Made by a program: the position numbers and the translations under genes | Assembly: GCF_009914335.1 (NCBI RefSeq) | Contig: NZ_CP043925.1 | Span: 2,480,001 to 2,544,000, forward strand | Length of the DNA: 64,000 nt | Reading direction: 5' to 3' | Source: Proteus columbae | Lineage (GTDB): Bacteria; Pseudomonadota; Gammaproteobacteria; Enterobacterales; Enterobacteriaceae | The notes under the pieces: model-generated | The model's database searches: none | What the model was told of the DNA's origin: nothing | The model's input: the letters and a program-made list of their open reading frames with translations, nothing else | Shown here: positions 1-64,000 of the stretch, piece by piece | How the letters are laid out: each line of letters starts with the position of its first letter | Numbering within the stretch: the stretch's first letter is position 1

Positions 1-363
1 GGCAAAATATAAATTCTGTTTTTTCCTGTTATCAGCATTATCTCCGCACAATAAACGGCTGTAATGGCAAATATGGCAACCTAAAGTTAACACTTGTACA
101 CATCAACTTTTTCAATGTAAAGGCAGGAAAACAAATATGATCAAAATAACATCTTATTGATTACTCTATTAGCATTAGTGTGAACTAAAGAATATCAAAT
201 GTTACCTTTTAGCCCAAAACAGCCCCTAGCAGTAATTGGTTTTACTCTTACCAATGATGAGCATTGTTTCACTTTCCCTCTTATCATGCGGTTAGCCTCT
301 TTTTTTCAACCTAGCTAGCACAAGTATCAAGACATTACAGAGCCAAAAGTGCTGACTTAGTAA

Positions 364-612
364 CAACACCATTACTTAACAAAAGTTGATGTTGATGGGC
401 TTAGAGAGTATAAAGATTCAAATATCGGTATATCTTTACTTAAAGCGCTAAAATATATCTCTAAATATTCCTCTATTCTAACCACTAATTTGACTCATCT
501 TATTAGCCTTTTTATGAGTAATTTTACGTTTAAAAAGACTTTTCCTCTCTATCAAAACCTAATAAAAATATTGATGTATCTAAATAATCAAGACTTATAT
601 CTCATTTATTAG
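364..612 (+). pseudogene. Possible remnant of an unknown gene
   Basis: Eighty-two codons stay open after a TAA at 361, up to a TAG at 610, which is long for DNA this AT-rich. There is no usable ATG, GTG or TTG near the front and no ribosome binding site. A 40-codon reading frame with an ATG at 199 precedes it in another frame, so both could be pieces of one frameshifted gene. I recognise no family, and chance is a real alternative. Confidence 0.2.
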
Positions 613-1181
613 ATTAGTCTTAAAAACCAATAACAGAGCTTAGTATTCTATATCTCAAATGTGTTCTAAATTTTTGGAAAATGAAGGTTTTGAAAAATAT
701 TGTAACCGTATTTTTCAAAAGTAATAATTGAGATTATTCATGGTGTGAATGCAAACACTTTGTGTATTGCTTTCAGTTCTGTTGAAATGAGTTACATCGT
801 TTTTTAGTAAGCAAACATGAAATGATTGTTCACCCTTTTATACCAGCAATTTTTTAAATTAGTGTTCCTCTTATAGTTTTTTTATCATTTTTGGTAAATC
901 GAAAAAGATCGGAGCCACAATTATCCTTTATATATATTTTCACAGCAAATACTAATGACGCATCTATTTCATACTAAGATAATTCTCCTTCTGTAATAAG
1001 TAAGATTTACGTCCTTGACAAATTTATAAACAATATAATTTTGAAATTATTATTTTATTGAATGGAAAGAGTGGTGTGGTTTTTCTACTCTTATTATAAG
1101 ATTACTTATTGGTATCAATTTTTCTACATGACCTTTACAAAAAATCCTACAATTTTTCAAAAGATTTTCATTCATAATTGA

Positions 1182-1292
1182 TTAGTGATTACAAACAACA
1201 TACCACAGCAATTCATCAGCTTTACTGTAGCGGTCTAAACTCACCGTTTTCCTGAATTCTTCCTCATTTTTTGAAAGTCTAATTTGATTAAA
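1182..1292 (-). pseudogene. Possible 3' fragment of a gene
   Basis: The last 36 codons before a TAA read like protein (for example RYSKADELLWYVV near the end) and are locally richer in G+C than the surroundings. Upstream the frame is closed by a TAA with no start codon. This may be the 3' stub of a decayed gene; the family is unknown. Confidence 0.2.
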
Positions 1293-2201
1293 TTAAAAAT
1301 ATTACTCAAAAAATCACACTTAAATTAAATATAATAGAAAATATTGATAAAATTTTCGCCAAATACATTGAAATAATTTGAGAGTATAATTTAGGTATTA
1401 AAAAAAAATCCAATATAATCAATGAAAAACACCGCTTTTTCCCCAAAATTCTATACTGCGCTAAGCCCCTTAATAACGATTTTTTGTCCTACAATACTCC
1501 TAAGTACCTCATTTAATAAGCAAACTATGGGTAGCAATCGCTTACTTGATTTTAGTTTTTCCTGTTTATTAAAAACAAAATAAACAGAGATAAATCAAAT
1601 CAGTCTAAAAAGAGCGATTAATAAAGATGAGAAATAACGTCAAATACATCCAAACTCTGTTCAACATTTTTCATTCATAACTCATTATATACGGGTTAAC
1701 CACAATACAAATAATTGTATATTAATCAATTTAGGTAAAAATGTTTGTTTTTATTAAAACGAAAATGAATATATCCCACCCTATTGCGTATTTTAATTAG
1801 TTTTTTTGAGCACATTTTTCTATTTTTTATTCCATAAAGTAATAGTTACAAAAAATAATAATTACATGAACAAAATACTTTATTTCTATATATCAGTAAT
1901 AATACGTAGTCCATGATTAAGATCTCATTATTCTCATCAGAGAAGCGAGTTTTAGAATTAAGTATTATGTTGATGCTCTTAATAATTTGAGACTTAGATA
2001 GGCAAAAATGAATGGTTTACTAAGAACAGACAAAACATGTGGCTGGTGCGAATAAACATTATCGGCTACACAACAGCTTGAAATATGACAGATCTATTAC
2101 TTACAAATTACAAAGTTATATTCTTTATAACTTTTATCAATATTCATATTCCTTTTTGAAATAATTTTGTAATTTGATATCTATCTAGTCTCTATACGAC
2201 A

Positions 2202-2229
2202 AAAAAGCGCCCTATATTCAATATAGGGC
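2202..2229 (-). terminator. Terminator of mgtC
   Basis: The inverted repeat GCCCTATATT / AATATAGGGC (2209-2218 with 2220-2229) is followed on the minus strand by a run of six T. It lies 37 bp past the mgtC stop, so mgtC is probably the last gene of its transcript. Confidence 0.8.
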
Positions 2230-2265
2230 ACCTCGATTAGAAAGACATTATCTTAAAAAGATCCG

Positions 2266-2964
2266 TCAAGCAGGATGCTCTGCCGCTATCTTCCAATTAA
2301 TTGCACTGACACTCTTTTCTAAACTTACTCTGCAAACAATCGCTTCTATCTCTTTTTGCTCGGCAGGTGTTGCTAGCAATTCAGCACACACTTCTAGCTG
2401 ACTAGGCATCAATGTATCAGCACTGCTTAAAGACTGTAATCGAACATGTAATCCATTTATTGCTTGTAAAATGAGTGTTCTAACTAAAACTTCATCTTCT
2501 TCATGACAAATAATTCGTATTGAGTAGCGTTGTTCTATATCTATTGCTTGATGTTGTGGCTGAGCGTTTATCCGCTGAGCTGCTTCTCGTAGTAAGATAT
2601 TCGCACAAAGAATAAGAAGTGTTGCTATAGTTGCCAATTGATATAAACCTAGACCACATAACACGCCAATTCCTGCTGAACACCAAAGCGTTGCGGCAGT
2701 ATTAAGTCCACGTATATTCATTCCTTCACGCATGATCACACCAGCACCAAGAAATCCAATACCTGAAACAACTTGAGCTGCGATCCGACCGGGACTATCT
2801 GGCGAAGTTTCTATTGAACTTAAAATAAAAACAGCGGCACCGGTTGCAACTAAAGCATTTGTTCTTAAACCGGCCATTCTTTGTCGCCATTGACGTTCAG
2901 CACCAATCAAAGCACCAAGACACATTGCAATCATGAGATTTAAAATATAAGGCGTCATCGTCAT
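2266..2964 (-). CDS. mgtC: MgtC inner-membrane virulence and Mg2+-stress protein
   Basis: At 232 residues this closely matches enterobacterial MgtC in length and sequence. The N-terminal MgtC/SapB domain (about residues 5-130) has several membrane segments and the signature GAERQWRQRMAGLRTN at about 20-35. The C-terminal third is soluble and ACT-like. In Salmonella, MgtC supports growth in low Mg2+ and in macrophages and restrains the F1Fo ATP synthase. The start is set by GAGGAAATAAAC just before the ATG. The usual partner mgtB is missing downstream, where a terminator and an AT-rich gap follow. A long leader with a leader ORF, hairpins and a PhoP-box-like site suggests regulation by low Mg2+. 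Confidence 0.93.
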   Translation of the reverse strand: MTMTPYILNLMIAMCLGALIGAERQWRQRMAGLRTNALVATGAAVFILSSIETSPDSPGRIAAQVVSGIGFLGAGVIMREGMNIRGLNTAATLWCSAGIGVLCGLGLYQLATIATLLILCANILLREAAQRINAQPQHQAIDIEQRYSIRIICHEEDEVLVRTLILQAINGLHVRLQSLSSADTLMPSQLEVCAELLATPAEQKEIEAIVCRVSLEKSVSAINWKIAAEHPA

Positions 2965-3311
2965 GTTTATTTCCTCTACATGATGATTAAAATCGATATG
3001 AAAATTTTGCTCTGATAGTTCAGAGTGTTGAAATTAATTCATCGCCTTAGGTGGAGGAAATAAAGAGAAAAAAATGTAGCACATGAAGTTACCCTTCTTA
3101 TGTTAGCGGCATAAGGGAAATTATTTGGGTAAGTGCATAATAGGAATATATAAGAAAGGAATATTACAATGCACTGCCCACCAAAATGGTAAGCAGTTTT
3201 AGTGAAGAAAACAGCTTACCTATTATTTTGAATAAAATTATTCTCAGTTAATGGGGTTATCATTAACCTACAACTTTCTGTCTCCACTATGTTTTCTCCT
3301 AACTAAAATTT
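2965..3311 (-). promoter_or_regulatory. Long structured 5' leader of mgtC
   Basis: About 345 nt separate a likely start point (-10 TATACT at 3318-3323, minus) from the mgtC ATG. The leader holds a 23-codon ORF (3216-3287). The ORF stop codon lies in the 5' arm of hairpin A (3208-3220 with 3188-3200; 12 of 13 pairs). The 3' arm of A can instead pair downstream to form hairpin B (3188-3196 with 3174-3182; 9 pairs including 2 G-T). A third hairpin lies at 3092-3117. Mutually exclusive stems fed by a leader ORF are typical of attenuators, and Salmonella mgtC has a comparable leader. No U-run follows hairpin B, so Rho rather than an intrinsic stop may be involved. Confidence 0.6.
3216..3287 (-). 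CDS. Candidate mgtC leader peptide, 23 codons
   Basis: A GTG lies 8 nt after AGGAG (3296-3300, minus) and opens a 23-codon frame that ends in TAA inside the first leader hairpin. An internal ATG (codon 9) could be an alternative start. The peptide has one proline and no run of a single amino acid, unlike the proline-rich MgtP of Salmonella, so any sensing principle would differ. Position and Shine-Dalgarno are visible; function is inferred. Confidence 0.45.
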   Translation of the reverse strand: METESCRLMITPLTENNFIQNNR

Positions 3312-3346
3312 GGCAAAAGTATAAGTAGCTGATTTGAAAATGTAAA

Positions 3347-3363
3347 TGAACCGTACCTAAACG
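3347..3363 (-). promoter_or_regulatory. PhoP-box-like direct repeat upstream of mgtC
   Basis: On the minus strand CGTTTA-N5-GGTTCA resembles the PhoP box, a direct repeat of (T/G)GTTTA with 11 bp period. It lies 23 bp from the -10 TATACT, about one helical turn further than the commonest spacing. Family knowledge says PhoP drives mgtC; the site itself is an inference with one mismatch in the second half-site. Confidence 0.45.
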
Positions 3364-3367
3364 TCAG

Positions 3368-3562
3368 TCACTTTTGCTGTATTGGTCTAACAAATGTTCC
3401 TTCACCGCCCTCTTTTTCATTAAAAAACCAAATTCCTTTTGGATATTCAGGGAGTGATACTAAATACATTATGCCTTCATTAAATTCTTCAATAAGTAGG
3501 ATAGTTCCTTCACGATCGTCAATACCATCAGTTTTCACAACAACGTTATCATTAACCTGCAT
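3368..3562 (-). CDS. Small acidic protein, unknown function
   Basis: A 64-residue protein with a good ribosome binding site (AGGAGAGAAA before the ATG). It starts [20 protein letters not shown] and reads like a small beta-barrel of the KOW or SH3 type, with no signal peptide or membrane segment. I do not recognise the family. It lies between the cold-shock gene, whose terminator precedes it, and the mgtC promoter, all on the minus strand. Confidence 0.7.
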
Positions 3563-3611
3563 TTTCTCTCCTGATAAATATTATCATTCTCTTTTTCTTT
3601 ATTTTACCCAT

Positions 3612-3650
3612 AAAGAAAAAGCCTGCCACCATAAGGTGACAGGCTTGAAG
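3612..3650 (-). terminator. Terminator of the cold-shock gene
   Basis: On the minus strand AAGCCTGTCACC and GGTGGCAGGCTT pair around a short loop and are followed by TTTTTCTTT. It ends the transcript of the cold-shock gene at 3673. Confidence 0.85.
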
Positions 3651-3672
3651 AAAATTTTTAAAAGGCTTTAAA

Positions 3673-3885
3673 TTACAGAGCTGTTACGTTAGCAGCTGCT
3701 GGACCTTTTGCACCGTTTTCAATTGTGAATTCTACGTTCTGACCTTCAGCCAGAGTTTTGAAACCGTTACCTTGAATGGCAGAAAAGTGAACGAATACGT
3801 CTTTGCTTCCGTCTGCTGGAGTAATAAAACCAAAGCCTTTAGACTCGTTGAACCACTTAACTTGACCTTTCATTTTGTCAGACAT
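3673..3885 (-). CDS. Cold-shock protein of the CspA family (CspC/CspE type)
   Basis: A 70-residue single cold-shock domain that binds single-stranded RNA and DNA and melts RNA structure in the cytosol. The RNP1 motif KGFGFI and RNP2 motif VFVHF are intact. The sequence matches E. coli CspC best in the middle ([25 protein letters not shown]) and CspE at the end, so I do not choose between those names. AGGAAAG precedes the ATG. An untranslated leader of about 100 nt is likely, with TTGACA at 4015-4020 on the minus strand. Confidence 0.95.
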
Positions 3886-4340
3886 GTGACTTTCCTATAT
3901 ATCAATAAAACGTTGCCTTCTCGGCATCTACTGGCCTGAACTACCTATAACTTATGGGCACACATGAAGAAAACGGTCAAAAAGCGATGCTGTTTAAAAC
4001 TCATTAACTTAGAATGTCAATCATAAATCAGGTCTGTATTGAGGCCTTACTCATTAACGCATGAGACAAGTTTAATAGCAATAGTTTTATGCGTCTAAAG
4101 ATTAAAAAAATGCGAATTGCACATTAAAAATACAATTCTTCCTCTATTTTTATCACTGTGCATAAAATTTATTTGATATTTTATCTCTATTATTAACAAT
4201 GACTAAGAATATTCTTAATGGTCTAACAATAACAGTTAATACCAGAATTTAAAAAAACTGTTCTACCCGCTTATCTTGTCCCCGTGATAATCTAGTAATA
4301 AGAAACAAGTTTGCAACATTCATCTCTTAAGGTGTTTACA
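3886..4340. other. Divergent intergenic region between csp and ylaC
   Basis: It holds the leader and promoter of the cold-shock gene on the minus strand, including a small TGCC-GAGAA-GGCA hairpin close to the gene. On the plus strand it holds the upstream region of ylaC. No other gene is visible. Confidence 0.6.
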
Positions 4341-4847
4341 ATGAATGTATTAAAAGAAATCTTAGAGCGTGATTTAGACCGGATCAATACAGCAGAAAAA
4401 AGAGACGGGAAACCACATTTTAATAGTCAGTTTTTAAAAAACCATATCTGGTTATGTATCAGCATGGTTCTCTCTTATATATTGCTCGCTGCGTTATTAA
4501 TTTATTCACCTTACTTTGGTGTTATCTCGCTCATTCTCTTTACTGTCATGTTCTTAGTTATGGCAGGTATCTTGTTATTTGATATAAAACCTATCTATAA
4601 ATTTGAAGATATTGGTGTTCTCGATTTGAGAGTTTGCTATAACGGTGAATGGTATACCTTTGAAAAACTCTCTGATGAAGCCATAAATGAAATTCACCAG
4701 CACCCTGCAATATCTAAACAAATAAAAGAAGACATTCGCGAGATTATTAGTAAAAAACAAGAAATTCATTTTTACGATGTGTACCTGATGGCATTTGATC
4801 CCGTACAACAATCAATTTCAGCATCACAATTATCCCCTCAAACCTAA
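4341..4847 (+). CDS. ylaC: YlaC family inner-membrane protein
   Basis: A 168-residue membrane protein resembling E. coli YlaC, for example ERDLDRINTAEKRDGKP near the N-terminus and VLDLRVCYNGEWY at about residues 97-109. Two membrane segments lie at about residues 38-85, followed by a soluble C-terminal domain. An ATG at 4311 is in frame but has no ribosome binding site; TAAGGTG lies 6 nt before the ATG at 4341, so I use the latter. The function of the family is unknown. Confidence 0.85.
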   Translation: MNVLKEILERDLDRINTAEKRDGKPHFNSQFLKNHIWLCISMVLSYILLAALLIYSPYFGVISLILFTVMFLVMAGILLFDIKPIYKFEDIGVLDLRVCYNGEWYTFEKLSDEAINEIHQHPAISKQIKEDIREIISKKQEIHFYDVYLMAFDPVQQSISASQLSPQT

Positions 4848-4853
4848 TTGATC

Positions 4854-4885
4854 CTCCGTGTTACACACAAAAACACGGAGAATAA
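4854..4885 (+). terminator. Terminator of ylaC
   Basis: CTCCGTGTT (4854-4862) pairs with AACACGGAG (4872-4880) a few bases after the ylaC stop. The U-run is poor, so efficiency is uncertain. Confidence 0.55.
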
Positions 4886-4948
4886 CTTCTATTATTTAGC
4901 CACTTTGTTGATAAACCAACCAAACAGATATTTAATCCACTTTTAACG

Positions 4949-4977
4949 TTGACACTCTGATATATCATCGTTATTAT
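4949..4977 (+). promoter_or_regulatory. Sigma-70 promoter of tRNA-Asn 1
   Basis: TTGACA (4949-4954) and TATTAT (4972-4977) are separated by exactly 17 bp. The discriminator after the -10 is GC-rich (GCGCCTCG), as in promoters under stringent control. Confidence 0.85.
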
Positions 4978-5003
4978 GCGCCTCGTTCTCACGAGAACTC
5001 GCT

Positions 5004-5079
5004 TCCTCCATAGTTCAGTCGGTAGAACGGCGGACTGTTAATCCGTATGTCACTGGTTCAAGTCCAGTTGGAGGAGCCA
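5004..5079 (+). tRNA. tRNA-Asn (GUU), copy 1
   Basis: A 76-nt cloverleaf with acceptor stem TCCTCCA / TGGAGGA, anticodon GTT in the loop CTGTTAA, T-loop TTCAAGT and an encoded CCA end. It differs from E. coli tRNA-Asn at a few stem positions only. A small dyad GTTCTC-AC-GAGAAC lies just before the mature 5' end and recurs at copies 2 and 3. Confidence 0.98.
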
Positions 5080-5086
5080 AATTTAG

Positions 5087-5119
5087 AAAAGCCCGCGCTA
5101 TTGCAGTGCGGGCTTTTTG
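5087..5119 (+). terminator. Terminator of tRNA-Asn 1
   Basis: AAAGCCCGC and GCGGGCTTT form a GC-rich hairpin followed by TTTTT. Almost the same terminator follows tRNA copies 2 and 3. Confidence 0.9.
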
Positions 5120-5221
5120 CTTTCTACATTCTTATCATCTAAATCAGCTACCTAAATCCAATCTGTATCGTTATCTTGCTTGATTAATAAATAGCTAATT
5201 TATATCTAGTACGATAAAGAC

Positions 5222-5815
5222 CTAACCTGCTATTCCAACAATTTCGTGTTTTAGGTGTTTTTTATACGCGTCAACATCTTGCTCAATTTGCGGTTGTTTC
5301 ACCACATCAAACATTCCGAAGGTTTTTAATCCTTCCATACCTAAAAATTGATTCGCTTTATGGAATGGAAAATAGACAGCATCAATCCCTTTTCCTTCAA
5401 AGAACTGTTCTTGTTCTTCAAAAGATTCAAAAGGTGCATTCCAAGTTACAGAAAGAAGATACTTTTTGCCTTGTAATAATCCACCCGAACCATATTTTTT
5501 CGAAGGATCTTTTCGTGTACGACCATCATCAATATACATTTTGCCGTACCCAGCACTAAATACATCATCAATGTATTTTTTTAAGATCCAAGGGCCTTCC
5601 ATCCACCATGCTGGCATTTGATAAATAATGACATCGGCCCATAAGTATTTATCAACTTCTTCGTTATTATCATAACCATCATCAATGCGTGTTGATTGCA
5701 CATTTATCTGATGCGAAGACAACAAATCTGTGGCGACTTGCGTTAAATGATCGTTGAGTTTCCCTTCAGAACCATCAAACTCTTTTGCAGCATTAATAAT
5801 AAAAACGTTAGTCAC
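5222..5815 (-). CDS. mdaB: MdaB, NADPH quinone reductase
   Basis: A 198-residue flavodoxin-fold quinone reductase that makes two-electron reductions with FAD and NADPH in the cytosol, limiting redox cycling. It matches E. coli MdaB over its length, for example QMPAWWMEGPWILKKYIDDV, DGRTRKDPSKKYGSGG and FHKANQFLGME. The frame extends upstream to an ATG at 5863, but AAGGAG lies 7 nt before the GTG at 5815, which also fits the family N-terminus. An AraC-type regulator lies just upstream on the same strand and may control it. Confidence 0.95.
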   Translation of the reverse strand: MTNVFIINAAKEFDGSEGKLNDHLTQVATDLLSSHQINVQSTRIDDGYDNNEEVDKYLWADVIIYQMPAWWMEGPWILKKYIDDVFSAGYGKMYIDDGRTRKDPSKKYGSGGLLQGKKYLLSVTWNAPFESFEEQEQFFEGKGIDAVYFPFHKANQFLGMEGLKTFGMFDVVKQPQIEQDVDAYKKHLKHEIVGIAG

Positions 5816-5904
5816 TTCTAAACTCCTTGTATACACATATTTAATAAGCAAACTGTAACGCAATTACTCATCACTGCTTTAACTCATTTCTCCATTATTC
5901 TTGC

Positions 5905-6846
5905 CTAATAATCCAAAGATACCGTTTCAGTTTCTGATTCTTTTAATCGTTGAATATCTTTTAAAGGTGATAAACCAAATAATCGATGATATTCACGGCT
6001 AAATTGTGAGGGGCTTTCATAACCGACGATAAATGCTGCTTTAGAAACATCACTCATTTCAATCAGCATGATCCTTCTTGCTTCATTCAGCCGTAACCAC
6101 TTTTGATATTGCAACGGCGTCATGCCAGTTCGTTTTTTAAAGTGAAAATGAAATGATGAGGTGCTCATACCCACTAACGTTGTAAGATCTTCAATCCGAA
6201 TTGTTTCGTGATAATGTTGTTTAATCCAATCAAGCGCATGACTAATTTGCCGACACTGAGGATGTTGTGATGCTAACAGTTGCTGACGCGCACCATCATT
6301 CGATCTTAATAAGTAATAAAGGATCTCTTTTTGGATCAAAGGTGCAATAAAAGGTGCATCTTCTGGTGTATCTATTAGTTTTATAAGCCTTGTTACTGCT
6401 TGTAAAATTGGCGCGGTTGCTTGAACAATTTGTTGAGCGCTGATCTCGTTATTTTCTTGTAGTAATTCAAACTTATTTTCAGCTAGCAGTTCAGGTAATA
6501 GAGCGAGGTCTAATTTTAGCAACATTGCTAAAAAAGGCGTTTCTTTTGACGCTTCACAGACTTTAGCAAAAGTAGGTATATCTGATGATGTTAAAAGCAT
6601 ATTCATAGGACGATAACAGTTTGTCTCTAGCCCTATCGTTATTTGCTTTGCACCTTGTGCAGCAATAGCCAAACTGGGTTCATACATCCAGCCTTCAGAC
6701 TCTGTAATAGAAGTATACCGACATAACGCTAAACCAGAAACAGAGGTATCCCATCCCCCTTCTTTATCTTTTGTATATAGAAGAAGTGTTTTTTTAAATT
6801 GCTCAAACTCTAATACCATCGGTACTGATAAATTCGTAGTATCCAT
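5905..6846 (-). CDS. AraC family transcriptional regulator (AraC_N type)
   Basis: A 313-residue regulator with an N-terminal AraC_N-type ligand domain (about 20-180) and a C-terminal pair of helix-turn-helix motifs (about 205-300: IRIEDLTTLVGMSTSSFHFH and AAFIVGYESPSQFSREYHRL). It resembles the YqhC group, whose members respond to aldehydes and control oxidoreductases. It sits 90 bp upstream of mdaB in the same direction, so control of mdaB is a reasonable inference. Confidence 0.88.
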   Translation of the reverse strand: MDTTNLSVPMVLEFEQFKKTLLLYTKDKEGGWDTSVSGLALCRYTSITESEGWMYEPSLAIAAQGAKQITIGLETNCYRPMNMLLTSSDIPTFAKVCEASKETPFLAMLLKLDLALLPELLAENKFELLQENNEISAQQIVQATAPILQAVTRLIKLIDTPEDAPFIAPLIQKEILYYLLRSNDGARQQLLASQHPQCRQISHALDWIKQHYHETIRIEDLTTLVGMSTSSFHFHFKKRTGMTPLQYQKWLRLNEARRIMLIEMSDVSKAAFIVGYESPSQFSREYHRLFGLSPLKDIQRLKESETETVSLDY

Positions 6847-7087
6847 CGTCTCGGGATCTTCAATTAGTCTTTAAATTCGTCAGATTGTATAACTAAACAG
6901 TATGAAAAACTTTCTTTTAAAAAAACGCTTTATCTTTTCTTTCCAATGTAAGACACATTTCAGCGAGTAGAAATGAAATTTCGAATATTATTTCTATTGA
7001 TAACCATTTATTTTTTATACATTTTTGTCAAAAAAGAAACAATCTGATGCACTCTTGAGCAAACGGTTATTTTTTTCCTTTTTTTAC

Positions 7088-7116
7088 TTTACAAGGTGAG
7101 CGAGGATAGCTATTAT
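7088..7116 (+). promoter_or_regulatory. Sigma-70 promoter of tRNA-Asn 2
   Basis: TTTACA (7088-7093) and TATTAT (7111-7116) with 17 bp spacing, followed by the discriminator and GTTCTC-AC-GAGAAC dyad shared with copies 1 and 3. Confidence 0.8.
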
Positions 7117-7142
7117 TCGCCTCGTTCTCACGAGAACTCGCT

Positions 7143-7218
7143 TCCTCCATAGTTCAGTCGGTAGAACGGCGGACTGTTAATCCGTATGTCACTGGTTCAA
7201 GTCCAGTTGGAGGAGCCA
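7143..7218 (+). tRNA. tRNA-Asn (GUU), copy 2
   Basis: Identical to copy 1 over all 76 nt, including anticodon GTT and the encoded CCA. Confidence 0.98.
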
Positions 7219-7225
7219 AATTTAG

Positions 7226-7257
7226 AAAAGCCCACGCTATCACAGTGTGGGCTTTTT
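7226..7257 (+). terminator. Terminator of tRNA-Asn 2
   Basis: AAAGCCCAC and GTGGGCTTT pair and are followed by a T-run. It differs from the copy 1 terminator by compensating changes in the stem (GCCCAC/GTGGGC instead of GCCCGC/GCGGGC). Confidence 0.9.
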
Positions 7258-7516
7258 GCTTTCTACTCATCAGTGATTTTTATTCCTCTATTTCTTATTT
7301 ATTTCCTTTGTATCCTCTACATATTCATCTTATGCATCTGTTATTTCTGTTCTGTGTTAACTCAAAATCATCAATAAAAAAACACCTTTTTATAAAACTA
7401 TTTCAATCAACATAGTTCTATTGACTGTTTTTTAAACGTAAAACCACCTTATTTGATTTAAAAACTATAAATTAGTTATTTTTTAACCACTTAAACTATT
7501 ATTTCACTTTTTTTAC

Positions 7517-7545
7517 TTTACAAAGTTCATCACCCTCGCTATTAT
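7517..7545 (+). promoter_or_regulatory. Sigma-70 promoter of tRNA-Asn 3
   Basis: TTTACA (7517-7522) and TATTAT (7540-7545) with 17 bp spacing and the same downstream dyad as copies 1 and 2. Confidence 0.8.
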
Positions 7546-7571
7546 TCGTCTCGTTCTCACGAGAACTCGCT

Positions 7572-7647
7572 TCCTCCATAGTTCAGTCGGTAGAACGGCG
7601 GACTGTTAATCCGTATGTCACTGGTTCAAGTCCAGTTGGAGGAGCCA
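7572..7647 (+). tRNA. tRNA-Asn (GUU), copy 3
   Basis: Identical to copies 1 and 2. The AT-rich spacer of about 310 bp between copies 2 and 3 holds no gene. Confidence 0.98.
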
Positions 7648-7654
7648 AATTTAG

Positions 7655-7686
7655 AAAAGCCCGCGCTATTACAGTGCGGGCTTTTT
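7655..7686 (+). terminator. Terminator of tRNA-Asn 3
   Basis: AAAGCCCGC and GCGGGCTTT hairpin followed by TTTTT, nearly the same as after copy 1. Confidence 0.9.
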
Positions 7687-7922
7687 GCTTTCCACCTTCT
7701 CTATTATCAATACCTTTCTCATTTTTCTATCTATTTTATTTTTCAAAGCCCAACATGGTCTCAAATACGTTATCTCTTTATTTTTTATCTTTATTTTTAT
7801 TCTTCAGTGTGAAAAAAATAGCCATTTAAACGAGTTCACCACCTCATTATTAGATTATCTGTTTTAGAAACACACAATATGTTGTTTATCTATGCACTTA
7901 AACAAATATCGTCGATTGTCCT

Positions 7923-7951
7923 TTGACATATCAAATCACCCACTATATGAT
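7923..7951 (+). promoter_or_regulatory. Sigma-70 promoter of tRNA-Asn 4
   Basis: TTGACA (7923-7928) and TATGAT (7946-7951) with 17 bp spacing. This copy lacks the GTTCTC-AC-GAGAAC leader dyad. Confidence 0.8.
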
Positions 7952-7970
7952 ACACGCCACTTAATGATGT

Positions 7971-8046
7971 TCCTCCATAGTTCAGTCGGTAGAACGGCGG
8001 ACTGTTAATCCGTATGTCACTGGTTCGAGTCCAGTTGGAGGAGCCA
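7971..8046 (+). tRNA. tRNA-Asn (GUU), copy 4
   Basis: Same as copies 1-3 except for one base in the T-loop (TTCGAGT instead of TTCAAGT). Promoter, leader and terminator differ from the other three. Confidence 0.98.
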
Positions 8047-8129
8047 TTTCTTTTTGTGTCACCCTCATAACCTCTTGATTTTATTCTCTGTTTCACCTTA
8101 CATAATTTCAAAAACATAATAAAAAAATA

Positions 8130-8158
8130 CGATTAAATGGTAGCTATTTAATCGTTTT
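8130..8158 (+). terminator. AT-rich hairpin, probable terminator of tRNA-Asn 4
   Basis: CGATTAAAT (8130-8138) pairs with ATTTAATCG (8146-8154), followed by TTTT. Its right arm is also the left part of the PurR-like site, so the hairpin and the operator overlap. Confidence 0.5.
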
Positions 8159-8161
8159 CGT
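8146..8161 (+). promoter_or_regulatory. PurR-like operator of pyrC
   Basis: ATTTAATCGTTTTCGT matches the PurR consensus ANGCAANCGNTTNCNT at 9 of 11 fixed positions, with a perfect right half. Enterobacterial pyrC is repressed by PurR, so position and family knowledge agree. Confidence 0.5.
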
Positions 8162-8175
8162 ATTAGCATTCGTTT

Positions 8176-8241
8176 CCGGCTTGACTATCTAGTCCAATCC
8201 AATCCTTGATCTTTCGATTTTCCTAAGACACACGGAGCCGG
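8176..8241 (+). promoter_or_regulatory. pyrC leader with a helix masking the ribosome binding site
   Basis: CCGGCT at 8176-8181 is complementary to AGCCGG at 8236-8241, which overlaps the GGAG Shine-Dalgarno just before the pyrC ATG. In E. coli and Salmonella pyrC, transcripts starting at the C residues carry such a 5' arm and are translated poorly, while those starting at G escape. A TATTAG (8161-8166) could be the -10. The mechanism here is inferred from matching layout. Confidence 0.55.
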
Positions 8242-8244
8242 TAT

Positions 8245-9297
8245 ATGACCACTGCACAACCTATCACCCTCACTATTCGCCGTCCTGATGATTGGCATGT
8301 TCACTTTCGTGATGATGACATGCTAAAAACTGTTGTTCCTTATACCAGTCGCTATTTTGGCAGAGCTATTGTCATGCCAAACCTTGTTCCACCTGTTACA
8401 ACGATTGAAGCGGCTCGCACTTACCGTGATCGCATCAAAGCGGCTATTCCTGCCAGCGATAACTTCGAACCGTTAATGACTTGCTATTTAACAGATAGCA
8501 CATTGCCTTCAGAAGTAGAGCAAGGTTTCTTACAAGGTGTTTTTACTGCTTGTAAACTTTATCCTGCGAATGCAACAACTAACTCAAGTCATGGTGTATC
8601 CGATATCACAAAGATTTATCCAATCTTAAGTGTGATGGAAAAAATCGGTATGCCATTGCTGATCCACGGCGAAGTAACTGCTTCAAGCATTGATATTTTT
8701 GATAGAGAAGCACGTTTCATCGATAGCGTTATGTCTCCTGTACGCAAGCAATTTCCTGAGCTAAAGATTGTTTTTGAACATATTACAACTAAAGAAGCCG
8801 CTCAGTATGTATTAGAAGGAAATGAATTTCTCGGTGCTACCATTACTCCGCAACATTTGATGTTTAACCGCAATCATATGTTGGTTGGCGGTGTTAAACC
8901 TCACCTATATTGCTTGCCTATTCTTAAACGCAACGTTCACCAAGAAGCACTAAGAGAAGCAGTTGCATCAGGAAACTCTCGCTTTTTCTTAGGTACAGAT
9001 TCAGCACCTCACTTACAACACCGCAAAGAATCATCTTGTGGTTGTGCCGGGGTATTTAATGCACCAACCGCACTGGCAGCCTACGCAACCGTATTTAAAG
9101 AACTCAATGCATTACAACACTTTGAAGCCTTCTGTTCTCTAAATGGTCCACGTTTTTATGGTTTACCCGTTAATGAAGGGACAATCACATTAACTGAAAA
9201 AACTGTTGAGGCTCCAGCACAAATCCTTTGTGGTAATGAAGCGCTTATTCCTTTCTTAGCGAATGAAAATATTCATTGGGATATCACTGTCGATTAA
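8245..9297 (+). CDS. pyrC: Dihydroorotase
   Basis: A 350-residue homodimeric zinc amidohydrolase that closes N-carbamoyl-L-aspartate to dihydroorotate in pyrimidine synthesis. It has the metal-binding HVH (His18 and His20), the carbamylated-lysine region [11 protein letters not shown] (about 100-110), the GEVT histidine region, and the DSAPH aspartate near residue 250. Length equals the class II E. coli enzyme. CGGAGCCGG precedes the ATG. It is monocistronic, with a hairpin after it. Confidence 0.98.
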
Positions 9298-9321
9298 TTC
9301 TCCCCCTTGATATATATCTAA

Positions 9322-9372
9322 AATGCACCATATAACATTTGTTCGACTGTTAATGGTGCATTACTCTTTTAT
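9322..9372 (+). terminator. Terminator of pyrC
   Basis: AATGCACCAT (9322-9331) pairs with ATGGTGCATT (9353-9362) shortly after the stop; a modest T-run follows. Confidence 0.65.
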
Positions 9373-9508
9373 CAGAGCCAGTACACATTTTTTTGTTATA
9401 ACCAAAATTTATCTTTTTAATCACGATAAATCTCGTATACTGAAAAGTAACCACTTTGTGTGGGAGCTTCTCTCTTAGTCAAAACCGGTTGTATGATTAG
9501 GAGGTATT

Positions 9509-9763
9509 ATGAGTAGAAAAAATGAAGTTATTCAGACACATCCTGTTGTAGGCTGGGACATCAGTACCGTTGACATCTACGATGCCATGATGTTGCGTTT
9601 ACATTATCTTCCTGAAAACGAACATCATCCAGAAAATGCAGTTGTAGATAAGACACTTTGGCTCACAACAGACATAGCTAAGCAGTTGATTCATATTCTT
9701 CAAGCTGGCATTGATAAAATTGAATCATCTGAAGATTCTGTTTCAGACAACACCAAACATTAA
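9509..9763 (+). CDS. bssS: BssS family biofilm regulator
   Basis: An 84-residue protein that matches E. coli BssS, with shared NEVIQTHPVVGWDISTVD and LWLTTDIAKQ. E. coli BssS influences biofilm formation and signal-dependent gene expression by an unknown mechanism. It has a strong ribosome binding site (AGGAGG, 6 nt before the ATG) and its own terminator. It is a soluble cytosolic protein with no recognised DNA-binding motif. Confidence 0.92.
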   Translation: MSRKNEVIQTHPVVGWDISTVDIYDAMMLRLHYLPENEHHPENAVVDKTLWLTTDIAKQLIHILQAGIDKIESSEDSVSDNTKH

Positions 9764-9794
9764 TAAAAAGATCTAGAAAAGTTAGCGAACGTAA

Positions 9795-9827
9795 AACAGG
9801 AGTACTTGGTACTCCTGTTCTCATTTT
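9795..9827 (+). terminator. Terminator of bssS
   Basis: AACAGGAGTAC and GTACTCCTGTT form an 11 bp stem with a 3-nt loop (9795-9819), followed by CTCATTTTA. Confidence 0.75.
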
Positions 9828-10057
9828 ATCTCTCTACAATCCCCTATCACATATTATTTATATCAATATATAAACCAGCTCTTACTGCATGCAAATAATT
9901 GTCGATATTAATAAATCAACTTTCATTTAATGAAAAAATAATCATAACCTTTTTATTCGATATATCTTCAGAAAAATAACATATAAGCCGAATTGACATA
10001 AAATAAGGTTATCTTTATTTTAATAAATTAAAACAGCTACAAACAAGGAAGTTATTT

Positions 10058-10660
10058 GTGAAAGTATTAATTATTGATGAATGTTTTTTTACTCGTAATG
10101 GTATAAAACATTATTTTTCGAAGAGAAATGTAAGACATGAGATAATTGACACATCATCTATACAAGAAGCCAATAATTATATTAATCACTCAATGCCAGA
10201 TATTATATTTATTGATCTCACAAGATATTGTCGAGAAGTAGCACATTGCCCGCACTTGCAACTTTTTTTTATTTCAACAAGAAGCTGTCGGCTTTATCTT
10301 TATATTGATGCTAACTATCCAGACAAAGAAAGACCTATCGCATTGACAAATAACTGTTTTATCCTTCCGAAGAAGATACTTCCTTGGGTGCTTGAAAAGA
10401 CATCTTTGTTCACTTCTCGATGCCAAGTTTACTTTCCGACCTATAAACATTCATTATGTTCTATTTTTAGTTCACAAGAACAAAAAATTATTAATTATTG
10501 GATGAATGAAATACCTAATCATCAAATTGCTAAAAAACTATCCATTAGTAGTAGTACAGTATATTCACACAAAAGGCATATTACCGAAAAAATTAATGTG
10601 AAAAATCGAATTGAATTATTTTTCATATATAATATTTTAAAATACATATATGAGAAATAA
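10058..10660 (+). CDS. LuxR/NarL-type transcriptional regulator with degenerate receiver
   Basis: A 200-residue protein starting at GTG after AAGGAAG. The N-terminal half looks like a response-regulator receiver: an acidic pocket (IIDE) and an aspartate in FIDLTRY at about 53 are present. The end of the domain is unusual, so phosphorylation is doubtful. The C-terminal third is a LuxR helix-turn-helix (NHQIAKKLSISSSTVYSHKR). No sensor kinase is adjacent. It is AT-rich relative to its neighbours and converges on ttrA. Target unknown. Confidence 0.75.
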   Translation: MKVLIIDECFFTRNGIKHYFSKRNVRHEIIDTSSIQEANNYINHSMPDIIFIDLTRYCREVAHCPHLQLFFISTRSCRLYLYIDANYPDKERPIALTNNCFILPKKILPWVLEKTSLFTSRCQVYFPTYKHSLCSIFSSQEQKIINYWMNEIPNHQIAKKLSISSSTVYSHKRHITEKINVKNRIELFFIYNILKYIYEK

Positions 10661-10867
10661 TCCTATTACATTTCAATAAAAAAAATAAACAGAAGAAAAA
10701 AGGAATCCAATTCCTATTATTACTCCCTGTAAATGAGGTGGCTAATATGCGTGCTGACCACCTTAAATTTATTATAATACTATGTATGTAGGATACATAT
10801 GATATTAAAATAATTAAACTGATATAGCTCTATCTTATAAAAGATAAAGTAAACTGATTTGTTATTC

Positions 10868-10910
10868 AATCACTTCACTCTTCTTTTAATAAAGAGTGAA
10901 GTGATTATTT
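10868..10910. terminator. Bidirectional terminator between luxR-type gene and ttrA
   Basis: AATCACTTCACTCTT (10868-10882) is perfectly complementary to 10892-10906. It sits between convergent genes and has T-rich sequence on the plus side. Confidence 0.75.
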
Positions 10911-10928
10911 AAAATACCAAATCGATAA

Positions 10929-13900
10929 TTAAACTATGCGCTCAATCTTAGCAGGTAAACCTTGACGCACAGATGCACCAGATACCCAATCTAACCATGT
11001 ATTAGTGATTTGACGTGTTGGATCAGCAAACCCTAAATCATTAAGGTTGATACCGTTGCCAATGCCTTTATCCATCGGTAATGGTTGTTCATCTAAATAA
11101 TGCTGACGAGAGCCTAACTCTTGATGCCCATATCCATGTTCAATCGCTAAAACGCCCGGCATTACGCCATCAAGTAAACTAATCTCAGCTTCCACTTGTC
11201 CACCGGGTGTAACAATGCGAACTTTATCACCATGATTAACACCCCATTTTTTACCATCTTGAGGATTAATTGCGACTAAGTTACTCGGTTTTACCATTCT
11301 TAAACGCTGGATCATGCCTGTTGAACTACTCACCACATGAGACTTAAAGGACATCAATTTTAATGGCCACTGCTCTTCAGGATAATGCTGATGAATATCA
11401 CTACCATCCGATAAACGTGGTGGATAATAAGTCGGGCAACCACTATAACGTTCACCTGTTATTGCATGATGGTTTTTAGCCACTTCTTCATTCCAGATTT
11501 GTAATGGTTTTTTCCACTGAGGCCCCGTTTCTTCACCATTCCACGCTTTGTCATAAGGGGCAAAACGACCCCCTCGTGTATAGATATACGCAACTTGAAG
11601 AACTTCTTCATTTTTTAATGTTGATGTTATCGCAGGTAAAATACGGTCTACACCACTTAATAAAATATCTTCATTGGTTGCAGGGGCAACAGGTTTTTCC
11701 CCCATAAACGCCATATTAGCGGCAACGCGTAAATAGTAATCTTCTGCACTATTGATTGGATAGAAGTTACCATCCATATCTTCGATTGCTTTCTCACCAA
11801 AGCCTGGTAAATCTAAGGCTTTTGCAACAGCAATACAGAATGTTTCCATTGAAATTGGCTGACCATCAGCTGTTTTTGCAACACGAGGTTCAACAATCGG
11901 CCAGCGTGCTGTACTTGCTTTAGTTTGAACACCAGACCAAGGCGCACTAAATCCCCAACTCTCAAAGTTATGCGTATCAGGAACAATATAATCTGCCAAC
12001 GCTGTTGTTTCATTCATAAAAGCATCAATACCAATAATCAAAGGTAGGTGCTTCGGATCTTTCAAGCGCTCTTCCATCACTTGGCGAATACCCGCAATCC
12101 CATAAATAGGGTTGGTCATATTCGTTATCCATGCTTTTAATGAATAAGGATAACCTGCTAATGCAGAGCCTAGCTGCTCAGTTAATTGTCCAGCAGCAAA
12201 CGGATACCAAGGTGCTTTTGCTGGATATGGGGATTCCCCTTTCTCTATACGCTCACGGTATTCATCAGATTTCTCATAGGCTGCTTTGCTGCGTGATAAC
12301 ACCATGCCTTTTGGTTTAACTTTACCTTTAAAGCTATCCATTTTGTAACATGGCCCATCGGTTGCACCATTAAACTTACCGCCACCAACAGATACTCCAC
12401 CTTTAAGGTTTAAGTTACCTATTAGCGCATTAAGCATAATCACGCTCCATGCAGTATAGAAACCATTACCGCCCATCATACCGCCATGAGAGATAACCGC
12501 CGCTTTTCGGCCATAAGCGGTAAATTCACGACCTAATGCAGCGATTGTTGTTTCTGGTACTTTACAACGCTCACTATATTCTGCCAGTGTCATACGTTTA
12601 GCCGCTTCATCAAGTAATTGGAAACTTGATTTAACCGTAACGGTAGCACCCGTTTTTAATGTCACAGTATGCGTAGCAAACAATTGTGCTTTATTAACTT
12701 GGGTCGATGGAACTAATTCACCTTCAAGTGATAAAACCAAGGTTTGCTCTTCCCCTTCTGCAACATCATTAAAATGTGCAGTTGTCAGCATTTGTCCTGA
12801 CAAAGGATGTTTTTCATCACTGATCACAAGGTGGGTCGCATTCGTCCAGCTCTTCTCACCCACATTTTTCATTGAAACTTCGCTTGGTACTGACAGATAT
12901 TCTGCATTGTAACGATTGTTTTCAATGATCCAGCGGATCATCCCCATAACTAAAGCGGCATCCGTTCCCGGTTGAACTGGAACCCAATGTCCATGATCGT
13001 TAGCTAATGTTGTTGTTAAAGGTAAAGCAGGAGCAACAACCACATAGTTAAACGAATCACGAATACGTGCGTTAGCTAACTGACGACCTTGACGCTTAAA
13101 TGGGTTACCTGATTGTGCTGGAGATGTTCCTAAAAACAGTGCAAATTCAACGTAATCCCAGTCAGGCTTAACGTGGGCGTTTTTATCTAAATCGTTCATT
13201 AACGCACCAGAGCCAGCACGGTACGCCAATCCACAATAAGAGCCATGAGCACCAAAGTTTTTACTACCAAATGAGTTTTGAGCAAAGCGACGAATAAACG
13301 TATCTCGCCCATCATCACCCGCATTTGTCATTAATAATTGGTTAGCTTTAGGGCCTAAAGCGGGTTGCTTTGGATCGATTAAAGTATCTAAATCACGAAT
13401 GGTACGTAAACCATCAACATGGCCTTCACCAAAGAGATCGCCACCTTCAACAATTTCTTGGATCAACTGCTCAAAACTAATGCGCTTCCATTTACCTTCA
13501 CCGCGCTTACCCACGCGTTTCATCGGCTCAAGAATACGTGTTGGGCTATCAAGGCTTTCCATCATGGTTGCACCACGAGCACACGCAGTAGAGCGGTTTT
13601 CTAAACCACTTTCACCACCCATTTTTTCAAATGCTTCTTTAATTGGCATGTTATAGCCAAAATGATGGTCATGAGAAAGTGGGTGATAAGGATTACCTGC
13701 AATACGTAAAACTTTATTATTGGCTCTATCAACACGGGCACGAACGCCGCATTGTGTCCAGCACCCAAAACATTGCGTCATACAAACAGATTGCTCTGTA
13801 TTCGCTTGCCATTTTGCGTCTTTTACAACTTTACCTTCGGGTAATAAAGAGTTTCCGTTGATCCTATCAAGTGTCACTTTGCCTGATGTGCCATCAACTA

Positions 13901-14009
13901 AACCATCTATGGCACGTTTAGCAACATCACGGTAGCTGGCAGCAAATGCGGCAATACCACCGATAACTAACCCACCTTTAAGCCATTGACGTCTTGTAAA
14001 CTTAGCCAT
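10929..14009 (-). CDS. ttrA: Tetrathionate reductase catalytic subunit TtrA
   Basis: A 1026-residue molybdopterin enzyme that reduces tetrathionate to thiosulfate on the periplasmic side in anaerobic respiration. It carries a twin-arginine signal (TRRQWLKGG) at the N-terminus and a cysteine cluster CMTQCFGCWTQC for a [4Fe-4S] centre at about residues 75-90, then the DMSO-reductase-family domains. I start at the ATG at 14009, 8 nt after AGGAG, rather than the in-frame ATG 18 nt upstream. It overlaps ttrC by 8 bp and is the last gene of ttrBCA. Confidence 0.96.
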   Translation of the reverse strand: MAKFTRRQWLKGGLVIGGIAAFAASYRDVAKRAIDGLVDGTSGKVTLDRINGNSLLPEGKVVKDAKWQANTEQSVCMTQCFGCWTQCGVRARVDRANNKVLRIAGNPYHPLSHDHHFGYNMPIKEAFEKMGGESGLENRSTACARGATMMESLDSPTRILEPMKRVGKRGEGKWKRISFEQLIQEIVEGGDLFGEGHVDGLRTIRDLDTLIDPKQPALGPKANQLLMTNAGDDGRDTFIRRFAQNSFGSKNFGAHGSYCGLAYRAGSGALMNDLDKNAHVKPDWDYVEFALFLGTSPAQSGNPFKRQGRQLANARIRDSFNYVVVAPALPLTTTLANDHGHWVPVQPGTDAALVMGMIRWIIENNRYNAEYLSVPSEVSMKNVGEKSWTNATHLVISDEKHPLSGQMLTTAHFNDVAEGEEQTLVLSLEGELVPSTQVNKAQLFATHTVTLKTGATVTVKSSFQLLDEAAKRMTLAEYSERCKVPETTIAALGREFTAYGRKAAVISHGGMMGGNGFYTAWSVIMLNALIGNLNLKGGVSVGGGKFNGATDGPCYKMDSFKGKVKPKGMVLSRSKAAYEKSDEYRERIEKGESPYPAKAPWYPFAAGQLTEQLGSALAGYPYSLKAWITNMTNPIYGIAGIRQVMEERLKDPKHLPLIIGIDAFMNETTALADYIVPDTHNFESWGFSAPWSGVQTKASTARWPIVEPRVAKTADGQPISMETFCIAVAKALDLPGFGEKAIEDMDGNFYPINSAEDYYLRVAANMAFMGEKPVAPATNEDILLSGVDRILPAITSTLKNEEVLQVAYIYTRGGRFAPYDKAWNGEETGPQWKKPLQIWNEEVAKNHHAITGERYSGCPTYYPPRLSDGSDIHQHYPEEQWPLKLMSFKSHVVSSSTGMIQRLRMVKPSNLVAINPQDGKKWGVNHGDKVRIVTPGGQVEAEISLLDGVMPGVLAIEHGYGHQELGSRQHYLDEQPLPMDKGIGNGINLNDLGFADPTRQITNTWLDWVSGASVRQGLPAKIERIV

Positions 14010-15030
14010 GCTGCACTCTCCTGACAACCCAACGAATACTTTCTCTAAATAAAATAGTTAACGCTATCCACAATCCAAATGTACCAACAATTGCCATCAA
14101 TCCATCATTACCTAGCGTAAACTCATAAGGGTTTGTAATTATGTTATATTTTGGAATGTATTGAGCACCCATCAACATCAACCAACGTAATACCCACGCA
14201 AGTCCCATTGATACAAATGCCATGATGGTAATAAACGCAACCGAACGTACTTGTTTTGCCATCAAAAGTCCCATCGCAACAGAGATACTCCATAGAGCGA
14301 TAACGCCCATGGCACTCCACCAGCCAAGGCTTCCCATTACTAATTGTTCTCTAATTGCCTGACCTGAAATCGTATCGCCTGCAACCCAAAAGCCCGTACA
14401 TACTGCTAATAACATCAGTGAACTCACAAACCACATCGCTAATTCACGCTGATGTACAGGTTCACGACGTGTGCCTAATGCGAGTAATGTCGGTAGTACT
14501 TGCATTGCACTAAAGAACAACAGTATTGGTAACCAGTAGGTATACAACACAGGTCTTGCTTTTAAGATAGAGGCTTCGCGACCTGTATATAACAGCAAAC
14601 CAATTGCAGTTAATGAGCAAGCTAATGCTACCCAACGAGTTAATTTGTATTCACGCTTCCAGACTAGACGAACGACCATCGCAGCAAAGTAAAGCATGCT
14701 AAATACTGAGAACAACGGCAGTAATAGTGATCCCCATGCCATCCAAGACCACGGTGTTGGATAAGCATAGAAATGCCACACGCGTGCTGTTTGGTGTAAA
14801 TCTGCCGTTAAAGCAAGAGGTGCCGTAATGCCAGCGGTTACCGCAATAAAGACAGCAACCGCTTCTAAACGTTGATTACCTGCACCGCCTTTCCAGCACT
14901 GCCAGCACGCATAAAGCGTTGCACTACAAGCAATACCGATAAAAAAGAAATATTGCACAGCCCAAGGTAACCAAAAATATTCTTGAGGGATCGCGATGAC
15001 TTCTTGAATTTGAGAAATTTGCGGGATCAT
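14002..15030 (-). CDS. ttrC: Tetrathionate reductase membrane anchor TtrC
   Basis: A 342-residue NrfD-type integral membrane protein with about nine transmembrane helices. It anchors TtrAB and passes electrons from quinol. The ATG at 15030 lies 7 nt after AGGAGG and shares ATGA with the ttrB stop, so the two are translationally coupled; an in-frame ATG 21 nt upstream lies inside ttrB. Family and gene order fix the name. Confidence 0.94.
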   Translation of the reverse strand: MIPQISQIQEVIAIPQEYFWLPWAVQYFFFIGIACSATLYACWQCWKGGAGNQRLEAVAVFIAVTAGITAPLALTADLHQTARVWHFYAYPTPWSWMAWGSLLLPLFSVFSMLYFAAMVVRLVWKREYKLTRWVALACSLTAIGLLLYTGREASILKARPVLYTYWLPILLFFSAMQVLPTLLALGTRREPVHQRELAMWFVSSLMLLAVCTGFWVAGDTISGQAIREQLVMGSLGWWSAMGVIALWSISVAMGLLMAKQVRSVAFITIMAFVSMGLAWVLRWLMLMGAQYIPKYNIITNPYEFTLGNDGLMAIVGTFGLWIALTILFRESIRWVVRRVQHG

Positions 15031-15770
15031 GAGTGAACCTCCTGCTGCCATAATGCGGGTTGTCCTTGACCTGCTAACGGTTGTACAAATGCATCATCGA
15101 GGCCGAGATAGAAAACTTGTGGCAATGTACCGCTTTCTGGTTTTAATACTTTAAGCTCTTTTTCATGTGTACGTAGCATTTTGCTGATAGCGCTATTAGG
15201 ATCTTTCATATCGCCGATAATACGAGCACCGCCAACACAAGATTCAACGCACGCAGGCAATAATCCAACTTCGAGGCGATGTGCACAGAAAGTGCATTTA
15301 TCTGCTGTTTGTGTTGAGTGATTAATAAAACGGGCGTCATAAGGACATGCTTGAACACAATAAGCACAACCGACACAACGTTCATTATCAACGACGACAA
15401 TGCCGTCTTTACGTTGGAAAGTCGCTTGAACAGGACAAACTGGCACACAAGGTGGTTCATCACAATGGTTACACAATCTAGGCAGTAAGACGTTGGTTAT
15501 CCCCTCTTGCCCCTTGATAGCAACCTGATATTGGTTTACTGTCGTCCTAAATTGTCCTTGAGGCGTCTGATTTTCGATGTTGCAGCTCACAGTACAGGAC
15601 TGGCATCCTACACAACGGCGTAAATCAATCAGCATACCGTAGCGTTTATCTTCCGAGCCCTCACGACGCTCAGGTGATAATTTAATGCCGGCTTCAGCTA
15701 AAGGAACCAGTGAAGCACCTGCAGTAAGGACCCCTAATTGTTGTAAAAATTTTCGTTTTCCAAGATCCAT
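15027..15770 (-). CDS. ttrB: Tetrathionate reductase iron-sulfur subunit TtrB
   Basis: A 247-residue ferredoxin-type subunit with four cysteine groups for [4Fe-4S] clusters (CVGCQSCTVSC, CNHCDEPPCVPVC, CVGCAYCVQAC and CTFCAHRL with CVESC). It transfers electrons from TtrC to TtrA. The signal reads GKRKFLQQLG, with Lys-Arg in place of the usual twin arginines; the Salmonella TtrB signal is known for the same exception and is still exported by Tat. The ATG at 15770 follows GGAG by 8 nt. Expression is expected from the divergent promoter region facing ttrS. Confidence 0.95.
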   Translation of the reverse strand: MDLGKRKFLQQLGVLTAGASLVPLAEAGIKLSPERREGSEDKRYGMLIDLRRCVGCQSCTVSCNIENQTPQGQFRTTVNQYQVAIKGQEGITNVLLPRLCNHCDEPPCVPVCPVQATFQRKDGIVVVDNERCVGCAYCVQACPYDARFINHSTQTADKCTFCAHRLEVGLLPACVESCVGGARIIGDMKDPNSAISKMLRTHEKELKVLKPESGTLPQVFYLGLDDAFVQPLAGQGQPALWQQEVHS

Positions 15771-15788
15771 ATTTGTCTCCAGCATCAC

Positions 15789-15947
15789 TCAATAACACAA
15801 TCTCACTATGAGTGAAGGAAATAGAAATTAAAAAGTATGTGTTTTGTTATAAGTGCATTGTAAAAATTACTGAAGATGACACCTATTGTGGTTTACCACA
15901 TACCAAGTGCGAACTTGATCCAAGACAATATTTAACATTAGATATTT
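15789..15947. promoter_or_regulatory. Divergent ttrBCA / ttrSR control region
   Basis: These 159 bp must hold both promoters. TTGATCCAAGACAA at 15915-15928 is an imperfect FNR-like dyad (TTGAT-N4-ATCAA with two mismatches). Salmonella ttr expression needs FNR and TtrR, so a site is expected, but I cannot mark a TtrR operator. Confidence 0.35.
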
Positions 15948-17711
15948 ATGACGATAAAACAGACAATTGGGATAAGAAACGCAGTAAGTATCGGGTTATT
16001 ACTGCTCTTTTTTGTACTTCCTCTACAAGCCACAGCAAAAGAGTGGACAATCGGTGTTTTAGCACTACGTGGTGATGCGTCCACTCAAAGACACTGGCAT
16101 CCACTTGTTGATACATTAAATGAACAATTTCCGTCAGAAAATTTTGTGTTAATGCCATTAAATCTGGAGGAGATGAAATTAGCAGTTGCGAAGAAAAGTG
16201 TTGATTTCTTACTCACAAATCCTGCGCAATTTATTCAATTAGATAATGCATTTCCATTACGCTGGTTGCTCTCTTTACGTTCTGGCTATGAGCCTGATAA
16301 CACGACACGAAATGTCATTGGGAGCCTAATTCTCGTCCGTAACGATAGCCCGATTACTTCTGCACATGAATTAATCGGAAAACGCGTTGGCGCCATTGCC
16401 CCTGATGCCTTTGGCGGCTATCTTTTAGGTTACAAAGCGCTACGAGAAGACGGTATTGATCCTGATAAAGATTTCACATTGCGTTTCACGGGTTTTCCGG
16501 CTGATGCTTTACTTTATCTATTACGAGATGAAGATATTAATGCAGCAATTATTCCCGTCTGTTTACTGGAAAATATGGATAGCGAAGGGCTTATTCGTAA
16601 AAGTGATTACCGCCCCTTGATTTCCTATCAAACCAATACGCCATGTTTAACCAGTACACCGCTCTACCCTAATTGGTCATTCGCAGCACTAGATACTGTA
16701 CCTGATGAACTTGTTGATAAAGTCACTCGCGTTTTACTCACCGATGATAGTAAACCGATGAAATGGGGAGCCCCTGCTTCACATACACAAGTTGAAAAGT
16801 TATTAAGGGAAGTCAACCAACATCCTCGCCAAAGACAGCTTTGGCAAGATGCGCAAAGTTGGGCTATTCAGCACCAATTTATTATTGGTCTTTCATTGGC
16901 TGCTATCCTTTTTCTCATCCTAAACCAAGTCTGGATCAGCTATTTAGTTAGGCGTCGTAGTCGCCAACTGGAACACGCTCACAATCGATTAAGACAGCAA
17001 AAAGAAGAGTTAGAACACGCTCAACGCTTAAATATATTGGGAGAAATGGCATCAGGATTTGCTCATGAGCTTAATCAGCCACTTTCTGCTATTAAAAGCT
17101 ATGCGCAAGGGAGCGTTATTCGCCTCAAAAGAGAGAATGAATCGCACCCATTGCTACCTGCATTGCAACAAATAGATAAGCAGGCGCAACGCGGCGCTGA
17201 TATCATTAGAAATCTGCGTTTATGGGTTGGAAAACAAACACCTAACACTGATACTATTTTGCTTTCTCATCAAAATATTGCAGAGTGTATCCAACATATT
17301 TGGAAACTTTTACGTGTAGAAGACAAATACCCACAGGTTTCACTGATCACCCATATTGATGAACATGATACCCTGTGTTTACCCGAAACATTATTAGAGC
17401 AAATTTTATCGAATTTAATCACCAACAGTCTCCAAGCTGGCGCTAACGAACTAAAAATTAGCACCCATAAGGCTCCTGATAGGTTACTTATAGTCATTGA
17501 AGATGATGCGGGTGGAATGAGCCACAGCCAACTTGAACAGCCCTTTTCCCCATTCCAAACAACAAAAACGGAAGGACTTGGGTTAGGTTTGGTGATTTGC
17601 CAACGTTTATTGCTTTCTCAAGGTGCTGATATTCATATTGAAAACCAAAAGAATGAACAAAATAAAGTTGGAATAAAAATCACACTTATTTTCCCTAACA
17701 AAAATAAATAA
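15948..17711 (+). CDS. ttrS: Tetrathionate sensor histidine kinase TtrS
   Basis: A 587-residue membrane kinase. A signal sequence (about 1-30) leads into a periplasmic PhnD-like substrate-binding domain (about 33-285), then a membrane helix (about 306-330), a HisKA domain with phospho-acceptor His373 in FAHELNQP, and a HATPase domain with NLITNSLQAG, DDAGG and GLGLGLV. It senses tetrathionate and phosphorylates TtrR. The start ATG at 15948 has a weak ribosome binding site. ttrR follows 10 bp later. Confidence 0.94.
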   Translation: MTIKQTIGIRNAVSIGLLLLFFVLPLQATAKEWTIGVLALRGDASTQRHWHPLVDTLNEQFPSENFVLMPLNLEEMKLAVAKKSVDFLLTNPAQFIQLDNAFPLRWLLSLRSGYEPDNTTRNVIGSLILVRNDSPITSAHELIGKRVGAIAPDAFGGYLLGYKALREDGIDPDKDFTLRFTGFPADALLYLLRDEDINAAIIPVCLLENMDSEGLIRKSDYRPLISYQTNTPCLTSTPLYPNWSFAALDTVPDELVDKVTRVLLTDDSKPMKWGAPASHTQVEKLLREVNQHPRQRQLWQDAQSWAIQHQFIIGLSLAAILFLILNQVWISYLVRRRSRQLEHAHNRLRQQKEELEHAQRLNILGEMASGFAHELNQPLSAIKSYAQGSVIRLKRENESHPLLPALQQIDKQAQRGADIIRNLRLWVGKQTPNTDTILLSHQNIAECIQHIWKLLRVEDKYPQVSLITHIDEHDTLCLPETLLEQILSNLITNSLQAGANELKISTHKAPDRLLIVIEDDAGGMSHSQLEQPFSPFQTTKTEGLGLGLVICQRLLLSQGADIHIENQKNEQNKVGIKITLIFPNKNK

Positions 17712-17721
17712 CGGAGAAAAA

Positions 17722-18324
17722 ATGCCAATAATTCATCTTGTTGATGATGATCTTGCTGTCACTGATGCTTGTCAGTTTTTATTAGAAAGCTTAGGTTATT
17801 CAGCCCATGTCTGGAATGATAGCGAGTTCTTTATCAACAATGTCAATCTCTATCAGCAAGGTGTTGTATTGTTAGATATGAGAATGCCAAAACCCGATGG
17901 CAGGCAAGTCCACCAGCATTTAATTGATAAGCACAGCACCCTTTCTGTGATTTTTTTAACTGGTCATGGCGATATCCCCATGGCAGTTGAAGAGATCAAA
18001 AAAGGAGCTATCGACTTTCTACAAAAACCCGTTGATAGCAATGCATTGTTATCTGCTTTAGATGCAGCATTTCTTGAAACCAATACGCGTTTTACCGCAC
18101 ATGATATTCGTCGCCGTTATGCTTCATTAACCCCAAGAGAAAAAGATATTGCCTATTATGTTATTCAAGGATTAATGAACCGAGAAATTGCAGAAGTTGC
18201 TTGTGTTTCAATAAGAACTGTCGAAGTTCATCGAGCAAAAGTGATGGACAAAATGGCAGCTAAAAATATTGCCGAATTGGTGACGGCATTACAAGGCATC
18301 GAAATAATTTCACCTAATTTATGA
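17722..18324 (+). CDS. ttrR: Tetrathionate response regulator TtrR
   Basis: A 200-residue FixJ-type regulator. The receiver has the acidic pair in LVDDD, phospho-acceptor Asp52 (VLLDMRMP), the conserved threonine in FLTGHGD and lysine in FLQKPVD. A LuxR-type helix-turn-helix (NREIAEVACVSIRTVEVHRA) occupies the C-terminus. It activates ttrBCA when tetrathionate is present. ACGGAG precedes the ATG and it is cotranscribed with ttrS. Confidence 0.95.
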   Translation: MPIIHLVDDDLAVTDACQFLLESLGYSAHVWNDSEFFINNVNLYQQGVVLLDMRMPKPDGRQVHQHLIDKHSTLSVIFLTGHGDIPMAVEEIKKGAIDFLQKPVDSNALLSALDAAFLETNTRFTAHDIRRRYASLTPREKDIAYYVIQGLMNREIAEVACVSIRTVEVHRAKVMDKMAAKNIAELVTALQGIEIISPNL

Positions 18325-18398
18325 CAAAATTTCTGATCTGCACCAAAAAGTGTCACAATATAAGATATTCATTGGAAAAATAGTAAATAGATAGGCTT

Positions 18399-19340
18399 AT
18401 GATAAAGTCACCTCCATTTAAAAAATCATTTTTGCAGCCTAAATATTGGCTGACTTGGTTCGGGATCGGATTACTCTATATTCTGGTTCTCCTTCCTTAT
18501 CCTGTCATTTATTGGCTAGGTACGCGCCTAGGCCGTTTTTCGAAAGTTTTTTTAAAAAAACGCGTCCAAATAGCGGAACGTAATCTTGAGCTCTGTTTTC
18601 CACAGATGCCGAAAAGTGAGCGAGAAGCCTTAGTTAATAAAAATTTTGAATCTGTTGGTATGGGATTATTCGAAACAGGTATGGCGTGGTTTTGGCCAGA
18701 ATGGCGTGTCAAACGTTGGTTTAAAGTCAGCGGGCTTGAAAATATCCAAAAGGTTAAAGACTCAGGACAAGGGATCTTACTTATTGGCATCCATTTTCTA
18801 ACACTTGAACTTGGTGCTAGGATTTTTGGTATTTATAACCCTGGAGTCGGCGTTTACCGCCCTAACGATAATCCCGTTATGGACTGGCTACAAACATGGG
18901 GTCGATTACGTTCTAATAAATTTATGATTGACAGAAAAGATGTCAAAGGCATGATCCGTAGTTTAAAAGCAGGTGAAATTATTTGGTATGCACCTGACCA
19001 TGATTATGGTCCTCGTAAAAGTGTTTTTGTGCCTTTGTTTGCAGTTGATAAAGCGGCAACAACAACGGGAACTTATATTCTGGCAAAAACGAGCAAGCCC
19101 GCATTAATTCCATTTACCCCAAAACGCTTACCTGAAGGCAAGGGTTATGAATTAATTATATCGCCACCTGTTGCTGATTTTCCTATTGATAATGAGGAAA
19201 ATAGCGCGAAGGCGATGAATAAAGTCGTTGAACAAGAGATTTTACGCGCGCCAGACCAATATATGTGGTTACATCGTCGCTTTAAAACTCGTCCAGAAGG
19301 TGACGCTTCTTTATATAACGAAATAAAAAAAGTACACTAA
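18399..19340 (+). CDS. lpxL: Lipid A lauroyl acyltransferase LpxL
   Basis: A 313-residue inner-membrane enzyme that adds the secondary acyl chain to Kdo2-lipid IVA using acyl-ACP. It has an N-terminal membrane helix (about 17-38) and the catalytic H-x4-E motif in [12 protein letters not shown] near residue 134. It follows E. coli LpxL closely (for example [18 protein letters not shown] and [14 protein letters not shown]). LpxP is a close paralogue with a different chain preference and cannot be excluded by sequence alone. A terminator follows. Confidence 0.9.
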
Positions 19341-19352
19341 GTACACTAACGA

Positions 19353-19392
19353 CAAAGTGGCTGTTTTGAAATAAAACAGCCACTTTGTTATA
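19353..19392 (+). terminator. Terminator of lpxL
   Basis: CAAAGTGGCTGTTTT (19353-19367) pairs perfectly with 19373-19387, followed by TTATATT. Confidence 0.8.
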
Positions 19393-19621
19393 TTATAATG
19401 CACTGAAATAACAATAATAAAATCAATAACAGTGTAAGCTATAAACTCCTGCAAAACACATTATAAGAGCAAGACCTATCGCACTTATTCTGTATCATGG
19501 CTATATTCTTATTCATCATAAAATAAGAAAACCGACTTGTTGTTGCCACGCTCAACATCGCTACGGTTATTGTCAGTCTATTTTCTTGGTTTACTCTCTC
19601 GTTCTCGGCTAAAGGAGTAAC

Positions 19622-20830
19622 ATGGATCTCAAGCCCCGAAATAACTCTTGGAAACGTAATCTCTATATTGTCTGGTTTGGCTGTTTTTTAACTGGCGCCG
19701 GTTTTAGTTTGATCATGCCCTTTCTTCCTTTATATGTAGAAGAATTGGGTATAACCGATCACGAAGAGCTTAACCTTTGGACAGGTGTTGCATTTAGTAT
19801 TACTTTCCTTTTTTCTGCCATTGCAGCACCTTTTTGGGGAAAATTATCAGATAGAAAAGGCCGAAAATTAATGCTGCTACGTTCTGCCCTTGGTATGGCG
19901 ATTGTGATGGTATTAATTGGGTTTGCTCAAAATATATGGCAATTATTAGTACTGCGAGCCTTGCTGGGTATATTAGGTGGCTTTGTTCCGAATGCAAATG
20001 CGTTAATTGCCACTCAAGTTCCAGTTAAAAAAAGCGGCTGGGCATTAGGAACACTTTCAACAGGCGCAGTGAGTGGCGCATTAATAGGTCCTTTAATTGG
20101 CGGTATGCTTGCCGACCTCTATGGTTTACGTCCTGTATTCTTTATTACTTCTGCCGTTTTATTTATTTGCTTTTTAGTCACCCTTTTTTTTGTAAGTGAA
20201 AACTTTACACCTGTTTCTAAAAAAGACGCACTGACCACCAAACAGGTATTCTCATCACTTAAAAATAAAAGACTTGTTGTATGCCTATTTTTCACTACGA
20301 TGATCATTCAAGTAGCAACGGGCTCTGTTACGCCTATTTTGACACTTTATATTCGTGAATTAACAGGTTCAGTTAGCAACCTTGCCTTTATTAGTGGTGT
20401 TGTCGCCTCGGTACCCGGTATTGCTGCACTTATTAGCGCACCTCGTTTTGGTAAATTAGGTGACCGAATTGGTCCTGATAAAGTCCTTCTTTTTACCCTC
20501 GGACTCTCTATTTTTATGTTAATTCCAATGGCACTAGTCAGTAGTTATTGGGAGCTTGGCGCGCTACGTTTTTTACTTGGGGCGGTCAACGCAGCCATGT
20601 TACCTGCGGTACAAACGCTTATTCTTTATAACATTACCCCTGTTATTGCGGGTCGAATTTTCAGCTATAACCAAGCACTAAGAGATGTTGGAAATGTTAC
20701 AGGACCGTTAATGGGGGCTTTTGTCGCTGCAAGCTATGGATTTAGAGCTGTTTTTTATTTCACCGCAGCCGTTGTCTTTTTTAATCTAATTTATTCTTGG
20801 TTAAGCTTTAGAACACCACAAGAAAAGTAG
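19622..20830 (+). CDS. mdtG: Multidrug efflux transporter MdtG (MFS)
   Basis: A 402-residue, twelve-helix proton-coupled drug exporter. It follows E. coli MdtG over its length, with MFS motif A as [19 protein letters not shown] after helix 2 and shared [16 protein letters not shown] and [15 protein letters not shown] precedes the ATG. E. coli mdtG belongs to the marA-soxS-rob regulon; GCACTTATTCTGTATC about 135 bp upstream partly resembles a marbox, but I do not call it. It is a single-gene unit. Confidence 0.93.
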
Positions 20831-21250
20831 TCAAAAAATCTACAAATTAGATTAGTTAATAGTTTTTTTTCTTCAAAAAATTACACTTTTACATTTAAAG
20901 GCCTAATTGTTATTTTTTTTATTCTATTTTTTGTAATTTATTGTTTATTAAGAATATTCTTGCCACCTATTTGTTAAGACCTATAAAATCTTCTTGTCCT
21001 CTTTTTTCAAAAAATTGCAAGGTTAACTATTGCAAAATGAGATTTTTATCGACTTTTGCACCAAAAAATGGTTTATAAAGTATTAAATATACTTTTAGTC
21101 ACTAAATTCTGACAAAAGTATGTTAAAAATATATTAATTAAATGCAGTGGATATTGATAACAGAATGAAATAATTTTGTTTCGCCACTAGCTGATATTTT
21201 GTTCTTTTTACTTGCAAACGACCTGTAGAGGTTTTTTTTGGGAATTTAAG
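20831..21250. other. AT-rich intergenic region before the peptide transporter
   Basis: These 420 bp are AT-rich with long T-runs after mdtG. They hold the promoter region of the following gene but no motif that I can name with confidence. An in-frame TTG at 21212 is rejected as a start because it lacks a ribosome binding site. Confidence 0.5.
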
Positions 21251-22786
21251 ATGCAATCTACTCACTCAAAATCTAGCCGAACTTTCTTTGGCCACCCATA
21301 TCCATTAAGCTCCCTTTTCTTCACCGAAATGTGGGAACGCTTTTCTTTCTATGGTATTCGCCCATTATTAATTCTATTTATGGCGGCAACCGTTTATGAG
21401 GGTGGCATGGAAATCCCCAGAGAGCAGGCATCTGCTATTGTGGGTATTTTCGCAGGCGGTGTTTATTTAACATCGCTACCAGGAGGTTGGCTGGCTGATA
21501 ACTGGTTAGGCCAGCGCCTAGCTGTATGGTATGGCTCTATCTTTATTGCGTTAGGGCACCTATCCATCGCACTTTCAGCGTTTTGGTCACAAGATCTGTT
21601 CTTTATCGGTTTATTACTGATTGTATTGGGGACAGGGCTATTTAAAACCTGCGTAACTGTGATGGTAGGAACCTTATATAAAAGGGATGATACTCGCCGT
21701 GATGGTGGATTCTCCTTATTTTATATGGGTATCAATATGGGCTCATTTATTGCACCACTCATCACGGGTTTCTTAGTACGTGATTATGGCTGGCATTGGG
21801 GCTTCGGTATCGGTGGGATTGGTATGCTTGTTGCGTTACTGATTTTCCGCTTTTACGCAGTACCTACCATGCGTCGCTTTGATAGCGAAGTCGGTTTAGA
21901 TTCAAGTTGGGATCGCCCAACCGTTGTTCGTCGTAATGTCGGTCAATGGATCTTAGCGTTATCTGTCGTTCTTATAGCAATTGTTGGTCTTATTATTTCT
22001 GGTGTTATTCCTTTTAACCCAGTTGTTGTGGCTAACTTTATGGTCTATGTAATTTCAGGTAGTGTTATCGCTTATTTTATCTATTTATTCCTATTTGCTG
22101 GATTAAGTAGTAGTGACCGTTCTCGCTTATTTGTTTGTTTCCTCTTATTGGTTTCAGCAGCCCTTTTCTGGTCTGCATTCGAACAAAAACCAACATCATT
22201 TAACTTATTTGCCAACGACTACACTGACTTAAACTTTATGGGTTTTGAGATCCCAGCAGTTTGGTTCCAGTCTGTTAACGCCCTGTTTATTATTATTCTT
22301 GCACCTGTATTTAGCTGGTTATGGCCAATGATGGCACGTAAGAATATGAATTTAAGCAGTATGACTAAGTTTGTGATTGGTATTTTATTTGCAGCGGGTG
22401 GCTTTACCGTCATGATGTTTGCATCTGAAAGCGTTATTGCAACAGGACAAGGCGTTTCACCACTTTGGTTAATTGGCAGTATCTTATTACTGACATTAGG
22501 TGAATTATGCTTAAGCCCAATTGGGCTTGCCACAATGACTATTTTAGCGCCAGCTAAAATGCGCGGTCAGGTGATGGGATTATGGTTCTGTGCAAGTGCA
22601 TTAGGTAATTTGGCAGCAGGTTTAATGGGTGGAAATATCCGTCCAGACAAACTGGATGTAATGCCTGATTTCTTCTCTCATGTTTCTATCGCTCTGGTTA
22701 TTTGTGCTGTTGTTCTTGCTGCACTGATTATTCCAGTTCGTAAACTTTTACAAAGTGCAGATAGCAAAGAGAAAGCACAAGCTTAA
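21251..22786 (+). CDS. POT family proton-coupled oligopeptide transporter
   Basis: A 511-residue membrane transporter of the PTR/POT family that takes up di- and tripeptides with protons. The first helix carries ERFSFYG, matching the family E-x-x-E-R-F-x-Y-Y proton-coupling motif, and GTGLFKTCVTVMVG and FYMGINMGSF match the PTR signatures. About fourteen helices are expected. It is not an obvious orthologue of any one of E. coli DtpA-D, so no symbol is given. I start at the ATG at 21251, which fits the family N-terminus. Confidence 0.9.
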   Translation: MQSTHSKSSRTFFGHPYPLSSLFFTEMWERFSFYGIRPLLILFMAATVYEGGMEIPREQASAIVGIFAGGVYLTSLPGGWLADNWLGQRLAVWYGSIFIALGHLSIALSAFWSQDLFFIGLLLIVLGTGLFKTCVTVMVGTLYKRDDTRRDGGFSLFYMGINMGSFIAPLITGFLVRDYGWHWGFGIGGIGMLVALLIFRFYAVPTMRRFDSEVGLDSSWDRPTVVRRNVGQWILALSVVLIAIVGLIISGVIPFNPVVVANFMVYVISGSVIAYFIYLFLFAGLSSSDRSRLFVCFLLLVSAALFWSAFEQKPTSFNLFANDYTDLNFMGFEIPAVWFQSVNALFIIILAPVFSWLWPMMARKNMNLSSMTKFVIGILFAAGGFTVMMFASESVIATGQGVSPLWLIGSILLLTLGELCLSPIGLATMTILAPAKMRGQVMGLWFCASALGNLAAGLMGGNIRPDKLDVMPDFFSHVSIALVICAVVLAALIIPVRKLLQSADSKEKAQA

Positions 22787-22804
22787 TCTAATGCGTTAAT
22801 TATT

Positions 22805-22841
22805 AAAGCCATGCCTAATTACTTAGGCATGGCTTTTTGCT
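22805..22841 (+). terminator. Terminator of the peptide transporter gene
   Basis: AAAGCCATGCCTAA pairs with TTAGGCATGGCTTT around a 4-nt loop, followed by a T-run. Confidence 0.9.
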
Positions 22842-22949
22842 TTTATATCCTACAATTTGTAACACTGTTTTTAAGTATTGCACCCAATATTTAAAACACT
22901 TAATCTCATTACCTTCTATTCATTGGCAGTTTATCACTAAGGTAATACG

Positions 22950-23729
22950 ATGACAGTTCTTCCTATTTATTATGTTAATGCTTTTTCCTCTCTGCCTTTT
23001 TCAGGAAATCCCGCAGCTGTCATTTTGTTAGACGAGTGGTTACCTGATGACACCTTAATTACACTTGCTAGTGAGATTAATTTACCTGAAACCGCTTTTT
23101 TAGTTGGTGATCATATTCGTTGGTTTACACCTAAAATTGAAGTTCCTCTTTGTGGACACGCAACATTAGCCACAGCTTTTGTACTAAAAACGATAAAACA
23201 GTCTCCTAATAAGCTCTTTAAATTCCAATCTCTTTCAGGTGAGCTCACTATTTCTTGCCAAGGCTCTCTCTTTACACTTAATTTTCCAGCTATATCCGCG
23301 ACATTAAATAACGATATAAAATCAGCGCTTGAAGAAAAATTAGTATTACAAATAGATGAAGTTTGGCAAGCGCGCGATCGTTATGTTTGCTTTTTATCTG
23401 ATCCAGAAACCGTCATTAACTACCAACCGGATTTCACTCAAATCGCACAGTTGCCTTTACCTGGCGTTATTATCACATCTAAAGGTAATGCTCCTTTTGA
23501 CTTTATTTCTCGCTTCTTTGCACCCGTGAAAGGCGTGAATGAAGATCCTGTTACAGGCACATCGCATTGTGTATTAGCACCAATTTGGGGTAATAAACTC
23601 AATAAAACACAGTTACAAGCAAGACAAGTTTCAGAACGAGGTGGAAATATCGATTGTGAATTAAAAGATAATCGAGTTTTACTAACAGGAGATGCTGCAC
23701 TCTTTTTAACTGGTGAAATAACCTTTTAA
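22950..23729 (+). CDS. PhzF family isomerase-like protein
   Basis: A 259-residue protein of the PhzF/diaminopimelate-epimerase fold. It has the family glutamate in LPETAFL (Glu47), the CGHATLA loop at about residues 70-76, and DPVTGTSHC in the second lobe. Family members isomerise small acids, as in phenazine synthesis, but E. coli YddE and most relatives have no known substrate. It is somewhat shorter than YddE. AAGGTAA precedes the ATG. It stands alone, with no phenazine genes nearby. Confidence 0.85.
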   Translation: MTVLPIYYVNAFSSLPFSGNPAAVILLDEWLPDDTLITLASEINLPETAFLVGDHIRWFTPKIEVPLCGHATLATAFVLKTIKQSPNKLFKFQSLSGELTISCQGSLFTLNFPAISATLNNDIKSALEEKLVLQIDEVWQARDRYVCFLSDPETVINYQPDFTQIAQLPLPGVIITSKGNAPFDFISRFFAPVKGVNEDPVTGTSHCVLAPIWGNKLNKTQLQARQVSERGGNIDCELKDNRVLLTGDAALFLTGEITF

Positions 23730-23835
23730 TTACAGACGGCATAATCAGCCATTCATCTACTTTGCTTTCAATTTACTCTATTTTATACTGTGAGGAATTT
23801 CTCCCTACAGTATAAAAGAAGAAGGCTTTATTGTT

Positions 23836-24246
23836 ATGTCCATCTCTGACTTATCTCCTGAGCTACAAGATAAAATTAAAAATTCAGTCACTCGTGTATC
23901 TAAAGTCATATTCCCCACCACGACTAATCATCACTCAACACTCTTTGGTGGTACTGCATTAGCTTGGATGGATGAAGTTTCATTTATTACCGCCACCCGC
24001 TTTAGCCGTAAACGCCTAGTGACGGTTTCAACTGAAAAAATAAATTTTAACCACCCTATTCCATCGGGTACGATTATTGAATTAGTGGGTGAAGTTATTC
24101 GTGTTGGACGTACAAGTTTGACGGTAAATGTTTCTATTTTTCTTGAAGATATGTATGCAGAAGGCCGTGAAGAAGTTATCCATGGTCAGTTTAATTTCGT
24201 TGCGGTTGATCATGACGGTAAACCAACGCCATTATTCGATAAATAG
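23836..24246 (+). CDS. Acyl-CoA thioesterase (hotdog fold)
   Basis: A 136-residue cytosolic hotdog thioesterase of the acyl-CoA hydrolase family that cleaves acyl-CoA to acid and CoA. The helix-associated signature HHSTLFGGTALAWMDEVSF (about residues 34-52) carries the catalytic aspartate. It resembles YciA-type and cytosolic acyl-CoA hydrolases, and substrate length cannot be read from sequence. It stands alone, about 100 bp after the PhzF-like gene and in the same direction. Confidence 0.88.
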   Translation: MSISDLSPELQDKIKNSVTRVSKVIFPTTTNHHSTLFGGTALAWMDEVSFITATRFSRKRLVTVSTEKINFNHPIPSGTIIELVGEVIRVGRTSLTVNVSIFLEDMYAEGREEVIHGQFNFVAVDHDGKPTPLFDK

Positions 24247-24435
24247 CATCTTATAGAGAGATTTGTCATACTTTGTATCTCTATTAATTAAAAACTGTAT
24301 TATTTTATTATGTGATTTATTATTTTGAATAATAACAAAGCATTAAGAACATTAATTTAAATGGATATTTTTCAATCAATATAAAATATCCAATAAAATC
24401 AATAGATAATAAGATTACTAACATGTAAGACAAGA

Positions 24436-24460
24436 GTTATCCACAGTTAATGTGGATAAC
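24436..24460. repeat. Inverted pair of perfect DnaA boxes
   Basis: TTATCCACA (24437-24445) and its complement TGTGGATAA (24451-24459) face each other across 5 bp, with one more flanking pair giving 10 bp arms. Both match the strict DnaA box. It lies between convergent genes, so it could also simply be a hairpin terminator, though no U-run follows. Confidence 0.7.
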
Positions 24461-24476
24461 TGATTAAGTTCAAAAA

Positions 24477-24794
24477 TCAGAGAACACAGATTTTTGTTAC
24501 TGCAAATTCAATCTGACAAATGGTCAGTTTCCTTCCTACAGTTGCACTTTCAGCAATAACAATATCCGCAGATTGTGAATACTGTCGCCCCACTTCAAGC
24601 GCTAACTCAATAGTGGGCTCAATCAGTAATATCACCCCAATCTGTTTAATATCAACAGGAAAGTCTGCAAGTGATCTAAGTTGTACCACTTGTTTTATCT
24701 TACTTTTAGCAATCTCTTGTGCTTTTTCTGTTGCGACCTGATTAACTCTTGTTTGTTTTTCAAAAGCGCCACCACCCGAATGAAGAAAGATCAT
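24477..24794 (-). CDS. Hypothetical protein, 105 residues
   Basis: The frame has coding-like codons but no clear ribosome binding site at its first ATG; a TATAATG lies a few bases upstream. The middle (about 50-90) alternates hydrophobic strands and a helix (IGVILLIEPTIELALEVGRQ), faintly like a bacterial microcompartment domain, which I do not claim. No signal peptide. It could be a fragment of a longer lost gene. The antisense frame inside it is less convincing. Confidence 0.4.
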   Translation of the reverse strand: MIFLHSGGGAFEKQTRVNQVATEKAQEIAKSKIKQVVQLRSLADFPVDIKQIGVILLIEPTIELALEVGRQYSQSADIVIAESATVGRKLTICQIEFAVTKICVL

Positions 24795-24927
24795 AATTTA
24801 CTCATTATAGAAAACAAAGGCTGTTACCTTTATTATTCAAATCCAAGCCATAAAAGCCAGCAGATAGATAAAAAAGAAACAGCCTTATCTCTATTTTTCA
24901 TTCTATTGAGCACAATATAAAAGTGCT

Positions 24928-26670
24928 TTACCAACCATAAGAAACACCTCCGCCGACAACACCGCGATCTTCTGTATTCCATGAAGCAGAGACACGAATA
25001 ATGGCACTTTCTGTTATTTGATACTGAGCACCTGTTGCAAGGGCATTAGCATCGCGATAATTACCCACACCCACTCCTAAACTAAAAGTATGATTAGTCA
25101 CATAAGGAATATTGGCCATTGCCGCAACAGAGGCAATACCTGCACTTGCCCTTTTGTCAGCTTTATCTATTTTGTTATCCATATTATTGAGCGCAACATC
25201 ATTATCAATAAAGATATTCTTAATCTTATTGTTGATATATTCATTCGCAATAGAAATAGAGTCTTTTTTTGACGAATCAATGTATTCTCTTAGGGACTCA
25301 TCTCTTTCATTGATAACAGTATTGGTGATATTGATATATTCATTTCCTTTTTGAGTAATATATTTTTCACGCTCTTTTGTAATTTTTTCGTTATTTCTAT
25401 TTATTGCACCCTCAATACCTGAGGAAATTTTACTGATTTCTATATCAGTATAATTATTGGCATTTTTTTCAGATTTTATAACTCGCCCTTCTGTCAATGA
25501 TGTTATTTCATCTCGGGTATTCTTGATATGGTCTACTGTTTTTTCATGATGTTCATTGACTTTAAAATCAGTGTATTCTTTACCACTATTCTCAACTTCA
25601 ACAATTCTATTATTGGTATATTCTTTAATATTATTTTCAGACTTGGTAATTTTATCATTGGTATTTTTCTCAATATTACCTTTCATTTCATCCACTCGAT
25701 TATTAGTATAATCTTCAACGCCTGATTTTATTTCATCATATTTATTTTCACTATAGATATGAAATTCGTTTTTTACTTCATTGATATAATTAATCGTATT
25801 CTCTTGATGTTTTTCTATTTTACTATCAGTATATTGATTTGCTTTCTTCTCTGCACTATTGGCTAATTCATTTGCTTTTGTTTCACTTCTTTTTAGTACC
25901 TCCTCATTTGCTTTAGCAATATCGCCTTTTATTATTTTATTGTTATCATTTATTTGATTATTTGTCTCTTTAAGAATGCGATCTTTTTCTTGCTCAATTC
26001 TATTATAAATATTCTGATTATTGTCATTAATACGTTTATCTGCTTCAATAAGAATATTATCTTTTTCTTTTCTTAATTGAGAAACATTAACAGCATCATT
26101 ATCTTCTGTACCTGCTGCTACATTAATAATTTGTCGCTGATTTTTATCACTGCCAATTGATAATGTATTATTGCGATTATTACTACTGTTATCGCCCAAT
26201 ATAATTGCATTACTTGCTGATCCTGAAGATTTGCTACCAATAATAACTGAATTATCTGCATTATCAGAAAGGCGACTGCCACTACCTAAAATAACCCCAT
26301 TTTCAGCATTATTTATTGCCCCTTTCCCTATACTAATTGAATCTTTATTTTCACTATAAGCTTGAGAGCCAATAGAAAGAGAACCGTCACCGATTGCCAT
26401 TGCACCACTTCCCAATGACATCGCATTATCTCCTATTGCTGTACTTTTATGACCTATTGCCGTTGCATTTTTACCTTCTGCTCCCGCATTAGCGCCAATT
26501 GCGGTTGATTGGTCTGAATGTGCCCATGTATTATATCCAACCGCGGTCGATTCATTACCATCAGCTTTACTATTTCCACCTAATAACGTGGTATTATTGG
26601 CATAGGAAGAAGTAGATGAAAATAATATAATAACTAATAGTTTTATCTTAAAATTTATATTACAAGCCAT
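24928..26670 (-). CDS. Trimeric autotransporter adhesin (YadA-like)
   Basis: A 580-residue outer-membrane adhesin that secretes its own passenger as a trimer. A signal peptide (1-25) is followed by a YadA-type head of 14-15 residue repeats (AIGANA, AIGHKS, AIGDNA; about 35-180), a neck (INVAAGTEDNDAVNVSQL, about 187-204), a long coiled-coil stalk (about 205-505) and a C-terminal anchor of four beta strands ending in aromatic YGW. The stalk repeats units such as EYTNNRIVEVEN. Proteus mirabilis has two known members, AipA and TaaP; I cannot assign this to either. The gene is monocistronic. Confidence 0.93.
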   Translation of the reverse strand: MACNINFKIKLLVIILFSSTSSYANNTTLLGGNSKADGNESTAVGYNTWAHSDQSTAIGANAGAEGKNATAIGHKSTAIGDNAMSLGSGAMAIGDGSLSIGSQAYSENKDSISIGKGAINNAENGVILGSGSRLSDNADNSVIIGSKSSGSASNAIILGDNSSNNRNNTLSIGSDKNQRQIINVAAGTEDNDAVNVSQLRKEKDNILIEADKRINDNNQNIYNRIEQEKDRILKETNNQINDNNKIIKGDIAKANEEVLKRSETKANELANSAEKKANQYTDSKIEKHQENTINYINEVKNEFHIYSENKYDEIKSGVEDYTNNRVDEMKGNIEKNTNDKITKSENNIKEYTNNRIVEVENSGKEYTDFKVNEHHEKTVDHIKNTRDEITSLTEGRVIKSEKNANNYTDIEISKISSGIEGAINRNNEKITKEREKYITQKGNEYINITNTVINERDESLREYIDSSKKDSISIANEYINNKIKNIFIDNDVALNNMDNKIDKADKRASAGIASVAAMANIPYVTNHTFSLGVGVGNYRDANALATGAQYQITESAIIRVSASWNTEDRGVVGGGVSYGW

Positions 26671-27039
26671 ACCTATATCACTCCAAAATTAATAAACTCA
26701 CATATAGAGTAATATGTATTTTATTTTTTACACATTATATATCTTATAAAATAACTTAATAACTCTTGACGATTCTATTAAATATAAATAGTAACATCAT
26801 TAGATAATTTTAAATTTAATAAAAAAACAAATAACTAATTTTTATTTTTAAAATAAAATCAATCACTAAAGAAAAATCATAAATAATGAAAAATAAAAAT
26901 AAACATGAAAAATTAAAATAATAAGTATTTTAATGAAATTAAAATATTCTGGAATTTGAGATAGAGATCAAATAAAAAAACAACGTTATTTTTTATCTTT
27001 TAGTGATATAATTAATTTATATTAAAATAGTATCTAAGT
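26671..27039. other. AT-rich upstream region of the adhesin gene
   Basis: Very AT-rich DNA, carrying the promoter of the minus-strand adhesin gene. I see no gene, tRNA or strong dyad in it. Confidence 0.5.
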
Positions 27040-27076
27040 AAAAACCCCTAAACATAGTTACGTTTAGGGATTTTGC
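27040..27076 (-). terminator. Terminator of the CatB-like gene
   Basis: On the minus strand TCCCTAAACG and TGTTTAGGGG pair around a short loop and are followed by TTTTTA. T-rich sequence lies on both sides. Confidence 0.75.
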
Positions 27077-27077
27077 T

Positions 27078-27707
27078 TTACTCAATAAATTTCGCTTCTG
27101 CAATTAATAATTTATCAATTGATGATTGGCATAAATAAGGCCTCAGAGCATCAAATTTCTTTTCTGACCATTGGTAAATTTTTAAAGATAAAAGTTGCTC
27201 AATAACCTTTGGCTCAAAACGATATTTAAGATGTCGTGCGGGTGTTCCTCCAACAATGCTATAAGGTTCAACATCTTTGGAAACAACGCTATTAGCCGCA
27301 ACAATAGCACCTTCTCCAACCGTCACACCAGGCATTATCATTGCACGCATTCCTATCCATGCACCATCATGAATATGAGTATCACCTTTACCAATATATG
27401 CCTCTTCAATTTTATCCATAAAAGGATAAAGAGAGAACCAATCCATACGATGTGTATGGTTTCCTCCCATTAATATGACGGCTTGCGCACCAATACAGAC
27501 ATAATCGCCAACATATAATTTATCAATTTCCCACAATGGTTCCCATTGCAGGCTAACTTCATCACCATAAAGATAGCGAACAACAGAGGTTTCAAAACCC
27601 TCATCCCAACAATCACTGTAATAGCTGTGTTGTCCTTTGATGATAATATTTTTATTTTTAACCGTTTCGTGTAGGTATTCTACACGCGACCAATGTTTAT
27701 TTTTCAT
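27078..27707 (-). CDS. CatB/Vat-type xenobiotic O-acetyltransferase
   Basis: A 209-residue left-handed beta-helix acetyltransferase using acetyl-CoA. It has hexapeptide repeats (IGAQAVI, IHDGAWIGMRAMIMPGVTVG) and the catalytic histidine region GGNHTHRMDWFS at about residues 81-92. The C-terminal IVGGTPARHLKYRF matches CatB chloramphenicol acetyltransferases. Whether this enzyme acts on chloramphenicol is not shown by the sequence, as many chromosomal relatives do not give resistance. It stands alone, with its own terminator. Confidence 0.85.
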   Translation of the reverse strand: MKNKHWSRVEYLHETVKNKNIIIKGQHSYYSDCWDEGFETSVVRYLYGDEVSLQWEPLWEIDKLYVGDYVCIGAQAVILMGGNHTHRMDWFSLYPFMDKIEEAYIGKGDTHIHDGAWIGMRAMIMPGVTVGEGAIVAANSVVSKDVEPYSIVGGTPARHLKYRFEPKVIEQLLSLKIYQWSEKKFDALRPYLCQSSIDKLLIAEAKFIE

Positions 27708-27906
27708 AATATGACTCGCAATAAATTAATGAGTCATCAAAGAATGCTTAATTCTCTGATGATGTGTTCGCATTCAAAACACATCGTCTTAAGCAATCCT
27801 TGGTTGAAGCAATAAGGGATTTTTTTTCATCTTATTTACGACCAATTATTACAACGCAATTCAATTATGCTTGCTATTTATGCGCATCATCATAACGGTT
27901 ATTAAA

Positions 27907-27955
27907 GAAAAAGCCACGGTTCCCCTGAATAACACACTGTTATTCCCCGTGGCTT
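27907..27955 (-). terminator. Terminator of the flavin oxidoreductase gene
   Basis: AGCCACGG and CCGTGGCT (outer) and GAATAACA and TGTTATTC (inner) form a long hairpin. On the minus strand it is followed by TTTTTC. Confidence 0.85.
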
Positions 27956-27962
27956 GGTATCA

Positions 27963-29054
27963 CTATTTAAAAAAGTCTTTGCTACCATGAGGCGCACAAC
28001 GTAAATATTGAGGCGCCACTTTTATGGTTTGTTTGAGTTTTTCCGCCGCATGCCAAGGCCAACGAGGATCATAAAGAATACCTCGGCCTAAAGCGATAAA
28101 ATCAGCCTGCTCTGTAAGTAAAATGGCTTCGGCTTGTTCTGGCTCAGTAATTAGACCAACAGTAATAACAGGTAGTTGCGTTTCATTATAAATTGCTTGA
28201 GCAAATGGTACTTGATAATTAGGACCTAGTTTAATTTCTTGTTTTTCTGATAATCCACCAGAAGAAACATGAATATAATGGCAACCTAATTCTTCAAGAT
28301 GTTGTGTTAACGCAATCGCACTTTCTAAGTCCCAACCGCCTTCAACCCAATCTGTCGCAGAAATTCTGACACCAACACAAACATTATCAGAAACTGCATT
28401 TTTCACAGCGACAAAGACATCCACTAATAACCGACTACGATTATTAAAATCGCCACCGTATTGATCCGTTCTGTGATTTGATAATGGAGATAAGAATTCA
28501 TGCAATAAATATCCATGAGCACCGTGGATCTCAATTACATCAAATCCTGCTGACTCCGCTCTTCTCGCGGCATCAACAAAAGCTTGTTTTATTTCTTCAA
28601 TTTCATCAATAGCCAGAGCATGAGGCTGATGATTCTTTCCAAAAGGAATTTCTGAAGGTGCAACTTTCTGCCATCCATTAGGAGAATCTGGCGCTAATGA
28701 CGCTCCGCCATTCCAAGGTAAATCGGTCGATGCTTTACGTCCTGCATGTGCAATCTGTATACCAATTTTTGCAGATGAATATTGCTTAACATTATCAACA
28801 AGCTTTTTTAATTCACTGCCATGTTGATCAGACCAAATACCTAAATCTTTATAACTAATACGACCTCTAGGCTCAACCGCTGTTGCTTCAACAATCACTA
28901 GCGAAGCACCTGATAATGCTAGCTGCCCGTAATGCATCGTGTGCCATGCTGTCGGGTAACCTTCTTGTGCTGAATATTGGCACATAGGTGCAACGATAAT
29001 ACGGTTATCTAACTGATGGGGGCCTAGTTTTTTAGGGGAGAACAACAAACTCAT
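27963..29054 (-). CDS. NADH:flavin oxidoreductase of the old-yellow-enzyme family (NamA/YqjM type)
   Basis: A 363-residue FMN enzyme with a TIM barrel that reduces activated C=C bonds using NAD(P)H. The start LFSPKKLGPHQLDNRIIVAP and the motif FDVIEIHGAHGYLLHEFLSP are typical of the YqjM branch; active-site HAGRK and the phosphate-binding LGRG near residue 325 are present. It probably handles electrophiles such as enones or xenobiotics. GGAGG lies shortly before the ATG. Single-gene unit. Confidence 0.9.
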   Translation of the reverse strand: MSLLFSPKKLGPHQLDNRIIVAPMCQYSAQEGYPTAWHTMHYGQLALSGASLVIVEATAVEPRGRISYKDLGIWSDQHGSELKKLVDNVKQYSSAKIGIQIAHAGRKASTDLPWNGGASLAPDSPNGWQKVAPSEIPFGKNHQPHALAIDEIEEIKQAFVDAARRAESAGFDVIEIHGAHGYLLHEFLSPLSNHRTDQYGGDFNNRSRLLVDVFVAVKNAVSDNVCVGVRISATDWVEGGWDLESAIALTQHLEELGCHYIHVSSGGLSEKQEIKLGPNYQVPFAQAIYNETQLPVITVGLITEPEQAEAILLTEQADFIALGRGILYDPRWPWHAAEKLKQTIKVAPQYLRCAPHGSKDFFK

Positions 29055-29193
29055 TTAAAGCCTCCTGCTATCAATAAGAATTTATGCAAAGAAAAATATC
29101 TTCGCTTTTCGATATACCATTTAAATATACAAGTTTAAGGCTATCGGATCTTATTCATTTAGGCGATGGTTTACTTCACATTGTGAAAAACAA

Positions 29194-29227
29194 AGAGATC
29201 AGCATCAATTGCTGATCTCTTTTTTAA
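29194..29227 (-). terminator. Terminator of the DUF2798-like gene
   Basis: GAGATCAGCA and TGCTGATCTC pair around a 6-nt loop immediately after the stop and are followed on the minus strand by TTTGTTTTTC. Confidence 0.85.
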
Positions 29228-29506
29228 TTAATCATTAGATTTGGCTGGTTTCACCAATAACAGTGAAAAGCGTCTTGCGATCGGCAAGACGAATAAAACA
29301 GTAGGAAAAGCAATCATCCAAGAGATCCCCCAAGAAGTTAACCACGGGGAGATAACGTACGTTCCCATTCCTAACGATTTGACGGTACTAATAAAAGCAA
29401 CAATACCTGACATGATAAAAGAAAGGAAAAAGGGAACAAGAAAAATCATTGCTCGAGTAGGAAGTTTAGGAATACCTAAAAAGTAATTTTTGTCATGAAA
29501 AGACAT
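29228..29506 (-). CDS. Small membrane protein, DUF2798-like
   Basis: A 92-residue protein with two membrane helices (about 20-42 and 55-78) and short charged ends, resembling the DUF2798 family. No function is known for the family. The frame extends upstream to 29545, but GGAG lies 9 nt before the ATG at 29506, which also begins the family-like sequence MSFHDKN. It stands alone. Confidence 0.75.
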   Translation of the reverse strand: MSFHDKNYFLGIPKLPTRAMIFLVPFFLSFIMSGIVAFISTVKSLGMGTYVISPWLTSWGISWMIAFPTVLFVLPIARRFSLLLVKPAKSND

Positions 29507-29710
29507 AGATAAAGACTCCAATAATACGATTGTACAACAGCACATAACTGCCGATACAACAGGCTAAAAAAGTTATATGCGTTGATTAACGTAAACGCTT
29601 ACGAGTCTTTTTGACCAAACTGAGAGCTAGTTTATTAATAAATATTTCTTTGTCAACTAAATTATTCTCATTATCATTTAGGTGATAATTGATAAAATTA
29701 AGATTAGTGA

Positions 29711-29741
29711 AAGATGAGAAAACACGATACGGTTTTCTCAT
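29711..29741 (-). terminator. Terminator of the DUF5713 gene
   Basis: AGATGAGAAAAC and GTTTTCTCATCT pair perfectly just after the stop. It lies inside a 60-codon open frame (29586-29768) that I therefore reject as a gene. Confidence 0.75.
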
Positions 29742-29748
29742 CTTTTCC

Positions 29749-30087
29749 CTACCAATCTCGTGTTGCAATTAACTCTTCTATATCAGCATTTTCAAAACCA
29801 TATTCATCAGCGATAACGCAAAAATCCTCAGCAATACACTCTCTTGCTACTGTTTCAATTTCGCTATTTTCTTCATAAAACTCTTCAGCTAACTCATTAA
29901 ATTGATCTGTTGTTTCTTGCGTTAAAATATAAAGTTCTGCCAAATTTTTAGGTGAAGTCGCTTCTATTTTTACACAAAGTGCTTTTAGTAAATCTTGCCC
30001 TTTCTTTACAAGGTGTGTTGGATAATAATTATCATTGTCCATTCCCTTTAAAAAATAATGTGCTGCAAGTACTTTATTTTTAATCAT
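29749..30087 (-). CDS. DUF5713 family protein
   Basis: A 112-residue, acidic, mostly helical cytosolic protein. The N-terminal NKVLAAHYFLKGMDNDNYYP and the C-terminal acidic helices fit the DUF5713 family, whose role is unknown. GGAT precedes the ATG. No operon partner. Confidence 0.75.
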   Translation of the reverse strand: MIKNKVLAAHYFLKGMDNDNYYPTHLVKKGQDLLKALCVKIEATSPKNLAELYILTQETTDQFNELAEEFYEENSEIETVARECIAEDFCVIADEYGFENADIEELIATRDW

Positions 30088-30249
30088 GAAAAATATCCTT
30101 ATCTAAGTATTTGTCTTAAGGTCATTAAAGTGCACTTATTATCTTAATTACGGGAAAGTATATTACGTTTATTAATTAAATGTCTCGCTTTTATTTCTAT
30201 GAATTTATAGAATTCTGACCAGCAAACGGAAAATAGGCAATTAATTAAA

Positions 30250-30981
30250 ATGGCTAAAAAAATACGATTTATATTTCTTTTTTTGACGATTGCACTACTC
30301 TCTTTTTTGATCATTAATAAATATTTTCAAAACTCACCTTTAGCGACATGGTACTTCTATGACAATAACGGTGAATATATTACAGGTCATTACTACCCAC
30401 CAGCAGAAGATGATGCAACAGATGCCGTGATTTCCATTCCAGAAAAACCAACTAAAGAAGGTTTAACAATAACACATTGGGATACTTGCAGTATTGAACT
30501 GAACATTGATAATAAAACGCTTAATATTTCTTATTTTACTGATGGTCTTATTCAGGCCTCATTATCAACAAAAACCACACCTTATGTTGTATTAACTGAG
30601 CTGTATTTTTATCAACCTGATGATATGCATTGGTCGATAAATCGATTAGAGGATGGAACATACAAAGGTTGGGTTTGGGATAACGTTGCAAATCAGCTTA
30701 TTTCCTTTCGTTATCAGGAAGATAAAACAACAATTATTGACGGTACAAAATATACATTGATGCCAGAAAGTTATTGGCTATTTCAGCGTTGGGCTAATGG
30801 CGTTTTGGTGGAAGAGTACACATTAGATGATTTACCAGCAAAAGATAACTTTATTCCTGATATAGATAAACAGAGGCTGATTCAAGTAAAAGCAGAGCTT
30901 CAAACCACGGTGAATGAATTAGTGGCGCCATTAAATTTACCATTTAACTTAATGTTGTGGGATAACTCACTTTGTCAGTGA
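30250..30981 (+). CDS. Membrane-anchored protein of unknown function
   Basis: A 243-residue protein with one N-terminal hydrophobic helix (about 5-23) following KKIR. The rest is likely periplasmic, rich in aromatic residues and beta-like, with WYFYDNNGEYITGHYYPP at about 34-51. No lipobox is evident. I do not recognise the family; DUF2931-like proteins have a similar build but I cannot match motifs. It ends in its own terminator. Confidence 0.7.
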   Translation: MAKKIRFIFLFLTIALLSFLIINKYFQNSPLATWYFYDNNGEYITGHYYPPAEDDATDAVISIPEKPTKEGLTITHWDTCSIELNIDNKTLNISYFTDGLIQASLSTKTTPYVVLTELYFYQPDDMHWSINRLEDGTYKGWVWDNVANQLISFRYQEDKTTIIDGTKYTLMPESYWLFQRWANGVLVEEYTLDDLPAKDNFIPDIDKQRLIQVKAELQTTVNELVAPLNLPFNLMLWDNSLCQ

Positions 30982-30991
30982 TAACATCATG

Positions 30992-31022
30992 TGAAATGCT
31001 CCCAGAGGGTTGGGAGCATTTC
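30992..31022 (+). terminator. Terminator of the 30250 gene
   Basis: AAATGCTCCC and GGGAGCATTT pair around an 8-nt loop soon after the stop; the tail is only moderately T-rich. Confidence 0.7.
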
Positions 31023-31669
31023 TGACACAGAATGATTTAATTTATACTAAATAACACCATCTAATTTCATGTAAATTCCTTTTATTAAAAAATAAATTCC
31101 TTTCAAGTAGTTAATTTTTACTGCAAGAGTATAGATGAATAGAGTAAATAATTTAAATCTAATAAAAATGTTGCACAACAGGGATATATTAAAACAGTTA
31201 TCCATTTTCAATAAAAGAATAAGACATGAATTTAATAGTTATATTATTCAATAAAATTGATATTTTATATTTATATTATTTTAAATATAAAAACTTATTT
31301 AGTTAATGTTAATTTTTAATAATCTTCACTTTTAAATCCAAAGTAACTTAAATAAAGTATTTAAGTTACCTTAGCATAATAGAGCAAGGTATTTATTATT
31401 CACATTGGGTTAATTATACTAATTCTATCTAAAATAGATCTTTAAATTTAACATTAAATGCCTTAACGTGATAAATATGAAATAAATAGCATACTTATCT
31501 CAATCCATTCCTAAAAATTCTAGTCATTTATTTTTAGTAAACCGTATTAAATAAAAATTTATCTTACATTAAGAGTTCATTAATCAAACCTTGCTTTACA
31601 TTTTATTATATTGCTCAATTTTTATTTGGCTCTTATACTTTCTTAAGACGATTTTAGGTAGGTATTATT
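31023..31669. other. 650 bp gene-free region upstream of the two-component system
   Basis: Very AT-rich, with no gene. It holds a perfect 12 bp dyad at 31343-31369. A direct repeat ATTAA-N6-ATTAA lies at 31568-31583, and CTTAAG-N5-TTTAGG lies at 31642-31658 just before the response regulator. Both repeats resemble the 11 bp-period half-sites (CTTAA type) used by QseB and PmrA, so autoregulation is possible. Confidence 0.4.
31343..31369. repeat. Perfect 12 bp inverted repeat
   Basis: GTAACTTAAATA and TATTTAAGTTAC face each other across AAG. There is no gene next to it, so a terminator of a lost gene or a protein-binding site are both possible. Confidence 0.6.
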
Positions 31670-32335
31670 ATGAATATTTTATTAGTTGAAGACGATTTAC
31701 AACTCGGTAAAGCGCTTTGTCGCGGGCTTGAAATTGCTGGTTTTCAACCATGTTGGGTCAGATTGCTTGCGGATGCTCGTGTTCAATTAAGTCAACGCCC
31801 TTTTGATTTAATGCTATTAGATTTAGGTCTACCTGATGGTGATGGGCAAGATGAACTGATTGCACTTAGAAAAAGTGGCGAGAAAATTCCGATTATTATT
31901 TTAACTGCCCGCACTCAAATTGATAATTTAGTACAAACATTAGATTCAGGCGCAGATGATTTTTTACCAAAGCCTTTTGCTATGCCTGAACTTATTTCTC
32001 GCGTAAAAGCGGTTAGTCGTAGAATGGCCGGTTTCTCTTCACAAATATGGTCTATTGGCGATTTACAGCTTAATCCAGCAAACCATCAAGTCACTTTAAA
32101 TGACGAATTGCTTTTATTATCAGGTAAAGAATACCAACTATTATATGAATTAATGCGTAATACTGACAATGTGGTGCGTAAATCAGAGTTGGAACAGCGT
32201 TTATTTGGTTTAGACGATAAAATTGAGAGCAATTCCCTTGAAGTACATATGCATAATTTACGGAGAAAAATAGGCAAAGAACGTATTATCACGGTTCGTG
32301 GCGTAGGTTATTTATTAAAAAAAGAAACTAATTAA
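31670..32335 (+). CDS. OmpR-family response regulator (QseB/PmrA type, possibly RppA)
   Basis: A 221-residue regulator. The receiver has the acidic pair in VEDD, phospho-acceptor Asp51 (LLDLGLPDGDG), the threonine in LTAR and lysine in PKPF. The C-terminal winged helix (about 128-218) ends in ITVRGVGYLLK. It is closest in feel to QseB, PmrA and TctD. Proteus RppA, which affects polymyxin B resistance and swarming, belongs to this type, and I suspect but cannot prove identity. AGGTAGGT precedes the ATG and the kinase gene follows directly. Confidence 0.9.
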   Translation: MNILLVEDDLQLGKALCRGLEIAGFQPCWVRLLADARVQLSQRPFDLMLLDLGLPDGDGQDELIALRKSGEKIPIIILTARTQIDNLVQTLDSGADDFLPKPFAMPELISRVKAVSRRMAGFSSQIWSIGDLQLNPANHQVTLNDELLLLSGKEYQLLYELMRNTDNVVRKSELEQRLFGLDDKIESNSLEVHMHNLRRKIGKERIITVRGVGYLLKKETN

Positions 32336-33739
32336 ATGAAGATCCGCTCCTTCTTTATTTACACCATTGTCCTTCAGATTATCTCCATCGTTATGCTTTG
32401 GGGAGTTTGGTTAGCTTGGATACAATTTGATTATCTTGCTGAGTTCGAAAAAGTTTATAACAAACAGCAAGAAATTATTGCTGAGGGTTTTGCTAATACC
32501 TTAGAGATTGTTGCTGACCAGCCTGAAGTTCTCAAAGAAGTCGCTCATAATTTACAAGGCATGTATATCGACGCCATGCTTAATGGTGAAGATGATGAAC
32601 TACAATATTTACCGTGGTTTATTGCCTTAGATGAAAATAATACTCTGATTTATACTAATCGTCCTGAGTTGCCTATCCCTACAAGAGTACTTTCATTAGC
32701 ATCAGAAAAAGTGTCTGTCGCAGGTGAAAAGTGGATACTCTCTTTTAGCTGGGGAGAAAAACATAAAATAAAAGTGTTTATCGGTGAATCTGTTGAAGAC
32801 AGAGGCCATGTTATTGGTAACCCTGTTGAAGGCACCTTTGTTCCTTTTCTATTTATTCTCGCAACTGTTATTTTTGCAATCTTAATTACTGCTTATTTTA
32901 GTTTACGCCCTTTAAGACAAGCAGCAGAACTTATTTCTAATCGTAAACCACGTAATTTAACGCCTATTAATGTCAGTCAGCAATTTAAAGAAATTCGCCC
33001 TATCTTTAAAGAACTAAACCAATTAATGGCAAGAATTGACGCTGCTAATATTCGTGAAAAACAATTTATGGCAGATGCCGCCCATGAATTAAGAACACCA
33101 ATAGCTGCGGTTATTGCTCAATTACATCTGCTTTCTTTAGTCGATGATCAGCAAGAGCGTGAAGAAATTATTGATGATATGAAACAATCTCTTGATAGAG
33201 CAGCAGCACTTTCTCATCAATTAATAGATCTGGCACGATTAGAATGTGACGATTTCCCATTAAAAATAGAATCTATTGATATCTATAACGTCATTGGAAA
33301 TGCAATAGCGCAACGCGTTCCTTATGCGATTACTAAAAATATTGAGTTATCACTTAATGAAGGCCAAAGTTTAATACTTAAAACAGATAAACAGGCTTTA
33401 CTCTCTATATTTAATAATCTGCTTGATAATGCCATTAAATATTGCCCTGAAGGTAGCCAAGTTGAGGTAACTATTGAGAATCGATACGCCGAAGGGATAC
33501 ATGTTATCGTGCGTGATAATGGCCCTGGTGTCGCAAAAGAACATATTAATGTTCTATTTTCACGTTTTTATCGCGTTCCTGGCTCTAACGAAACAGGTAG
33601 CGGATTAGGTCTATCTATTGCACAAAATCTCGCTAATAAAATTCAAGCATCACTAATTGTTACTGAAGGACTGAATAATAAAGGAATTGGCTTTATTATT
33701 GTTCTACCTTTAGAAGCTAAATCATCAGAAAACGATTAA
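32336..33739 (+). CDS. Sensor histidine kinase (QseC type, possibly RppB)
   Basis: A 467-residue kinase paired with the regulator just upstream, starting at its stop codon. Two membrane helices (about 8-30 and 167-188) enclose a periplasmic sensor region. A linker leads to HisKA with His250 (DAAHELRTP) and a HATPase domain (NNLLDNAIKYC, DNGPGV, GSGLGLSIA). The acidic stretch GEDDE at about 86-90 could bind cations or cationic peptides, as in PhoQ and PmrB; this is inference. A terminator follows. Confidence 0.9.
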   Translation: MKIRSFFIYTIVLQIISIVMLWGVWLAWIQFDYLAEFEKVYNKQQEIIAEGFANTLEIVADQPEVLKEVAHNLQGMYIDAMLNGEDDELQYLPWFIALDENNTLIYTNRPELPIPTRVLSLASEKVSVAGEKWILSFSWGEKHKIKVFIGESVEDRGHVIGNPVEGTFVPFLFILATVIFAILITAYFSLRPLRQAAELISNRKPRNLTPINVSQQFKEIRPIFKELNQLMARIDAANIREKQFMADAAHELRTPIAAVIAQLHLLSLVDDQQEREEIIDDMKQSLDRAAALSHQLIDLARLECDDFPLKIESIDIYNVIGNAIAQRVPYAITKNIELSLNEGQSLILKTDKQALLSIFNNLLDNAIKYCPEGSQVEVTIENRYAEGIHVIVRDNGPGVAKEHINVLFSRFYRVPGSNETGSGLGLSIAQNLANKIQASLIVTEGLNNKGIGFIIVLPLEAKSSEND

Positions 33740-33768
33740 TAAATAGATAGATAACCGATATTCCAGAA

Positions 33769-33800
33769 TAAAGGAGGTAATTATACCTCCTTTTTATTTT
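33769..33800 (+). terminator. Terminator of the two-component operon
   Basis: AAAGGAGGTA and TACCTCCTTT form a stem with a 4-nt loop, followed by TTTATTTT. Confidence 0.88.
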
Positions 33801-33824
33801 ATCGCGATGAGGCTCTAATGAGTG

Positions 33825-34151
33825 TTATCCCCAAAGATTAATTAACCAACGTAGACTTGCTGTCACTATTGCTGCACTAAGCACAATCATAATAAAGGGC
33901 TTTTTCTGCCAAGTAAGTACTCCCGCAACACCAACACCAATAATTTTTGAAATATCAGCAAGTTGGTCACCATCAAAAAATGTCGATGTCATCGCTACCG
34001 AAAACAAAATAACAATCGCAGATAATGAGAGGAGCTCTTTAACCCTCTCTGATACACCTGCTTTATTATTGAGTAATATTCCAGAAAGACGCATGGCGTA
34101 TGTACCAACAGCAAGAATAATAATTCCTGTAATAATAGAAGCTGTGGACAT
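33825..34151 (-). CDS. azlD: AzlD family branched-chain amino acid export subunit
   Basis: A 108-residue protein with about four membrane helices, the small partner of AzlC. In E. coli the related YgaZH pair exports valine. Its ATG overlaps the azlC stop as TAATG, so the two are coupled. Confidence 0.88.
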   Translation of the reverse strand: MSTASIITGIIILAVGTYAMRLSGILLNNKAGVSERVKELLSLSAIVILFSVAMTSTFFDGDQLADISKIIGVGVAGVLTWQKKPFIMIVLSAAIVTASLRWLINLWG

Positions 34152-34813
34152 TATATTTTCCTTATCACAAACAGTACGCCTAATAGCGATAATAAAACAG
34201 GTATTCCAGCAGGAAGGAATAATGTGGTTACGAGTGCAATAATGCTCCCTATGATTGCAGCATGACGTGTTAGTTTATTTTTTAATGCTGGCAAACTTAA
34301 TGCGAGAATAATAGCTGGAAACATCGCATCCAGCCCTAGCATCTTTATATCTACGATAAATGACCCCAAGTAAACACCAAGCATGGTTCCCAAAGGCCAA
34401 ACAAGTAAAATTCCTAACCCACAAGCCCAAAATGCTAATTTATTTTGTTCAGCGGTACGTTGAGATAAACCAAATACAACACTCTCATCATTTAATATAT
34501 GAAAACCTAATAATGATTTAAGCCCTTTTCCCGGTAAATCCTTTACTGCCATGCTAAAAGGAATATGTCGTGCATTCACCATTAATCCCGCAAGAGCCGC
34601 ATATATTGCACTTCCTCCCATCGCCACAACGCCAATAAAAAGAAATTCAGAAGCGCCCGCTAAAACAAAAATGGATAACACCAACGGCACCCAAAAATCA
34701 AAACCCTGTGTGTGAGCTAAAGCACCATAAGAGATACCGACAATACCGTCAGCTAATGAAACAAGCACAATATCTCTAAGTACGTTATTATCAAGACGAC
34801 TGTTAATTTGCAT
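34151..34813 (-). CDS. azlC: AzlC family branched-chain amino acid exporter
   Basis: A 220-residue membrane protein of the AzlC/YgaZ family with about six helices; the family signature GALAHTQGFDFW and NARHIPFSMAV are present. It probably exports branched-chain or related amino acids with AzlD. It is divergent from an XRE-cupin regulator, a common arrangement in which the regulator controls azlCD. Confidence 0.9.
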   Translation of the reverse strand: MQINSRLDNNVLRDIVLVSLADGIVGISYGALAHTQGFDFWVPLVLSIFVLAGASEFLFIGVVAMGGSAIYAALAGLMVNARHIPFSMAVKDLPGKGLKSLLGFHILNDESVVFGLSQRTAEQNKLAFWACGLGILLVWPLGTMLGVYLGSFIVDIKMLGLDAMFPAIILALSLPALKNKLTRHAAIIGSIIALVTTLFLPAGIPVLLSLLGVLFVIRKI

Positions 34814-34831
34814 AGAATGTAGTATTTTTTA

Positions 34832-34860
34832 TCGAACAATTCGTTCATTATGTTGAACGA
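34832..34860. promoter_or_regulatory. Operator-like dyads between azlC and the regulator
   Basis: GAACAATTCGTTC (34834-34846) contains a GAAC/GTTC dyad, and TCGTTC (34841-34846) faces GAACGA (34855-34860) across 8 bp. The overlapping repeats of TCGTTC/GAACGA in the divergent region suggest the binding site of the XRE-cupin regulator. Confidence 0.5.
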
Positions 34861-34895
34861 TTTATTTTTTTGCAAGATGATTTTTGAAGGAAGCT

Positions 34896-35459
34896 ATGAT
34901 GTCATCGCCTTGTGCGCCTATTGAAATTATTTCTCAAGCACTAGCTAGAGAAAGAAAAAAAGCAGGTCTTTCACTTGCTGAAATAGCAAGACGAGCAGGT
35001 GTTGCAAAATCAACATTATCTCAATTAGAAGCGGGACAAGGAAATCCAAGTATTGAAACACTTTGGGCAATTTGTGTTGCATTAAATATTCCTTTTTCTC
35101 AACTTATTTCAGCACCACAACCTGAAGTTAAGGTGATCCGTAAAGGTGATGGCTTTAAAATTAGCGCAGAAAAAGCGTACTATCATGCTTTTTTACTTTC
35201 ATCCTGTCCTGTAGGCGCAAAGCGCGATATATACACCGTGATTGCACAACCTGGGAAAGATAGAGTCTCTGATCCTCACAGTAAAAATGTGACTGAACAT
35301 ATTATTATTATCAGTGGAAGCGCAATGGTAGGTACTTTAGATAATCAACAAGAATTACAACCCGGTGATTATATTTGCTATCCCGGTGACGTCACTCATG
35401 TATTACGAGCTTTAGAGCCAGATACAACTGCCGTCATGATTATTGAGCATCATAATTAA
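34896..35459 (+). CDS. XRE family regulator with cupin domain
   Basis: A 187-residue regulator: an N-terminal XRE helix-turn-helix (LSLAEIARRAGVAKSTLSQL, about 23-42) and a C-terminal cupin (about 105-185) that probably senses a small ligand. The frame opens with a TTG at 34884, but AAGGA lies just before two ATGs at 34896 and 34899, so the true start is one of these. It probably controls the divergent azlCD genes. Confidence 0.88.
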   Translation: MMSSPCAPIEIISQALARERKKAGLSLAEIARRAGVAKSTLSQLEAGQGNPSIETLWAICVALNIPFSQLISAPQPEVKVIRKGDGFKISAEKAYYHAFLLSSCPVGAKRDIYTVIAQPGKDRVSDPHSKNVTEHIIIISGSAMVGTLDNQQELQPGDYICYPGDVTHVLRALEPDTTAVMIIEHHN

Positions 35460-35486
35460 CATAGTAAAACGAATTAACATAGTAAA
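35454..35486 (+). repeat. 15 bp direct repeat at the end of the XRE-cupin gene
   Basis: AATTAACATAGTAAA occurs at 35454-35468 and again at 35472-35486, an 18 bp period. The first copy overlaps the stop codon, so this looks like a local duplication. Confidence 0.7.
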
Positions 35487-35491
35487 TGGTA

Positions 35492-35544
35492 AATTTATCG
35501 CACTGCTATATAGCAATAAAAATCTGAAAGCAGTGCGATAAATT
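35492..35544. terminator. Long hairpin between convergent genes
   Basis: AATTTATCGCACTGCT (35492-35507) is perfectly complementary to 35529-35544 across a 21-nt loop. It lies between the convergent XRE-cupin and aminotransferase genes and probably ends both transcripts, although classical U-runs are weak. Confidence 0.55.
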
Positions 35545-35569
35545 CGATAGAGAATGTCTATCTAGACAA

Positions 35570-36424
35570 TTATTTTTTAAGTGCTTTATCAAGGTAAATA
35601 TCTCGTAATCGTTGAGATAAATGCCCAACGGCTCCCTGATTTATATCTTCATTGTCGATTGAAATAACTGGCCAAATTAATGTAGTCGCGGAGCTAATAA
35701 AAGCTTCTTTTGCTTTTTTCGCTTCATCAAGTGTAAATCGGCGTTCTGTTATTTTAAGCCCTTCTTCTTGCGCCAATTGAATAATCGCTTGGCGTGTAAT
35801 ACCAGGCAAAATATCCTGACTTAGCGGACGTGTAATAATTTCATTATCACGATTAACAATAAAAAAGTTACTTGAACTGCCTTCTGTTATATAGCCATCT
35901 TTAATTAAAATAGCATCGTCAGCACCTTGTTGATGTGCATGGTGTTTTGCTAAACACGCCGCTAATAATGCCACTGTTTTAATATCGCAACGTTGCCAAC
36001 GAATATCTTCAACACTGATTACTGAAATCCCTTTTTTTGCATTAGGATGATTAACAACTGTTGAATGTTGTACAAAAGCAACTATTGTGGAAGGAACAGA
36101 TGAAGATGGAAAATCAAAAAAACGAGAGGAATCAGCACCTCGTGTTATTTGTAAATAAATAAGCCCTTCATGAAGATTATTCTTTTCGATAAGTTCATGA
36201 TGAACATCAACTAGCAACTCTTTGGTAATAGGAAGCGATAAACCTAATTCTTTGCATGAACGCTGTAAGCGTTGAAAATGCCCATTAAAGTCAATGAGCT
36301 GACCATCAATAACAGCAGTAACTTCATAAACGGCATCTGCAAATAAAAAACCACGGTCAAAAACAGATATTTTAGCCTGCTCTTTAGGTACAAAGTGACT
36401 GTCTAAATACACGATATCAGACAT
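35570..36424 (-). CDS. Class IV aminotransferase, D-amino-acid transaminase-like
   Basis: A 284-residue PLP enzyme of fold type IV. Lys149 in DIKTVALLAACLAK is the probable Schiff-base lysine, and the glutamate in ITEGSSSNFF and the LPGITR phosphate region match D-alanine transaminases such as Bacillus Dat. It would interconvert D-alanine and D-glutamate with their keto acids. Branched-chain aminotransferases and aminodeoxychorismate lyase share the fold, and I favour D-amino-acid activity at moderate certainty. Confidence 0.82.
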   Translation of the reverse strand: MSDIVYLDSHFVPKEQAKISVFDRGFLFADAVYEVTAVIDGQLIDFNGHFQRLQRSCKELGLSLPITKELLVDVHHELIEKNNLHEGLIYLQITRGADSSRFFDFPSSSVPSTIVAFVQHSTVVNHPNAKKGISVISVEDIRWQRCDIKTVALLAACLAKHHAHQQGADDAILIKDGYITEGSSSNFFIVNRDNEIITRPLSQDILPGITRQAIIQLAQEEGLKITERRFTLDEAKKAKEAFISSATTLIWPVISIDNEDINQGAVGHLSQRLRDIYLDKALKK

Positions 36425-36926
36425 TTTACCTCCGTTATAAATTTTATTAACAAGTTATCTCAATTCACTACCTTACTCCTTCAATTTTCTATTTTAAAGA
36501 TGCTCCCCTCATCCCTACCTCTTTTTAATTATAGTTTTATGTAACTAAGTCATGTTATATAAGCAAAAATTGCTATAATTTAACTTATGTATCAAATATA
36601 AGGATAAGAGGTGGCTATGTTAGATATTAATAAAAATAATTTATCTCAGCTAACAGAGAAACTGGTTAAAAAACAATGTACTTTAATGACTGTTATTGCC
36701 ACATTGGGCTTTATTGCAGGTTTTATCTGTATAATTAACCCTCTTTCTTCTGGCATTGTTATCAGTGTATTACTCGGTGTTGTATTTTTTGCCTGTGCGA
36801 TATCCAGCATTATTGGTGGTTTTAATGCTCAAATTTCTTCTGGTTGGTCAATGTTGATTACGTTATTAGCGGGTTTTATTTATCTTCTGCTTGGCTATAT
36901 TTTTATCACTGATCCACTAAAAGGTA

Positions 36927-36935
36927 TGCTTAGTC
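36927..36935 (+). repeat. IS10 target-site duplication, left copy
   Basis: TGCTTAGTC directly before the element matches the copy at 38265-38273 and fits the preferred IS10 target NGCTNAGCN at all but one position. Confidence 0.97.
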
Positions 36936-36981
36936 CTGATGAATCCCCTAATGATTTTGGTAAAAATCATTAAGTTAAGGT

Positions 36982-37050
36982 GGATACACATCTTGTCATA
37001 TGATCAAATGGTTTCGCGAAAAATCAATAATCAGACAACAAGATGTGCGA
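36982..37050 (-). ncRNA. RNA-OUT, antisense regulator of IS10 transposase
   Basis: The 69-nt sequence is the known IS10 antisense RNA: it pairs with the start of the transposase mRNA and blocks translation. Its inverted-repeat arms CACATCTTGT and ACAAGATGTG are intact around an AT-rich loop. Confidence 0.85.
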
Positions 37051-38251
37051 ACTCGATATTTTACACGACTCTCTTTACCAATTCTGCCCCGAATTACACT
37101 TAAAACGACTCAACAGCTTAACGTTGGCTTGCCACGCATTACTTGACTGTAAAACTCTCACTCTTACCGAACTTGGCCGTAACCTGCCAACCAAAGCGAG
37201 AACAAAACATAACATCAAACGAATCGACCGATTGTTAGGTAATCGTCACCTCCACAAAGAGCGACTCGCTGTATACCGTTGGCATGCTAGCTTTATCTGT
37301 TCGGGCAATACGATGCCCATTGTACTTGTTGACTGGTCTGATATTCGTGAGCAAAAACGACTTATGGTATTGCGAGCTTCAGTCGCACTACACGGTCGTT
37401 CTGTTACTCTTTATGAGAAAGCGTTCCCGCTTTCAGAGCAATGTTCAAAGAAAGCTCATGACCAATTTCTAGCCGACCTTGCGAGCATTCTACCGAGTAA
37501 CACCACACCGCTCATTGTCAGTGATGCTGGCTTTAAAGTGCCATGGTATAAATCCGTTGAGAAGCTGGGTTGGTACTGGTTAAGTCGAGTAAGAGGAAAA
37601 GTACAATATGCAGACCTAGGAGCGGAAAACTGGAAACCTATCAGCAACTTACATGATATGTCATCTAGTCACTCAAAGACTTTAGGCTATAAGAGGCTGA
37701 CTAAAAGCAATCCAATCTCATGCCAAATTCTATTGTATAAATCTCGCTCTAAAGGCCGAAAAAATCAGCGCTCGACACGGACTCATTGTCACCACCCGTC
37801 ACCTAAAATCTACTCAGCGTCGGCAAAGGAGCCATGGGTTCTAGCAACTAACTTACCTGTTGAAATTCGAACACCCAAACAACTTGTTAATATCTATTCG
37901 AAGCGAATGCAGATTGAAGAAACCTTCCGAGACTTGAAAAGTCCTGCCTACGGACTAGGCCTACGCCATAGCCGAACGAGCAGCTCAGAGCGTTTTGATA
38001 TCATGCTGCTAATCGCCCTGATGCTTCAACTAACATGTTGGCTTGCGGGCGTTCATGCTCAGAAACAAGGTTGGGACAAGCACTTCCAGGCTAACACAGT
38101 CAGAAATCGAAACGTACTCTCAACAGTTCGCTTAGGCATGGAAGTTTTGCGGCATTCTGGCTACACAATAACAAGGGAAGACTTACTCGTGGCTGCAACC
38201 CTACTAGCTCAAAATTTATTCACACATGGTTACGCTTTGGGGAAATTATGA
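37043..38251 (+). CDS. IS10 transposase
   Basis: A 402-residue DDE transposase of the IS4 family that appears, from memory, identical to Tn10 transposase. It moves the element by cut-and-paste through a hairpin intermediate. The YREK-like region around IYSKRMQIEETFRD (about 286-299) carries the catalytic glutamate. The ATG at nt 108 of the element matches IS10-right. Expression is limited by RNA-OUT and Dam methylation in known IS10. The gene is full length and presumably active. Confidence 0.97.
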   Translation: MCELDILHDSLYQFCPELHLKRLNSLTLACHALLDCKTLTLTELGRNLPTKARTKHNIKRIDRLLGNRHLHKERLAVYRWHASFICSGNTMPIVLVDWSDIREQKRLMVLRASVALHGRSVTLYEKAFPLSEQCSKKAHDQFLADLASILPSNTTPLIVSDAGFKVPWYKSVEKLGWYWLSRVRGKVQYADLGAENWKPISNLHDMSSSHSKTLGYKRLTKSNPISCQILLYKSRSKGRKNQRSTRTHCHHPSPKIYSASAKEPWVLATNLPVEIRTPKQLVNIYSKRMQIEETFRDLKSPAYGLGLRHSRTSSSERFDIMLLIALMLQLTCWLAGVHAQKQGWDKHFQANTVRNRNVLSTVRLGMEVLRHSGYTITREDLLVAATLLAQNLFTHGYALGKL

Positions 38252-38264
38252 GGGGATCTCTCAG

Positions 38265-38273
38265 TGCTTAGTC
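38265..38273 (+). repeat. IS10 target-site duplication, right copy
   Basis: TGCTTAGTC, identical to 36927-36935. Confidence 0.97.
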
Positions 38274-38576
38274 TCGCCTTTTTTATCGGCTTCCTATTTA
38301 TTTTTGCGGGTATACTGCGTCTAAATATAGGCTTTAAACAAATCAAAGATAATTTTTATGGCTGGTTTAATATCTTGGTTGGATTTTTAGATTTAGTGAT
38401 TGCCTATTTCTTAATTGCTTTTGGCCCTGAAACCTCAGTCGCACTCGTCATGGCGTTAATTGGTATACAACTTATTTTAAGCTCTATCACCATTTTATCG
38501 ATAATAAGTGCGATAAAACGAATGACTCACTAATTCACTATTTAGTGATAATAATCTTATTGATGAAACATAGATA

Positions 38577-38599
38577 AAGAGCCACACAAGGTGGCTCTT
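38577..38599. terminator. Hairpin between convergent hdeD-like and 38625 genes
   Basis: AAGAGCCAC and GTGGCTCTT form a 9 bp stem with loop ACAAG between two convergent genes. Confidence 0.65.
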
Positions 38600-38624
38600 A
38601 AGTAGGAAACAGAATAGATTTGTA

Positions 38625-40247
38625 TTAAGCACAAGGTAAGCGCAGAGATACCGTGTACATATTTTCTCCACAGAGGTAACAATTTCCTGTTTTTTCAAAT
38701 ACCATCACTTGGATACCGAGTTGCCCTACTTCAATATTAGGCAATGCATCAGCCAAAATACTCTCTAATGCAGGCTCAACGATTTCAACCATATTAATAG
38801 GATCGTTATTAGGTGTTGTATCGTGTAAGAAATTACCTAAGCGAGGATCATCAGCGTAGATTTCTAATGTTGAGCGATATACCAACGTTCTTTCACTGCT
38901 ATTTACCTTAGAATAACCATTAAAAATGATAACCATTTTTTGGATATTCATTTTCGCTACACGATTTTTAATTTGTAAACATAAAGAAGGAACAAGTCTA
39001 ATATTGACAGAATTAAAGTAGCGATCACAAATCTGAGGAATAGTGACACTAATGCAAGGCTTGGGTGCAATATTTTTAATTTGCTTACTGCATTCCCCAG
39101 TTAAAGAGTTATCAACAATAATACGCTCACGTCGAGAAAAACAGATATTATCGAAGATATCAACAGTGAAGAAAGAAATGTAATGAATGCCATTTGTTAA
39201 TGACTGGTTCTCTAATCTCACAGAAACGGCTGATTTATCAGTACATGGCAACATCTTAAGTTGATCATTAAAATAAAATCCAACTTGGGTGCTTTCACTA
39301 ATATCACGACCTAAAATAAGATTAGCGTTAACGCAATAGTTCTCACTATGATAGCTGAGAATACCATTTAATGTTGCAGGCACTTTAGGAGAAGGTAATT
39401 TCTCCGTTGTCATTTCAACATAATAATCTCTGGATTTAATTGGCTTATCTAGATCTTCACTATTTTCAGTTTCGGCATGAAATATAGCGACTTGTTTCGG
39501 TTCACTCTTTTTAAATTTGACTTTAAAATTCGCAATACCGTATTTATTCGTTTTGCTAATATTAATTTTCTCGCCATCAGAATTATAGATTTCTGGCTCA
39601 ACAGCCAATGTACTATTCTCTACATCGTAAGTTAATTTAACCTCTTTATTTTGAACATCTTCACCTTCTTTATCTTGAAGATGTACCACAAAACTTTTAG
39701 AAACACTCTCCCACTGACTTGGCCATTGCATAGATTCTGAACGTATTGTCAACAAGTCATCAAATTGTTCACAATTACTCGATGAACAGTCAGTGTTAGG
39801 ATTGGTTTTAGGTGGGGTAACACGAATTTGTATTGGTGTTGCATAATAAACAATATTCTCATTATCCTCATCTTTTAAGATCAATTGTAATGACGCCACA
39901 CCACTTCGATTACCCGTTAAAGAGATTTCTGTTTTGCTGTTATCCACTATTGTGATGTAGACATCTTTGTTGTTTGGTAAAATTAAAATACCTTTCGGAC
40001 TTGTACGCCATTCAGCTAAACGTAGATTAATCCCCGTTACACTAACTTCATATTTGATAACTCGATTCAGTTTTACTTCGTTATCAGGCTCATCAGGAGA
40101 TGATTTTATCTGATTGAATTTAATATCCACATCAGCATCAATAACGGTTTGAGCATGGGCACCATAAACAGGTGGTGTTAGTGCTATTGCGCTTTTCTCA
40201 CCTTGTAAAATTTTTTGTAAACGTTCTTCTTTTGTTTCGATATTCAT
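38625..40247 (-). CDS. Unrecognised 540-residue protein with Ig-like repeats
   Basis: No signal peptide or membrane helix is visible. The middle (about 180-290) reads like bacterial Ig-like (invasin/Big-1 type) beta-domains, with KSFVVHLQDKEGEDVQNKEV and KTNKYGIANFKVKFKKS. The C-terminal half is unusually cysteine-rich for a protein without an export signal (NCYLCGEN and several single Cys). I do not recognise the family or a catalytic motif. ATG 40247 follows AGGAAA. It stands alone between convergent hdeD and a divergent small unit. Possible roles include a surface or secreted protein using another route; this is speculation. Confidence 0.75.
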   Translation of the reverse strand: MNIETKEERLQKILQGEKSAIALTPPVYGAHAQTVIDADVDIKFNQIKSSPDEPDNEVKLNRVIKYEVSVTGINLRLAEWRTSPKGILILPNNKDVYITIVDNSKTEISLTGNRSGVASLQLILKDEDNENIVYYATPIQIRVTPPKTNPNTDCSSSNCEQFDDLLTIRSESMQWPSQWESVSKSFVVHLQDKEGEDVQNKEVKLTYDVENSTLAVEPEIYNSDGEKINISKTNKYGIANFKVKFKKSEPKQVAIFHAETENSEDLDKPIKSRDYYVEMTTEKLPSPKVPATLNGILSYHSENYCVNANLILGRDISESTQVGFYFNDQLKMLPCTDKSAVSVRLENQSLTNGIHYISFFTVDIFDNICFSRRERIIVDNSLTGECSKQIKNIAPKPCISVTIPQICDRYFNSVNIRLVPSLCLQIKNRVAKMNIQKMVIIFNGYSKVNSSERTLVYRSTLEIYADDPRLGNFLHDTTPNNDPINMVEIVEPALESILADALPNIEVGQLGIQVMVFEKTGNCYLCGENMYTVSLRLPCA

Positions 40248-40496
40248 TGAGTGATTTCCTTTCTTTTTCCGATTCCATTTTTAGCTTAAAGCAAAAAATT
40301 TGAGTGAAAATCACAATAGAAAAAAGTCAACTAAGCATTGTTGTTAGATGAAAGTAAAAAAGAGAAAATAAACAATAAGATAAAGAAAGTTTTCAATAGA
40401 AAACCCTCTACTTGATCGATAAAAAACATCTTTAAAATAAAAAATAATTTAAATTTTAAAATATTTTTGTATAAAGCTATTGACTGTTATGGAAAT

Positions 40497-40510
40497 GTGA
40501 TTAAAATCAA
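40497..40510. promoter_or_regulatory. FNR/CRP-like dyad
   Basis: GTGAT-TAAA-ATCAA matches the FNR consensus TTGAT-N4-ATCAA at all but one base and also half of a CRP site. It lies 29 bp (centre to centre) upstream of the perfect CRP site. Confidence 0.4.
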
Positions 40511-40524
40511 TCTTAGAAAATATT

Positions 40525-40540
40525 TGTGACATGAATCACA
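40525..40540. promoter_or_regulatory. CRP binding site
   Basis: TGTGA-CATGAA-TCACA is a perfect CRP core. It is only 30 bp before the 24-codon ORF, so an activated transcript with the usual -41.5 spacing would start near 40574, inside that ORF. It could instead repress, or act on the divergent gene at 40247. Confidence 0.7.
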
Positions 40541-40562
40541 TTTTATTAATAGGACACTTAAT

Positions 40563-40637
40563 ATGAAATCAATGACTTCTTTTATTACTAACCTGCACCA
40601 AGTTGTTGTAAAATTATCATCAACTCGTTTACTGTAA
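40563..40637 (+). CDS. Candidate small protein, 24 residues
   Basis: AGGACACTTAAT precedes the ATG, a reasonable ribosome binding site. The peptide (MKSMTSFITNLHQVVVKL at its front) is amphipathic and not one I recognise. A strong terminator follows 28 bp later, so a transcript of about 140-180 nt exists in principle, coding or not. A small regulatory RNA is an equal alternative. Confidence 0.4.
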   Translation: MKSMTSFITNLHQVVVKLSSTRLL

Positions 40638-40665
40638 TTATTTGATTTAAAATAAAATACAGCAT

Positions 40666-40716
40666 AAAGCCAGAAATAGCACCCTCATCGCACAAAAGAC
40701 TATTTCTGGCTTTTAT
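40666..40716 (+). terminator. Terminator of the short transcription unit
   Basis: AAAGCCAGAAATAG (40666-40679) pairs perfectly with 40700-40713, with a 20-nt loop and TTTTATT after it. It is too far from ybdG to serve that gene. Confidence 0.85.
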
Positions 40717-40846
40717 TCACTCTGCTACGCTTAATTATCATCTCGTTTACCCTCACATTTGTCGTAACAAAAAATTCACCTTCTTGAACTAAGCTCTCGT
40801 TTCTATACTCTTAATATACGACCCACATTAACTATGAGGATATTTT

Positions 40847-42100
40847 ATGCAGCAGCAACTGCTTACATGGATACGTCAATTCAATGAAGAGTATGCCCAA
40901 GTCGCTTCTCTCCTACTCGTTTTAGCCATTATTTTTCTTGTCGCAATCATTCTTCATTTTATTTTGCACAAGTTGGTCTTACCTAAAATTTCCAAAGCCA
41001 TAAGTCAGTACGATCAGAAATGGCAACTTTCTCTAGAAATAAATAAACTATTTAGTCGTTTTGCTTTTTTAATCCAAGGCGTTGTTGTTAATATCCAAGC
41101 GCTGGTGTGGATGGGAGCAGGTAAAACACAAGAGATCCTCACCACCAGCGCCCAAGCGTGGTGCTTAATTTTTGGCTTGTTAATGCTTTTCTCTATTATG
41201 GATCTCTGTATGCAGATCATGAGAAATTCATCCTCATTTGGCCGATTACCATTAAAAGGTATTTTTCAAAGCTTAAAACTCGCCGCCTCTGTGCTGATTG
41301 GGATAATGATTATTTCCCTACTTATTGGCAAATCACCTCTTATTTTACTCAGTGGTTTAGGCGCCATGACGGCTGTATTAATGTTGGTGTTTAAAGATCC
41401 TATTATGGGATTAGTCGCTGGTATTCAATTATCTGCAAACAACATGATAAGCCTTGGTGACTGGTTAGAAATGCCTAAATATGGTGCTGATGGCGCCGTC
41501 ATTGATATTAGTTTAACAACGGTTAAAGTGCGTAATTGGGATAATACAGTTACAACTATTCCAACTTATTCTCTAATTTCAGATTCCTTTAAAAACTGGC
41601 AAGCAATGACAAAATCAGGAGGACGTCGTATTAAACGAAGTCTTGCTCTTGATATTAACAGCATCCATTTTTTAGATAAAAAGCAACTTGATGATCTAGA
41701 AAAGGCCCACTTGTTGGCTCCTTATATAAAAAATAAGGAAAGTGAAATTAATCAATTCAATGCAACCTTGGGCAATGAATATCAAACACCATTAAATCAA
41801 CGTGGCATGACCAATATTGGAACCTTCCGTGCATATGTTGAAGCTTATTTAAAAAACCATCCTAATGTTCATAAGCAAATGACAATTATGGTAAGACAAT
41901 TAGCCCCAACCTCGGATGGGCTTCCCATTGAAATTTACGCTTTTACGAACACCACCGTTTGGGTTCAATACGAGGCGATTCAATCAGATATCTTTGATCA
42001 TATCTTTGCTATTTTGCCTCAATTTGGCTTAAGAGTTCACCAATCTCCAACCGGAAATGATGTAAGAGCACTCAGATTACCTGTCGAAAATAATCCGTAA
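40847..42100 (+). CDS. ybdG: Miniconductance mechanosensitive channel YbdG (MscM)
   Basis: A 417-residue inner-membrane channel of the MscS family that opens on hypo-osmotic stress. About five membrane helices precede the pore-lining helix and the beta domain, with [20 protein letters not shown] (about 166-185) and [19 protein letters not shown] shared with E. coli YbdG. Length agrees with YbdG (415). The ATG follows TGAGGA. Its own terminator follows. Confidence 0.94.
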
Positions 42101-42117
42101 TAAATCATTTTTGTATA

Positions 42118-42155
42118 AAGTAAAAAAGGAGAATTATTCTTCTTTTTTACTTTTC
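42118..42155 (+). terminator. Terminator of ybdG
   Basis: AAGTAAAAAAGGAGAAT (42118-42134) pairs with ATTCTTCTTTTTTACTT (42136-42152) with one G-T pair, then TTCTTATT. Confidence 0.75.
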
Positions 42156-42374
42156 TTATTAACAAATATTTTTAATCTCTTATTTTGTTATCATGTTAAC
42201 AATCTTGTTTTTCTATATATTAATAATAATCGCTATATTATTTTTTATACATCGATTGATTGTTTAATCCTATTTATTTGATATTTTATTTACCACTAAA
42301 GTGGTATTTATCAAAAAATGTAACCATTTGTTTAATAATTATTTTTTTAGATAACGTTATTAACATTTTTTATA

Positions 42375-42388
42375 TTGATATAAATCAT
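42375..42388 (+). promoter_or_regulatory. FNR site upstream of dmsA
   Basis: TTGAT-ATAA-ATCAT matches the FNR consensus with one mismatch. With its centre at -41.5 the start point would be near 42423, and TAACAT (42411-42416) falls at the -10 position. E. coli dmsABC is FNR-activated, so sequence and family knowledge agree. Confidence 0.65.
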
Positions 42389-42461
42389 TATAGGTAGAAG
42401 GGTTATAACTTAACATATATATACAACTTTACTTGTTGTGAAAAATGTTAGGGTAATGTCA

Positions 42462-44894
42462 ATGTCAAAAATTAAAAATAATACTTCTATTACTGAAATG
42501 AGTCGGCGTGGATTCATTCAGTCTGCAGCTGTTATTTCTGGTGCTGCTGCTGTTGCAGGAACGGTTTCATTACCATTCGCTGCTAATGCTCAAACTCCCC
42601 AGGGTATTCGTCCTGATGAGACATCTGAAACTATCAAATACAGTGCATGCTTAGTGAACTGTGGTAGCCGTTGTCCATTAAAAGTTCATGTGAAAGATGG
42701 CGTTATTCGTCGTATTTCTAATGAAACTATGTATGACGATTCAACATTTGGTCTTCACCAAATTCGTCCGTGTCTGCGTGGTCGTTCTGTACGTTGGAAA
42801 ACGTATAATCCCGATCGTTTAAAATACCCAATGAAGCGTGTTGGTAAGCGTGGTGAAGGTAAATTTGAGCGTATTTCTTGGGATGAAGCCACTTCAATCA
42901 TCGCGGAAAAATTAAAATATACCATCGAAAAATACGGTAATGAGTCTATTTATTACCAATATGGTACAGGCTCTACAGGTGCAAACTTACATGGTAGAAC
43001 GGCATGTAAACGCTTATTAAGTACTGTTGGTGGTTTTTTAAGTGACTATGGTACTTATTCATACTCTCAATTAACCGGTATTGTGCCTTATGTTTATGGC
43101 GACATGCTGGAATCACTGTTAACAGAAATTGAGAATTCAGATTTAGTTGTGATGTTTGGTCATAACCTTGCTGAAACACGTATGTCTGGTGGTGGTCAGT
43201 TCTATGAAACGTTAAATGCGTTAGATAAGAGCAAAAGTAAAGTTATCATTATTGACCCTCGCCGTACCGACAGTGTGACAACATTAGGTGCAGAATGGAT
43301 CCCTATTTATCCGGGTACTGATGCTGCGTTAGTCGCTGCATTAGGCTATGTGATGATCCAAGAAGGCCTCACCGATGAAGATTTCTTACGTGAATATTGT
43401 GTCGGTTGGGATAAACAAACATTACCTGCATCAGCACCTGAAAATGGCTCTTATAAAGATTACATTTTAGGTAATGGCCCTGATGGCATTGCAAAAACAC
43501 CAGAGTGGGCAAGCAAATTAACGGGTATTTCTGTTGCACGTATTATCCAATTAGCGCGTGAAATTGGCGGTGCAAGAGCTGCGTGGATCTCTCAAGGTTG
43601 GGGTATTCAGCGTACTTCAAATGGTGAACAAGCCTGTCGTGCGATTATGATGCTACCATTAATGTCAGGTCATATTGGTCGCCCTGGTACAAATACAGGT
43701 TGTTGGGGTGGTAACGTTGCTTATCCAGTTGCAAGTTTTGCTCTACCTAACCCAGTTAAGACCTTGATCCCAACATTTATGTGGTCTGAAGCAATTGCTC
43801 GCGGTGAGCAACTTACCAGCAAAAATGCGGGTGTCAGAAATAAAGATAAGCTCGATACGGGTATTAAATTTATGTGGTGTTATTCCAGTAACGTGATTGG
43901 TAACCAACACGCTGACTTGAATAAAACACATGATTTACTGCAAGATGAATCAAAATGTGAGTTTATTTTAGTGTGGGATAACCACATGACACCATCTGCA
44001 AAATACGCTGATATCTTACTGCCAGATGTGACAACCGTTGAGACAAACGATCTTATCAATAACTCTTACGCAAGTGGTGCTTACCACTATGTCGTCCGTT
44101 TGCAAAATGCGATTAAGCCACTTTGGGAAAACCGCCCTTGCTATGATGTCTTAACTGATATTGCAGAAAAGATGGGCACCAAAGAGCAATTCACCGAAGG
44201 ACGTACTTACGAAGAGTGGATTGAATATTGCTATAACCAAATGCGTGAGAAAAATCCAGCACTGCCTACATTTGCAGAAACTAATGATGTAGGAATTATC
44301 GATCGTAAATTACCTAACCGTAATCAATACGTTGCACTTGAAGCATTCCGTCAAGATCCTATCGCGAATCCATTAAAAACAGCGTCAGGTAAGATTGAAA
44401 TTTATTCTGAAAAGCTTATGCAAGATACCGATGGCTGGATTTTACCAGAAGGCGATCGTATTCCTGCAATTCCAGAATATTGTAAAAATGAAGAAGGCGT
44501 TGAAAACGTTGAGCTTAAAGAGAAATTCCCTCTGCAAATGACGGGTTTCCACGATAAAGGGCACGTTCACTCAAGCTACTATAACGTTGCTATGTTACGT
44601 GAAGCTATTCCTCATCAATTCTGGTTAAACCCAATTGATGCAGCTGAACGTGGATTAAAATCTGGCGATATTGCTGAGATTTATAATGCTCGTGGTCGTT
44701 TAAATATTCTCGTCAAAGTTACAGATCGTGTATTACCTGGTGTGATTGCAGTACCGCAAGGTGCATGGCGCTCACTTGATACAACAGGTGTAGATACAGG
44801 TGGATGTATTAATACATTAACAAGCTGGCACCCATCGCCGTTTGCTAAAGGAAATCCACAACATACAAACCTTGTTGAAGTGAAACGTGCATAA
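42462..44894 (+). CDS. dmsA: Dimethyl sulfoxide reductase catalytic subunit DmsA
   Basis: An 810-residue molybdopterin enzyme that reduces DMSO and N-oxides as terminal electron acceptors. A twin-arginine signal (MSRRGFIQS) precedes a cleavage site near ANAQ, and CLVNCGSRCPLK carries the FeS ligands at about residues 63-74. The frame opens at GTG 42438, but AGGG lies 8 nt before the ATG at 42462, which I use. The operon dmsABC follows an FNR site. The E. coli enzyme faces the periplasm. Confidence 0.95.
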   Translation: MSKIKNNTSITEMSRRGFIQSAAVISGAAAVAGTVSLPFAANAQTPQGIRPDETSETIKYSACLVNCGSRCPLKVHVKDGVIRRISNETMYDDSTFGLHQIRPCLRGRSVRWKTYNPDRLKYPMKRVGKRGEGKFERISWDEATSIIAEKLKYTIEKYGNESIYYQYGTGSTGANLHGRTACKRLLSTVGGFLSDYGTYSYSQLTGIVPYVYGDMLESLLTEIENSDLVVMFGHNLAETRMSGGGQFYETLNALDKSKSKVIIIDPRRTDSVTTLGAEWIPIYPGTDAALVAALGYVMIQEGLTDEDFLREYCVGWDKQTLPASAPENGSYKDYILGNGPDGIAKTPEWASKLTGISVARIIQLAREIGGARAAWISQGWGIQRTSNGEQACRAIMMLPLMSGHIGRPGTNTGCWGGNVAYPVASFALPNPVKTLIPTFMWSEAIARGEQLTSKNAGVRNKDKLDTGIKFMWCYSSNVIGNQHADLNKTHDLLQDESKCEFILVWDNHMTPSAKYADILLPDVTTVETNDLINNSYASGAYHYVVRLQNAIKPLWENRPCYDVLTDIAEKMGTKEQFTEGRTYEEWIEYCYNQMREKNPALPTFAETNDVGIIDRKLPNRNQYVALEAFRQDPIANPLKTASGKIEIYSEKLMQDTDGWILPEGDRIPAIPEYCKNEEGVENVELKEKFPLQMTGFHDKGHVHSSYYNVAMLREAIPHQFWLNPIDAAERGLKSGDIAEIYNARGRLNILVKVTDRVLPGVIAVPQGAWRSLDTTGVDTGGCINTLTSWHPSPFAKGNPQHTNLVEVKRA

Positions 44895-44905
44895 GGAGTT
44901 AACTC

Positions 44906-45523
44906 ATGAAGCAATATGGTTTTTATTTTGACTCCACTAAATGCACTGGCTGTAAAACCTGTCAAGTCAGTTGCAAGGATGAAAAAGATTTAGATTTAGG
45001 CCCTAAATTCCGCCGTGTTTATGAATACGGTGGTGGTAGCTGGGCAAAACAAGACGGGATCTGGACACAAAATATCTATAGTTATTATTTATCCATTTCT
45101 TGTAACCATTGTTCAAACCCTACTTGCGTTGCAGGTTGTCCAACTGGCGCTATGCATAAACGTGAAGAAGATGGTTTAGTGGTTGTTAACCAAGATATTT
45201 GTGTTGGTTGCCGTTATTGCGAATTGCGTTGCCCTTATGGTGCACCACAATTCGATGAGAAGAAAAAACTCATGTCTAAGTGTGATGGTTGCTACGAACG
45301 TGTAGCACAAGGCATGAAACCGGTTTGTGTTGAGTCTTGTCCTCAACGTGCACTTGATTTTGATGATATTGAAGTGATCAGAGCAAAACATGGTACTGAA
45401 TGTGGTATTGCACCAATGCCTGATCCTAGCTTGACCAATCCAAATATCGTGATCAAAGCTCACAAAGAAGCGAAACCTTCTGGTGATAAAACCGGCTCAG
45501 TTCAAAATGCGGCGGAGGTATAA
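44906..45523 (+). CDS. dmsB: DMSO reductase iron-sulfur subunit DmsB
   Basis: A 205-residue ferredoxin-type subunit with four cysteine groups (CTGCKTCQVSC, CNHCSNPTCVAGC, CVGCRYCELRC and CDGCYERV with CVESC) for four [4Fe-4S] clusters. It carries electrons from DmsC to DmsA. It starts 11 bp after dmsA with AAGGAG and is followed by dmsC after 3 bp. It has no signal of its own and is presumably exported with DmsA. Confidence 0.95.
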   Translation: MKQYGFYFDSTKCTGCKTCQVSCKDEKDLDLGPKFRRVYEYGGGSWAKQDGIWTQNIYSYYLSISCNHCSNPTCVAGCPTGAMHKREEDGLVVVNQDICVGCRYCELRCPYGAPQFDEKKKLMSKCDGCYERVAQGMKPVCVESCPQRALDFDDIEVIRAKHGTECGIAPMPDPSLTNPNIVIKAHKEAKPSGDKTGSVQNAAEV

Positions 45524-45526
45524 ACC

Positions 45527-46303
45527 ATGCATGAACTTCCTCTAGTCTTTTTTACTGTTTTAGGTTCGTCAGCAGCAGGCCTGTTTCTTATTGCTTATAT
45601 CAGTAAAAAATTAGGTCAAATTGATGAAAACCAACTACGCAACGCTAATATTTTAGCCCTGATTTTAACATTAGTTGGCTTAGGTATTGGTGGATTACAC
45701 GTTGGTCAGCCACTGCGTTTTTTCAATATGCTCTTAGGCGTTGGCCGTTCTCCAATGAGTAATGAAGCGTTTTTAAGTGGTGTGTTTACAGGTTTTGCTT
45801 TTGCAACTGTTGCACTCACTATGATGAAAAAATGGAAGGGCTTACGTGAAATTTGTAACCTACTTACCGTTGTTTTTGGTCTAGCATTTGTTTGGTCAAT
45901 TCCACAAGTTTACCATATTCCTACAATTGCTAACTGGAACACAGACTACACCACATTGCAATTTTGGATGACGCTATTAGTTGGCGGTGGTGTATTAGCA
46001 ATGGCAACAGGTGCAAGACGTTTAGGCGCATTGTCCTTTATTATCGGTGCCATTATCACTTTTGCTACTCGCTCTGGTTATGTGAGTTTCCTTGGCTTTA
46101 CAGGTCCAGAACTGAGCGCTGATCAATCTCTATTTTGGGGATTCCAATTAGCCGTATTAGCATTAGGTGTGGTTATCGTAGGATTTACTGCAGTAAAAGC
46201 CCAAGTATCAAAAATGACGCTGGCAACTTGTGCAGCCGCAGTTATTATTGCAGAGTTATCAGGTCGTATTGCCTTCTATAACTTATGGCATATTACAATG
46301 TAG
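45527..46303 (+). CDS. dmsC: DMSO reductase membrane anchor DmsC
   Basis: A 258-residue integral membrane protein with about eight helices that anchors DmsAB and oxidises menaquinol. GGLHVGQPLRFFNMLLG (about 55-71) and SPMSNEAFLSGVFTG match the DmsC family. It is about 30 residues shorter than E. coli DmsC. GGAGG precedes the ATG. Last gene of dmsABC. Confidence 0.92.
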   Translation: MHELPLVFFTVLGSSAAGLFLIAYISKKLGQIDENQLRNANILALILTLVGLGIGGLHVGQPLRFFNMLLGVGRSPMSNEAFLSGVFTGFAFATVALTMMKKWKGLREICNLLTVVFGLAFVWSIPQVYHIPTIANWNTDYTTLQFWMTLLVGGGVLAMATGARRLGALSFIIGAIITFATRSGYVSFLGFTGPELSADQSLFWGFQLAVLALGVVIVGFTAVKAQVSKMTLATCAAAVIIAELSGRIAFYNLWHITM

Positions 46304-46347
46304 TCTTAATTTTCTTACAAAGTAATCCGTAAGAGAAATAAACGAAG

Positions 46348-46377
46348 ATGCATACCTTTTTAGGTATGCATTTTTTT
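46348..46377. terminator. Terminator between dmsC and the DUF924 gene
   Basis: ATGCATACC (46348-46356) pairs with GGTATGCAT (46363-46371), followed by seven T on the plus strand. It lies at the end of two convergent genes. Confidence 0.88.
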
Positions 46378-46918
46378 AGAATGAAGAGCCAGGTTGCTGT
46401 AAAAAATCTAATTCTTCGGGTGTAGATGTTCTGCCTAAAATTTCATTACGATGAGGATAACGACCATATTTATCAATAATTTCTTTATGTCGCAGTTCAT
46501 ATTGATATGTATTTTCATCATTAAGCTGAGAAAACAAGGTAACCGCATCTTGATGAATTTTGGGTGATTCTGAATGCATAAATGGCATGATAATAAACTT
46601 ACGTTTAACGGGTGTTAAAGTCAGATATTCAGATAACCGGGTGGCTTCTTGCGCTAAGATTAATGCCATATTATCTTGGGCGAAAGCTTTTGGCGTATCA
46701 CGCCAAATATTACGTGAGAACTGATCAAGAATAATAATCTCAGCTAAGCGCCCTTCTATCGTTTCTCTCCATGATGCCAGCTCGCCACGACTCGCACTTA
46801 AACATAATTCACCAAATCTACGGCTAATTTCTTTATCAAACTGAATATCTTTTTTAAACCATTGCTCTGGTGTGCATTCTTCAAACCAAAACGTCAAAGT
46901 TGATTGATAAGGGATCAT
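46376..46918 (-). CDS. DUF924 family protein
   Basis: A 180-residue helical cytosolic protein of the DUF924 family (tetratricopeptide-like). The conserved LTFWFEECTPEQWFKKD at the N-terminus, IILDQFSRNIWRDTPKAF (about 66-83) and YGRYPHRNEILGR (about 151-163) are family hallmarks. The function is unknown. The frame opens at GTG 46930, but the ATG at 46918 fits the family start better. Confidence 0.88.
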   Translation of the reverse strand: MIPYQSTLTFWFEECTPEQWFKKDIQFDKEISRRFGELCLSASRGELASWRETIEGRLAEIIILDQFSRNIWRDTPKAFAQDNMALILAQEATRLSEYLTLTPVKRKFIIMPFMHSESPKIHQDAVTLFSQLNDENTYQYELRHKEIIDKYGRYPHRNEILGRTSTPEELDFLQQPGSSF

Positions 46919-47493
46919 AAAAACTACCACGCTAGTTATTTATTAATCAAAACAGCGTTTATTTTCATCAAAATAAACGTTATTGACGGGTTACTACTTT
47001 GGTAAGTTACCATTTTAATATAGTGACGGCTATTAACCCCTATCCGAAAAGGATATAAAAATAAATCCCCTTTTCAATCTTAAAAGGGGATTTTAAATGC
47101 TTCCTAGCTAACGCTTAAATCCATTAAGTCGCGCCATCCATAAGCTCATTTATCTACAAGTATGTATAAAATGGCATTCATCCCATTTATTACATTCTGT
47201 CGATATCATGATGTAATATAATTAACCTGTGCATTTTACAAACATTGAATTTATCTCTTCATCACTATCCTGCCTTAAAAATCAGCATTTAAAAATTTTA
47301 ATTTTTATAATAAAACCACTAAAAAAGATCGATACCATTTTGTTCTATTTTTAATAACCCTCTTTTCAAAACAATAAAGGTTGTTACAAATAATAAGCTA
47401 AATCAATCTACTACATTTTATTTTTTTGATTTTTAGGCTTTAACCTTGTTATTATCTTGTGTGACTACACCGTAAAGAAATCGGAGATCAAAA
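46919..47493. other. Gene-free region after the DUF924 gene
   Basis: It contains a hairpin AAATCCCCTTTT (47063-47074) / AAAAGGGGATTT (47082-47093), which may end a transcript entering from either side. No further ORF or RNA gene is visible. Confidence 0.5.
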
Positions 47494-47502
47494 ATGAGAT
47501 GA

Positions 47503-47607
47503 ATGTTTAAAATTTGCACATTAGTAATGACATTTATTGAAAAGTTTGCCCTATTCCTCTGTTTCTTTAACAATTTTGGAGTACAATTGTTGCAGTCTAT
47601 TTACTGA
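47503..47607 (+). CDS. Possible small ORF upstream of the ghoT-like gene
   Basis: A 34-codon hydrophobic frame ends 10 bp before the toxin ATG. GGAG lies 7 nt before an earlier ATG at 47494, which would make only Met-Arg before a TGA, and this is followed at once by the ATG at 47503. Such an arrangement could couple or limit translation of the toxin. It may also be chance. Confidence 0.25.
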   Translation: MFKICTLVMTFIEKFALFLCFFNNFGVQLLQSIY

Positions 47608-47617
47608 ATGATCTGTT

Positions 47618-47797
47618 ATGTCTGCTATCTCTATTATTGGAATAAGCTACCTTATTGGGGCTGTAATATCGTTTATTATTACTTTCTTTTTAACCAAAGA
47701 TCCTAGCCTAGCCATGCGCCTTTTAAGTGCATTATTAATAGCCTTAACTTGGCCTCTTAGCTTCCCTATGGCACTTATCTTCTCTATTTTTAGTTAA
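47618..47797 (+). CDS. GhoT/OrtT-type small membrane toxin
   Basis: A 59-residue protein with two membrane helices (about 7-25 and 34-57). Its second half, RLLSALLIALTWPLSFPMAL (34-53), closely matches E. coli GhoT (RLLSAFLVGITWPMSLPVAL) and OrtT. These toxins damage the inner membrane and lower ATP and proton motive force. No GhoS-like antitoxin of about 98 residues is adjacent, so it resembles the orphan OrtT, which acts under stringent-response stress. The ribosome binding site is weak. It is too short to be picked up by length-limited gene finding. Confidence 0.85.
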   Translation: MSAISIIGISYLIGAVISFIITFFLTKDPSLAMRLLSALLIALTWPLSFPMALIFSIFS

Positions 47798-48167
47798 TTT
47801 TCCAAAACAAAACGGATAATGTAGTTATATTCTATTAAATTAGAATAATAACTATTTATTATTCTACGGATAATTACTTATATTAATTTAATTATAAAAA
47901 TAACACATTTAGCTTAGATTTTATTAAAGAAAAAATATTTAATTGTTGGTTTAAAACTTAAATGACATCAAATTACGCTATATATCAATCAGTTAAAGCT
48001 GAATCAATTTTTCAAAAATATAGATACCCGTTTAAATACACTTTATAAGTTATAATGTTTTTATAAATTTACAATCAAACTTAATTTCATTACAGTATCT
48101 AATGTAAATTGGTTAAATGCCTTTCTTTTTATATTACCGAAAATAAATTATTAATCAGAGCCTAAAT
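47798..48167. other. AT-rich region between the toxin gene and the Rob-like regulator
   Basis: TAGAATAATA (47841-47850) pairs with TATTATTCTA (47857-47866) and may end the toxin transcript. The rest is AT-rich and holds the promoter of the AraC-type gene; nothing else is visible. Confidence 0.45.
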
Positions 48168-49085
48168 ATGTTTAGCGAAAATGTCATTACAGATATTATC
48201 TATTGGATTGAAGAGAATTTAGAAAAAGATCTCAAACTCGAAAATGTCTCACAGAAATCAGGATATTCGAAATGGCATCTTCAACGTATGTTTAAAGAAC
48301 AAACAGGTCTGACATTAGCCTCTTATATTCGAGCAAGGCGTCTTTCGTGTGCTGCAGTCGAATTACGTTTACAAAGAACGCCACTACTTGATATTGCGTT
48401 AAAATATCGTTTTGATTCTCAGCAGACATTCTCAAGAGCGTTTAAAAAACTGTTTAATATAACGCCTTATAATTATCGTAGAAAAGAGAATTGGCAAGCT
48501 CACGGCTTTACACTACCGTTAAGAAAATTTAGTGGTTTTAACCTCGATATTGAAATTGTCACAATAGACTCTCTTCCACTGATCGGTATAGAGCATACCT
48601 ATAAAGCGAATATGATTGATTGGAATTTTAGTACAGAAAAAGCGCGGGAAGATTACTGGAAAGTGTTCTTTCAAAATGCACTTTATAAACATGATAAAGT
48701 CTATGCGGTACATAATATTTTATCTAAGAAAAATGATGAATTAACCGTTAAATATTCAACTATGATGGGTAATACGCCTGAAATTTATAATGCTCAATTG
48801 ACTCATCGAACTCAGATAGAAAACACAAGATATTTAAAATTTAGTATTCCTGAAGCATTATTAAAATTAGATTATAAAGATATCATCTATAACACCTATG
48901 GTATTTTACTTAGAAAACTCAATATACCAAGAAAGAACGGTGCTCCAGATATTGAAGAGTATATTTTTAAAGATGAATATCCTATTTCAATTCTTTTAAA
49001 CAAACCTGCATCACTATTAAAAGATGTTAATTATTATATTCCTATTGAAGTAGATGATAAGGATAAAGGAAAAATAAAAGAGTAG
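48168..49085 (+). CDS. Rob-like AraC family regulator with GyrI-like domain
   Basis: A 305-residue regulator of the Rob/SoxS/MarA branch. The two helix-turn-helix motifs are N-terminal (LENVSQKSGYSKWHLQRMFK at about 24-43 and ALKYRFDSQQTFSRAFKKLF at about 75-94). A GyrI-like ligand domain occupies about 120-295. It could activate efflux and stress genes through marbox-type sites, mdtG being one candidate target in this window. It is not E. coli Rob itself, and no partner gene is adjacent. Confidence 0.87.
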   Translation: MFSENVITDIIYWIEENLEKDLKLENVSQKSGYSKWHLQRMFKEQTGLTLASYIRARRLSCAAVELRLQRTPLLDIALKYRFDSQQTFSRAFKKLFNITPYNYRRKENWQAHGFTLPLRKFSGFNLDIEIVTIDSLPLIGIEHTYKANMIDWNFSTEKAREDYWKVFFQNALYKHDKVYAVHNILSKKNDELTVKYSTMMGNTPEIYNAQLTHRTQIENTRYLKFSIPEALLKLDYKDIIYNTYGILLRKLNIPRKNGAPDIEEYIFKDEYPISILLNKPASLLKDVNYYIPIEVDDKDKGKIKE

Positions 49086-49103
49086 TTTTATCTTATTGCT
49101 GAT

Positions 49104-49133
49104 AAGCCACCTATAAAATAGGTGGCTTTTTTA
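49104..49133 (+). terminator. Terminator of the Rob-like gene
   Basis: AAGCCACCTA and TAGGTGGCTT pair around 5 nt and are followed by TTTTTTAT. Confidence 0.9.
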
Positions 49134-49409
49134 TAAAAAAATTATTTCAGGATCGTTTTTATCACGACTTTTAATATAGTCAAATTAAATAACTCTGAAC
49201 TAAATAAGTAAGTTTCTCATTTTATTATTTGAAGTGAAAAACTTCTCAGTAGCGATATTTATTGAAAATAAGAAATGAATGCTTTGCCACAGTCCTCTGC
49301 TCATTTCGGTGTTAATTTCAAGAAATAAACAACTTGGCTATATATTATTTATAATTCATTATAAATTAATCAGAGGTGATTTTTTTACTCTTGATTGGGT
49401 ACTTAAATT

Positions 49410-50975
49410 TTAATATCCTATAGCTATATAGGAAAAATATGCACTTTCAGTATCACCTTCCAAAGTGAACCCTTCTTTAGTATGCCGGCTCGTTCCTAAC
49501 CTTCCCCATCCACTATTATTTGTCACAACAATAACGAAAACTGTATTAGGAAAAGGAATAGGGAATTTATAATCCCACGATCTTCCATCATGAAACCATT
49601 CTTCTTTACCCCATTGTTGAATGATTCCCGTATCTCCGCATTTCAACCATCCGTTAACATCTTTTTTAGCTGTATTTTTAGAACCGCTATTACCTACTAA
49701 TGCATAGTTCCCTTTCGGTTGATATTTACTATCAGACTCACCTTTGGAATAGCTATATCCAGAAACTAAATAATTCCCTTTTGGCTGATATTTACCATCC
49801 GATTCTCCCTTAGAATAACTATAACCCGATACTAGATAATTCCCTTTCGGCTGATATTTTCCATCTGATTCACCTTTGGAATATGCGCCCACATCAGCTG
49901 CGGTCGGTTTATTTTGACTATTAAACTCTTTTGCCCATGGTGTAAAATTACCTTTATCATACTGGCTACGAGAATAAATACGGCTCGTGTTATAAACATA
50001 ATAAAGTTGAGTAATACCAGCATTTTTTAAAACAATTAATGTACCCGCCATGGTTTCTGGGTAATTTAAATTTGTAGTCGCATTTGCATTCGCTGGCTGA
50101 AAATAAATACCCGCTGTTTTATAGTTATTTAAATTTTGATTAGCGCCAATTGAAATCGCCTGATTAGAAAAAATATCTTGCGATGTTACCGTCACATCGC
50201 CACTCAATGGCTTATCATTAACTTTACGTGTCGCAGTAACATAATTGCCTTTCGCTTGATATTTATTATCCGCTTCAGATTTTGAGTAACTATAACTCGC
50301 TACTTGGTAATTCCCTTTCCCCTGATATTTACTATCAGATTCTGCTTTAGTATAACTTTCACCTTTAGTCGCATAATCGCCCGACGGTTGATAACTTCCT
50401 TTTGGCTGATATTTACCATCAGATTCTACTTTGGTATAGCTATCGCCCTTAGTGGCATAATTTCCCGCAGGGGCATAATTCCCTTTCGGTTGATATTTCG
50501 TATCAGTTTCGGCTTTAGAATAACTATGACCTTCAACTTGATATTTACCTAGTGGTTGAAAGCGTTTGTCCGCATCGTCTTTAGAATAAGCGCCAACTTC
50601 ATTCGCTGTAATATCCGCTTTTAATTCAATCCATGCATTACCAGCAATTGGCTCAACATTATTATTTTCAATTTTAGACTGCCAAGCTTTATTTTTATGA
50701 TAAACCACACTACGAATAGGATAAGGTTTGCCTGCTTCCGACCACTTAGCAAAACCCTGCAATTGCATTTCACCAATAGACTCAGTGATATCGTGAAATA
50801 AACTATTCATTTTTTCACGTTCAATATCTTTTGCTGCTGGATCAGTAACTTGGTCACGTTCATAATCGTAACCATAACCTTGTGTATAAGACACAGAACC
50901 ATCAGATTGAATTTCAACAGGCACAACTGTTTTATCCCCTTGTGTTGCAAAGGGGGTTTTAAATATTTTAGTCAT
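49410..50975 (-). CDS. Tail fibre, receptor-binding protein
   Basis: A 521-residue fibre, the last gene of the cluster. An N-terminal baseplate-attachment part (about 1-125) is followed by repeats of about 20-22 residues of the type YSKAESDSKYQGKGNY (about 129-245). A central domain comes next (about 250-355), then more repeats (about 364-428). The C-terminal tip (WLKCGDTGIIQQWG, then PFPNTVFVIVV and YIAIGY) resembles the gp53-like fibre ends of other phages. It should set which strains are bound. No chaperone or invertase follows; the gene is monomorphic here. Confidence 0.88.
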   Translation of the reverse strand: MTKIFKTPFATQGDKTVVPVEIQSDGSVSYTQGYGYDYERDQVTDPAAKDIEREKMNSLFHDITESIGEMQLQGFAKWSEAGKPYPIRSVVYHKNKAWQSKIENNNVEPIAGNAWIELKADITANEVGAYSKDDADKRFQPLGKYQVEGHSYSKAETDTKYQPKGNYAPAGNYATKGDSYTKVESDGKYQPKGSYQPSGDYATKGESYTKAESDSKYQGKGNYQVASYSYSKSEADNKYQAKGNYVTATRKVNDKPLSGDVTVTSQDIFSNQAISIGANQNLNNYKTAGIYFQPANANATTNLNYPETMAGTLIVLKNAGITQLYYVYNTSRIYSRSQYDKGNFTPWAKEFNSQNKPTAADVGAYSKGESDGKYQPKGNYLVSGYSYSKGESDGKYQPKGNYLVSGYSYSKGESDSKYQPKGNYALVGNSGSKNTAKKDVNGWLKCGDTGIIQQWGKEEWFHDGRSWDYKFPIPFPNTVFVIVVTNNSGWGRLGTSRHTKEGFTLEGDTESAYFSYIAIGY

Positions 50976-50980
50976 AAGAA

Positions 50981-51637
50981 TTATTCTCCGAAATTACTCT
51001 TCAGAAAGTTTTTACGATATTGACCATAACCAAAGGCCTTCTTGGTTACGATACGATATTTGACGCCCACGCCAGAAGGACGCGGCATTAAGTCGAAGTT
51101 TTCTAATAAAAGACGTAAACGTTCATCTGGATTAAAATTAAAAACATAATACATATACGTCATATCAAAAGGATCGAGCACAAAGACTTTGCTATCTTCA
51201 CGCCAGAAAAAACGTTTAAGAAACTCATTAATATTGGTCACGGTAGGACTTTGAGTGAGATTAAAATAACGCATTCTCACCAGCATTCTTTTTTGATCTA
51301 AAGTCAGCGATAGAGTGTAATCCGCATTTCGTCTAAAGTTTGCCTTAAAATTGGCTTTATTTTTACCAAAACCAAGACCTATTTTATTTTTATCACTAGG
51401 AGGAATATCTATTCCTAAAGGTACATCTAAAATGCGTGACCATACTGATAAACCAAAATCGTTAGCTGTATCAATATTAAATACATCTCGATACCAGTTT
51501 TGCCAAAATGAAACCGTAGATTGATTAAAGTAAGCCGCTTTTAAATGTGCTAATGCTTTTAGCTTATCTGCATTTTCATATTGCCAGAGGATCGCTTTTA
51601 GTAGATCAGAATGAAAATCAAATTCTTGAATATTCAT
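50981..51637 (-). CDS. DUF2612 baseplate/tail protein (P2 gpI analogue)
   Basis: A 218-residue protein of the DUF2612 family, found after gpJ in contractile tails and thought to link the baseplate wedge to the fibre, like P2 gpI. Its ATG overlaps the J-like stop by 4 bp (ATGA), and the fibre gene starts 5 bp after it. The C-terminal PRPSGVGVKYRIV is typical. Confidence 0.85.
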   Translation of the reverse strand: MNIQEFDFHSDLLKAILWQYENADKLKALAHLKAAYFNQSTVSFWQNWYRDVFNIDTANDFGLSVWSRILDVPLGIDIPPSDKNKIGLGFGKNKANFKANFRRNADYTLSLTLDQKRMLVRMRYFNLTQSPTVTNINEFLKRFFWREDSKVFVLDPFDMTYMYYVFNFNPDERLRLLLENFDLMPRPSGVGVKYRIVTKKAFGYGQYRKNFLKSNFGE

Positions 51638-52821
51638 ACGATCACCACTTGTACCGCCCCTTTTGGTAATCGGGCAATTTGATTAAGACCAATAGGAATT
51701 AATGCAACATTCCAATTTTTTCCATCTGTTGAAAGCTCCACTTTAGTGACAAATAAATGAGGCTCCACCGCATTAACCGCCGCTGAAATTTCAAAAGGAG
51801 AAACTTCTCGCCCGACCACCAGCCCGTTGTCTCCATCTATTTCACCCTGTACCCACTTCTCTAAAGCATTAGGAATAATGGTTTGTGCATCAATATTGGA
51901 TTTTTTTACAGAAATACGGCAAAACACCGGTATTTCTTTCGGTCGTGAAAATTTAATAGGATATTCTTGACCACTTGCTGGCTCTATTACCTTTATTTCA
52001 ATTTCACCATTAAATGCAGCACCTATTGTTTTTGTTCTTAATAATGATTTAGCAATTTCATGGCTATCCCCACCTTCTATACACACGTAAATGCTATGCG
52101 GTAATAATGAAATACCATCAACAATTAACGCTTTATCATTAAAATTTTCACGAAAAGAAAGAGAATTAACGCCCTCTAATTCATATAGCGAAGAAGTAAT
52201 TGCTTCTGCGACGCTGACTGTATTTTTAGCGAGTGTTTGTTTACGCCGACGCCTTGCCTTTATATCTGACTCAGCATGACGACCAACAACTGCATGGGTT
52301 AAGTTATTCACTTTTTCCCATCCCAATACAGAACTTGCCACTTTATTTAATTGCCCAATACCACAACTAATAGAACCATATTCTTTGGCTCGCATATCGC
52401 CTTTAATTTTTCCATTATTAGCGATAATTAATGGTGATAACGTTTCAAAAACAGCCCCCATTATTGTGAGTGCCTGAGAACCTTTAGGAATAATAGTACC
52501 GGGAATACCCGTAAACTCGACATCACTTAAATAAGAATGTGTGGCATTAATACGCTCGCCGCCCATTAATGCCCATATTGCATCGAGAAAAATACCACCA
52601 GCAATATCTGGATTTATTTGATTTGCCAGTTCAGCATTATTACGAACAATCGCATCCCGATTTTCAATTTCCATAGTCACCAATACTCCTTGTGGAGTTT
52701 CTGGCGATAAATTAATGGATTGACCAAATACAGCACGAAATTCGTCTTCTACACGATTTCGTAATGTTGATGTATCAGGAACAATCACACCTTTATTATT
52801 GATATAACGATAGTCAGCCAT
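51634..52821 (-). CDS. Baseplate J-like wedge protein
   Basis: A 395-residue baseplate J/gp47-family protein, the main wedge component around the hub. The N-terminal segment FGQSINLSPETPQGVLVTM (about 33-51) and DIAGGIFLDAIWALMG (about 73-88) are family hallmarks. It overlaps the gp25-like gene by 8 bp and the DUF2612 gene by 4 bp, showing tight coupling. Confidence 0.92.
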   Translation of the reverse strand: MADYRYINNKGVIVPDTSTLRNRVEDEFRAVFGQSINLSPETPQGVLVTMEIENRDAIVRNNAELANQINPDIAGGIFLDAIWALMGGERINATHSYLSDVEFTGIPGTIIPKGSQALTIMGAVFETLSPLIIANNGKIKGDMRAKEYGSISCGIGQLNKVASSVLGWEKVNNLTHAVVGRHAESDIKARRRRKQTLAKNTVSVAEAITSSLYELEGVNSLSFRENFNDKALIVDGISLLPHSIYVCIEGGDSHEIAKSLLRTKTIGAAFNGEIEIKVIEPASGQEYPIKFSRPKEIPVFCRISVKKSNIDAQTIIPNALEKWVQGEIDGDNGLVVGREVSPFEISAAVNAVEPHLFVTKVELSTDGKNWNVALIPIGLNQIARLPKGAVQVVIV

Positions 52822-53158
52822 TCAATGTAAATCCTCCATATATCGTGCGTATATCTGCCTGATATTTCAATGTTCCTTCTTCTAGAAAAGCATGGAAATA
52901 AGTGATAGAGACAACTTCCTCTATTTCAGCAATACGTTGTCGAAACGCCATTTCAAATAAAGGAAGATCAACTTGTCGGCTAAATGTAGCTGACCAATAA
53001 GGAATACCTTTATCTTTTTTATGTAGCATTTCACCACGGACAGCCTTAATAAAATGCTGACAAAGATTTTTTACTGCATCATCGTTGTCACAAATTTGAA
53101 GGTTACCATCAGCACCTATCGCAAAATCATTCTGCTGGTTTATTGAAAATGTCCTCAT
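52814..53158 (-). CDS. gp25/gpW-like baseplate protein
   Basis: A 114-residue protein between the spike and the J-like gene, the place of gpW/gp25, which starts sheath assembly on the baseplate. It has an acidic front (FAIGADGNLQICDNDDAVKN) and a conserved-looking middle, FRQRIAEIEEVVSI (about 72-85). Identity rests on position and general fit. Confidence 0.75.
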   Translation of the reverse strand: MRTFSINQQNDFAIGADGNLQICDNDDAVKNLCQHFIKAVRGEMLHKKDKGIPYWSATFSRQVDLPLFEMAFRQRIAEIEEVVSITYFHAFLEEGTLKYQADIRTIYGGFTLNG

Positions 53159-53847
53159 ATTGGACTCCCTGTATTGTCTTTCCCTGCTTGTACCCCACTA
53201 TGAGTATGTGTTGAGCCGATATCTTTTCCGTTATGGCGCATCAGCCCACCTTGTGAATCACTATTACCATTTACAGCGTAATTACCATTAACAGTAACAT
53301 TGCCAGTAAATATCGTTTCAGGTGCGTTGATCTCATATTTTGGGGTTTCTAATACAACTTTATCGTTATGAAGAGAGAAACAGACTGAACCATCCATTGA
53401 CTGAATAACTAAGGCATCAATGTTCTTCCCATCAATAGCCCATCCTTTGATCGTGTCAGGAAAAAACATAGCATCACTAAACGAATGTAATCGTGTTGTA
53501 TTGGGTTGATCTTCTAAACCACCACGTTGAAAAATAAGGCTAATATCACGATCACAGGCTTTTAACCAGCCAAAATCACCAGGTTTAATGGGGGCTCTAA
53601 TAAAAAATCCACCGCCACCAAATCGAAACACAGGAATGTTAGCAACAGGGGCTCGAGAGATTTTTTCATCATCCGTAGTCAACATCATGACCAAGGGCTT
53701 TATCATGGCTCGATTGGTTTTTTCATCATAATTAATGACAGTTGCGGGTAACATATCATCTGTATTCATCATTAAATGGCGAAATGCAGACGAAAAAGCC
53801 CCTGCCAATGAACCAACACTGGCAATATCATTATTGGGTTTACTCAT
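53155..53847 (-). CDS. Gp138-type membrane-puncturing spike (gpV analogue)
   Basis: A 230-residue spike with an N-terminal OB-like domain (about 35-115) and a C-terminal beta-helix tip. The HTH-SG near residues 213-217 resembles the metal-binding H-x-H apex of phage spikes. It pierces the target outer membrane when the sheath contracts. It overlaps the gp25-like gene by 4 bp. Confidence 0.85.
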   Translation of the reverse strand: MSKPNNDIASVGSLAGAFSSAFRHLMMNTDDMLPATVINYDEKTNRAMIKPLVMMLTTDDEKISRAPVANIPVFRFGGGGFFIRAPIKPGDFGWLKACDRDISLIFQRGGLEDQPNTTRLHSFSDAMFFPDTIKGWAIDGKNIDALVIQSMDGSVCFSLHNDKVVLETPKYEINAPETIFTGNVTVNGNYAVNGNSDSQGGLMRHNGKDIGSTHTHSGVQAGKDNTGSPI

Positions 53848-53849
53848 AG

Positions 53850-54662
53850 TTAAGCTCGTTTACATGTTGCGGTATAGGCAAAATCAGCATCATGAGAGGC
53901 AACTTTAAATTCAAGCTGCTCAATAATGTAATCGCCATTTAGTGAGGTATTTAGTTTACTATCAAGGCGAAGCATTCCACCTAATTCAGAGGTACTATCG
54001 ATAAGATAACTTACCGTCAATCCACTCTCCGTGGCTTTAGGAATGCCAATCATGCCTGAATTCATATTCAAAATACGAAATCGGCTTTTTAATGCTTTAT
54101 CATCATCTTTTACGAATAACGTATCATCATCAATAAAAGCTTTAACATTTCCCGACTCTTGTAAACGCTCTATTTGATGTAATGCAGAGCCACAATAATA
54201 CCAATTGGCAATATTTTTATCGGTCGCCTGAAAATCCAATTTCACGCCACAATCATTAGCAATAACTAACGCGATTTCACTCAATTTTTGAATTGCGCCA
54301 CCACTAGAAGAAATAATTTTCCCAGAACAATGATGGCTAGTTTTTGCAGATAACGTTACGGTGACATTCGGAGGAGAGTCTATTTCTGCACTGACGATAT
54401 CGCCAATAAAAAGCGAAAATAAACCAGAGTTAATTCGACCAACTTCTAAATAAAGCCGCCGAGCTTGCTTATTTTTATTATAAGGACTGGTTTCCGTCAG
54501 CAAATAATCCCTTGTCTCGGCATTAAGCCCTGTAATAGCGATTTTACATTCGTTTTGTAATGGATTTGCATATTTTTTTCCTCCTGCTGATATACGCAAT
54601 CCTTCATACCATTGAAGCCTTTCGCCGACCTCAATCCCCACCCTTATTCGCCGAAGATCCAT
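53850..54662 (-). CDS. Baseplate hub protein (gpD/gp27-like)
   Basis: About 270 residues, in the position of the hub that connects tube and spike. The mix of beta-strands with LQWYEGLRI near the N-terminus and YIIEQLEFKVASHDADF at the C-terminus fits hub proteins of this tail type. GGAG lies 8 nt before the ATG at 54662; an ATG 6 nt upstream is too close to it. It overlaps the preceding gene by about 30 bp. Confidence 0.75.
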   Translation of the reverse strand: MDLRRIRVGIEVGERLQWYEGLRISAGGKKYANPLQNECKIAITGLNAETRDYLLTETSPYNKNKQARRLYLEVGRINSGLFSLFIGDIVSAEIDSPPNVTVTLSAKTSHHCSGKIISSSGGAIQKLSEIALVIANDCGVKLDFQATDKNIANWYYCGSALHQIERLQESGNVKAFIDDDTLFVKDDDKALKSRFRILNMNSGMIGIPKATESGLTVSYLIDSTSELGGMLRLDSKLNTSLNGDYIIEQLEFKVASHDADFAYTATCKRA

Positions 54663-54951
54663 CTTCATTACTCCAATACACTAATGATTGTGTTTTTGTA
54701 AATTCCTCATACCACGGTAAAGCATCATTTTCTGTTAAAAAAACTAAATTAATCCCTTGTTTTAAATAACAATAAGGAATAATAGGTGTATTAGCGACCA
54801 AGCGAATACCTGTAATAAGCACTTCACCATCTCGCTCAATATCACAAAACATGGTTTGATTAGCGACCTTCAACGTAAAAATCCAATCAACACCAGCTAT
54901 TTCGACAGAAAATCGCTGATTAGGAATAGCTTGTAATGGAATAGTTTGCAT
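54631..54951 (-). CDS. Baseplate plug protein
   Basis: A 106-residue protein starting IPLQAIPNQRFSVEIAG, typical of the phage baseplate plug family (DUF6983), which closes the hub. It overlaps the hub gene start. Confidence 0.78.
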   Translation of the reverse strand: MQTIPLQAIPNQRFSVEIAGVDWIFTLKVANQTMFCDIERDGEVLITGIRLVANTPIIPYCYLKQGINLVFLTENDALPWYEEFTKTQSLVYWSNEDGSSANKGGD

Positions 54952-54963
54952 TTTATCTACCTC

Positions 54964-55452
54964 CTATTTTTCTTTTTTTCCTATTTGTGTTGATTTTTTA
55001 CTTTTGACATTTCCACGATTGACTGTTGAGGTTTGCTTTGGTTTTTTTGTCGATTTAGAAGATTTTTTATTATATTCAGGCTCTATTGTTTTCCATTCTA
55101 TAAATTTGAGTTTTAATTCGATGGCATTCACTTTTTGGGGATCTTCATCATGACTGAGGCTCTCTAACAACATCGGTTGATAGGTTTTGACTCTAGTTTG
55201 AATTCCCACTAGTGTGTGTTCGTCATAAAGCTGCTTGATAATAGAGTAACGATTCACAATATCACCCGTTAATAGTAATTCGACACTTATACTAATAGGG
55301 TCAACAATGATGTGGTCGCTACGATTTTCACCATTTTCAACCGCAAATTTAATAACTTGGTGACTATCAGTAATCGAAACTTTCATCGGATTAACGCTAT
55401 CAAATAGTGTTGCAAATGACTCTAAATCAAAAATTCTAACTTCAGTTATCAT
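54964..55452 (-). CDS. Dit-like or tail-tube-end baseplate protein
   Basis: A 162-residue protein with an N-terminal domain like the Dit_N/DUF6046 group (about 1-120) and a lysine- and serine-rich C-terminal tail (about 125-162). It follows the tape-measure gene by 2 bp, the usual place for the distal tail protein. The basic tail is odd for this family and may contact the tape measure or DNA-free tube lumen; this is a guess. Confidence 0.65.
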   Translation of the reverse strand: MITEVRIFDLESFATLFDSVNPMKVSITDSHQVIKFAVENGENRSDHIIVDPISISVELLLTGDIVNRYSIIKQLYDEHTLVGIQTRVKTYQPMLLESLSHDEDPQKVNAIELKLKFIEWKTIEPEYNKKSSKSTKKPKQTSTVNRGNVKSKKSTQIGKKEK

Positions 55453-55454
55453 AA

Positions 55455-57758
55455 TTAACTCTTACCTCCGCTAGAGTAGTGCTCTGAAATTTCTTTAGCC
55501 GCTTCATTTATCAATGTTTCATTAATCGCTTTCACAACACCAGGCCCGTCAGTGGCTTGTGTTTCAATTCTGATTTCACCAATTTGAACATTACTTTCAT
55601 TTTTAACGCTTGATTGGTTACTGATCATTTGACTGGTCATCGGGTTTAAACTATTTGTTGATGACAGTGCTAATCCATTATTTAACGCATTTACATCTTG
55701 TACTGGATTATAATAGGGTATTGCTGGCTTTGGTTGTGGAATGGTGTAATTGAGACTGCCTTCATCAGATAATTTCCGTTCCACCTTTTGAACAACAGTG
55801 ATTTCTTTTTCTGTATCTTCCATACCTAAAAAGCTTTTTGCTGATTGCCAAATCCCTTTTATGGAATCAATACCTTCATTAACCCAACCTAATATTTTCT
55901 CTATATATTCCCACATCCAACTAAATACACCGACGATAGCCTCAGAAACAAAAACAAAGACACTAATAATCGATTGACCCCATTCAATAATATTATTAAT
56001 GCCCGCTTTAAGAACCATAATAAATTGATTAAATGATTCAGATATAAAATTCCAAGCGGCAATAAAATATTCAGCAATAGCACTTGAGGCAATTTTTAAC
56101 GATTCAACAAAGGTTTGCCATGCTGCCCATACAACCATAATTGCGTCTTTAAGCGCGGGGTATTGATCCAAAATACTGCCTATCATTGAATCATTACCAT
56201 TAATAAAATTCATAATATCGTCATAGACGAGTTTAAATGCCGTCGCTAAGATCCCAATAACAGCAGCAATAGCTAATATAGGGAGTGCCGTTGCAAGTGT
56301 AGCAACTGCCGCAGACACCATTGCAGGTAAATAAAAAATGGCAACAGCACTACCAATAGCTGAAAAGAATCCGATAACAAAGTCTTTATTCTCAATACAA
56401 AAATTAACTAATTTATCAAACCACGTTATTCCTTTTGCAAGAACGGGAATAATTATCTCTAAAAAGTTATTTTTTAATTGTGCCGCTAATTGATCAAACT
56501 TATTCATTACTGCATTAAGCTGAATAGAACTTTCGATACTTTCATCATTAATACCAGAAAATTGTTTTTGAACCCCCATTGTGCGCTCTAATTCTTCGCG
56601 CCCCTTCATCATCAATTCAATGGTTTTTTCATCGACAACACCCAGTTTTTCCAGCTCTTTTTGGGCATCATCAAAGCTCATTCCTTTGACTTTATCTGCG
56701 GTTTTTAAAAGTTGTTCGATAGGATCTTCTGTATCATTAAATGCATTGGCCATTGCCGTCAAATCAGCTTGAGCGGCCTCTTTTGTGCCCCCAATTTCAG
56801 CCATAGCACCTGAAAATGCATCGATATCGATAGCTGCGATACCTATTTTTTCACTCAGTTTATCTAGCGACTCTATTTCTTTGGCGCGATCTAATGAAGC
56901 AGAAAAAACCTTTTGCAAAGTCCCCGTAATATCCTTAGCGCCAATGGCGTTAAGAATATAGTCCTTCATTTTCGCTGTGGTTTTCTGATAGCTTTTACCT
57001 GTTTCATCAACACTATCACCTAATCGACGTTGGGCCTTTGCTTCTTTAACTGCCGCCTCAATGCCTTGCGTTTGCATTGTAGTAATAAAAGTATCGTAAT
57101 CAGCACCTAATTGTTTAATCAGTGCATCGATGACAATTTTACTTTCTTTATTTTTCTTTTCAGTTTCGGTTAAAGAATTCAACTCACCATTAAGTGAAGA
57201 TAATTGCGCCTCCATTGCCTCATATTCAGTATTCAGGTTTGCTAAAATATGCGCTTCATCACCGCCACTATTATTGATCAATTCTCTTTGGTAATTTAAA
57301 ACCGACATAGAATCTTTTAGGGTATCAATACTTTGTGTTACTGAATTAATTTTATCTTGAGTTTCACTGATATTAAGATCAATATTTATTGGCTCATTCA
57401 GTGATAAGCCCAGCATGCCCACTAAGATTTCTTGCAAGAATTTATCAAACTCTTGCGTTCCCATTAGAGCGCTTTTAACAATGCTTTGAATTGAGTTTTC
57501 AATAGTTACAGAAGCACTTGTCATTTCATCACTATTGAATGAAATACTTATGTCATGATCTTCGGGTAATTCCCCAAGATTGAAGTGAATTTCTTGAACA
57601 AAGTTATAGAAACTAGTAATACCTCCTGAAACCCCCTGTTCAATATTTTTCATTTCAACAAGAATTTCATCTGCTGATTTTCTAATATTTGCTAATGCAC
57701 TATCAGATACTTCAGCCTCCAACATCAGTACCTGAGAAAATACCTGTAATAGAGACAT
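55455..57758 (-). CDS. Tail tape measure protein
   Basis: A 767-residue protein, the longest in the cluster, with long helical and coiled-coil stretches (about 120-260) and a hydrophobic helical segment near 450-540. Its length sets tail length; with the usual ruler of about 0.15 nm per residue the tail would be near 115 nm. Its ATG overlaps the TAA of the frameshifted chaperone ORF as TAATG. Confidence 0.9.
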   Translation of the reverse strand: MSLLQVFSQVLMLEAEVSDSALANIRKSADEILVEMKNIEQGVSGGITSFYNFVQEIHFNLGELPEDHDISISFNSDEMTSASVTIENSIQSIVKSALMGTQEFDKFLQEILVGMLGLSLNEPINIDLNISETQDKINSVTQSIDTLKDSMSVLNYQRELINNSGGDEAHILANLNTEYEAMEAQLSSLNGELNSLTETEKKNKESKIVIDALIKQLGADYDTFITTMQTQGIEAAVKEAKAQRRLGDSVDETGKSYQKTTAKMKDYILNAIGAKDITGTLQKVFSASLDRAKEIESLDKLSEKIGIAAIDIDAFSGAMAEIGGTKEAAQADLTAMANAFNDTEDPIEQLLKTADKVKGMSFDDAQKELEKLGVVDEKTIELMMKGREELERTMGVQKQFSGINDESIESSIQLNAVMNKFDQLAAQLKNNFLEIIIPVLAKGITWFDKLVNFCIENKDFVIGFFSAIGSAVAIFYLPAMVSAAVATLATALPILAIAAVIGILATAFKLVYDDIMNFINGNDSMIGSILDQYPALKDAIMVVWAAWQTFVESLKIASSAIAEYFIAAWNFISESFNQFIMVLKAGINNIIEWGQSIISVFVFVSEAIVGVFSWMWEYIEKILGWVNEGIDSIKGIWQSAKSFLGMEDTEKEITVVQKVERKLSDEGSLNYTIPQPKPAIPYYNPVQDVNALNNGLALSSTNSLNPMTSQMISNQSSVKNESNVQIGEIRIETQATDGPGVVKAINETLINEAAKEISEHYSSGGKS

Positions 57759-58299
57759 TATCTCTCCTTTAACGCCGCTAGCGCCTCGTTATAACGATTA
57801 GTAATCGCGATCTCCCACAGATCAAAGGCTTCCTCTAGATCTATAGTTGTTTTGAGTTCTGTGAAGGAGGCGAAACCCGCGGAGATGATGACTGCAAAGA
57901 AGCCATCAGCGTTTTTATAATCGACGGGAGAGAACCGCTGAACTTGCCTAGAAGGTATTGTAGGAAATTTAGGCTCCCGTCTTTGCCGAAAAAACTGGTG
58001 TTGTACTTCAGCATTTCGAGTTCAAGACGAATCAAGGCTTCCCCATCAGGCACATGATTATCAATTAATGTGCTGGTTTTTAGATAAATCTCTTGCCCTT
58101 CTTTTTCAACTGCCACATAAGCCATCATTTTTAACATGGCTTCTTTGCTGACTTCATAATCACCAATTTTAGGTGCATTCGATAAAGGATATTTAGCGAG
58201 AATTTCTCGTCCAATCGTTGCAGGTAATCGGCTAATAATAAAAGTATGTTCTTCACGATCACTATCAATAACAGTGATCTCTTTTGGTTTAATTAACAT
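57758..58299 (-). CDS. Tail assembly chaperone with -1 frameshift product
   Basis: The zero-frame product is 152 residues, ending at the TAG at 57841. At the codons TCA AAA CAA, a -1 slip of Lys-tRNA on the AAAA run enters a frame that stays open for 30 codons. That frame reads as protein (IDLEEAFDLWEIAITNRYNE) and stops in TAATG exactly at the tape-measure start, giving about 180 residues. Phage tails with sheath commonly make a short and a long chaperone by such frameshifting, which guide tube assembly on the tape measure. Coordinates here cover the long form; the short form is 57841-58299. Confidence 0.8.
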
Positions 58300-58362
58300 A
58301 ATTAAATCCCATAAAAAAGGCGGCCGAAGCCGCCATTAGATGAATAAGAATAACGCTAAAAA

Positions 58363-58815
58363 TTAACGTGCTCTGACACGATCAAAATCTTGGAAAATAA
58401 AGGTGTACTGCTTAGATTTGAGACGCCCAGCACTCGCAATTGAATTACCACGACTACCATTAGTAATTCGACCATTACGAGCAGTGGTAATAGAACCATC
58501 ACCATAAGAAGCCACTAATGTAATAATATCGCTTGCATGACGACGTCCTCGTCTTGCTGTATTTGCATCAAGCAAAATAGCCAAGTTTTCATCTTCTTCA
58601 CTACCTGCTAATACATTAACCGTCACAGTTTGAGGTGTAGGCGCTGACCAACTCACTAAATTACCATTAATATCTACTGCGGTTTGAGTGATATCTACTG
58701 CTGGTAAATCTAAAGGATCACCATCATCTGAAAATGTGGTAATAGGAATACCTGCAGGAAATGTGTTACTTGCCTGAATAATTAAACTTAAACCTGTTGC
58801 TGAAATATCGTTCAT
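58363..58815 (-). CDS. Tail tube protein
   Basis: A 150-residue protein directly after the sheath gene, rich in beta-strands, with NISATGLSLIIQ-like start and a C-terminal YTFIFQDFDRV. It fits DUF3277-type tube proteins by position and size. It forms the inner tube that is driven into the target. Confidence 0.8.
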   Translation of the reverse strand: MNDISATGLSLIIQASNTFPAGIPITTFSDDGDPLDLPAVDITQTAVDINGNLVSWSAPTPQTVTVNVLAGSEEDENLAILLDANTARRGRRHASDIITLVASYGDGSITTARNGRITNGSRGNSIASAGRLKSKQYTFIFQDFDRVRAR

Positions 58816-58825
58816 TGTTTGTTCC

Positions 58826-60313
58826 TTAAACTAAATTGTGTGAGCCTTCAACTTTACGAACCCAATCGCCTTTACCGTAAATTAATACATATTTCATGAT
58901 GTATTCTGGTAAATTAGAAGGACCTGTTTCTTCAACGATTTCAGCGTTATACCAATAACCTTTATTTTGTACATCGTGCCACGCTAAATCATCACCTGCT
59001 GCATCTGTAATTGCGATTTTTTGTACTTCAGCCAGCGTTTTACCCGTAAGAATAGTGCCATTATTTAATGCTTTCGTAACTGCACCCGCAATAACCATCA
59101 TCGCTCTTGCTTCACCATCTTTATTCGCTGGAATACCACGAGTGGAAAGCAATAAGCTTAACCATTGCTGTGCGATATGGGCTTTTAGCCATTGCTCATT
59201 AGTATGAACACTCATATCTAATGGATTAGAAGCATTTCCACATAAAAAACCACGTTGATAGAAGCTAATATCAGTGCCAGTAACAGCTGTTTCACCGTAA
59301 TAGTTCACGCGTAATTTATCTAATCGATCCGCCGCAATATCGGTCTTAACTTGAGATGGGAAAGTGATACCAAATTGACGATACATATAGTTAGTCGTCG
59401 CATTTGTGCGATCAAAATCTGTTGCAGCCATAATTGCCATCGGTAGAGCTTGAACAAAAAAGTCATCATCTGTTTTTAAATTTAATCCCGTTGATGCGGT
59501 ACCGATTAATGCTTTACTATAAATTTCGGCTTGTTTATCTGGAACTGATAAATAGAGCTGGTATTTTACATTTTCACCCGCAATATACTCTGCTAACTCA
59601 ACACTTTGCTCTACTGAAAGCTCGGTTAAGAATGTCGCACTACCAAATGAATCAGAAATCGCTTCGGCAGCGATAAATGCTTGAAGCGCTGTTTGTGCCA
59701 CATTACCCTCAGATGCATCTCCGTCACTTAACCCCATAGCATCAGCTAAAGGTGAGTGATCTATGGTGATCTTCGCTTTTTCTTGTACACCACCACTCAT
59801 CAAGAAAGCACCATCAAGTGCATTAAAAGTGACGTAACAATTGGCAAATTGAGGTTCGCTTTCAGCGTTTAATTTAGCTTGGATCAGAGAAGCAACATCA
59901 GCGTAAGACTCAACATCTTTTAGGGAAATATCAGTAATATTTTTAGAGATATCACCGATAGTCAAAGTAAATGCACCCTCTTCAATTAACTTTAATTTAT
60001 CAAGAGTTGCTGCTGGTGTACCAAATAATGTCGGAGCACGACCTACGGGTTCAAAAGAAGCAATTTGTAGCTCTTTAGGTTTACTAATAGGTGCGGGACT
60101 AACATAACTAAAATATTGACGAGCAAATTTCGCTTCTGGTGATCCTGCACCAAGTAATTCATCCACTTGCCCACTAGCAAATTCAAGTACTTTCCCTGCT
60201 GGAATTTTAGGGTTTGTTGAGAAAATACGAGCTGTAAGTTTGCGCATAGGTGCGGCTGATGCACCAATAACCGCGCTCGCAATATCAATATAGCGCGTTT
60301 GTTTAATAGACAT
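58826..60313 (-). CDS. Contractile tail sheath protein (DUF3383)
   Basis: A 495-residue protein of the DUF3383 family, the sheath of a subgroup of contractile tails. It starts KQTRYIDIASAVIGAS and has a C-terminal part with YGKGDWVRKVEGSHN. A sheath gene means the tail is contractile, R-type and not F-type. The tube gene follows 10 bp later. Confidence 0.9.
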   Translation of the reverse strand: MSIKQTRYIDIASAVIGASAAPMRKLTARIFSTNPKIPAGKVLEFASGQVDELLGAGSPEAKFARQYFSYVSPAPISKPKELQIASFEPVGRAPTLFGTPAATLDKLKLIEEGAFTLTIGDISKNITDISLKDVESYADVASLIQAKLNAESEPQFANCYVTFNALDGAFLMSGGVQEKAKITIDHSPLADAMGLSDGDASEGNVAQTALQAFIAAEAISDSFGSATFLTELSVEQSVELAEYIAGENVKYQLYLSVPDKQAEIYSKALIGTASTGLNLKTDDDFFVQALPMAIMAATDFDRTNATTNYMYRQFGITFPSQVKTDIAADRLDKLRVNYYGETAVTGTDISFYQRGFLCGNASNPLDMSVHTNEQWLKAHIAQQWLSLLLSTRGIPANKDGEARAMMVIAGAVTKALNNGTILTGKTLAEVQKIAITDAAGDDLAWHDVQNKGYWYNAEIVEETGPSNLPEYIMKYVLIYGKGDWVRKVEGSHNLV

Positions 60314-60321
60314 ATTTATCC

Positions 60322-60834
60322 TTAAATACGATATAAGTTAGAAATAAGTAAATTTGTTGCAGCAGTGTCTAAAGATAACGTACTGGAAAAAGTGACATTA
60401 AAATCAAATGAAGGATTATGCTCATAGCTATTTCCAGCATTTATTATCGGCGCTCGTCTAATTTCGCTCGCACGTTGTATCCCTATTCCCTCTTTTCTCA
60501 TTGATTCGACAAAAGACAACGAATTAATAATCATCCGAGTCATTCGAATTAAATCACCTGCTGTTAAATTTGGATGTTGTTTAATAAAACCTTGAACCTG
60601 AAATGTTAATTCGAACAGTTGTTGTTCTTTATGGTTTGCATTATTACCTTGAATATTATAATTTCTTTTTTGCCAACCTTGGCCAACCTCCTTTATAGGA
60701 AAAAACATAATAATATTATTATCTTGCTTTTTATCTGGTTGATAACCAGCAATAACATCAACATTAATACTTGCTGATCTAAATTGTTTTAATAGTTGTT
60801 CACGAATGGCAATATTAATATCATTATCTTTCAT
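60322..60834 (-). CDS. Tail terminator-like protein
   Basis: A 170-residue protein between the lysis block and the sheath, in the position of the tail terminator that caps tube and sheath. It fits the family of phage proteins of the LIC_12616 type. In a headless particle a terminator would close the tail end. It ends 8 bp before the sheath gene. Confidence 0.7.
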   Translation of the reverse strand: MKDNDINIAIREQLLKQFRSASINVDVIAGYQPDKKQDNNIIMFFPIKEVGQGWQKRNYNIQGNNANHKEQQLFELTFQVQGFIKQHPNLTAGDLIRMTRMIINSLSFVESMRKEGIGIQRASEIRRAPIINAGNSYEHNPSFDFNVTFSSTLSLDTAATNLLISNLYRI

Positions 60835-60927
60835 TTCACCTCCTTAATATAACTCTCCTTTTCTTTATAAAAATTCAATCTATTTTATAAATAATTTTTA
60901 TTGATTATAAATTAATTAAAGTGATTT
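60835..60927. other. Junction between lysis and tail modules
   Basis: These 93 bp are AT-rich and gene-free. In a lambda-like phage the terminase and head genes would begin here; none are present. Confidence 0.6.
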
Positions 60928-61377
60928 TTAATTAATACACTCTTGCCGAATATAATCTTGTAAACCTAAAATGATATGTTCTGATTGCGCAATTCGTTCT
61001 CTGAGTACCCAATAATTTCGGATAGCGGTGTCAGTAGGTCTGGCGGTGCTTGCATCAACCAAGCCGGCGGTGGAATTGGCTGATATTTTGGGGCATTCTG
61101 CTTTGATATACACCCGCTCAGGAGTACGTTCACTAATATCACGCAACTGATCAATTTCTTTTTTTGCATGCACAAGTTCCTGTAAATGACGATTATCAAG
61201 TTGATTAAGCTGACTTATTCTTAATTGATAATCTTTATTCTCTGCAATCTGTTGAATAAGAGATTGATTAATATTATTGTATTCCTGTTTCAAGGATTTA
61301 TTTTTATCAATTAACCAAATCGATCCTATACCTAGGCATAAAATCACTATTGCCATTATCTTTAATAAATAATTCAT
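60928..61377 (-). CDS. Inner-membrane spanin Rz
   Basis: A 149-residue i-spanin with an N-terminal membrane helix (about 3-22) and a periplasmic coiled coil. With Rz1 it fuses inner and outer membranes in the last step of lysis. Its ATG overlaps the endolysin stop (ATGA); the in-frame ATG at 61389 lies inside the endolysin gene. Rz1 is nested in another frame. Confidence 0.85.
   Translation of the reverse strand: MNYLLKIMAIVILCLGIGSIWLIDKNKSLKQEYNNINQSLIQQIAENKDYQLRISQLNQLDNRHLQELVHAKKEIDQLRDISERTPERVYIKAECPKISANSTAGLVDASTARPTDTAIRNYWVLRERIAQSEHIILGLQDYIRQECIN
60966..61169 (-). CDS. Outer-membrane spanin Rz1 (nested)
   Basis: A 67-residue lipoprotein in a different frame inside Rz. The signal peptide MQKKKLISCVILVNVLLSGC ends in a lipobox whose Cys20 would be lipidated, and the mature part is proline-rich (PIPPPAWLMQAPPDLL). 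Nested Rz/Rz1 is the standard spanin arrangement. Confidence 0.85.
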   Translation of the reverse strand: MQKKKLISCVILVNVLLSGCISKQNAPKYQPIPPPAWLMQAPPDLLTPLSEIIGYSENELRNQNISF

Positions 61378-61778
61378 AATAACAACCAAGCATCTTCAAA
61401 AACTTTTTCTGAATAAGGTTGATAGCCAAGTTCAATATTAACAATCGCTACTGCTAAAGGAATAGCGACATTTTTTAATTGTGTATTAATTGGATTATCA
61501 GCCTCAATACCAATTTCTTTTGATGCTCGACTAATATAGCCTACCGTATTATTTTCGTTAGGTGGAGCATAACGATTGATAATTGTTTTAATGGTATTTA
61601 ACCCATATTTTTTTTGGTACGTTTGTAATAATTTGTAGATGGCTCGTATTCCATATTCAGGTGAAATAAATTGGCAAAAATCTTTATCGGTTTGCTCTAT
61701 GGATAATCCTTGCCATTTCGAACCGTGCCGGATATTACCGGGGTTATTATTACGCTCACCTCGTGCTATTTTAGCCAT
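61374..61778 (-). CDS. Endolysin (lysozyme-like)
   Basis: A 134-residue soluble enzyme, with RGERNNNPGNIRHGSKWQGL at the N-terminus, as in small phage lysozyme-like or P5-like endolysins. It lies between holin and spanin genes, which fixes its role: cutting cell-wall glycan strands. No signal peptide, so it depends on the holin. It overlaps holin by 8 bp and Rz by 4 bp. Confidence 0.8.
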   Translation of the reverse strand: MAKIARGERNNNPGNIRHGSKWQGLSIEQTDKDFCQFISPEYGIRAIYKLLQTYQKKYGLNTIKTIINRYAPPNENNTVGYISRASKEIGIEADNPINTQLKNVAIPLAVAIVNIELGYQPYSEKVFEDAWLLL

Positions 61779-62079
61779 TTTTAACTCCTGCTCTTCCTTT
61801 AAGGAGTTTACTCACGGAATCTACTCCGACATAACCAATAAACACACTGGCTAAGTAAGCAAACTCATGATTAATATTAAATAAAATTAGAATATCTTTA
61901 ATAAACCAAGCAAACATTGCACACATCAGCCCATCTATAGAGGTTTTTTTCCATCCTCCGCCGTTATATAAACCTCGAAGAATAGCCATTCCTCCAGCAA
62001 GAGAGGCTGATATTCCTTGCTCTTTCATTGAAGAAAGGGCAATAAATATCTGTTCCCATAGATCTGGATTTTCTTTCAT
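61771..62079 (-). CDS. Holin (lambda holin family)
   Basis: A 102-residue membrane protein with about three helices and a soluble start, fitting the phage holin family PF05106. It opens the inner membrane to release the endolysin and times lysis. Its ATG lies 16 nt after GGAGG; a different-frame ATG at 62089 is better placed and opens a 41-codon frame, and the GGAGG is paired in a CCTCC-TATT-GGAGG hairpin. Start usage is therefore unusual. Confidence 0.82.
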   Translation of the reverse strand: MKENPDLWEQIFIALSSMKEQGISASLAGGMAILRGLYNGGGWKKTSIDGLMCAMFAWFIKDILILFNINHEFAYLASVFIGYVGVDSVSKLLKGRAGVKNG

Positions 62080-62095
62080 TGTTTCTCATGGCTTA

Positions 62096-62109
62096 CCTCC
62101 AATAGGAGG
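62096..62109 (-). promoter_or_regulatory. Hairpin over the holin ribosome binding site
   Basis: CCTCC-TATT-GGAGG is a 5 bp all-GC or GC-rich stem that contains the whole Shine-Dalgarno before the holin gene. It probably dampens lysis gene translation. Confidence 0.5.
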
Positions 62110-62186
62110 AACTGTAATAAATAATATACTCATCCACAGCACTTAAATTTAAGCACTGTTTTAACATGAGTATGTTTATGTTTTAT

Positions 62187-62202
62187 TTATCTAATTAGAT
62201 AA
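62187..62202. repeat. 16 bp palindrome
   Basis: TTATCTAATTAGATAA is a perfect palindrome downstream of terminator t2. It may be a protein-binding site; function unknown. Confidence 0.5.
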
Positions 62203-62207
62203 ATGGC

Positions 62208-62236
62208 AGATATAAAAAAGACCACATTGTGGTCTT
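62208..62236 (-). terminator. Late-leader terminator t2
   Basis: AAGACCACA and TGTGGTCTT pair, followed on the minus strand by TTTTTTA. It blocks the late transcript before the lysis genes unless Q allows read-through. Confidence 0.8.
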
Positions 62237-62297
62237 CCATTGAAAATAAAATTTAACAGATATCGTTAATTTATATTAGCTAAGAAAATAGAGATAC

Positions 62298-62330
62298 AAA
62301 AAAGCCCCACTTCAAAAATTGGGGCTTTTT
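62298..62330 (-). terminator. Late-leader terminator t1
   Basis: AAAAAGCCCCA and TGGGGCTTTTT pair with T-runs on both sides. It follows the late promoter by about 40-50 nt, the place of lambda tR'. Confidence 0.88.
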
Positions 62331-62377
62331 ATATTCTGTTGTGAGGTTTTTAGATACAAATATCTCACTGTGGAGTT

Positions 62378-62406
62378 ATAGTATGCTTATTTTTCCTAAA
62401 AATCAA
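62378..62406 (-). promoter_or_regulatory. Late promoter (pR' analogue)
   Basis: On the minus strand TTGATT (62406-62401) and TACTAT (62383-62378) are 17 bp apart, with a start point near 62371. The transcript leader soon carries nested dyads (GTGAG...CTCAC and AGATA...TATCT, 62341-62368), then terminators t1 and t2. This matches Q-controlled late promoters of lambdoid phages. Confidence 0.7.
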
Positions 62407-62445
62407 TAACTATTTTCTACAAAAATAAATAAATAGAGAAAATTA

Positions 62446-63261
62446 TTACCTAATGGTCACTTCTTGCAGAATTTTTTCTGATAAGGACTCTTCTTTAAAG
62501 CATTCTTCAACTAAATGTTCAAATAACGGCTTGTAGTTACTGTACGCAACAGTTTTAGAAACACTCACCACCATTTGTACTTGCTCTAATACTTCGCTGA
62601 ATTTTAAACGAGGATATCCGCGTCCTGAACATTGATTACAAGGTTTGAAAACAGACATACCTTGCTTTTCACTCTCTTTTTTATCTAAAACTTGACCACG
62701 TCCATGGCAACGACATGCTAAACGAATTTCAGCTTTCCCCTTACATGTAGGGCAAACCACTCGAGTTGTTTCTCTTACTTCACGGTAAGAAGTTTTATTT
62801 TGGGGTTTAACTTTAAGCTCATTTTTAAAATTTCGCTCAAGCTCTTTAACAGATTTTGAGGTGTAGCTTTTTGTAGTAAAAACGTCAACTTCAATAAATC
62901 CATTACTGCAATCAGGACACGCTTTCTGACTTGCGGCACTTCTTGCGTAATCTTGGAAAGCATAATTAGCAATAATGTGTAAAACATTAACTTTCACATC
63001 TTCATTAAGTTTATCAATGGCTTTATATTGATAAGCCTGAGTTAGTGCATATTGATAAAGGCTTTCTATTGCTTCACTGGGATGATTAATACTATGTTTA
63101 GCTAAAAATAACTCTATGCCCATTCGCCCTTTTCGAGTTACTAAACTAATTGATGTCATCACATCAGTCACTGACAGTGAATCTACTGCCTTCACTGTTC
63201 TTACATCACTTAATACAATGCTTTTTGGTGAAAAATATTTAGGTAAGTCTGCTAGTCTCAT
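62446..63261 (-). CDS. Q-type antitermination protein
   Basis: A 271-residue protein of the phage antiterminator Q family (phage 82 type). A DnaJ-like zinc-binding region has CPDC, CPTC, CRCHGRG and CNQCSGRGYP pairs (about 116-215), and helical parts lie on both sides. It would let RNA polymerase pass t1 and t2 after loading at the late promoter. AAGGAG precedes the ATG by 6 nt. It is directly next to the repressor gene, with no replication genes between. Confidence 0.88.
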   Translation of the reverse strand: MRLADLPKYFSPKSIVLSDVRTVKAVDSLSVTDVMTSISLVTRKGRMGIELFLAKHSINHPSEAIESLYQYALTQAYQYKAIDKLNEDVKVNVLHIIANYAFQDYARSAASQKACPDCSNGFIEVDVFTTKSYTSKSVKELERNFKNELKVKPQNKTSYREVRETTRVVCPTCKGKAEIRLACRCHGRGQVLDKKESEKQGMSVFKPCNQCSGRGYPRLKFSEVLEQVQMVVSVSKTVAYSNYKPLFEHLVEECFKEESLSEKILQEVTIR

Positions 63262-63405
63262 TTAATGCTCCTTTTGATTTCCTATCACTACTAATTGGTC
63301 ATCCATGTACCACGACAAGGCATGGCATTTATGCATCTAAATCACCCGCATTTTACGGCGTTATCTCAACGTGATTTTTACTTACCACTCTTGCATTGGT
63401 TTATT

Positions 63406-63507
63406 TAGTTAATTTTTTGTACTTTTCGTACTTTTATTAACTAATAGTTAATGCTATATTTTAACTAAAGTGACGTCAAGTAGCAAAGGAAATTAACCAA
63501 TGGTTAA
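63406..63507. promoter_or_regulatory. Repressor operators between Q and cI
   Basis: ATTAACTA-A-TAGTTAAT (63436-63452) and TTAACCA-A-TGGTTAA (63493-63507) are perfect dyads, and single TAGTTAA/TTAACTA half-sites lie at 63406-63412 and 63461-63467. The last dyad covers the ATG of the repressor gene, suggesting autorepression. The others would cover the divergent promoter for Q. Confidence 0.6.
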
Positions 63508-64000
63508 AAATGATAATAAAACGGAGTTCACAAAAAGGCTTCAAGAAGCTTGCTTAGATTCAGGGATTGCAGGACGTGGATTAGGTAAAAGAATTACAGA
63601 TGCACTCGCTGAGCAAGGTATAAAAGTCAGTGCTCCAGCTGTATGGAAATGGCTGAACAATGAGTCAATTCCTGATCCAACAAATATCTTAGCATTAAGC
63701 CGATGGCTCGATGTTCGAGCAGAATGGTTAGAATATGGGCGAGGAGCAAAAAGAAACGATGGTGTTTCAGTAAATGAAATGACACCTGTTGATGATTGGG
63801 ATAATAATACGCCGATAGAACGAGATGAAGTTGAGATCCCCTTCTATACTACTATTGAATTGGCTGCAGGTTTCGGAAGTTGTACCACTGATAATCAAAA
63901 GGTGGAATTATTGAGATTTTCTCGTTCTACATTTAATCGCTATGGCGTTCAACCTAGTGATGCCGTTGCTTTTAAAGTTCATGGTGACAGTATGTCCCCA
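63500..64000 (+). CDS. CI-like repressor, S24 family (3' end outside window)
   Basis: The visible 167 residues give an N-terminal helix-turn-helix domain (about 10-70) and the start of an S24 peptidase domain with GDSMSP, whose serine is the self-cleavage nucleophile. RecA-stimulated self-cleavage after DNA damage is the known family behaviour, so the cluster should be SOS-inducible. AAAGGAA precedes the ATG. No stop is reached before the edge. Confidence 0.88.
   Translation, partial: MVKNDNKTEFTKRLQEACLDSGIAGRGLGKRITDALAEQGIKVSAPAVWKWLNNESIPDPTNILALSRWLDVRAEWLEYGRGAKRNDGVSVNEMTPVDDWDNNTPIERDEVEIPFYTTIELAAGFGSCTTDNQKVELLRFSRSTFNRYGVQPSDAVAFKVHGDSMSP

Follow-up and report, generated by a model that had tools for sequence, protein, structure and literature searches.

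Does a contractile tail gene cluster that carries its own repressor and lysis genes, and lies between host genes of a Proteus chromosome, encode a headless killing particle, or is it what is left of a prophage? The window analysed here is the whole stretch of 64,000 nucleotides that corresponds to bases 2480001-2544000 of a complete 4.11-Mb Proteus chromosome. An earlier note on this DNA had proposed a headless contractile tail under CI/Q control, a probable tailocin, and had suggested searching the flanks for head genes and comparing the locus across Proteus genomes. The flanks, the head-gene search and the Proteus comparison all support the headless tailocin proposed there. On the evidence given below, the cluster is very probably an R-type tailocin whose tail is E217-like (DUF3383); its domestication would predate the branching off of P. 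mirabilis, and it would have been retained as a weapon set off by DNA damage.

Measured against another Proteus genome in which the site is empty (G207), the element is ~15.2 kb long and runs from window base 49096 to genome position ~2544316; by that comparison its ends fall near window base 49095 and base 18317 of L004, a stretch covering the right flank. To the left lie a presumptive AraC-type gene, with matches to PHROG regulator families, and then presumptive dms-type oxidoreductase genes. To the right, outside the window, two tRNA-Thr/tRNA-Ser pairs are followed by genes that we take, from their sequence and order, to be rcsD, rcsB, a sensor kinase in the place of rcsC, and gyrA. The tandem tRNA-Thr(TGT)/tRNA-Ser(TGA) pairs (L004:18360-18990) adjoin the element, also occur in G204 and G207, where the site is empty, and are possibly the element's old attachment region. 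The left boundary was searched for a repeat of the tRNA-Thr end, which would be an attachment-site relic; the best match, of 11 bp, was not counted. At the P. mirabilis draft site, where the gap contains runs of N, no tRNA was found, and the tRNA link is therefore not extended to that lineage. Elsewhere the window holds four tRNA-Asn(GTT) genes in ~3 kb (5004-8046) and a 402-aa transposase-like ORF (37043-38251) between two short membrane-protein-like ORFs, which may be halves of one gene.

Every part that the earlier note had named exists where it was placed, as PHROG and Pfam matches and coordinates confirm. The repressor is indeed present but not wholly inside the window, which holds only the first 167 of its 245 codons. 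Tail genes (49410-60834), lysis genes (60928-62079) and Q (62446-63261) are all on the minus strand. Reading leftward, the order begins with the Q antiterminator (62446..63261; PHROG 127, E 1.2e-75; PF03589), the holin (61771..62079; PF05106), the endolysin (61374..61778; PHROG 873; solved endolysin 7q47, E 4.4e-18) and the Rz spanin (60928..61389; PHROG 13, PF03245), in which an Rz1 lipoprotein frame with lipobox LSGC is embedded. These are followed by a gp29-type gateway or tail terminator (60322..60834; PF22756, PF23961; solved E217 gp29), the DUF3383 contractile sheath (58826..60313; PF11863, E 3.5e-137; E217 sheath gp31) and a protein of the E217 gp32 family (58363..58815; PF22764, E 2.2e-57), which we take by its place to be the tail tube. 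Beyond the tail assembly chaperone (57841..58299) come the 767-aa tape measure protein (55455..57758; PHROG 34923, PHROG 58), a Dit-like tail protein (54964..55452; PF21821), a plug protein of the Pam3 gp18 family (54631..54951; PF22479), the baseplate hub of the E217 gp41 family (53850..54668; PF22759, E 4e-84) and the central spike (53155..53847; E217 spike gp43, E 2.6e-36). The row closes with two wedges, a baseplate wedge subunit (52814..53158; PHROG 120) and a J-type wedge (51634..52821; PHROG 6, PF04865), then the DUF2612 baseplate wedge protein (50981..51637; PF11041; solved E217 gp45, E 4e-14) and a 521-aa tail fibre (49410..50975; PHROG tail fibre 1.8e-34; Pfam gp53-like tip). The S24 (CI-like) repressor (PF00717 with the full protein) faces the other way, on the plus strand; it starts at 63500, occupies 63500..64000 and ends 237 bases past the window (rest in L004:17500-18237).

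Solved E217 proteins match the sheath, gp29, spike and DUF2612 protein, and the tail parts are of the E217/Pam3 kind; among solved structures the repressor, the Dit-like protein and the chaperone found no usable match. The chaperone, assigned by its place, also matched no PHROG or Pfam family. An open -1 frame (57758-58021) overlaps its end and stops at the start of the tape measure gene. A T TTT TTC slippery site is kept in 9 of 9 sequences examined, and the overlap is likely to be a programmed frameshift, with a probable -1 frameshift product.

The claim that no virus head genes lie between repressor and fibre was examined with 12 head and packaging proteins taken from a prophage of the same genome. 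All 12 matched the prophage locus, the positive control, and at E 1e-3 they gave no match in the window, none in the 40 kb of the flanks (L004-L005), and none in 19 other rcsD-site loci (18 genomes, G203 being set aside). The claim was thus borne out, and the flanks proved to be host genes and tRNAs. The prophage's major head protein and large terminase are each single copy in the genome, both ~1 Mb from the cluster. Of the 18 cluster proteins scanned against PHROG and Pfam (ORFs of at least 50 aa), none matches a family of integrases, replication proteins or head-packaging enzymes. Four did match PHROGs labelled 'head and packaging', a label explained by the families themselves, which are baseplate/structural or endolysin proteins. 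The terminase, portal, capsid and integrase expected of an intact prophage are thus missing from the cluster, which combines contractile tail genes with its own lysis genes and regulator, as a tailocin does.

Where did such a tail come from? The same genome carries, near 1.46-1.49 Mb, a prophage with a related tail and with integrase, CI, O-like protein, Q, lysis, terminase, portal, protease and major head protein genes. The cluster is 80% identical to it in the sheath, 82% in the tube, 88% in the DUF2612 protein, 54% in gp29 and ~35% in the tape measure. The prophage head module sits between Rz and gp29; in the cluster these two genes are separated by 93 bp, where a search for a head-gene remnant gave nothing convincing. 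Among 23 related loci, a count made without weaker sheath matches (e.g. G002 and G041, 35-37%), a major head protein lies beside the tail in 18, three of these being second copies of a locus under another id; the remaining five are all at the rcsD site. In a midpoint-rooted tree from the joined sequences of seven tail proteins (23 rows; G031 and the prophage of G213 were not included), all ten headless loci fall into a single clade with 100/100 support, sister to six Proteus prophages, and P. mirabilis is the first branch within it. The simplest reading of this tree is a single loss of the head before P. mirabilis split off. A close known phage as the source was also sought: 408 INPHARED records match the sheath, the best at 46%. 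The best repressor match outside Proteus was 53% among the drawn family genomes (n=198). A second stretch of the chromosome (G000:C1:1547068-1547717, L002) is 68% identical to the cluster Q gene and perhaps belongs to another prophage.

Twenty Proteus genomes, one per species, were compared, including P. columbae (G202), P. cibi (G201), P. terrae (G212), Proteus sp. FME41 (G211), P. vulgaris PR00166 (G215) and P. mirabilis ATCC 29906 (G205); the site is split across contigs in two of them (G203 and G215). The comparison that the earlier note had proposed placed the full gene set at one and the same site, next to rcsD, in 10 of 20 (the window genome, G199-G202, G206, G210-G212 and P. mirabilis G205). 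Three of the full sets are broken, by an early stop in the fibre of G210, an early stop in the holin of G212, and breaks in the sheath and holin of the P. mirabilis draft, whose single-frame sheath identity is an artefact of the broken frame and was not used. Five genomes (G198, G209, G213, G214 and G215, the last on two contigs) retain repressor, Q and lysis genes with the tail wholly or mostly gone. The element is degraded in G082 and G208 and absent from G204 and G207, and G203 shows no more than a relic of the sheath next to the AraC gene. The tail-less repressor-Q-holin-endolysin-Rz loci (L121, L131, L134, L135 and L136/L137) may be products of recent decay, or may have been kept by themselves as a lysis module that responds to damage. 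A lone S24 repressor-like gene of 230 aa, ~48% identical over the C-terminal part, was seen among host genes (L140:10067-10759), and a match of this kind occurs in all 20 genomes.

That 10 of 20 genomes lack the full set and three more have broken genes counts against the tailocin reading, and these losses are what a functionless prophage remnant, caught part-way through deletion, would be expected to leave. Such decay is nevertheless unlikely as an account of the cluster, because seven of the ten full sets have no interrupted frame, the ten loci form one old clade and the regulatory signals are conserved. Moreover, mean dN/dS for 17 non-fibre genes, over the nine non-mirabilis full sets, was 0.03-0.28, compared with 0.04 for rcsD (one holin, one Dit and two rcsD rows were left out for length or absence). 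By this measure the cluster genes are under purifying selection, and selection together with a fixed chromosomal site and a variable receptor-binding tip is again what a tailocin would display.

The prophage in the same genome raises another alternative, that the cluster is a reservoir or satellite whose tails or fibre genes serve a related head-bearing phage. We consider this very improbable, since six genomes with the full set (G199, G200, G201, G206, G210 and G212) have no second related sheath, gp29, the would-be contact with the head, shares only 54% identity with its prophage counterpart, and the cluster has a repressor, Q and lysis genes of its own. A contractile tail without a head would also suit an extracellular contractile injection system delivering an effector. 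Such systems are marked by an AAA+ ATPase; none of the 18 scanned proteins matches an AAA+ ATPase or effector family, and the phage-type lysis and fibre genes are present, so that this last alternative has next to no likelihood.

How would the cluster be switched on? The stretch between repressor and Q contains TTAACYATTRGTTAA twice, and no other exact copy occurs in the chromosome. At one mismatch the pattern, which was drawn from these two sites, occurs at 13 places compared with 9 for a reversed control, not clearly above it. The two palindromes, candidate operators at 63437..63451 and at 63493..63507 (the latter overlapping the repressor start), sit either side of a promoter-like pair for Q, TTGACG-17-TAGCAT (63479-63451, minus strand). 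Their half-sites, TTAAC/GTTAA, are kept in 14 of 14 aligned loci, while the centres vary. Downstream of Q, on the same strand, are a late promoter-like pair, TTGATT-17-TACTAT (62406-62378), at a place conserved in 14 loci, and two hairpins with T runs, the putative terminators T1 (62298..62326) and T2 (62214..62236), with folding z of -3.3 and -3.4. A T1 hairpin stands at this place in all 14 loci; in P. mirabilis T2 cannot be recognised. A promoter scan, which missed the late pair, returned 3 promoter-like sites against 6.5 in shuffles, fewer than chance, and a terminator scan 1 terminator-like site against 1.0 expected. As neither scan did better than chance, our reading of the control region rests on conservation and layout. 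Repressor, candidate operators, Q, late promoter-like pair and putative terminators are laid out as in lambda-type late control. The motifs AAGFG and GDSM occur in every one of the 15 repressor copies and VKIL, at 200, in 14 of them; from LexA and CI we presume these to be the cleavage site and the catalytic residues, the catalytic lysine being in VKIL. Direct control of the cluster by LexA was dropped, there being 0 LexA-type boxes in the window.

These features suggest the following course of events. The ancestor would have been a temperate Proteus myophage, its tail E217-like (DUF3383), that settled between the AraC-type gene and the tRNA/rcsD region. Before P. mirabilis separated, this phage would have shed the head module that lay between Rz and gp29, along with its early genes and integrase, the remainder being retained as a damage-triggered weapon. 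The S24 repressor would hold the Q promoter off by binding the two palindromic operators, until RecA, activated in a presumed SOS response, led the repressor to cleave itself. Q would then let polymerase from the late promoter pass both terminators. Headless tails would be assembled, holin, endolysin and spanins would lyse the cell, and the released particles would bind kin cells by the fibre tip and kill them by contraction.

The fibre is consistent with such a role. In nine rows (G210, with its broken gene, was left out) the first 100 residues are nearly identical, and the eight from species other than P. mirabilis also have similar shafts. The tips are of at least five kinds, one shared by the window genome, G202 and G206, one by G199 and G211, one by G201 and G212, and one each in G200 and P. 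mirabilis. To judge from these alignments, a conserved N-terminal part carries an exchangeable tip, and tips are swapped between species, which points to surface differences between Proteus strains. Some other proteins have changed fast on the headless branch. In a post hoc relative-rate test (P. mirabilis sheath row left out), counts on the headless and prophage sides with three outgroups were 37:9, 41:9 and 40:11 for gp29 and 35:11, 48:2 and 41:3 for the Dit-like protein, chi-square being >12 in each case. Chi-square reached 16.2 and 9.8 for the hub (two outgroups), 5.0-7.3 for the spike and 7.5 for the sheath (one outgroup), and the DUF2612 protein went in the direction opposite to gp29 and the Dit-like protein. 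The excess in these two could mark a change of role or, alternatively, exchange with another phage. With a domesticated tail and a head-bearing sister in one genome, one can ask which proteins change once the head is lost.

The earlier note had pointed to old reports of phage-tail-like killing particles in P. vulgaris. A report on tail-like particles that kill P. vulgaris exists (Coetzee et al. 1968, J Gen Virol 2:29-36), and its particles are counted among R-type tailocins in a later paper, so far as the accessible parts of the two sources go. A search of the open-access literature found no gene assigned to them, and the cluster is a candidate for their source, a defined locus that could be deleted to study tail-like killing in Proteus. 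In the P. vulgaris representative, most tail genes are missing from the rcsD site, and its genome has a head-bearing prophage whose tail is similar; tails of that kind could also account for the 1968 particles. We regard as no better than tentative the wider proposal that a separate domestication of an E217/DUF3383 tail before the P. mirabilis split encoded those particles, with a change of role and fast evolution in gp29 and the Dit-like protein once heads were lost, and with the lysis-only remnants of some species acting as a damage-triggered self-lysis module.

Several known systems resemble the cluster, the three tailocins among them being compared here by description from the available part of each source. 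R-type pyocins of Pseudomonas aeruginosa share with it a headless contractile tail, lysis genes and a repressor that answers DNA damage, and differ in being controlled by PrtR/PrtN with no Q system (PMC10598620); no PrtN-type activator was matched among the 18 scanned cluster proteins. Carotovoricin of Pectobacterium likewise occupies one syntenic site across its genus and has holin, lytic enzyme, sheath, tube and tape measure genes; its site is tolC_2/ybiB, and fibre exchange figures in the title of the paper (PMC13195805). Enterocoliticin of Yersinia enterocolitica is also encoded by a cluster for a contractile tail without a head, and upstream of its tail genes a CI repressor and two Q antiterminators are annotated (PMC13030884). 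The earlier note was right that CI/Q is unlike PrtN/PrtR, but a CI/Q switch driving a headless tail is not a new regulatory design, since enterocoliticin already pairs the two. What sets them apart, as far as the description in that source goes, is the tail, Mu-like in enterocoliticin and E217/DUF3383-like here. Pseudomonas phage E217, with its Pbunavirus-type tail, has the same tail protein families and yet is a complete phage, and the sheath is ~35% identical in related Pseudomonas phages. Head-bearing prophages of Proteus and Xenorhabdus have the same tail gene order and families and sheaths 69-80% identical; they differ by their head genes, and the copy in the window genome, the only one typed, also by its integrase, O-like protein and different CI and Q. 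The cluster is kept in half of the sampled Proteus species and is decaying or lost in the other half. The open-access literature yielded no description of a Proteus tailocin locus or of a DUF3383 tailocin, and within that literature its tail would belong to a lineage new among described tailocins.
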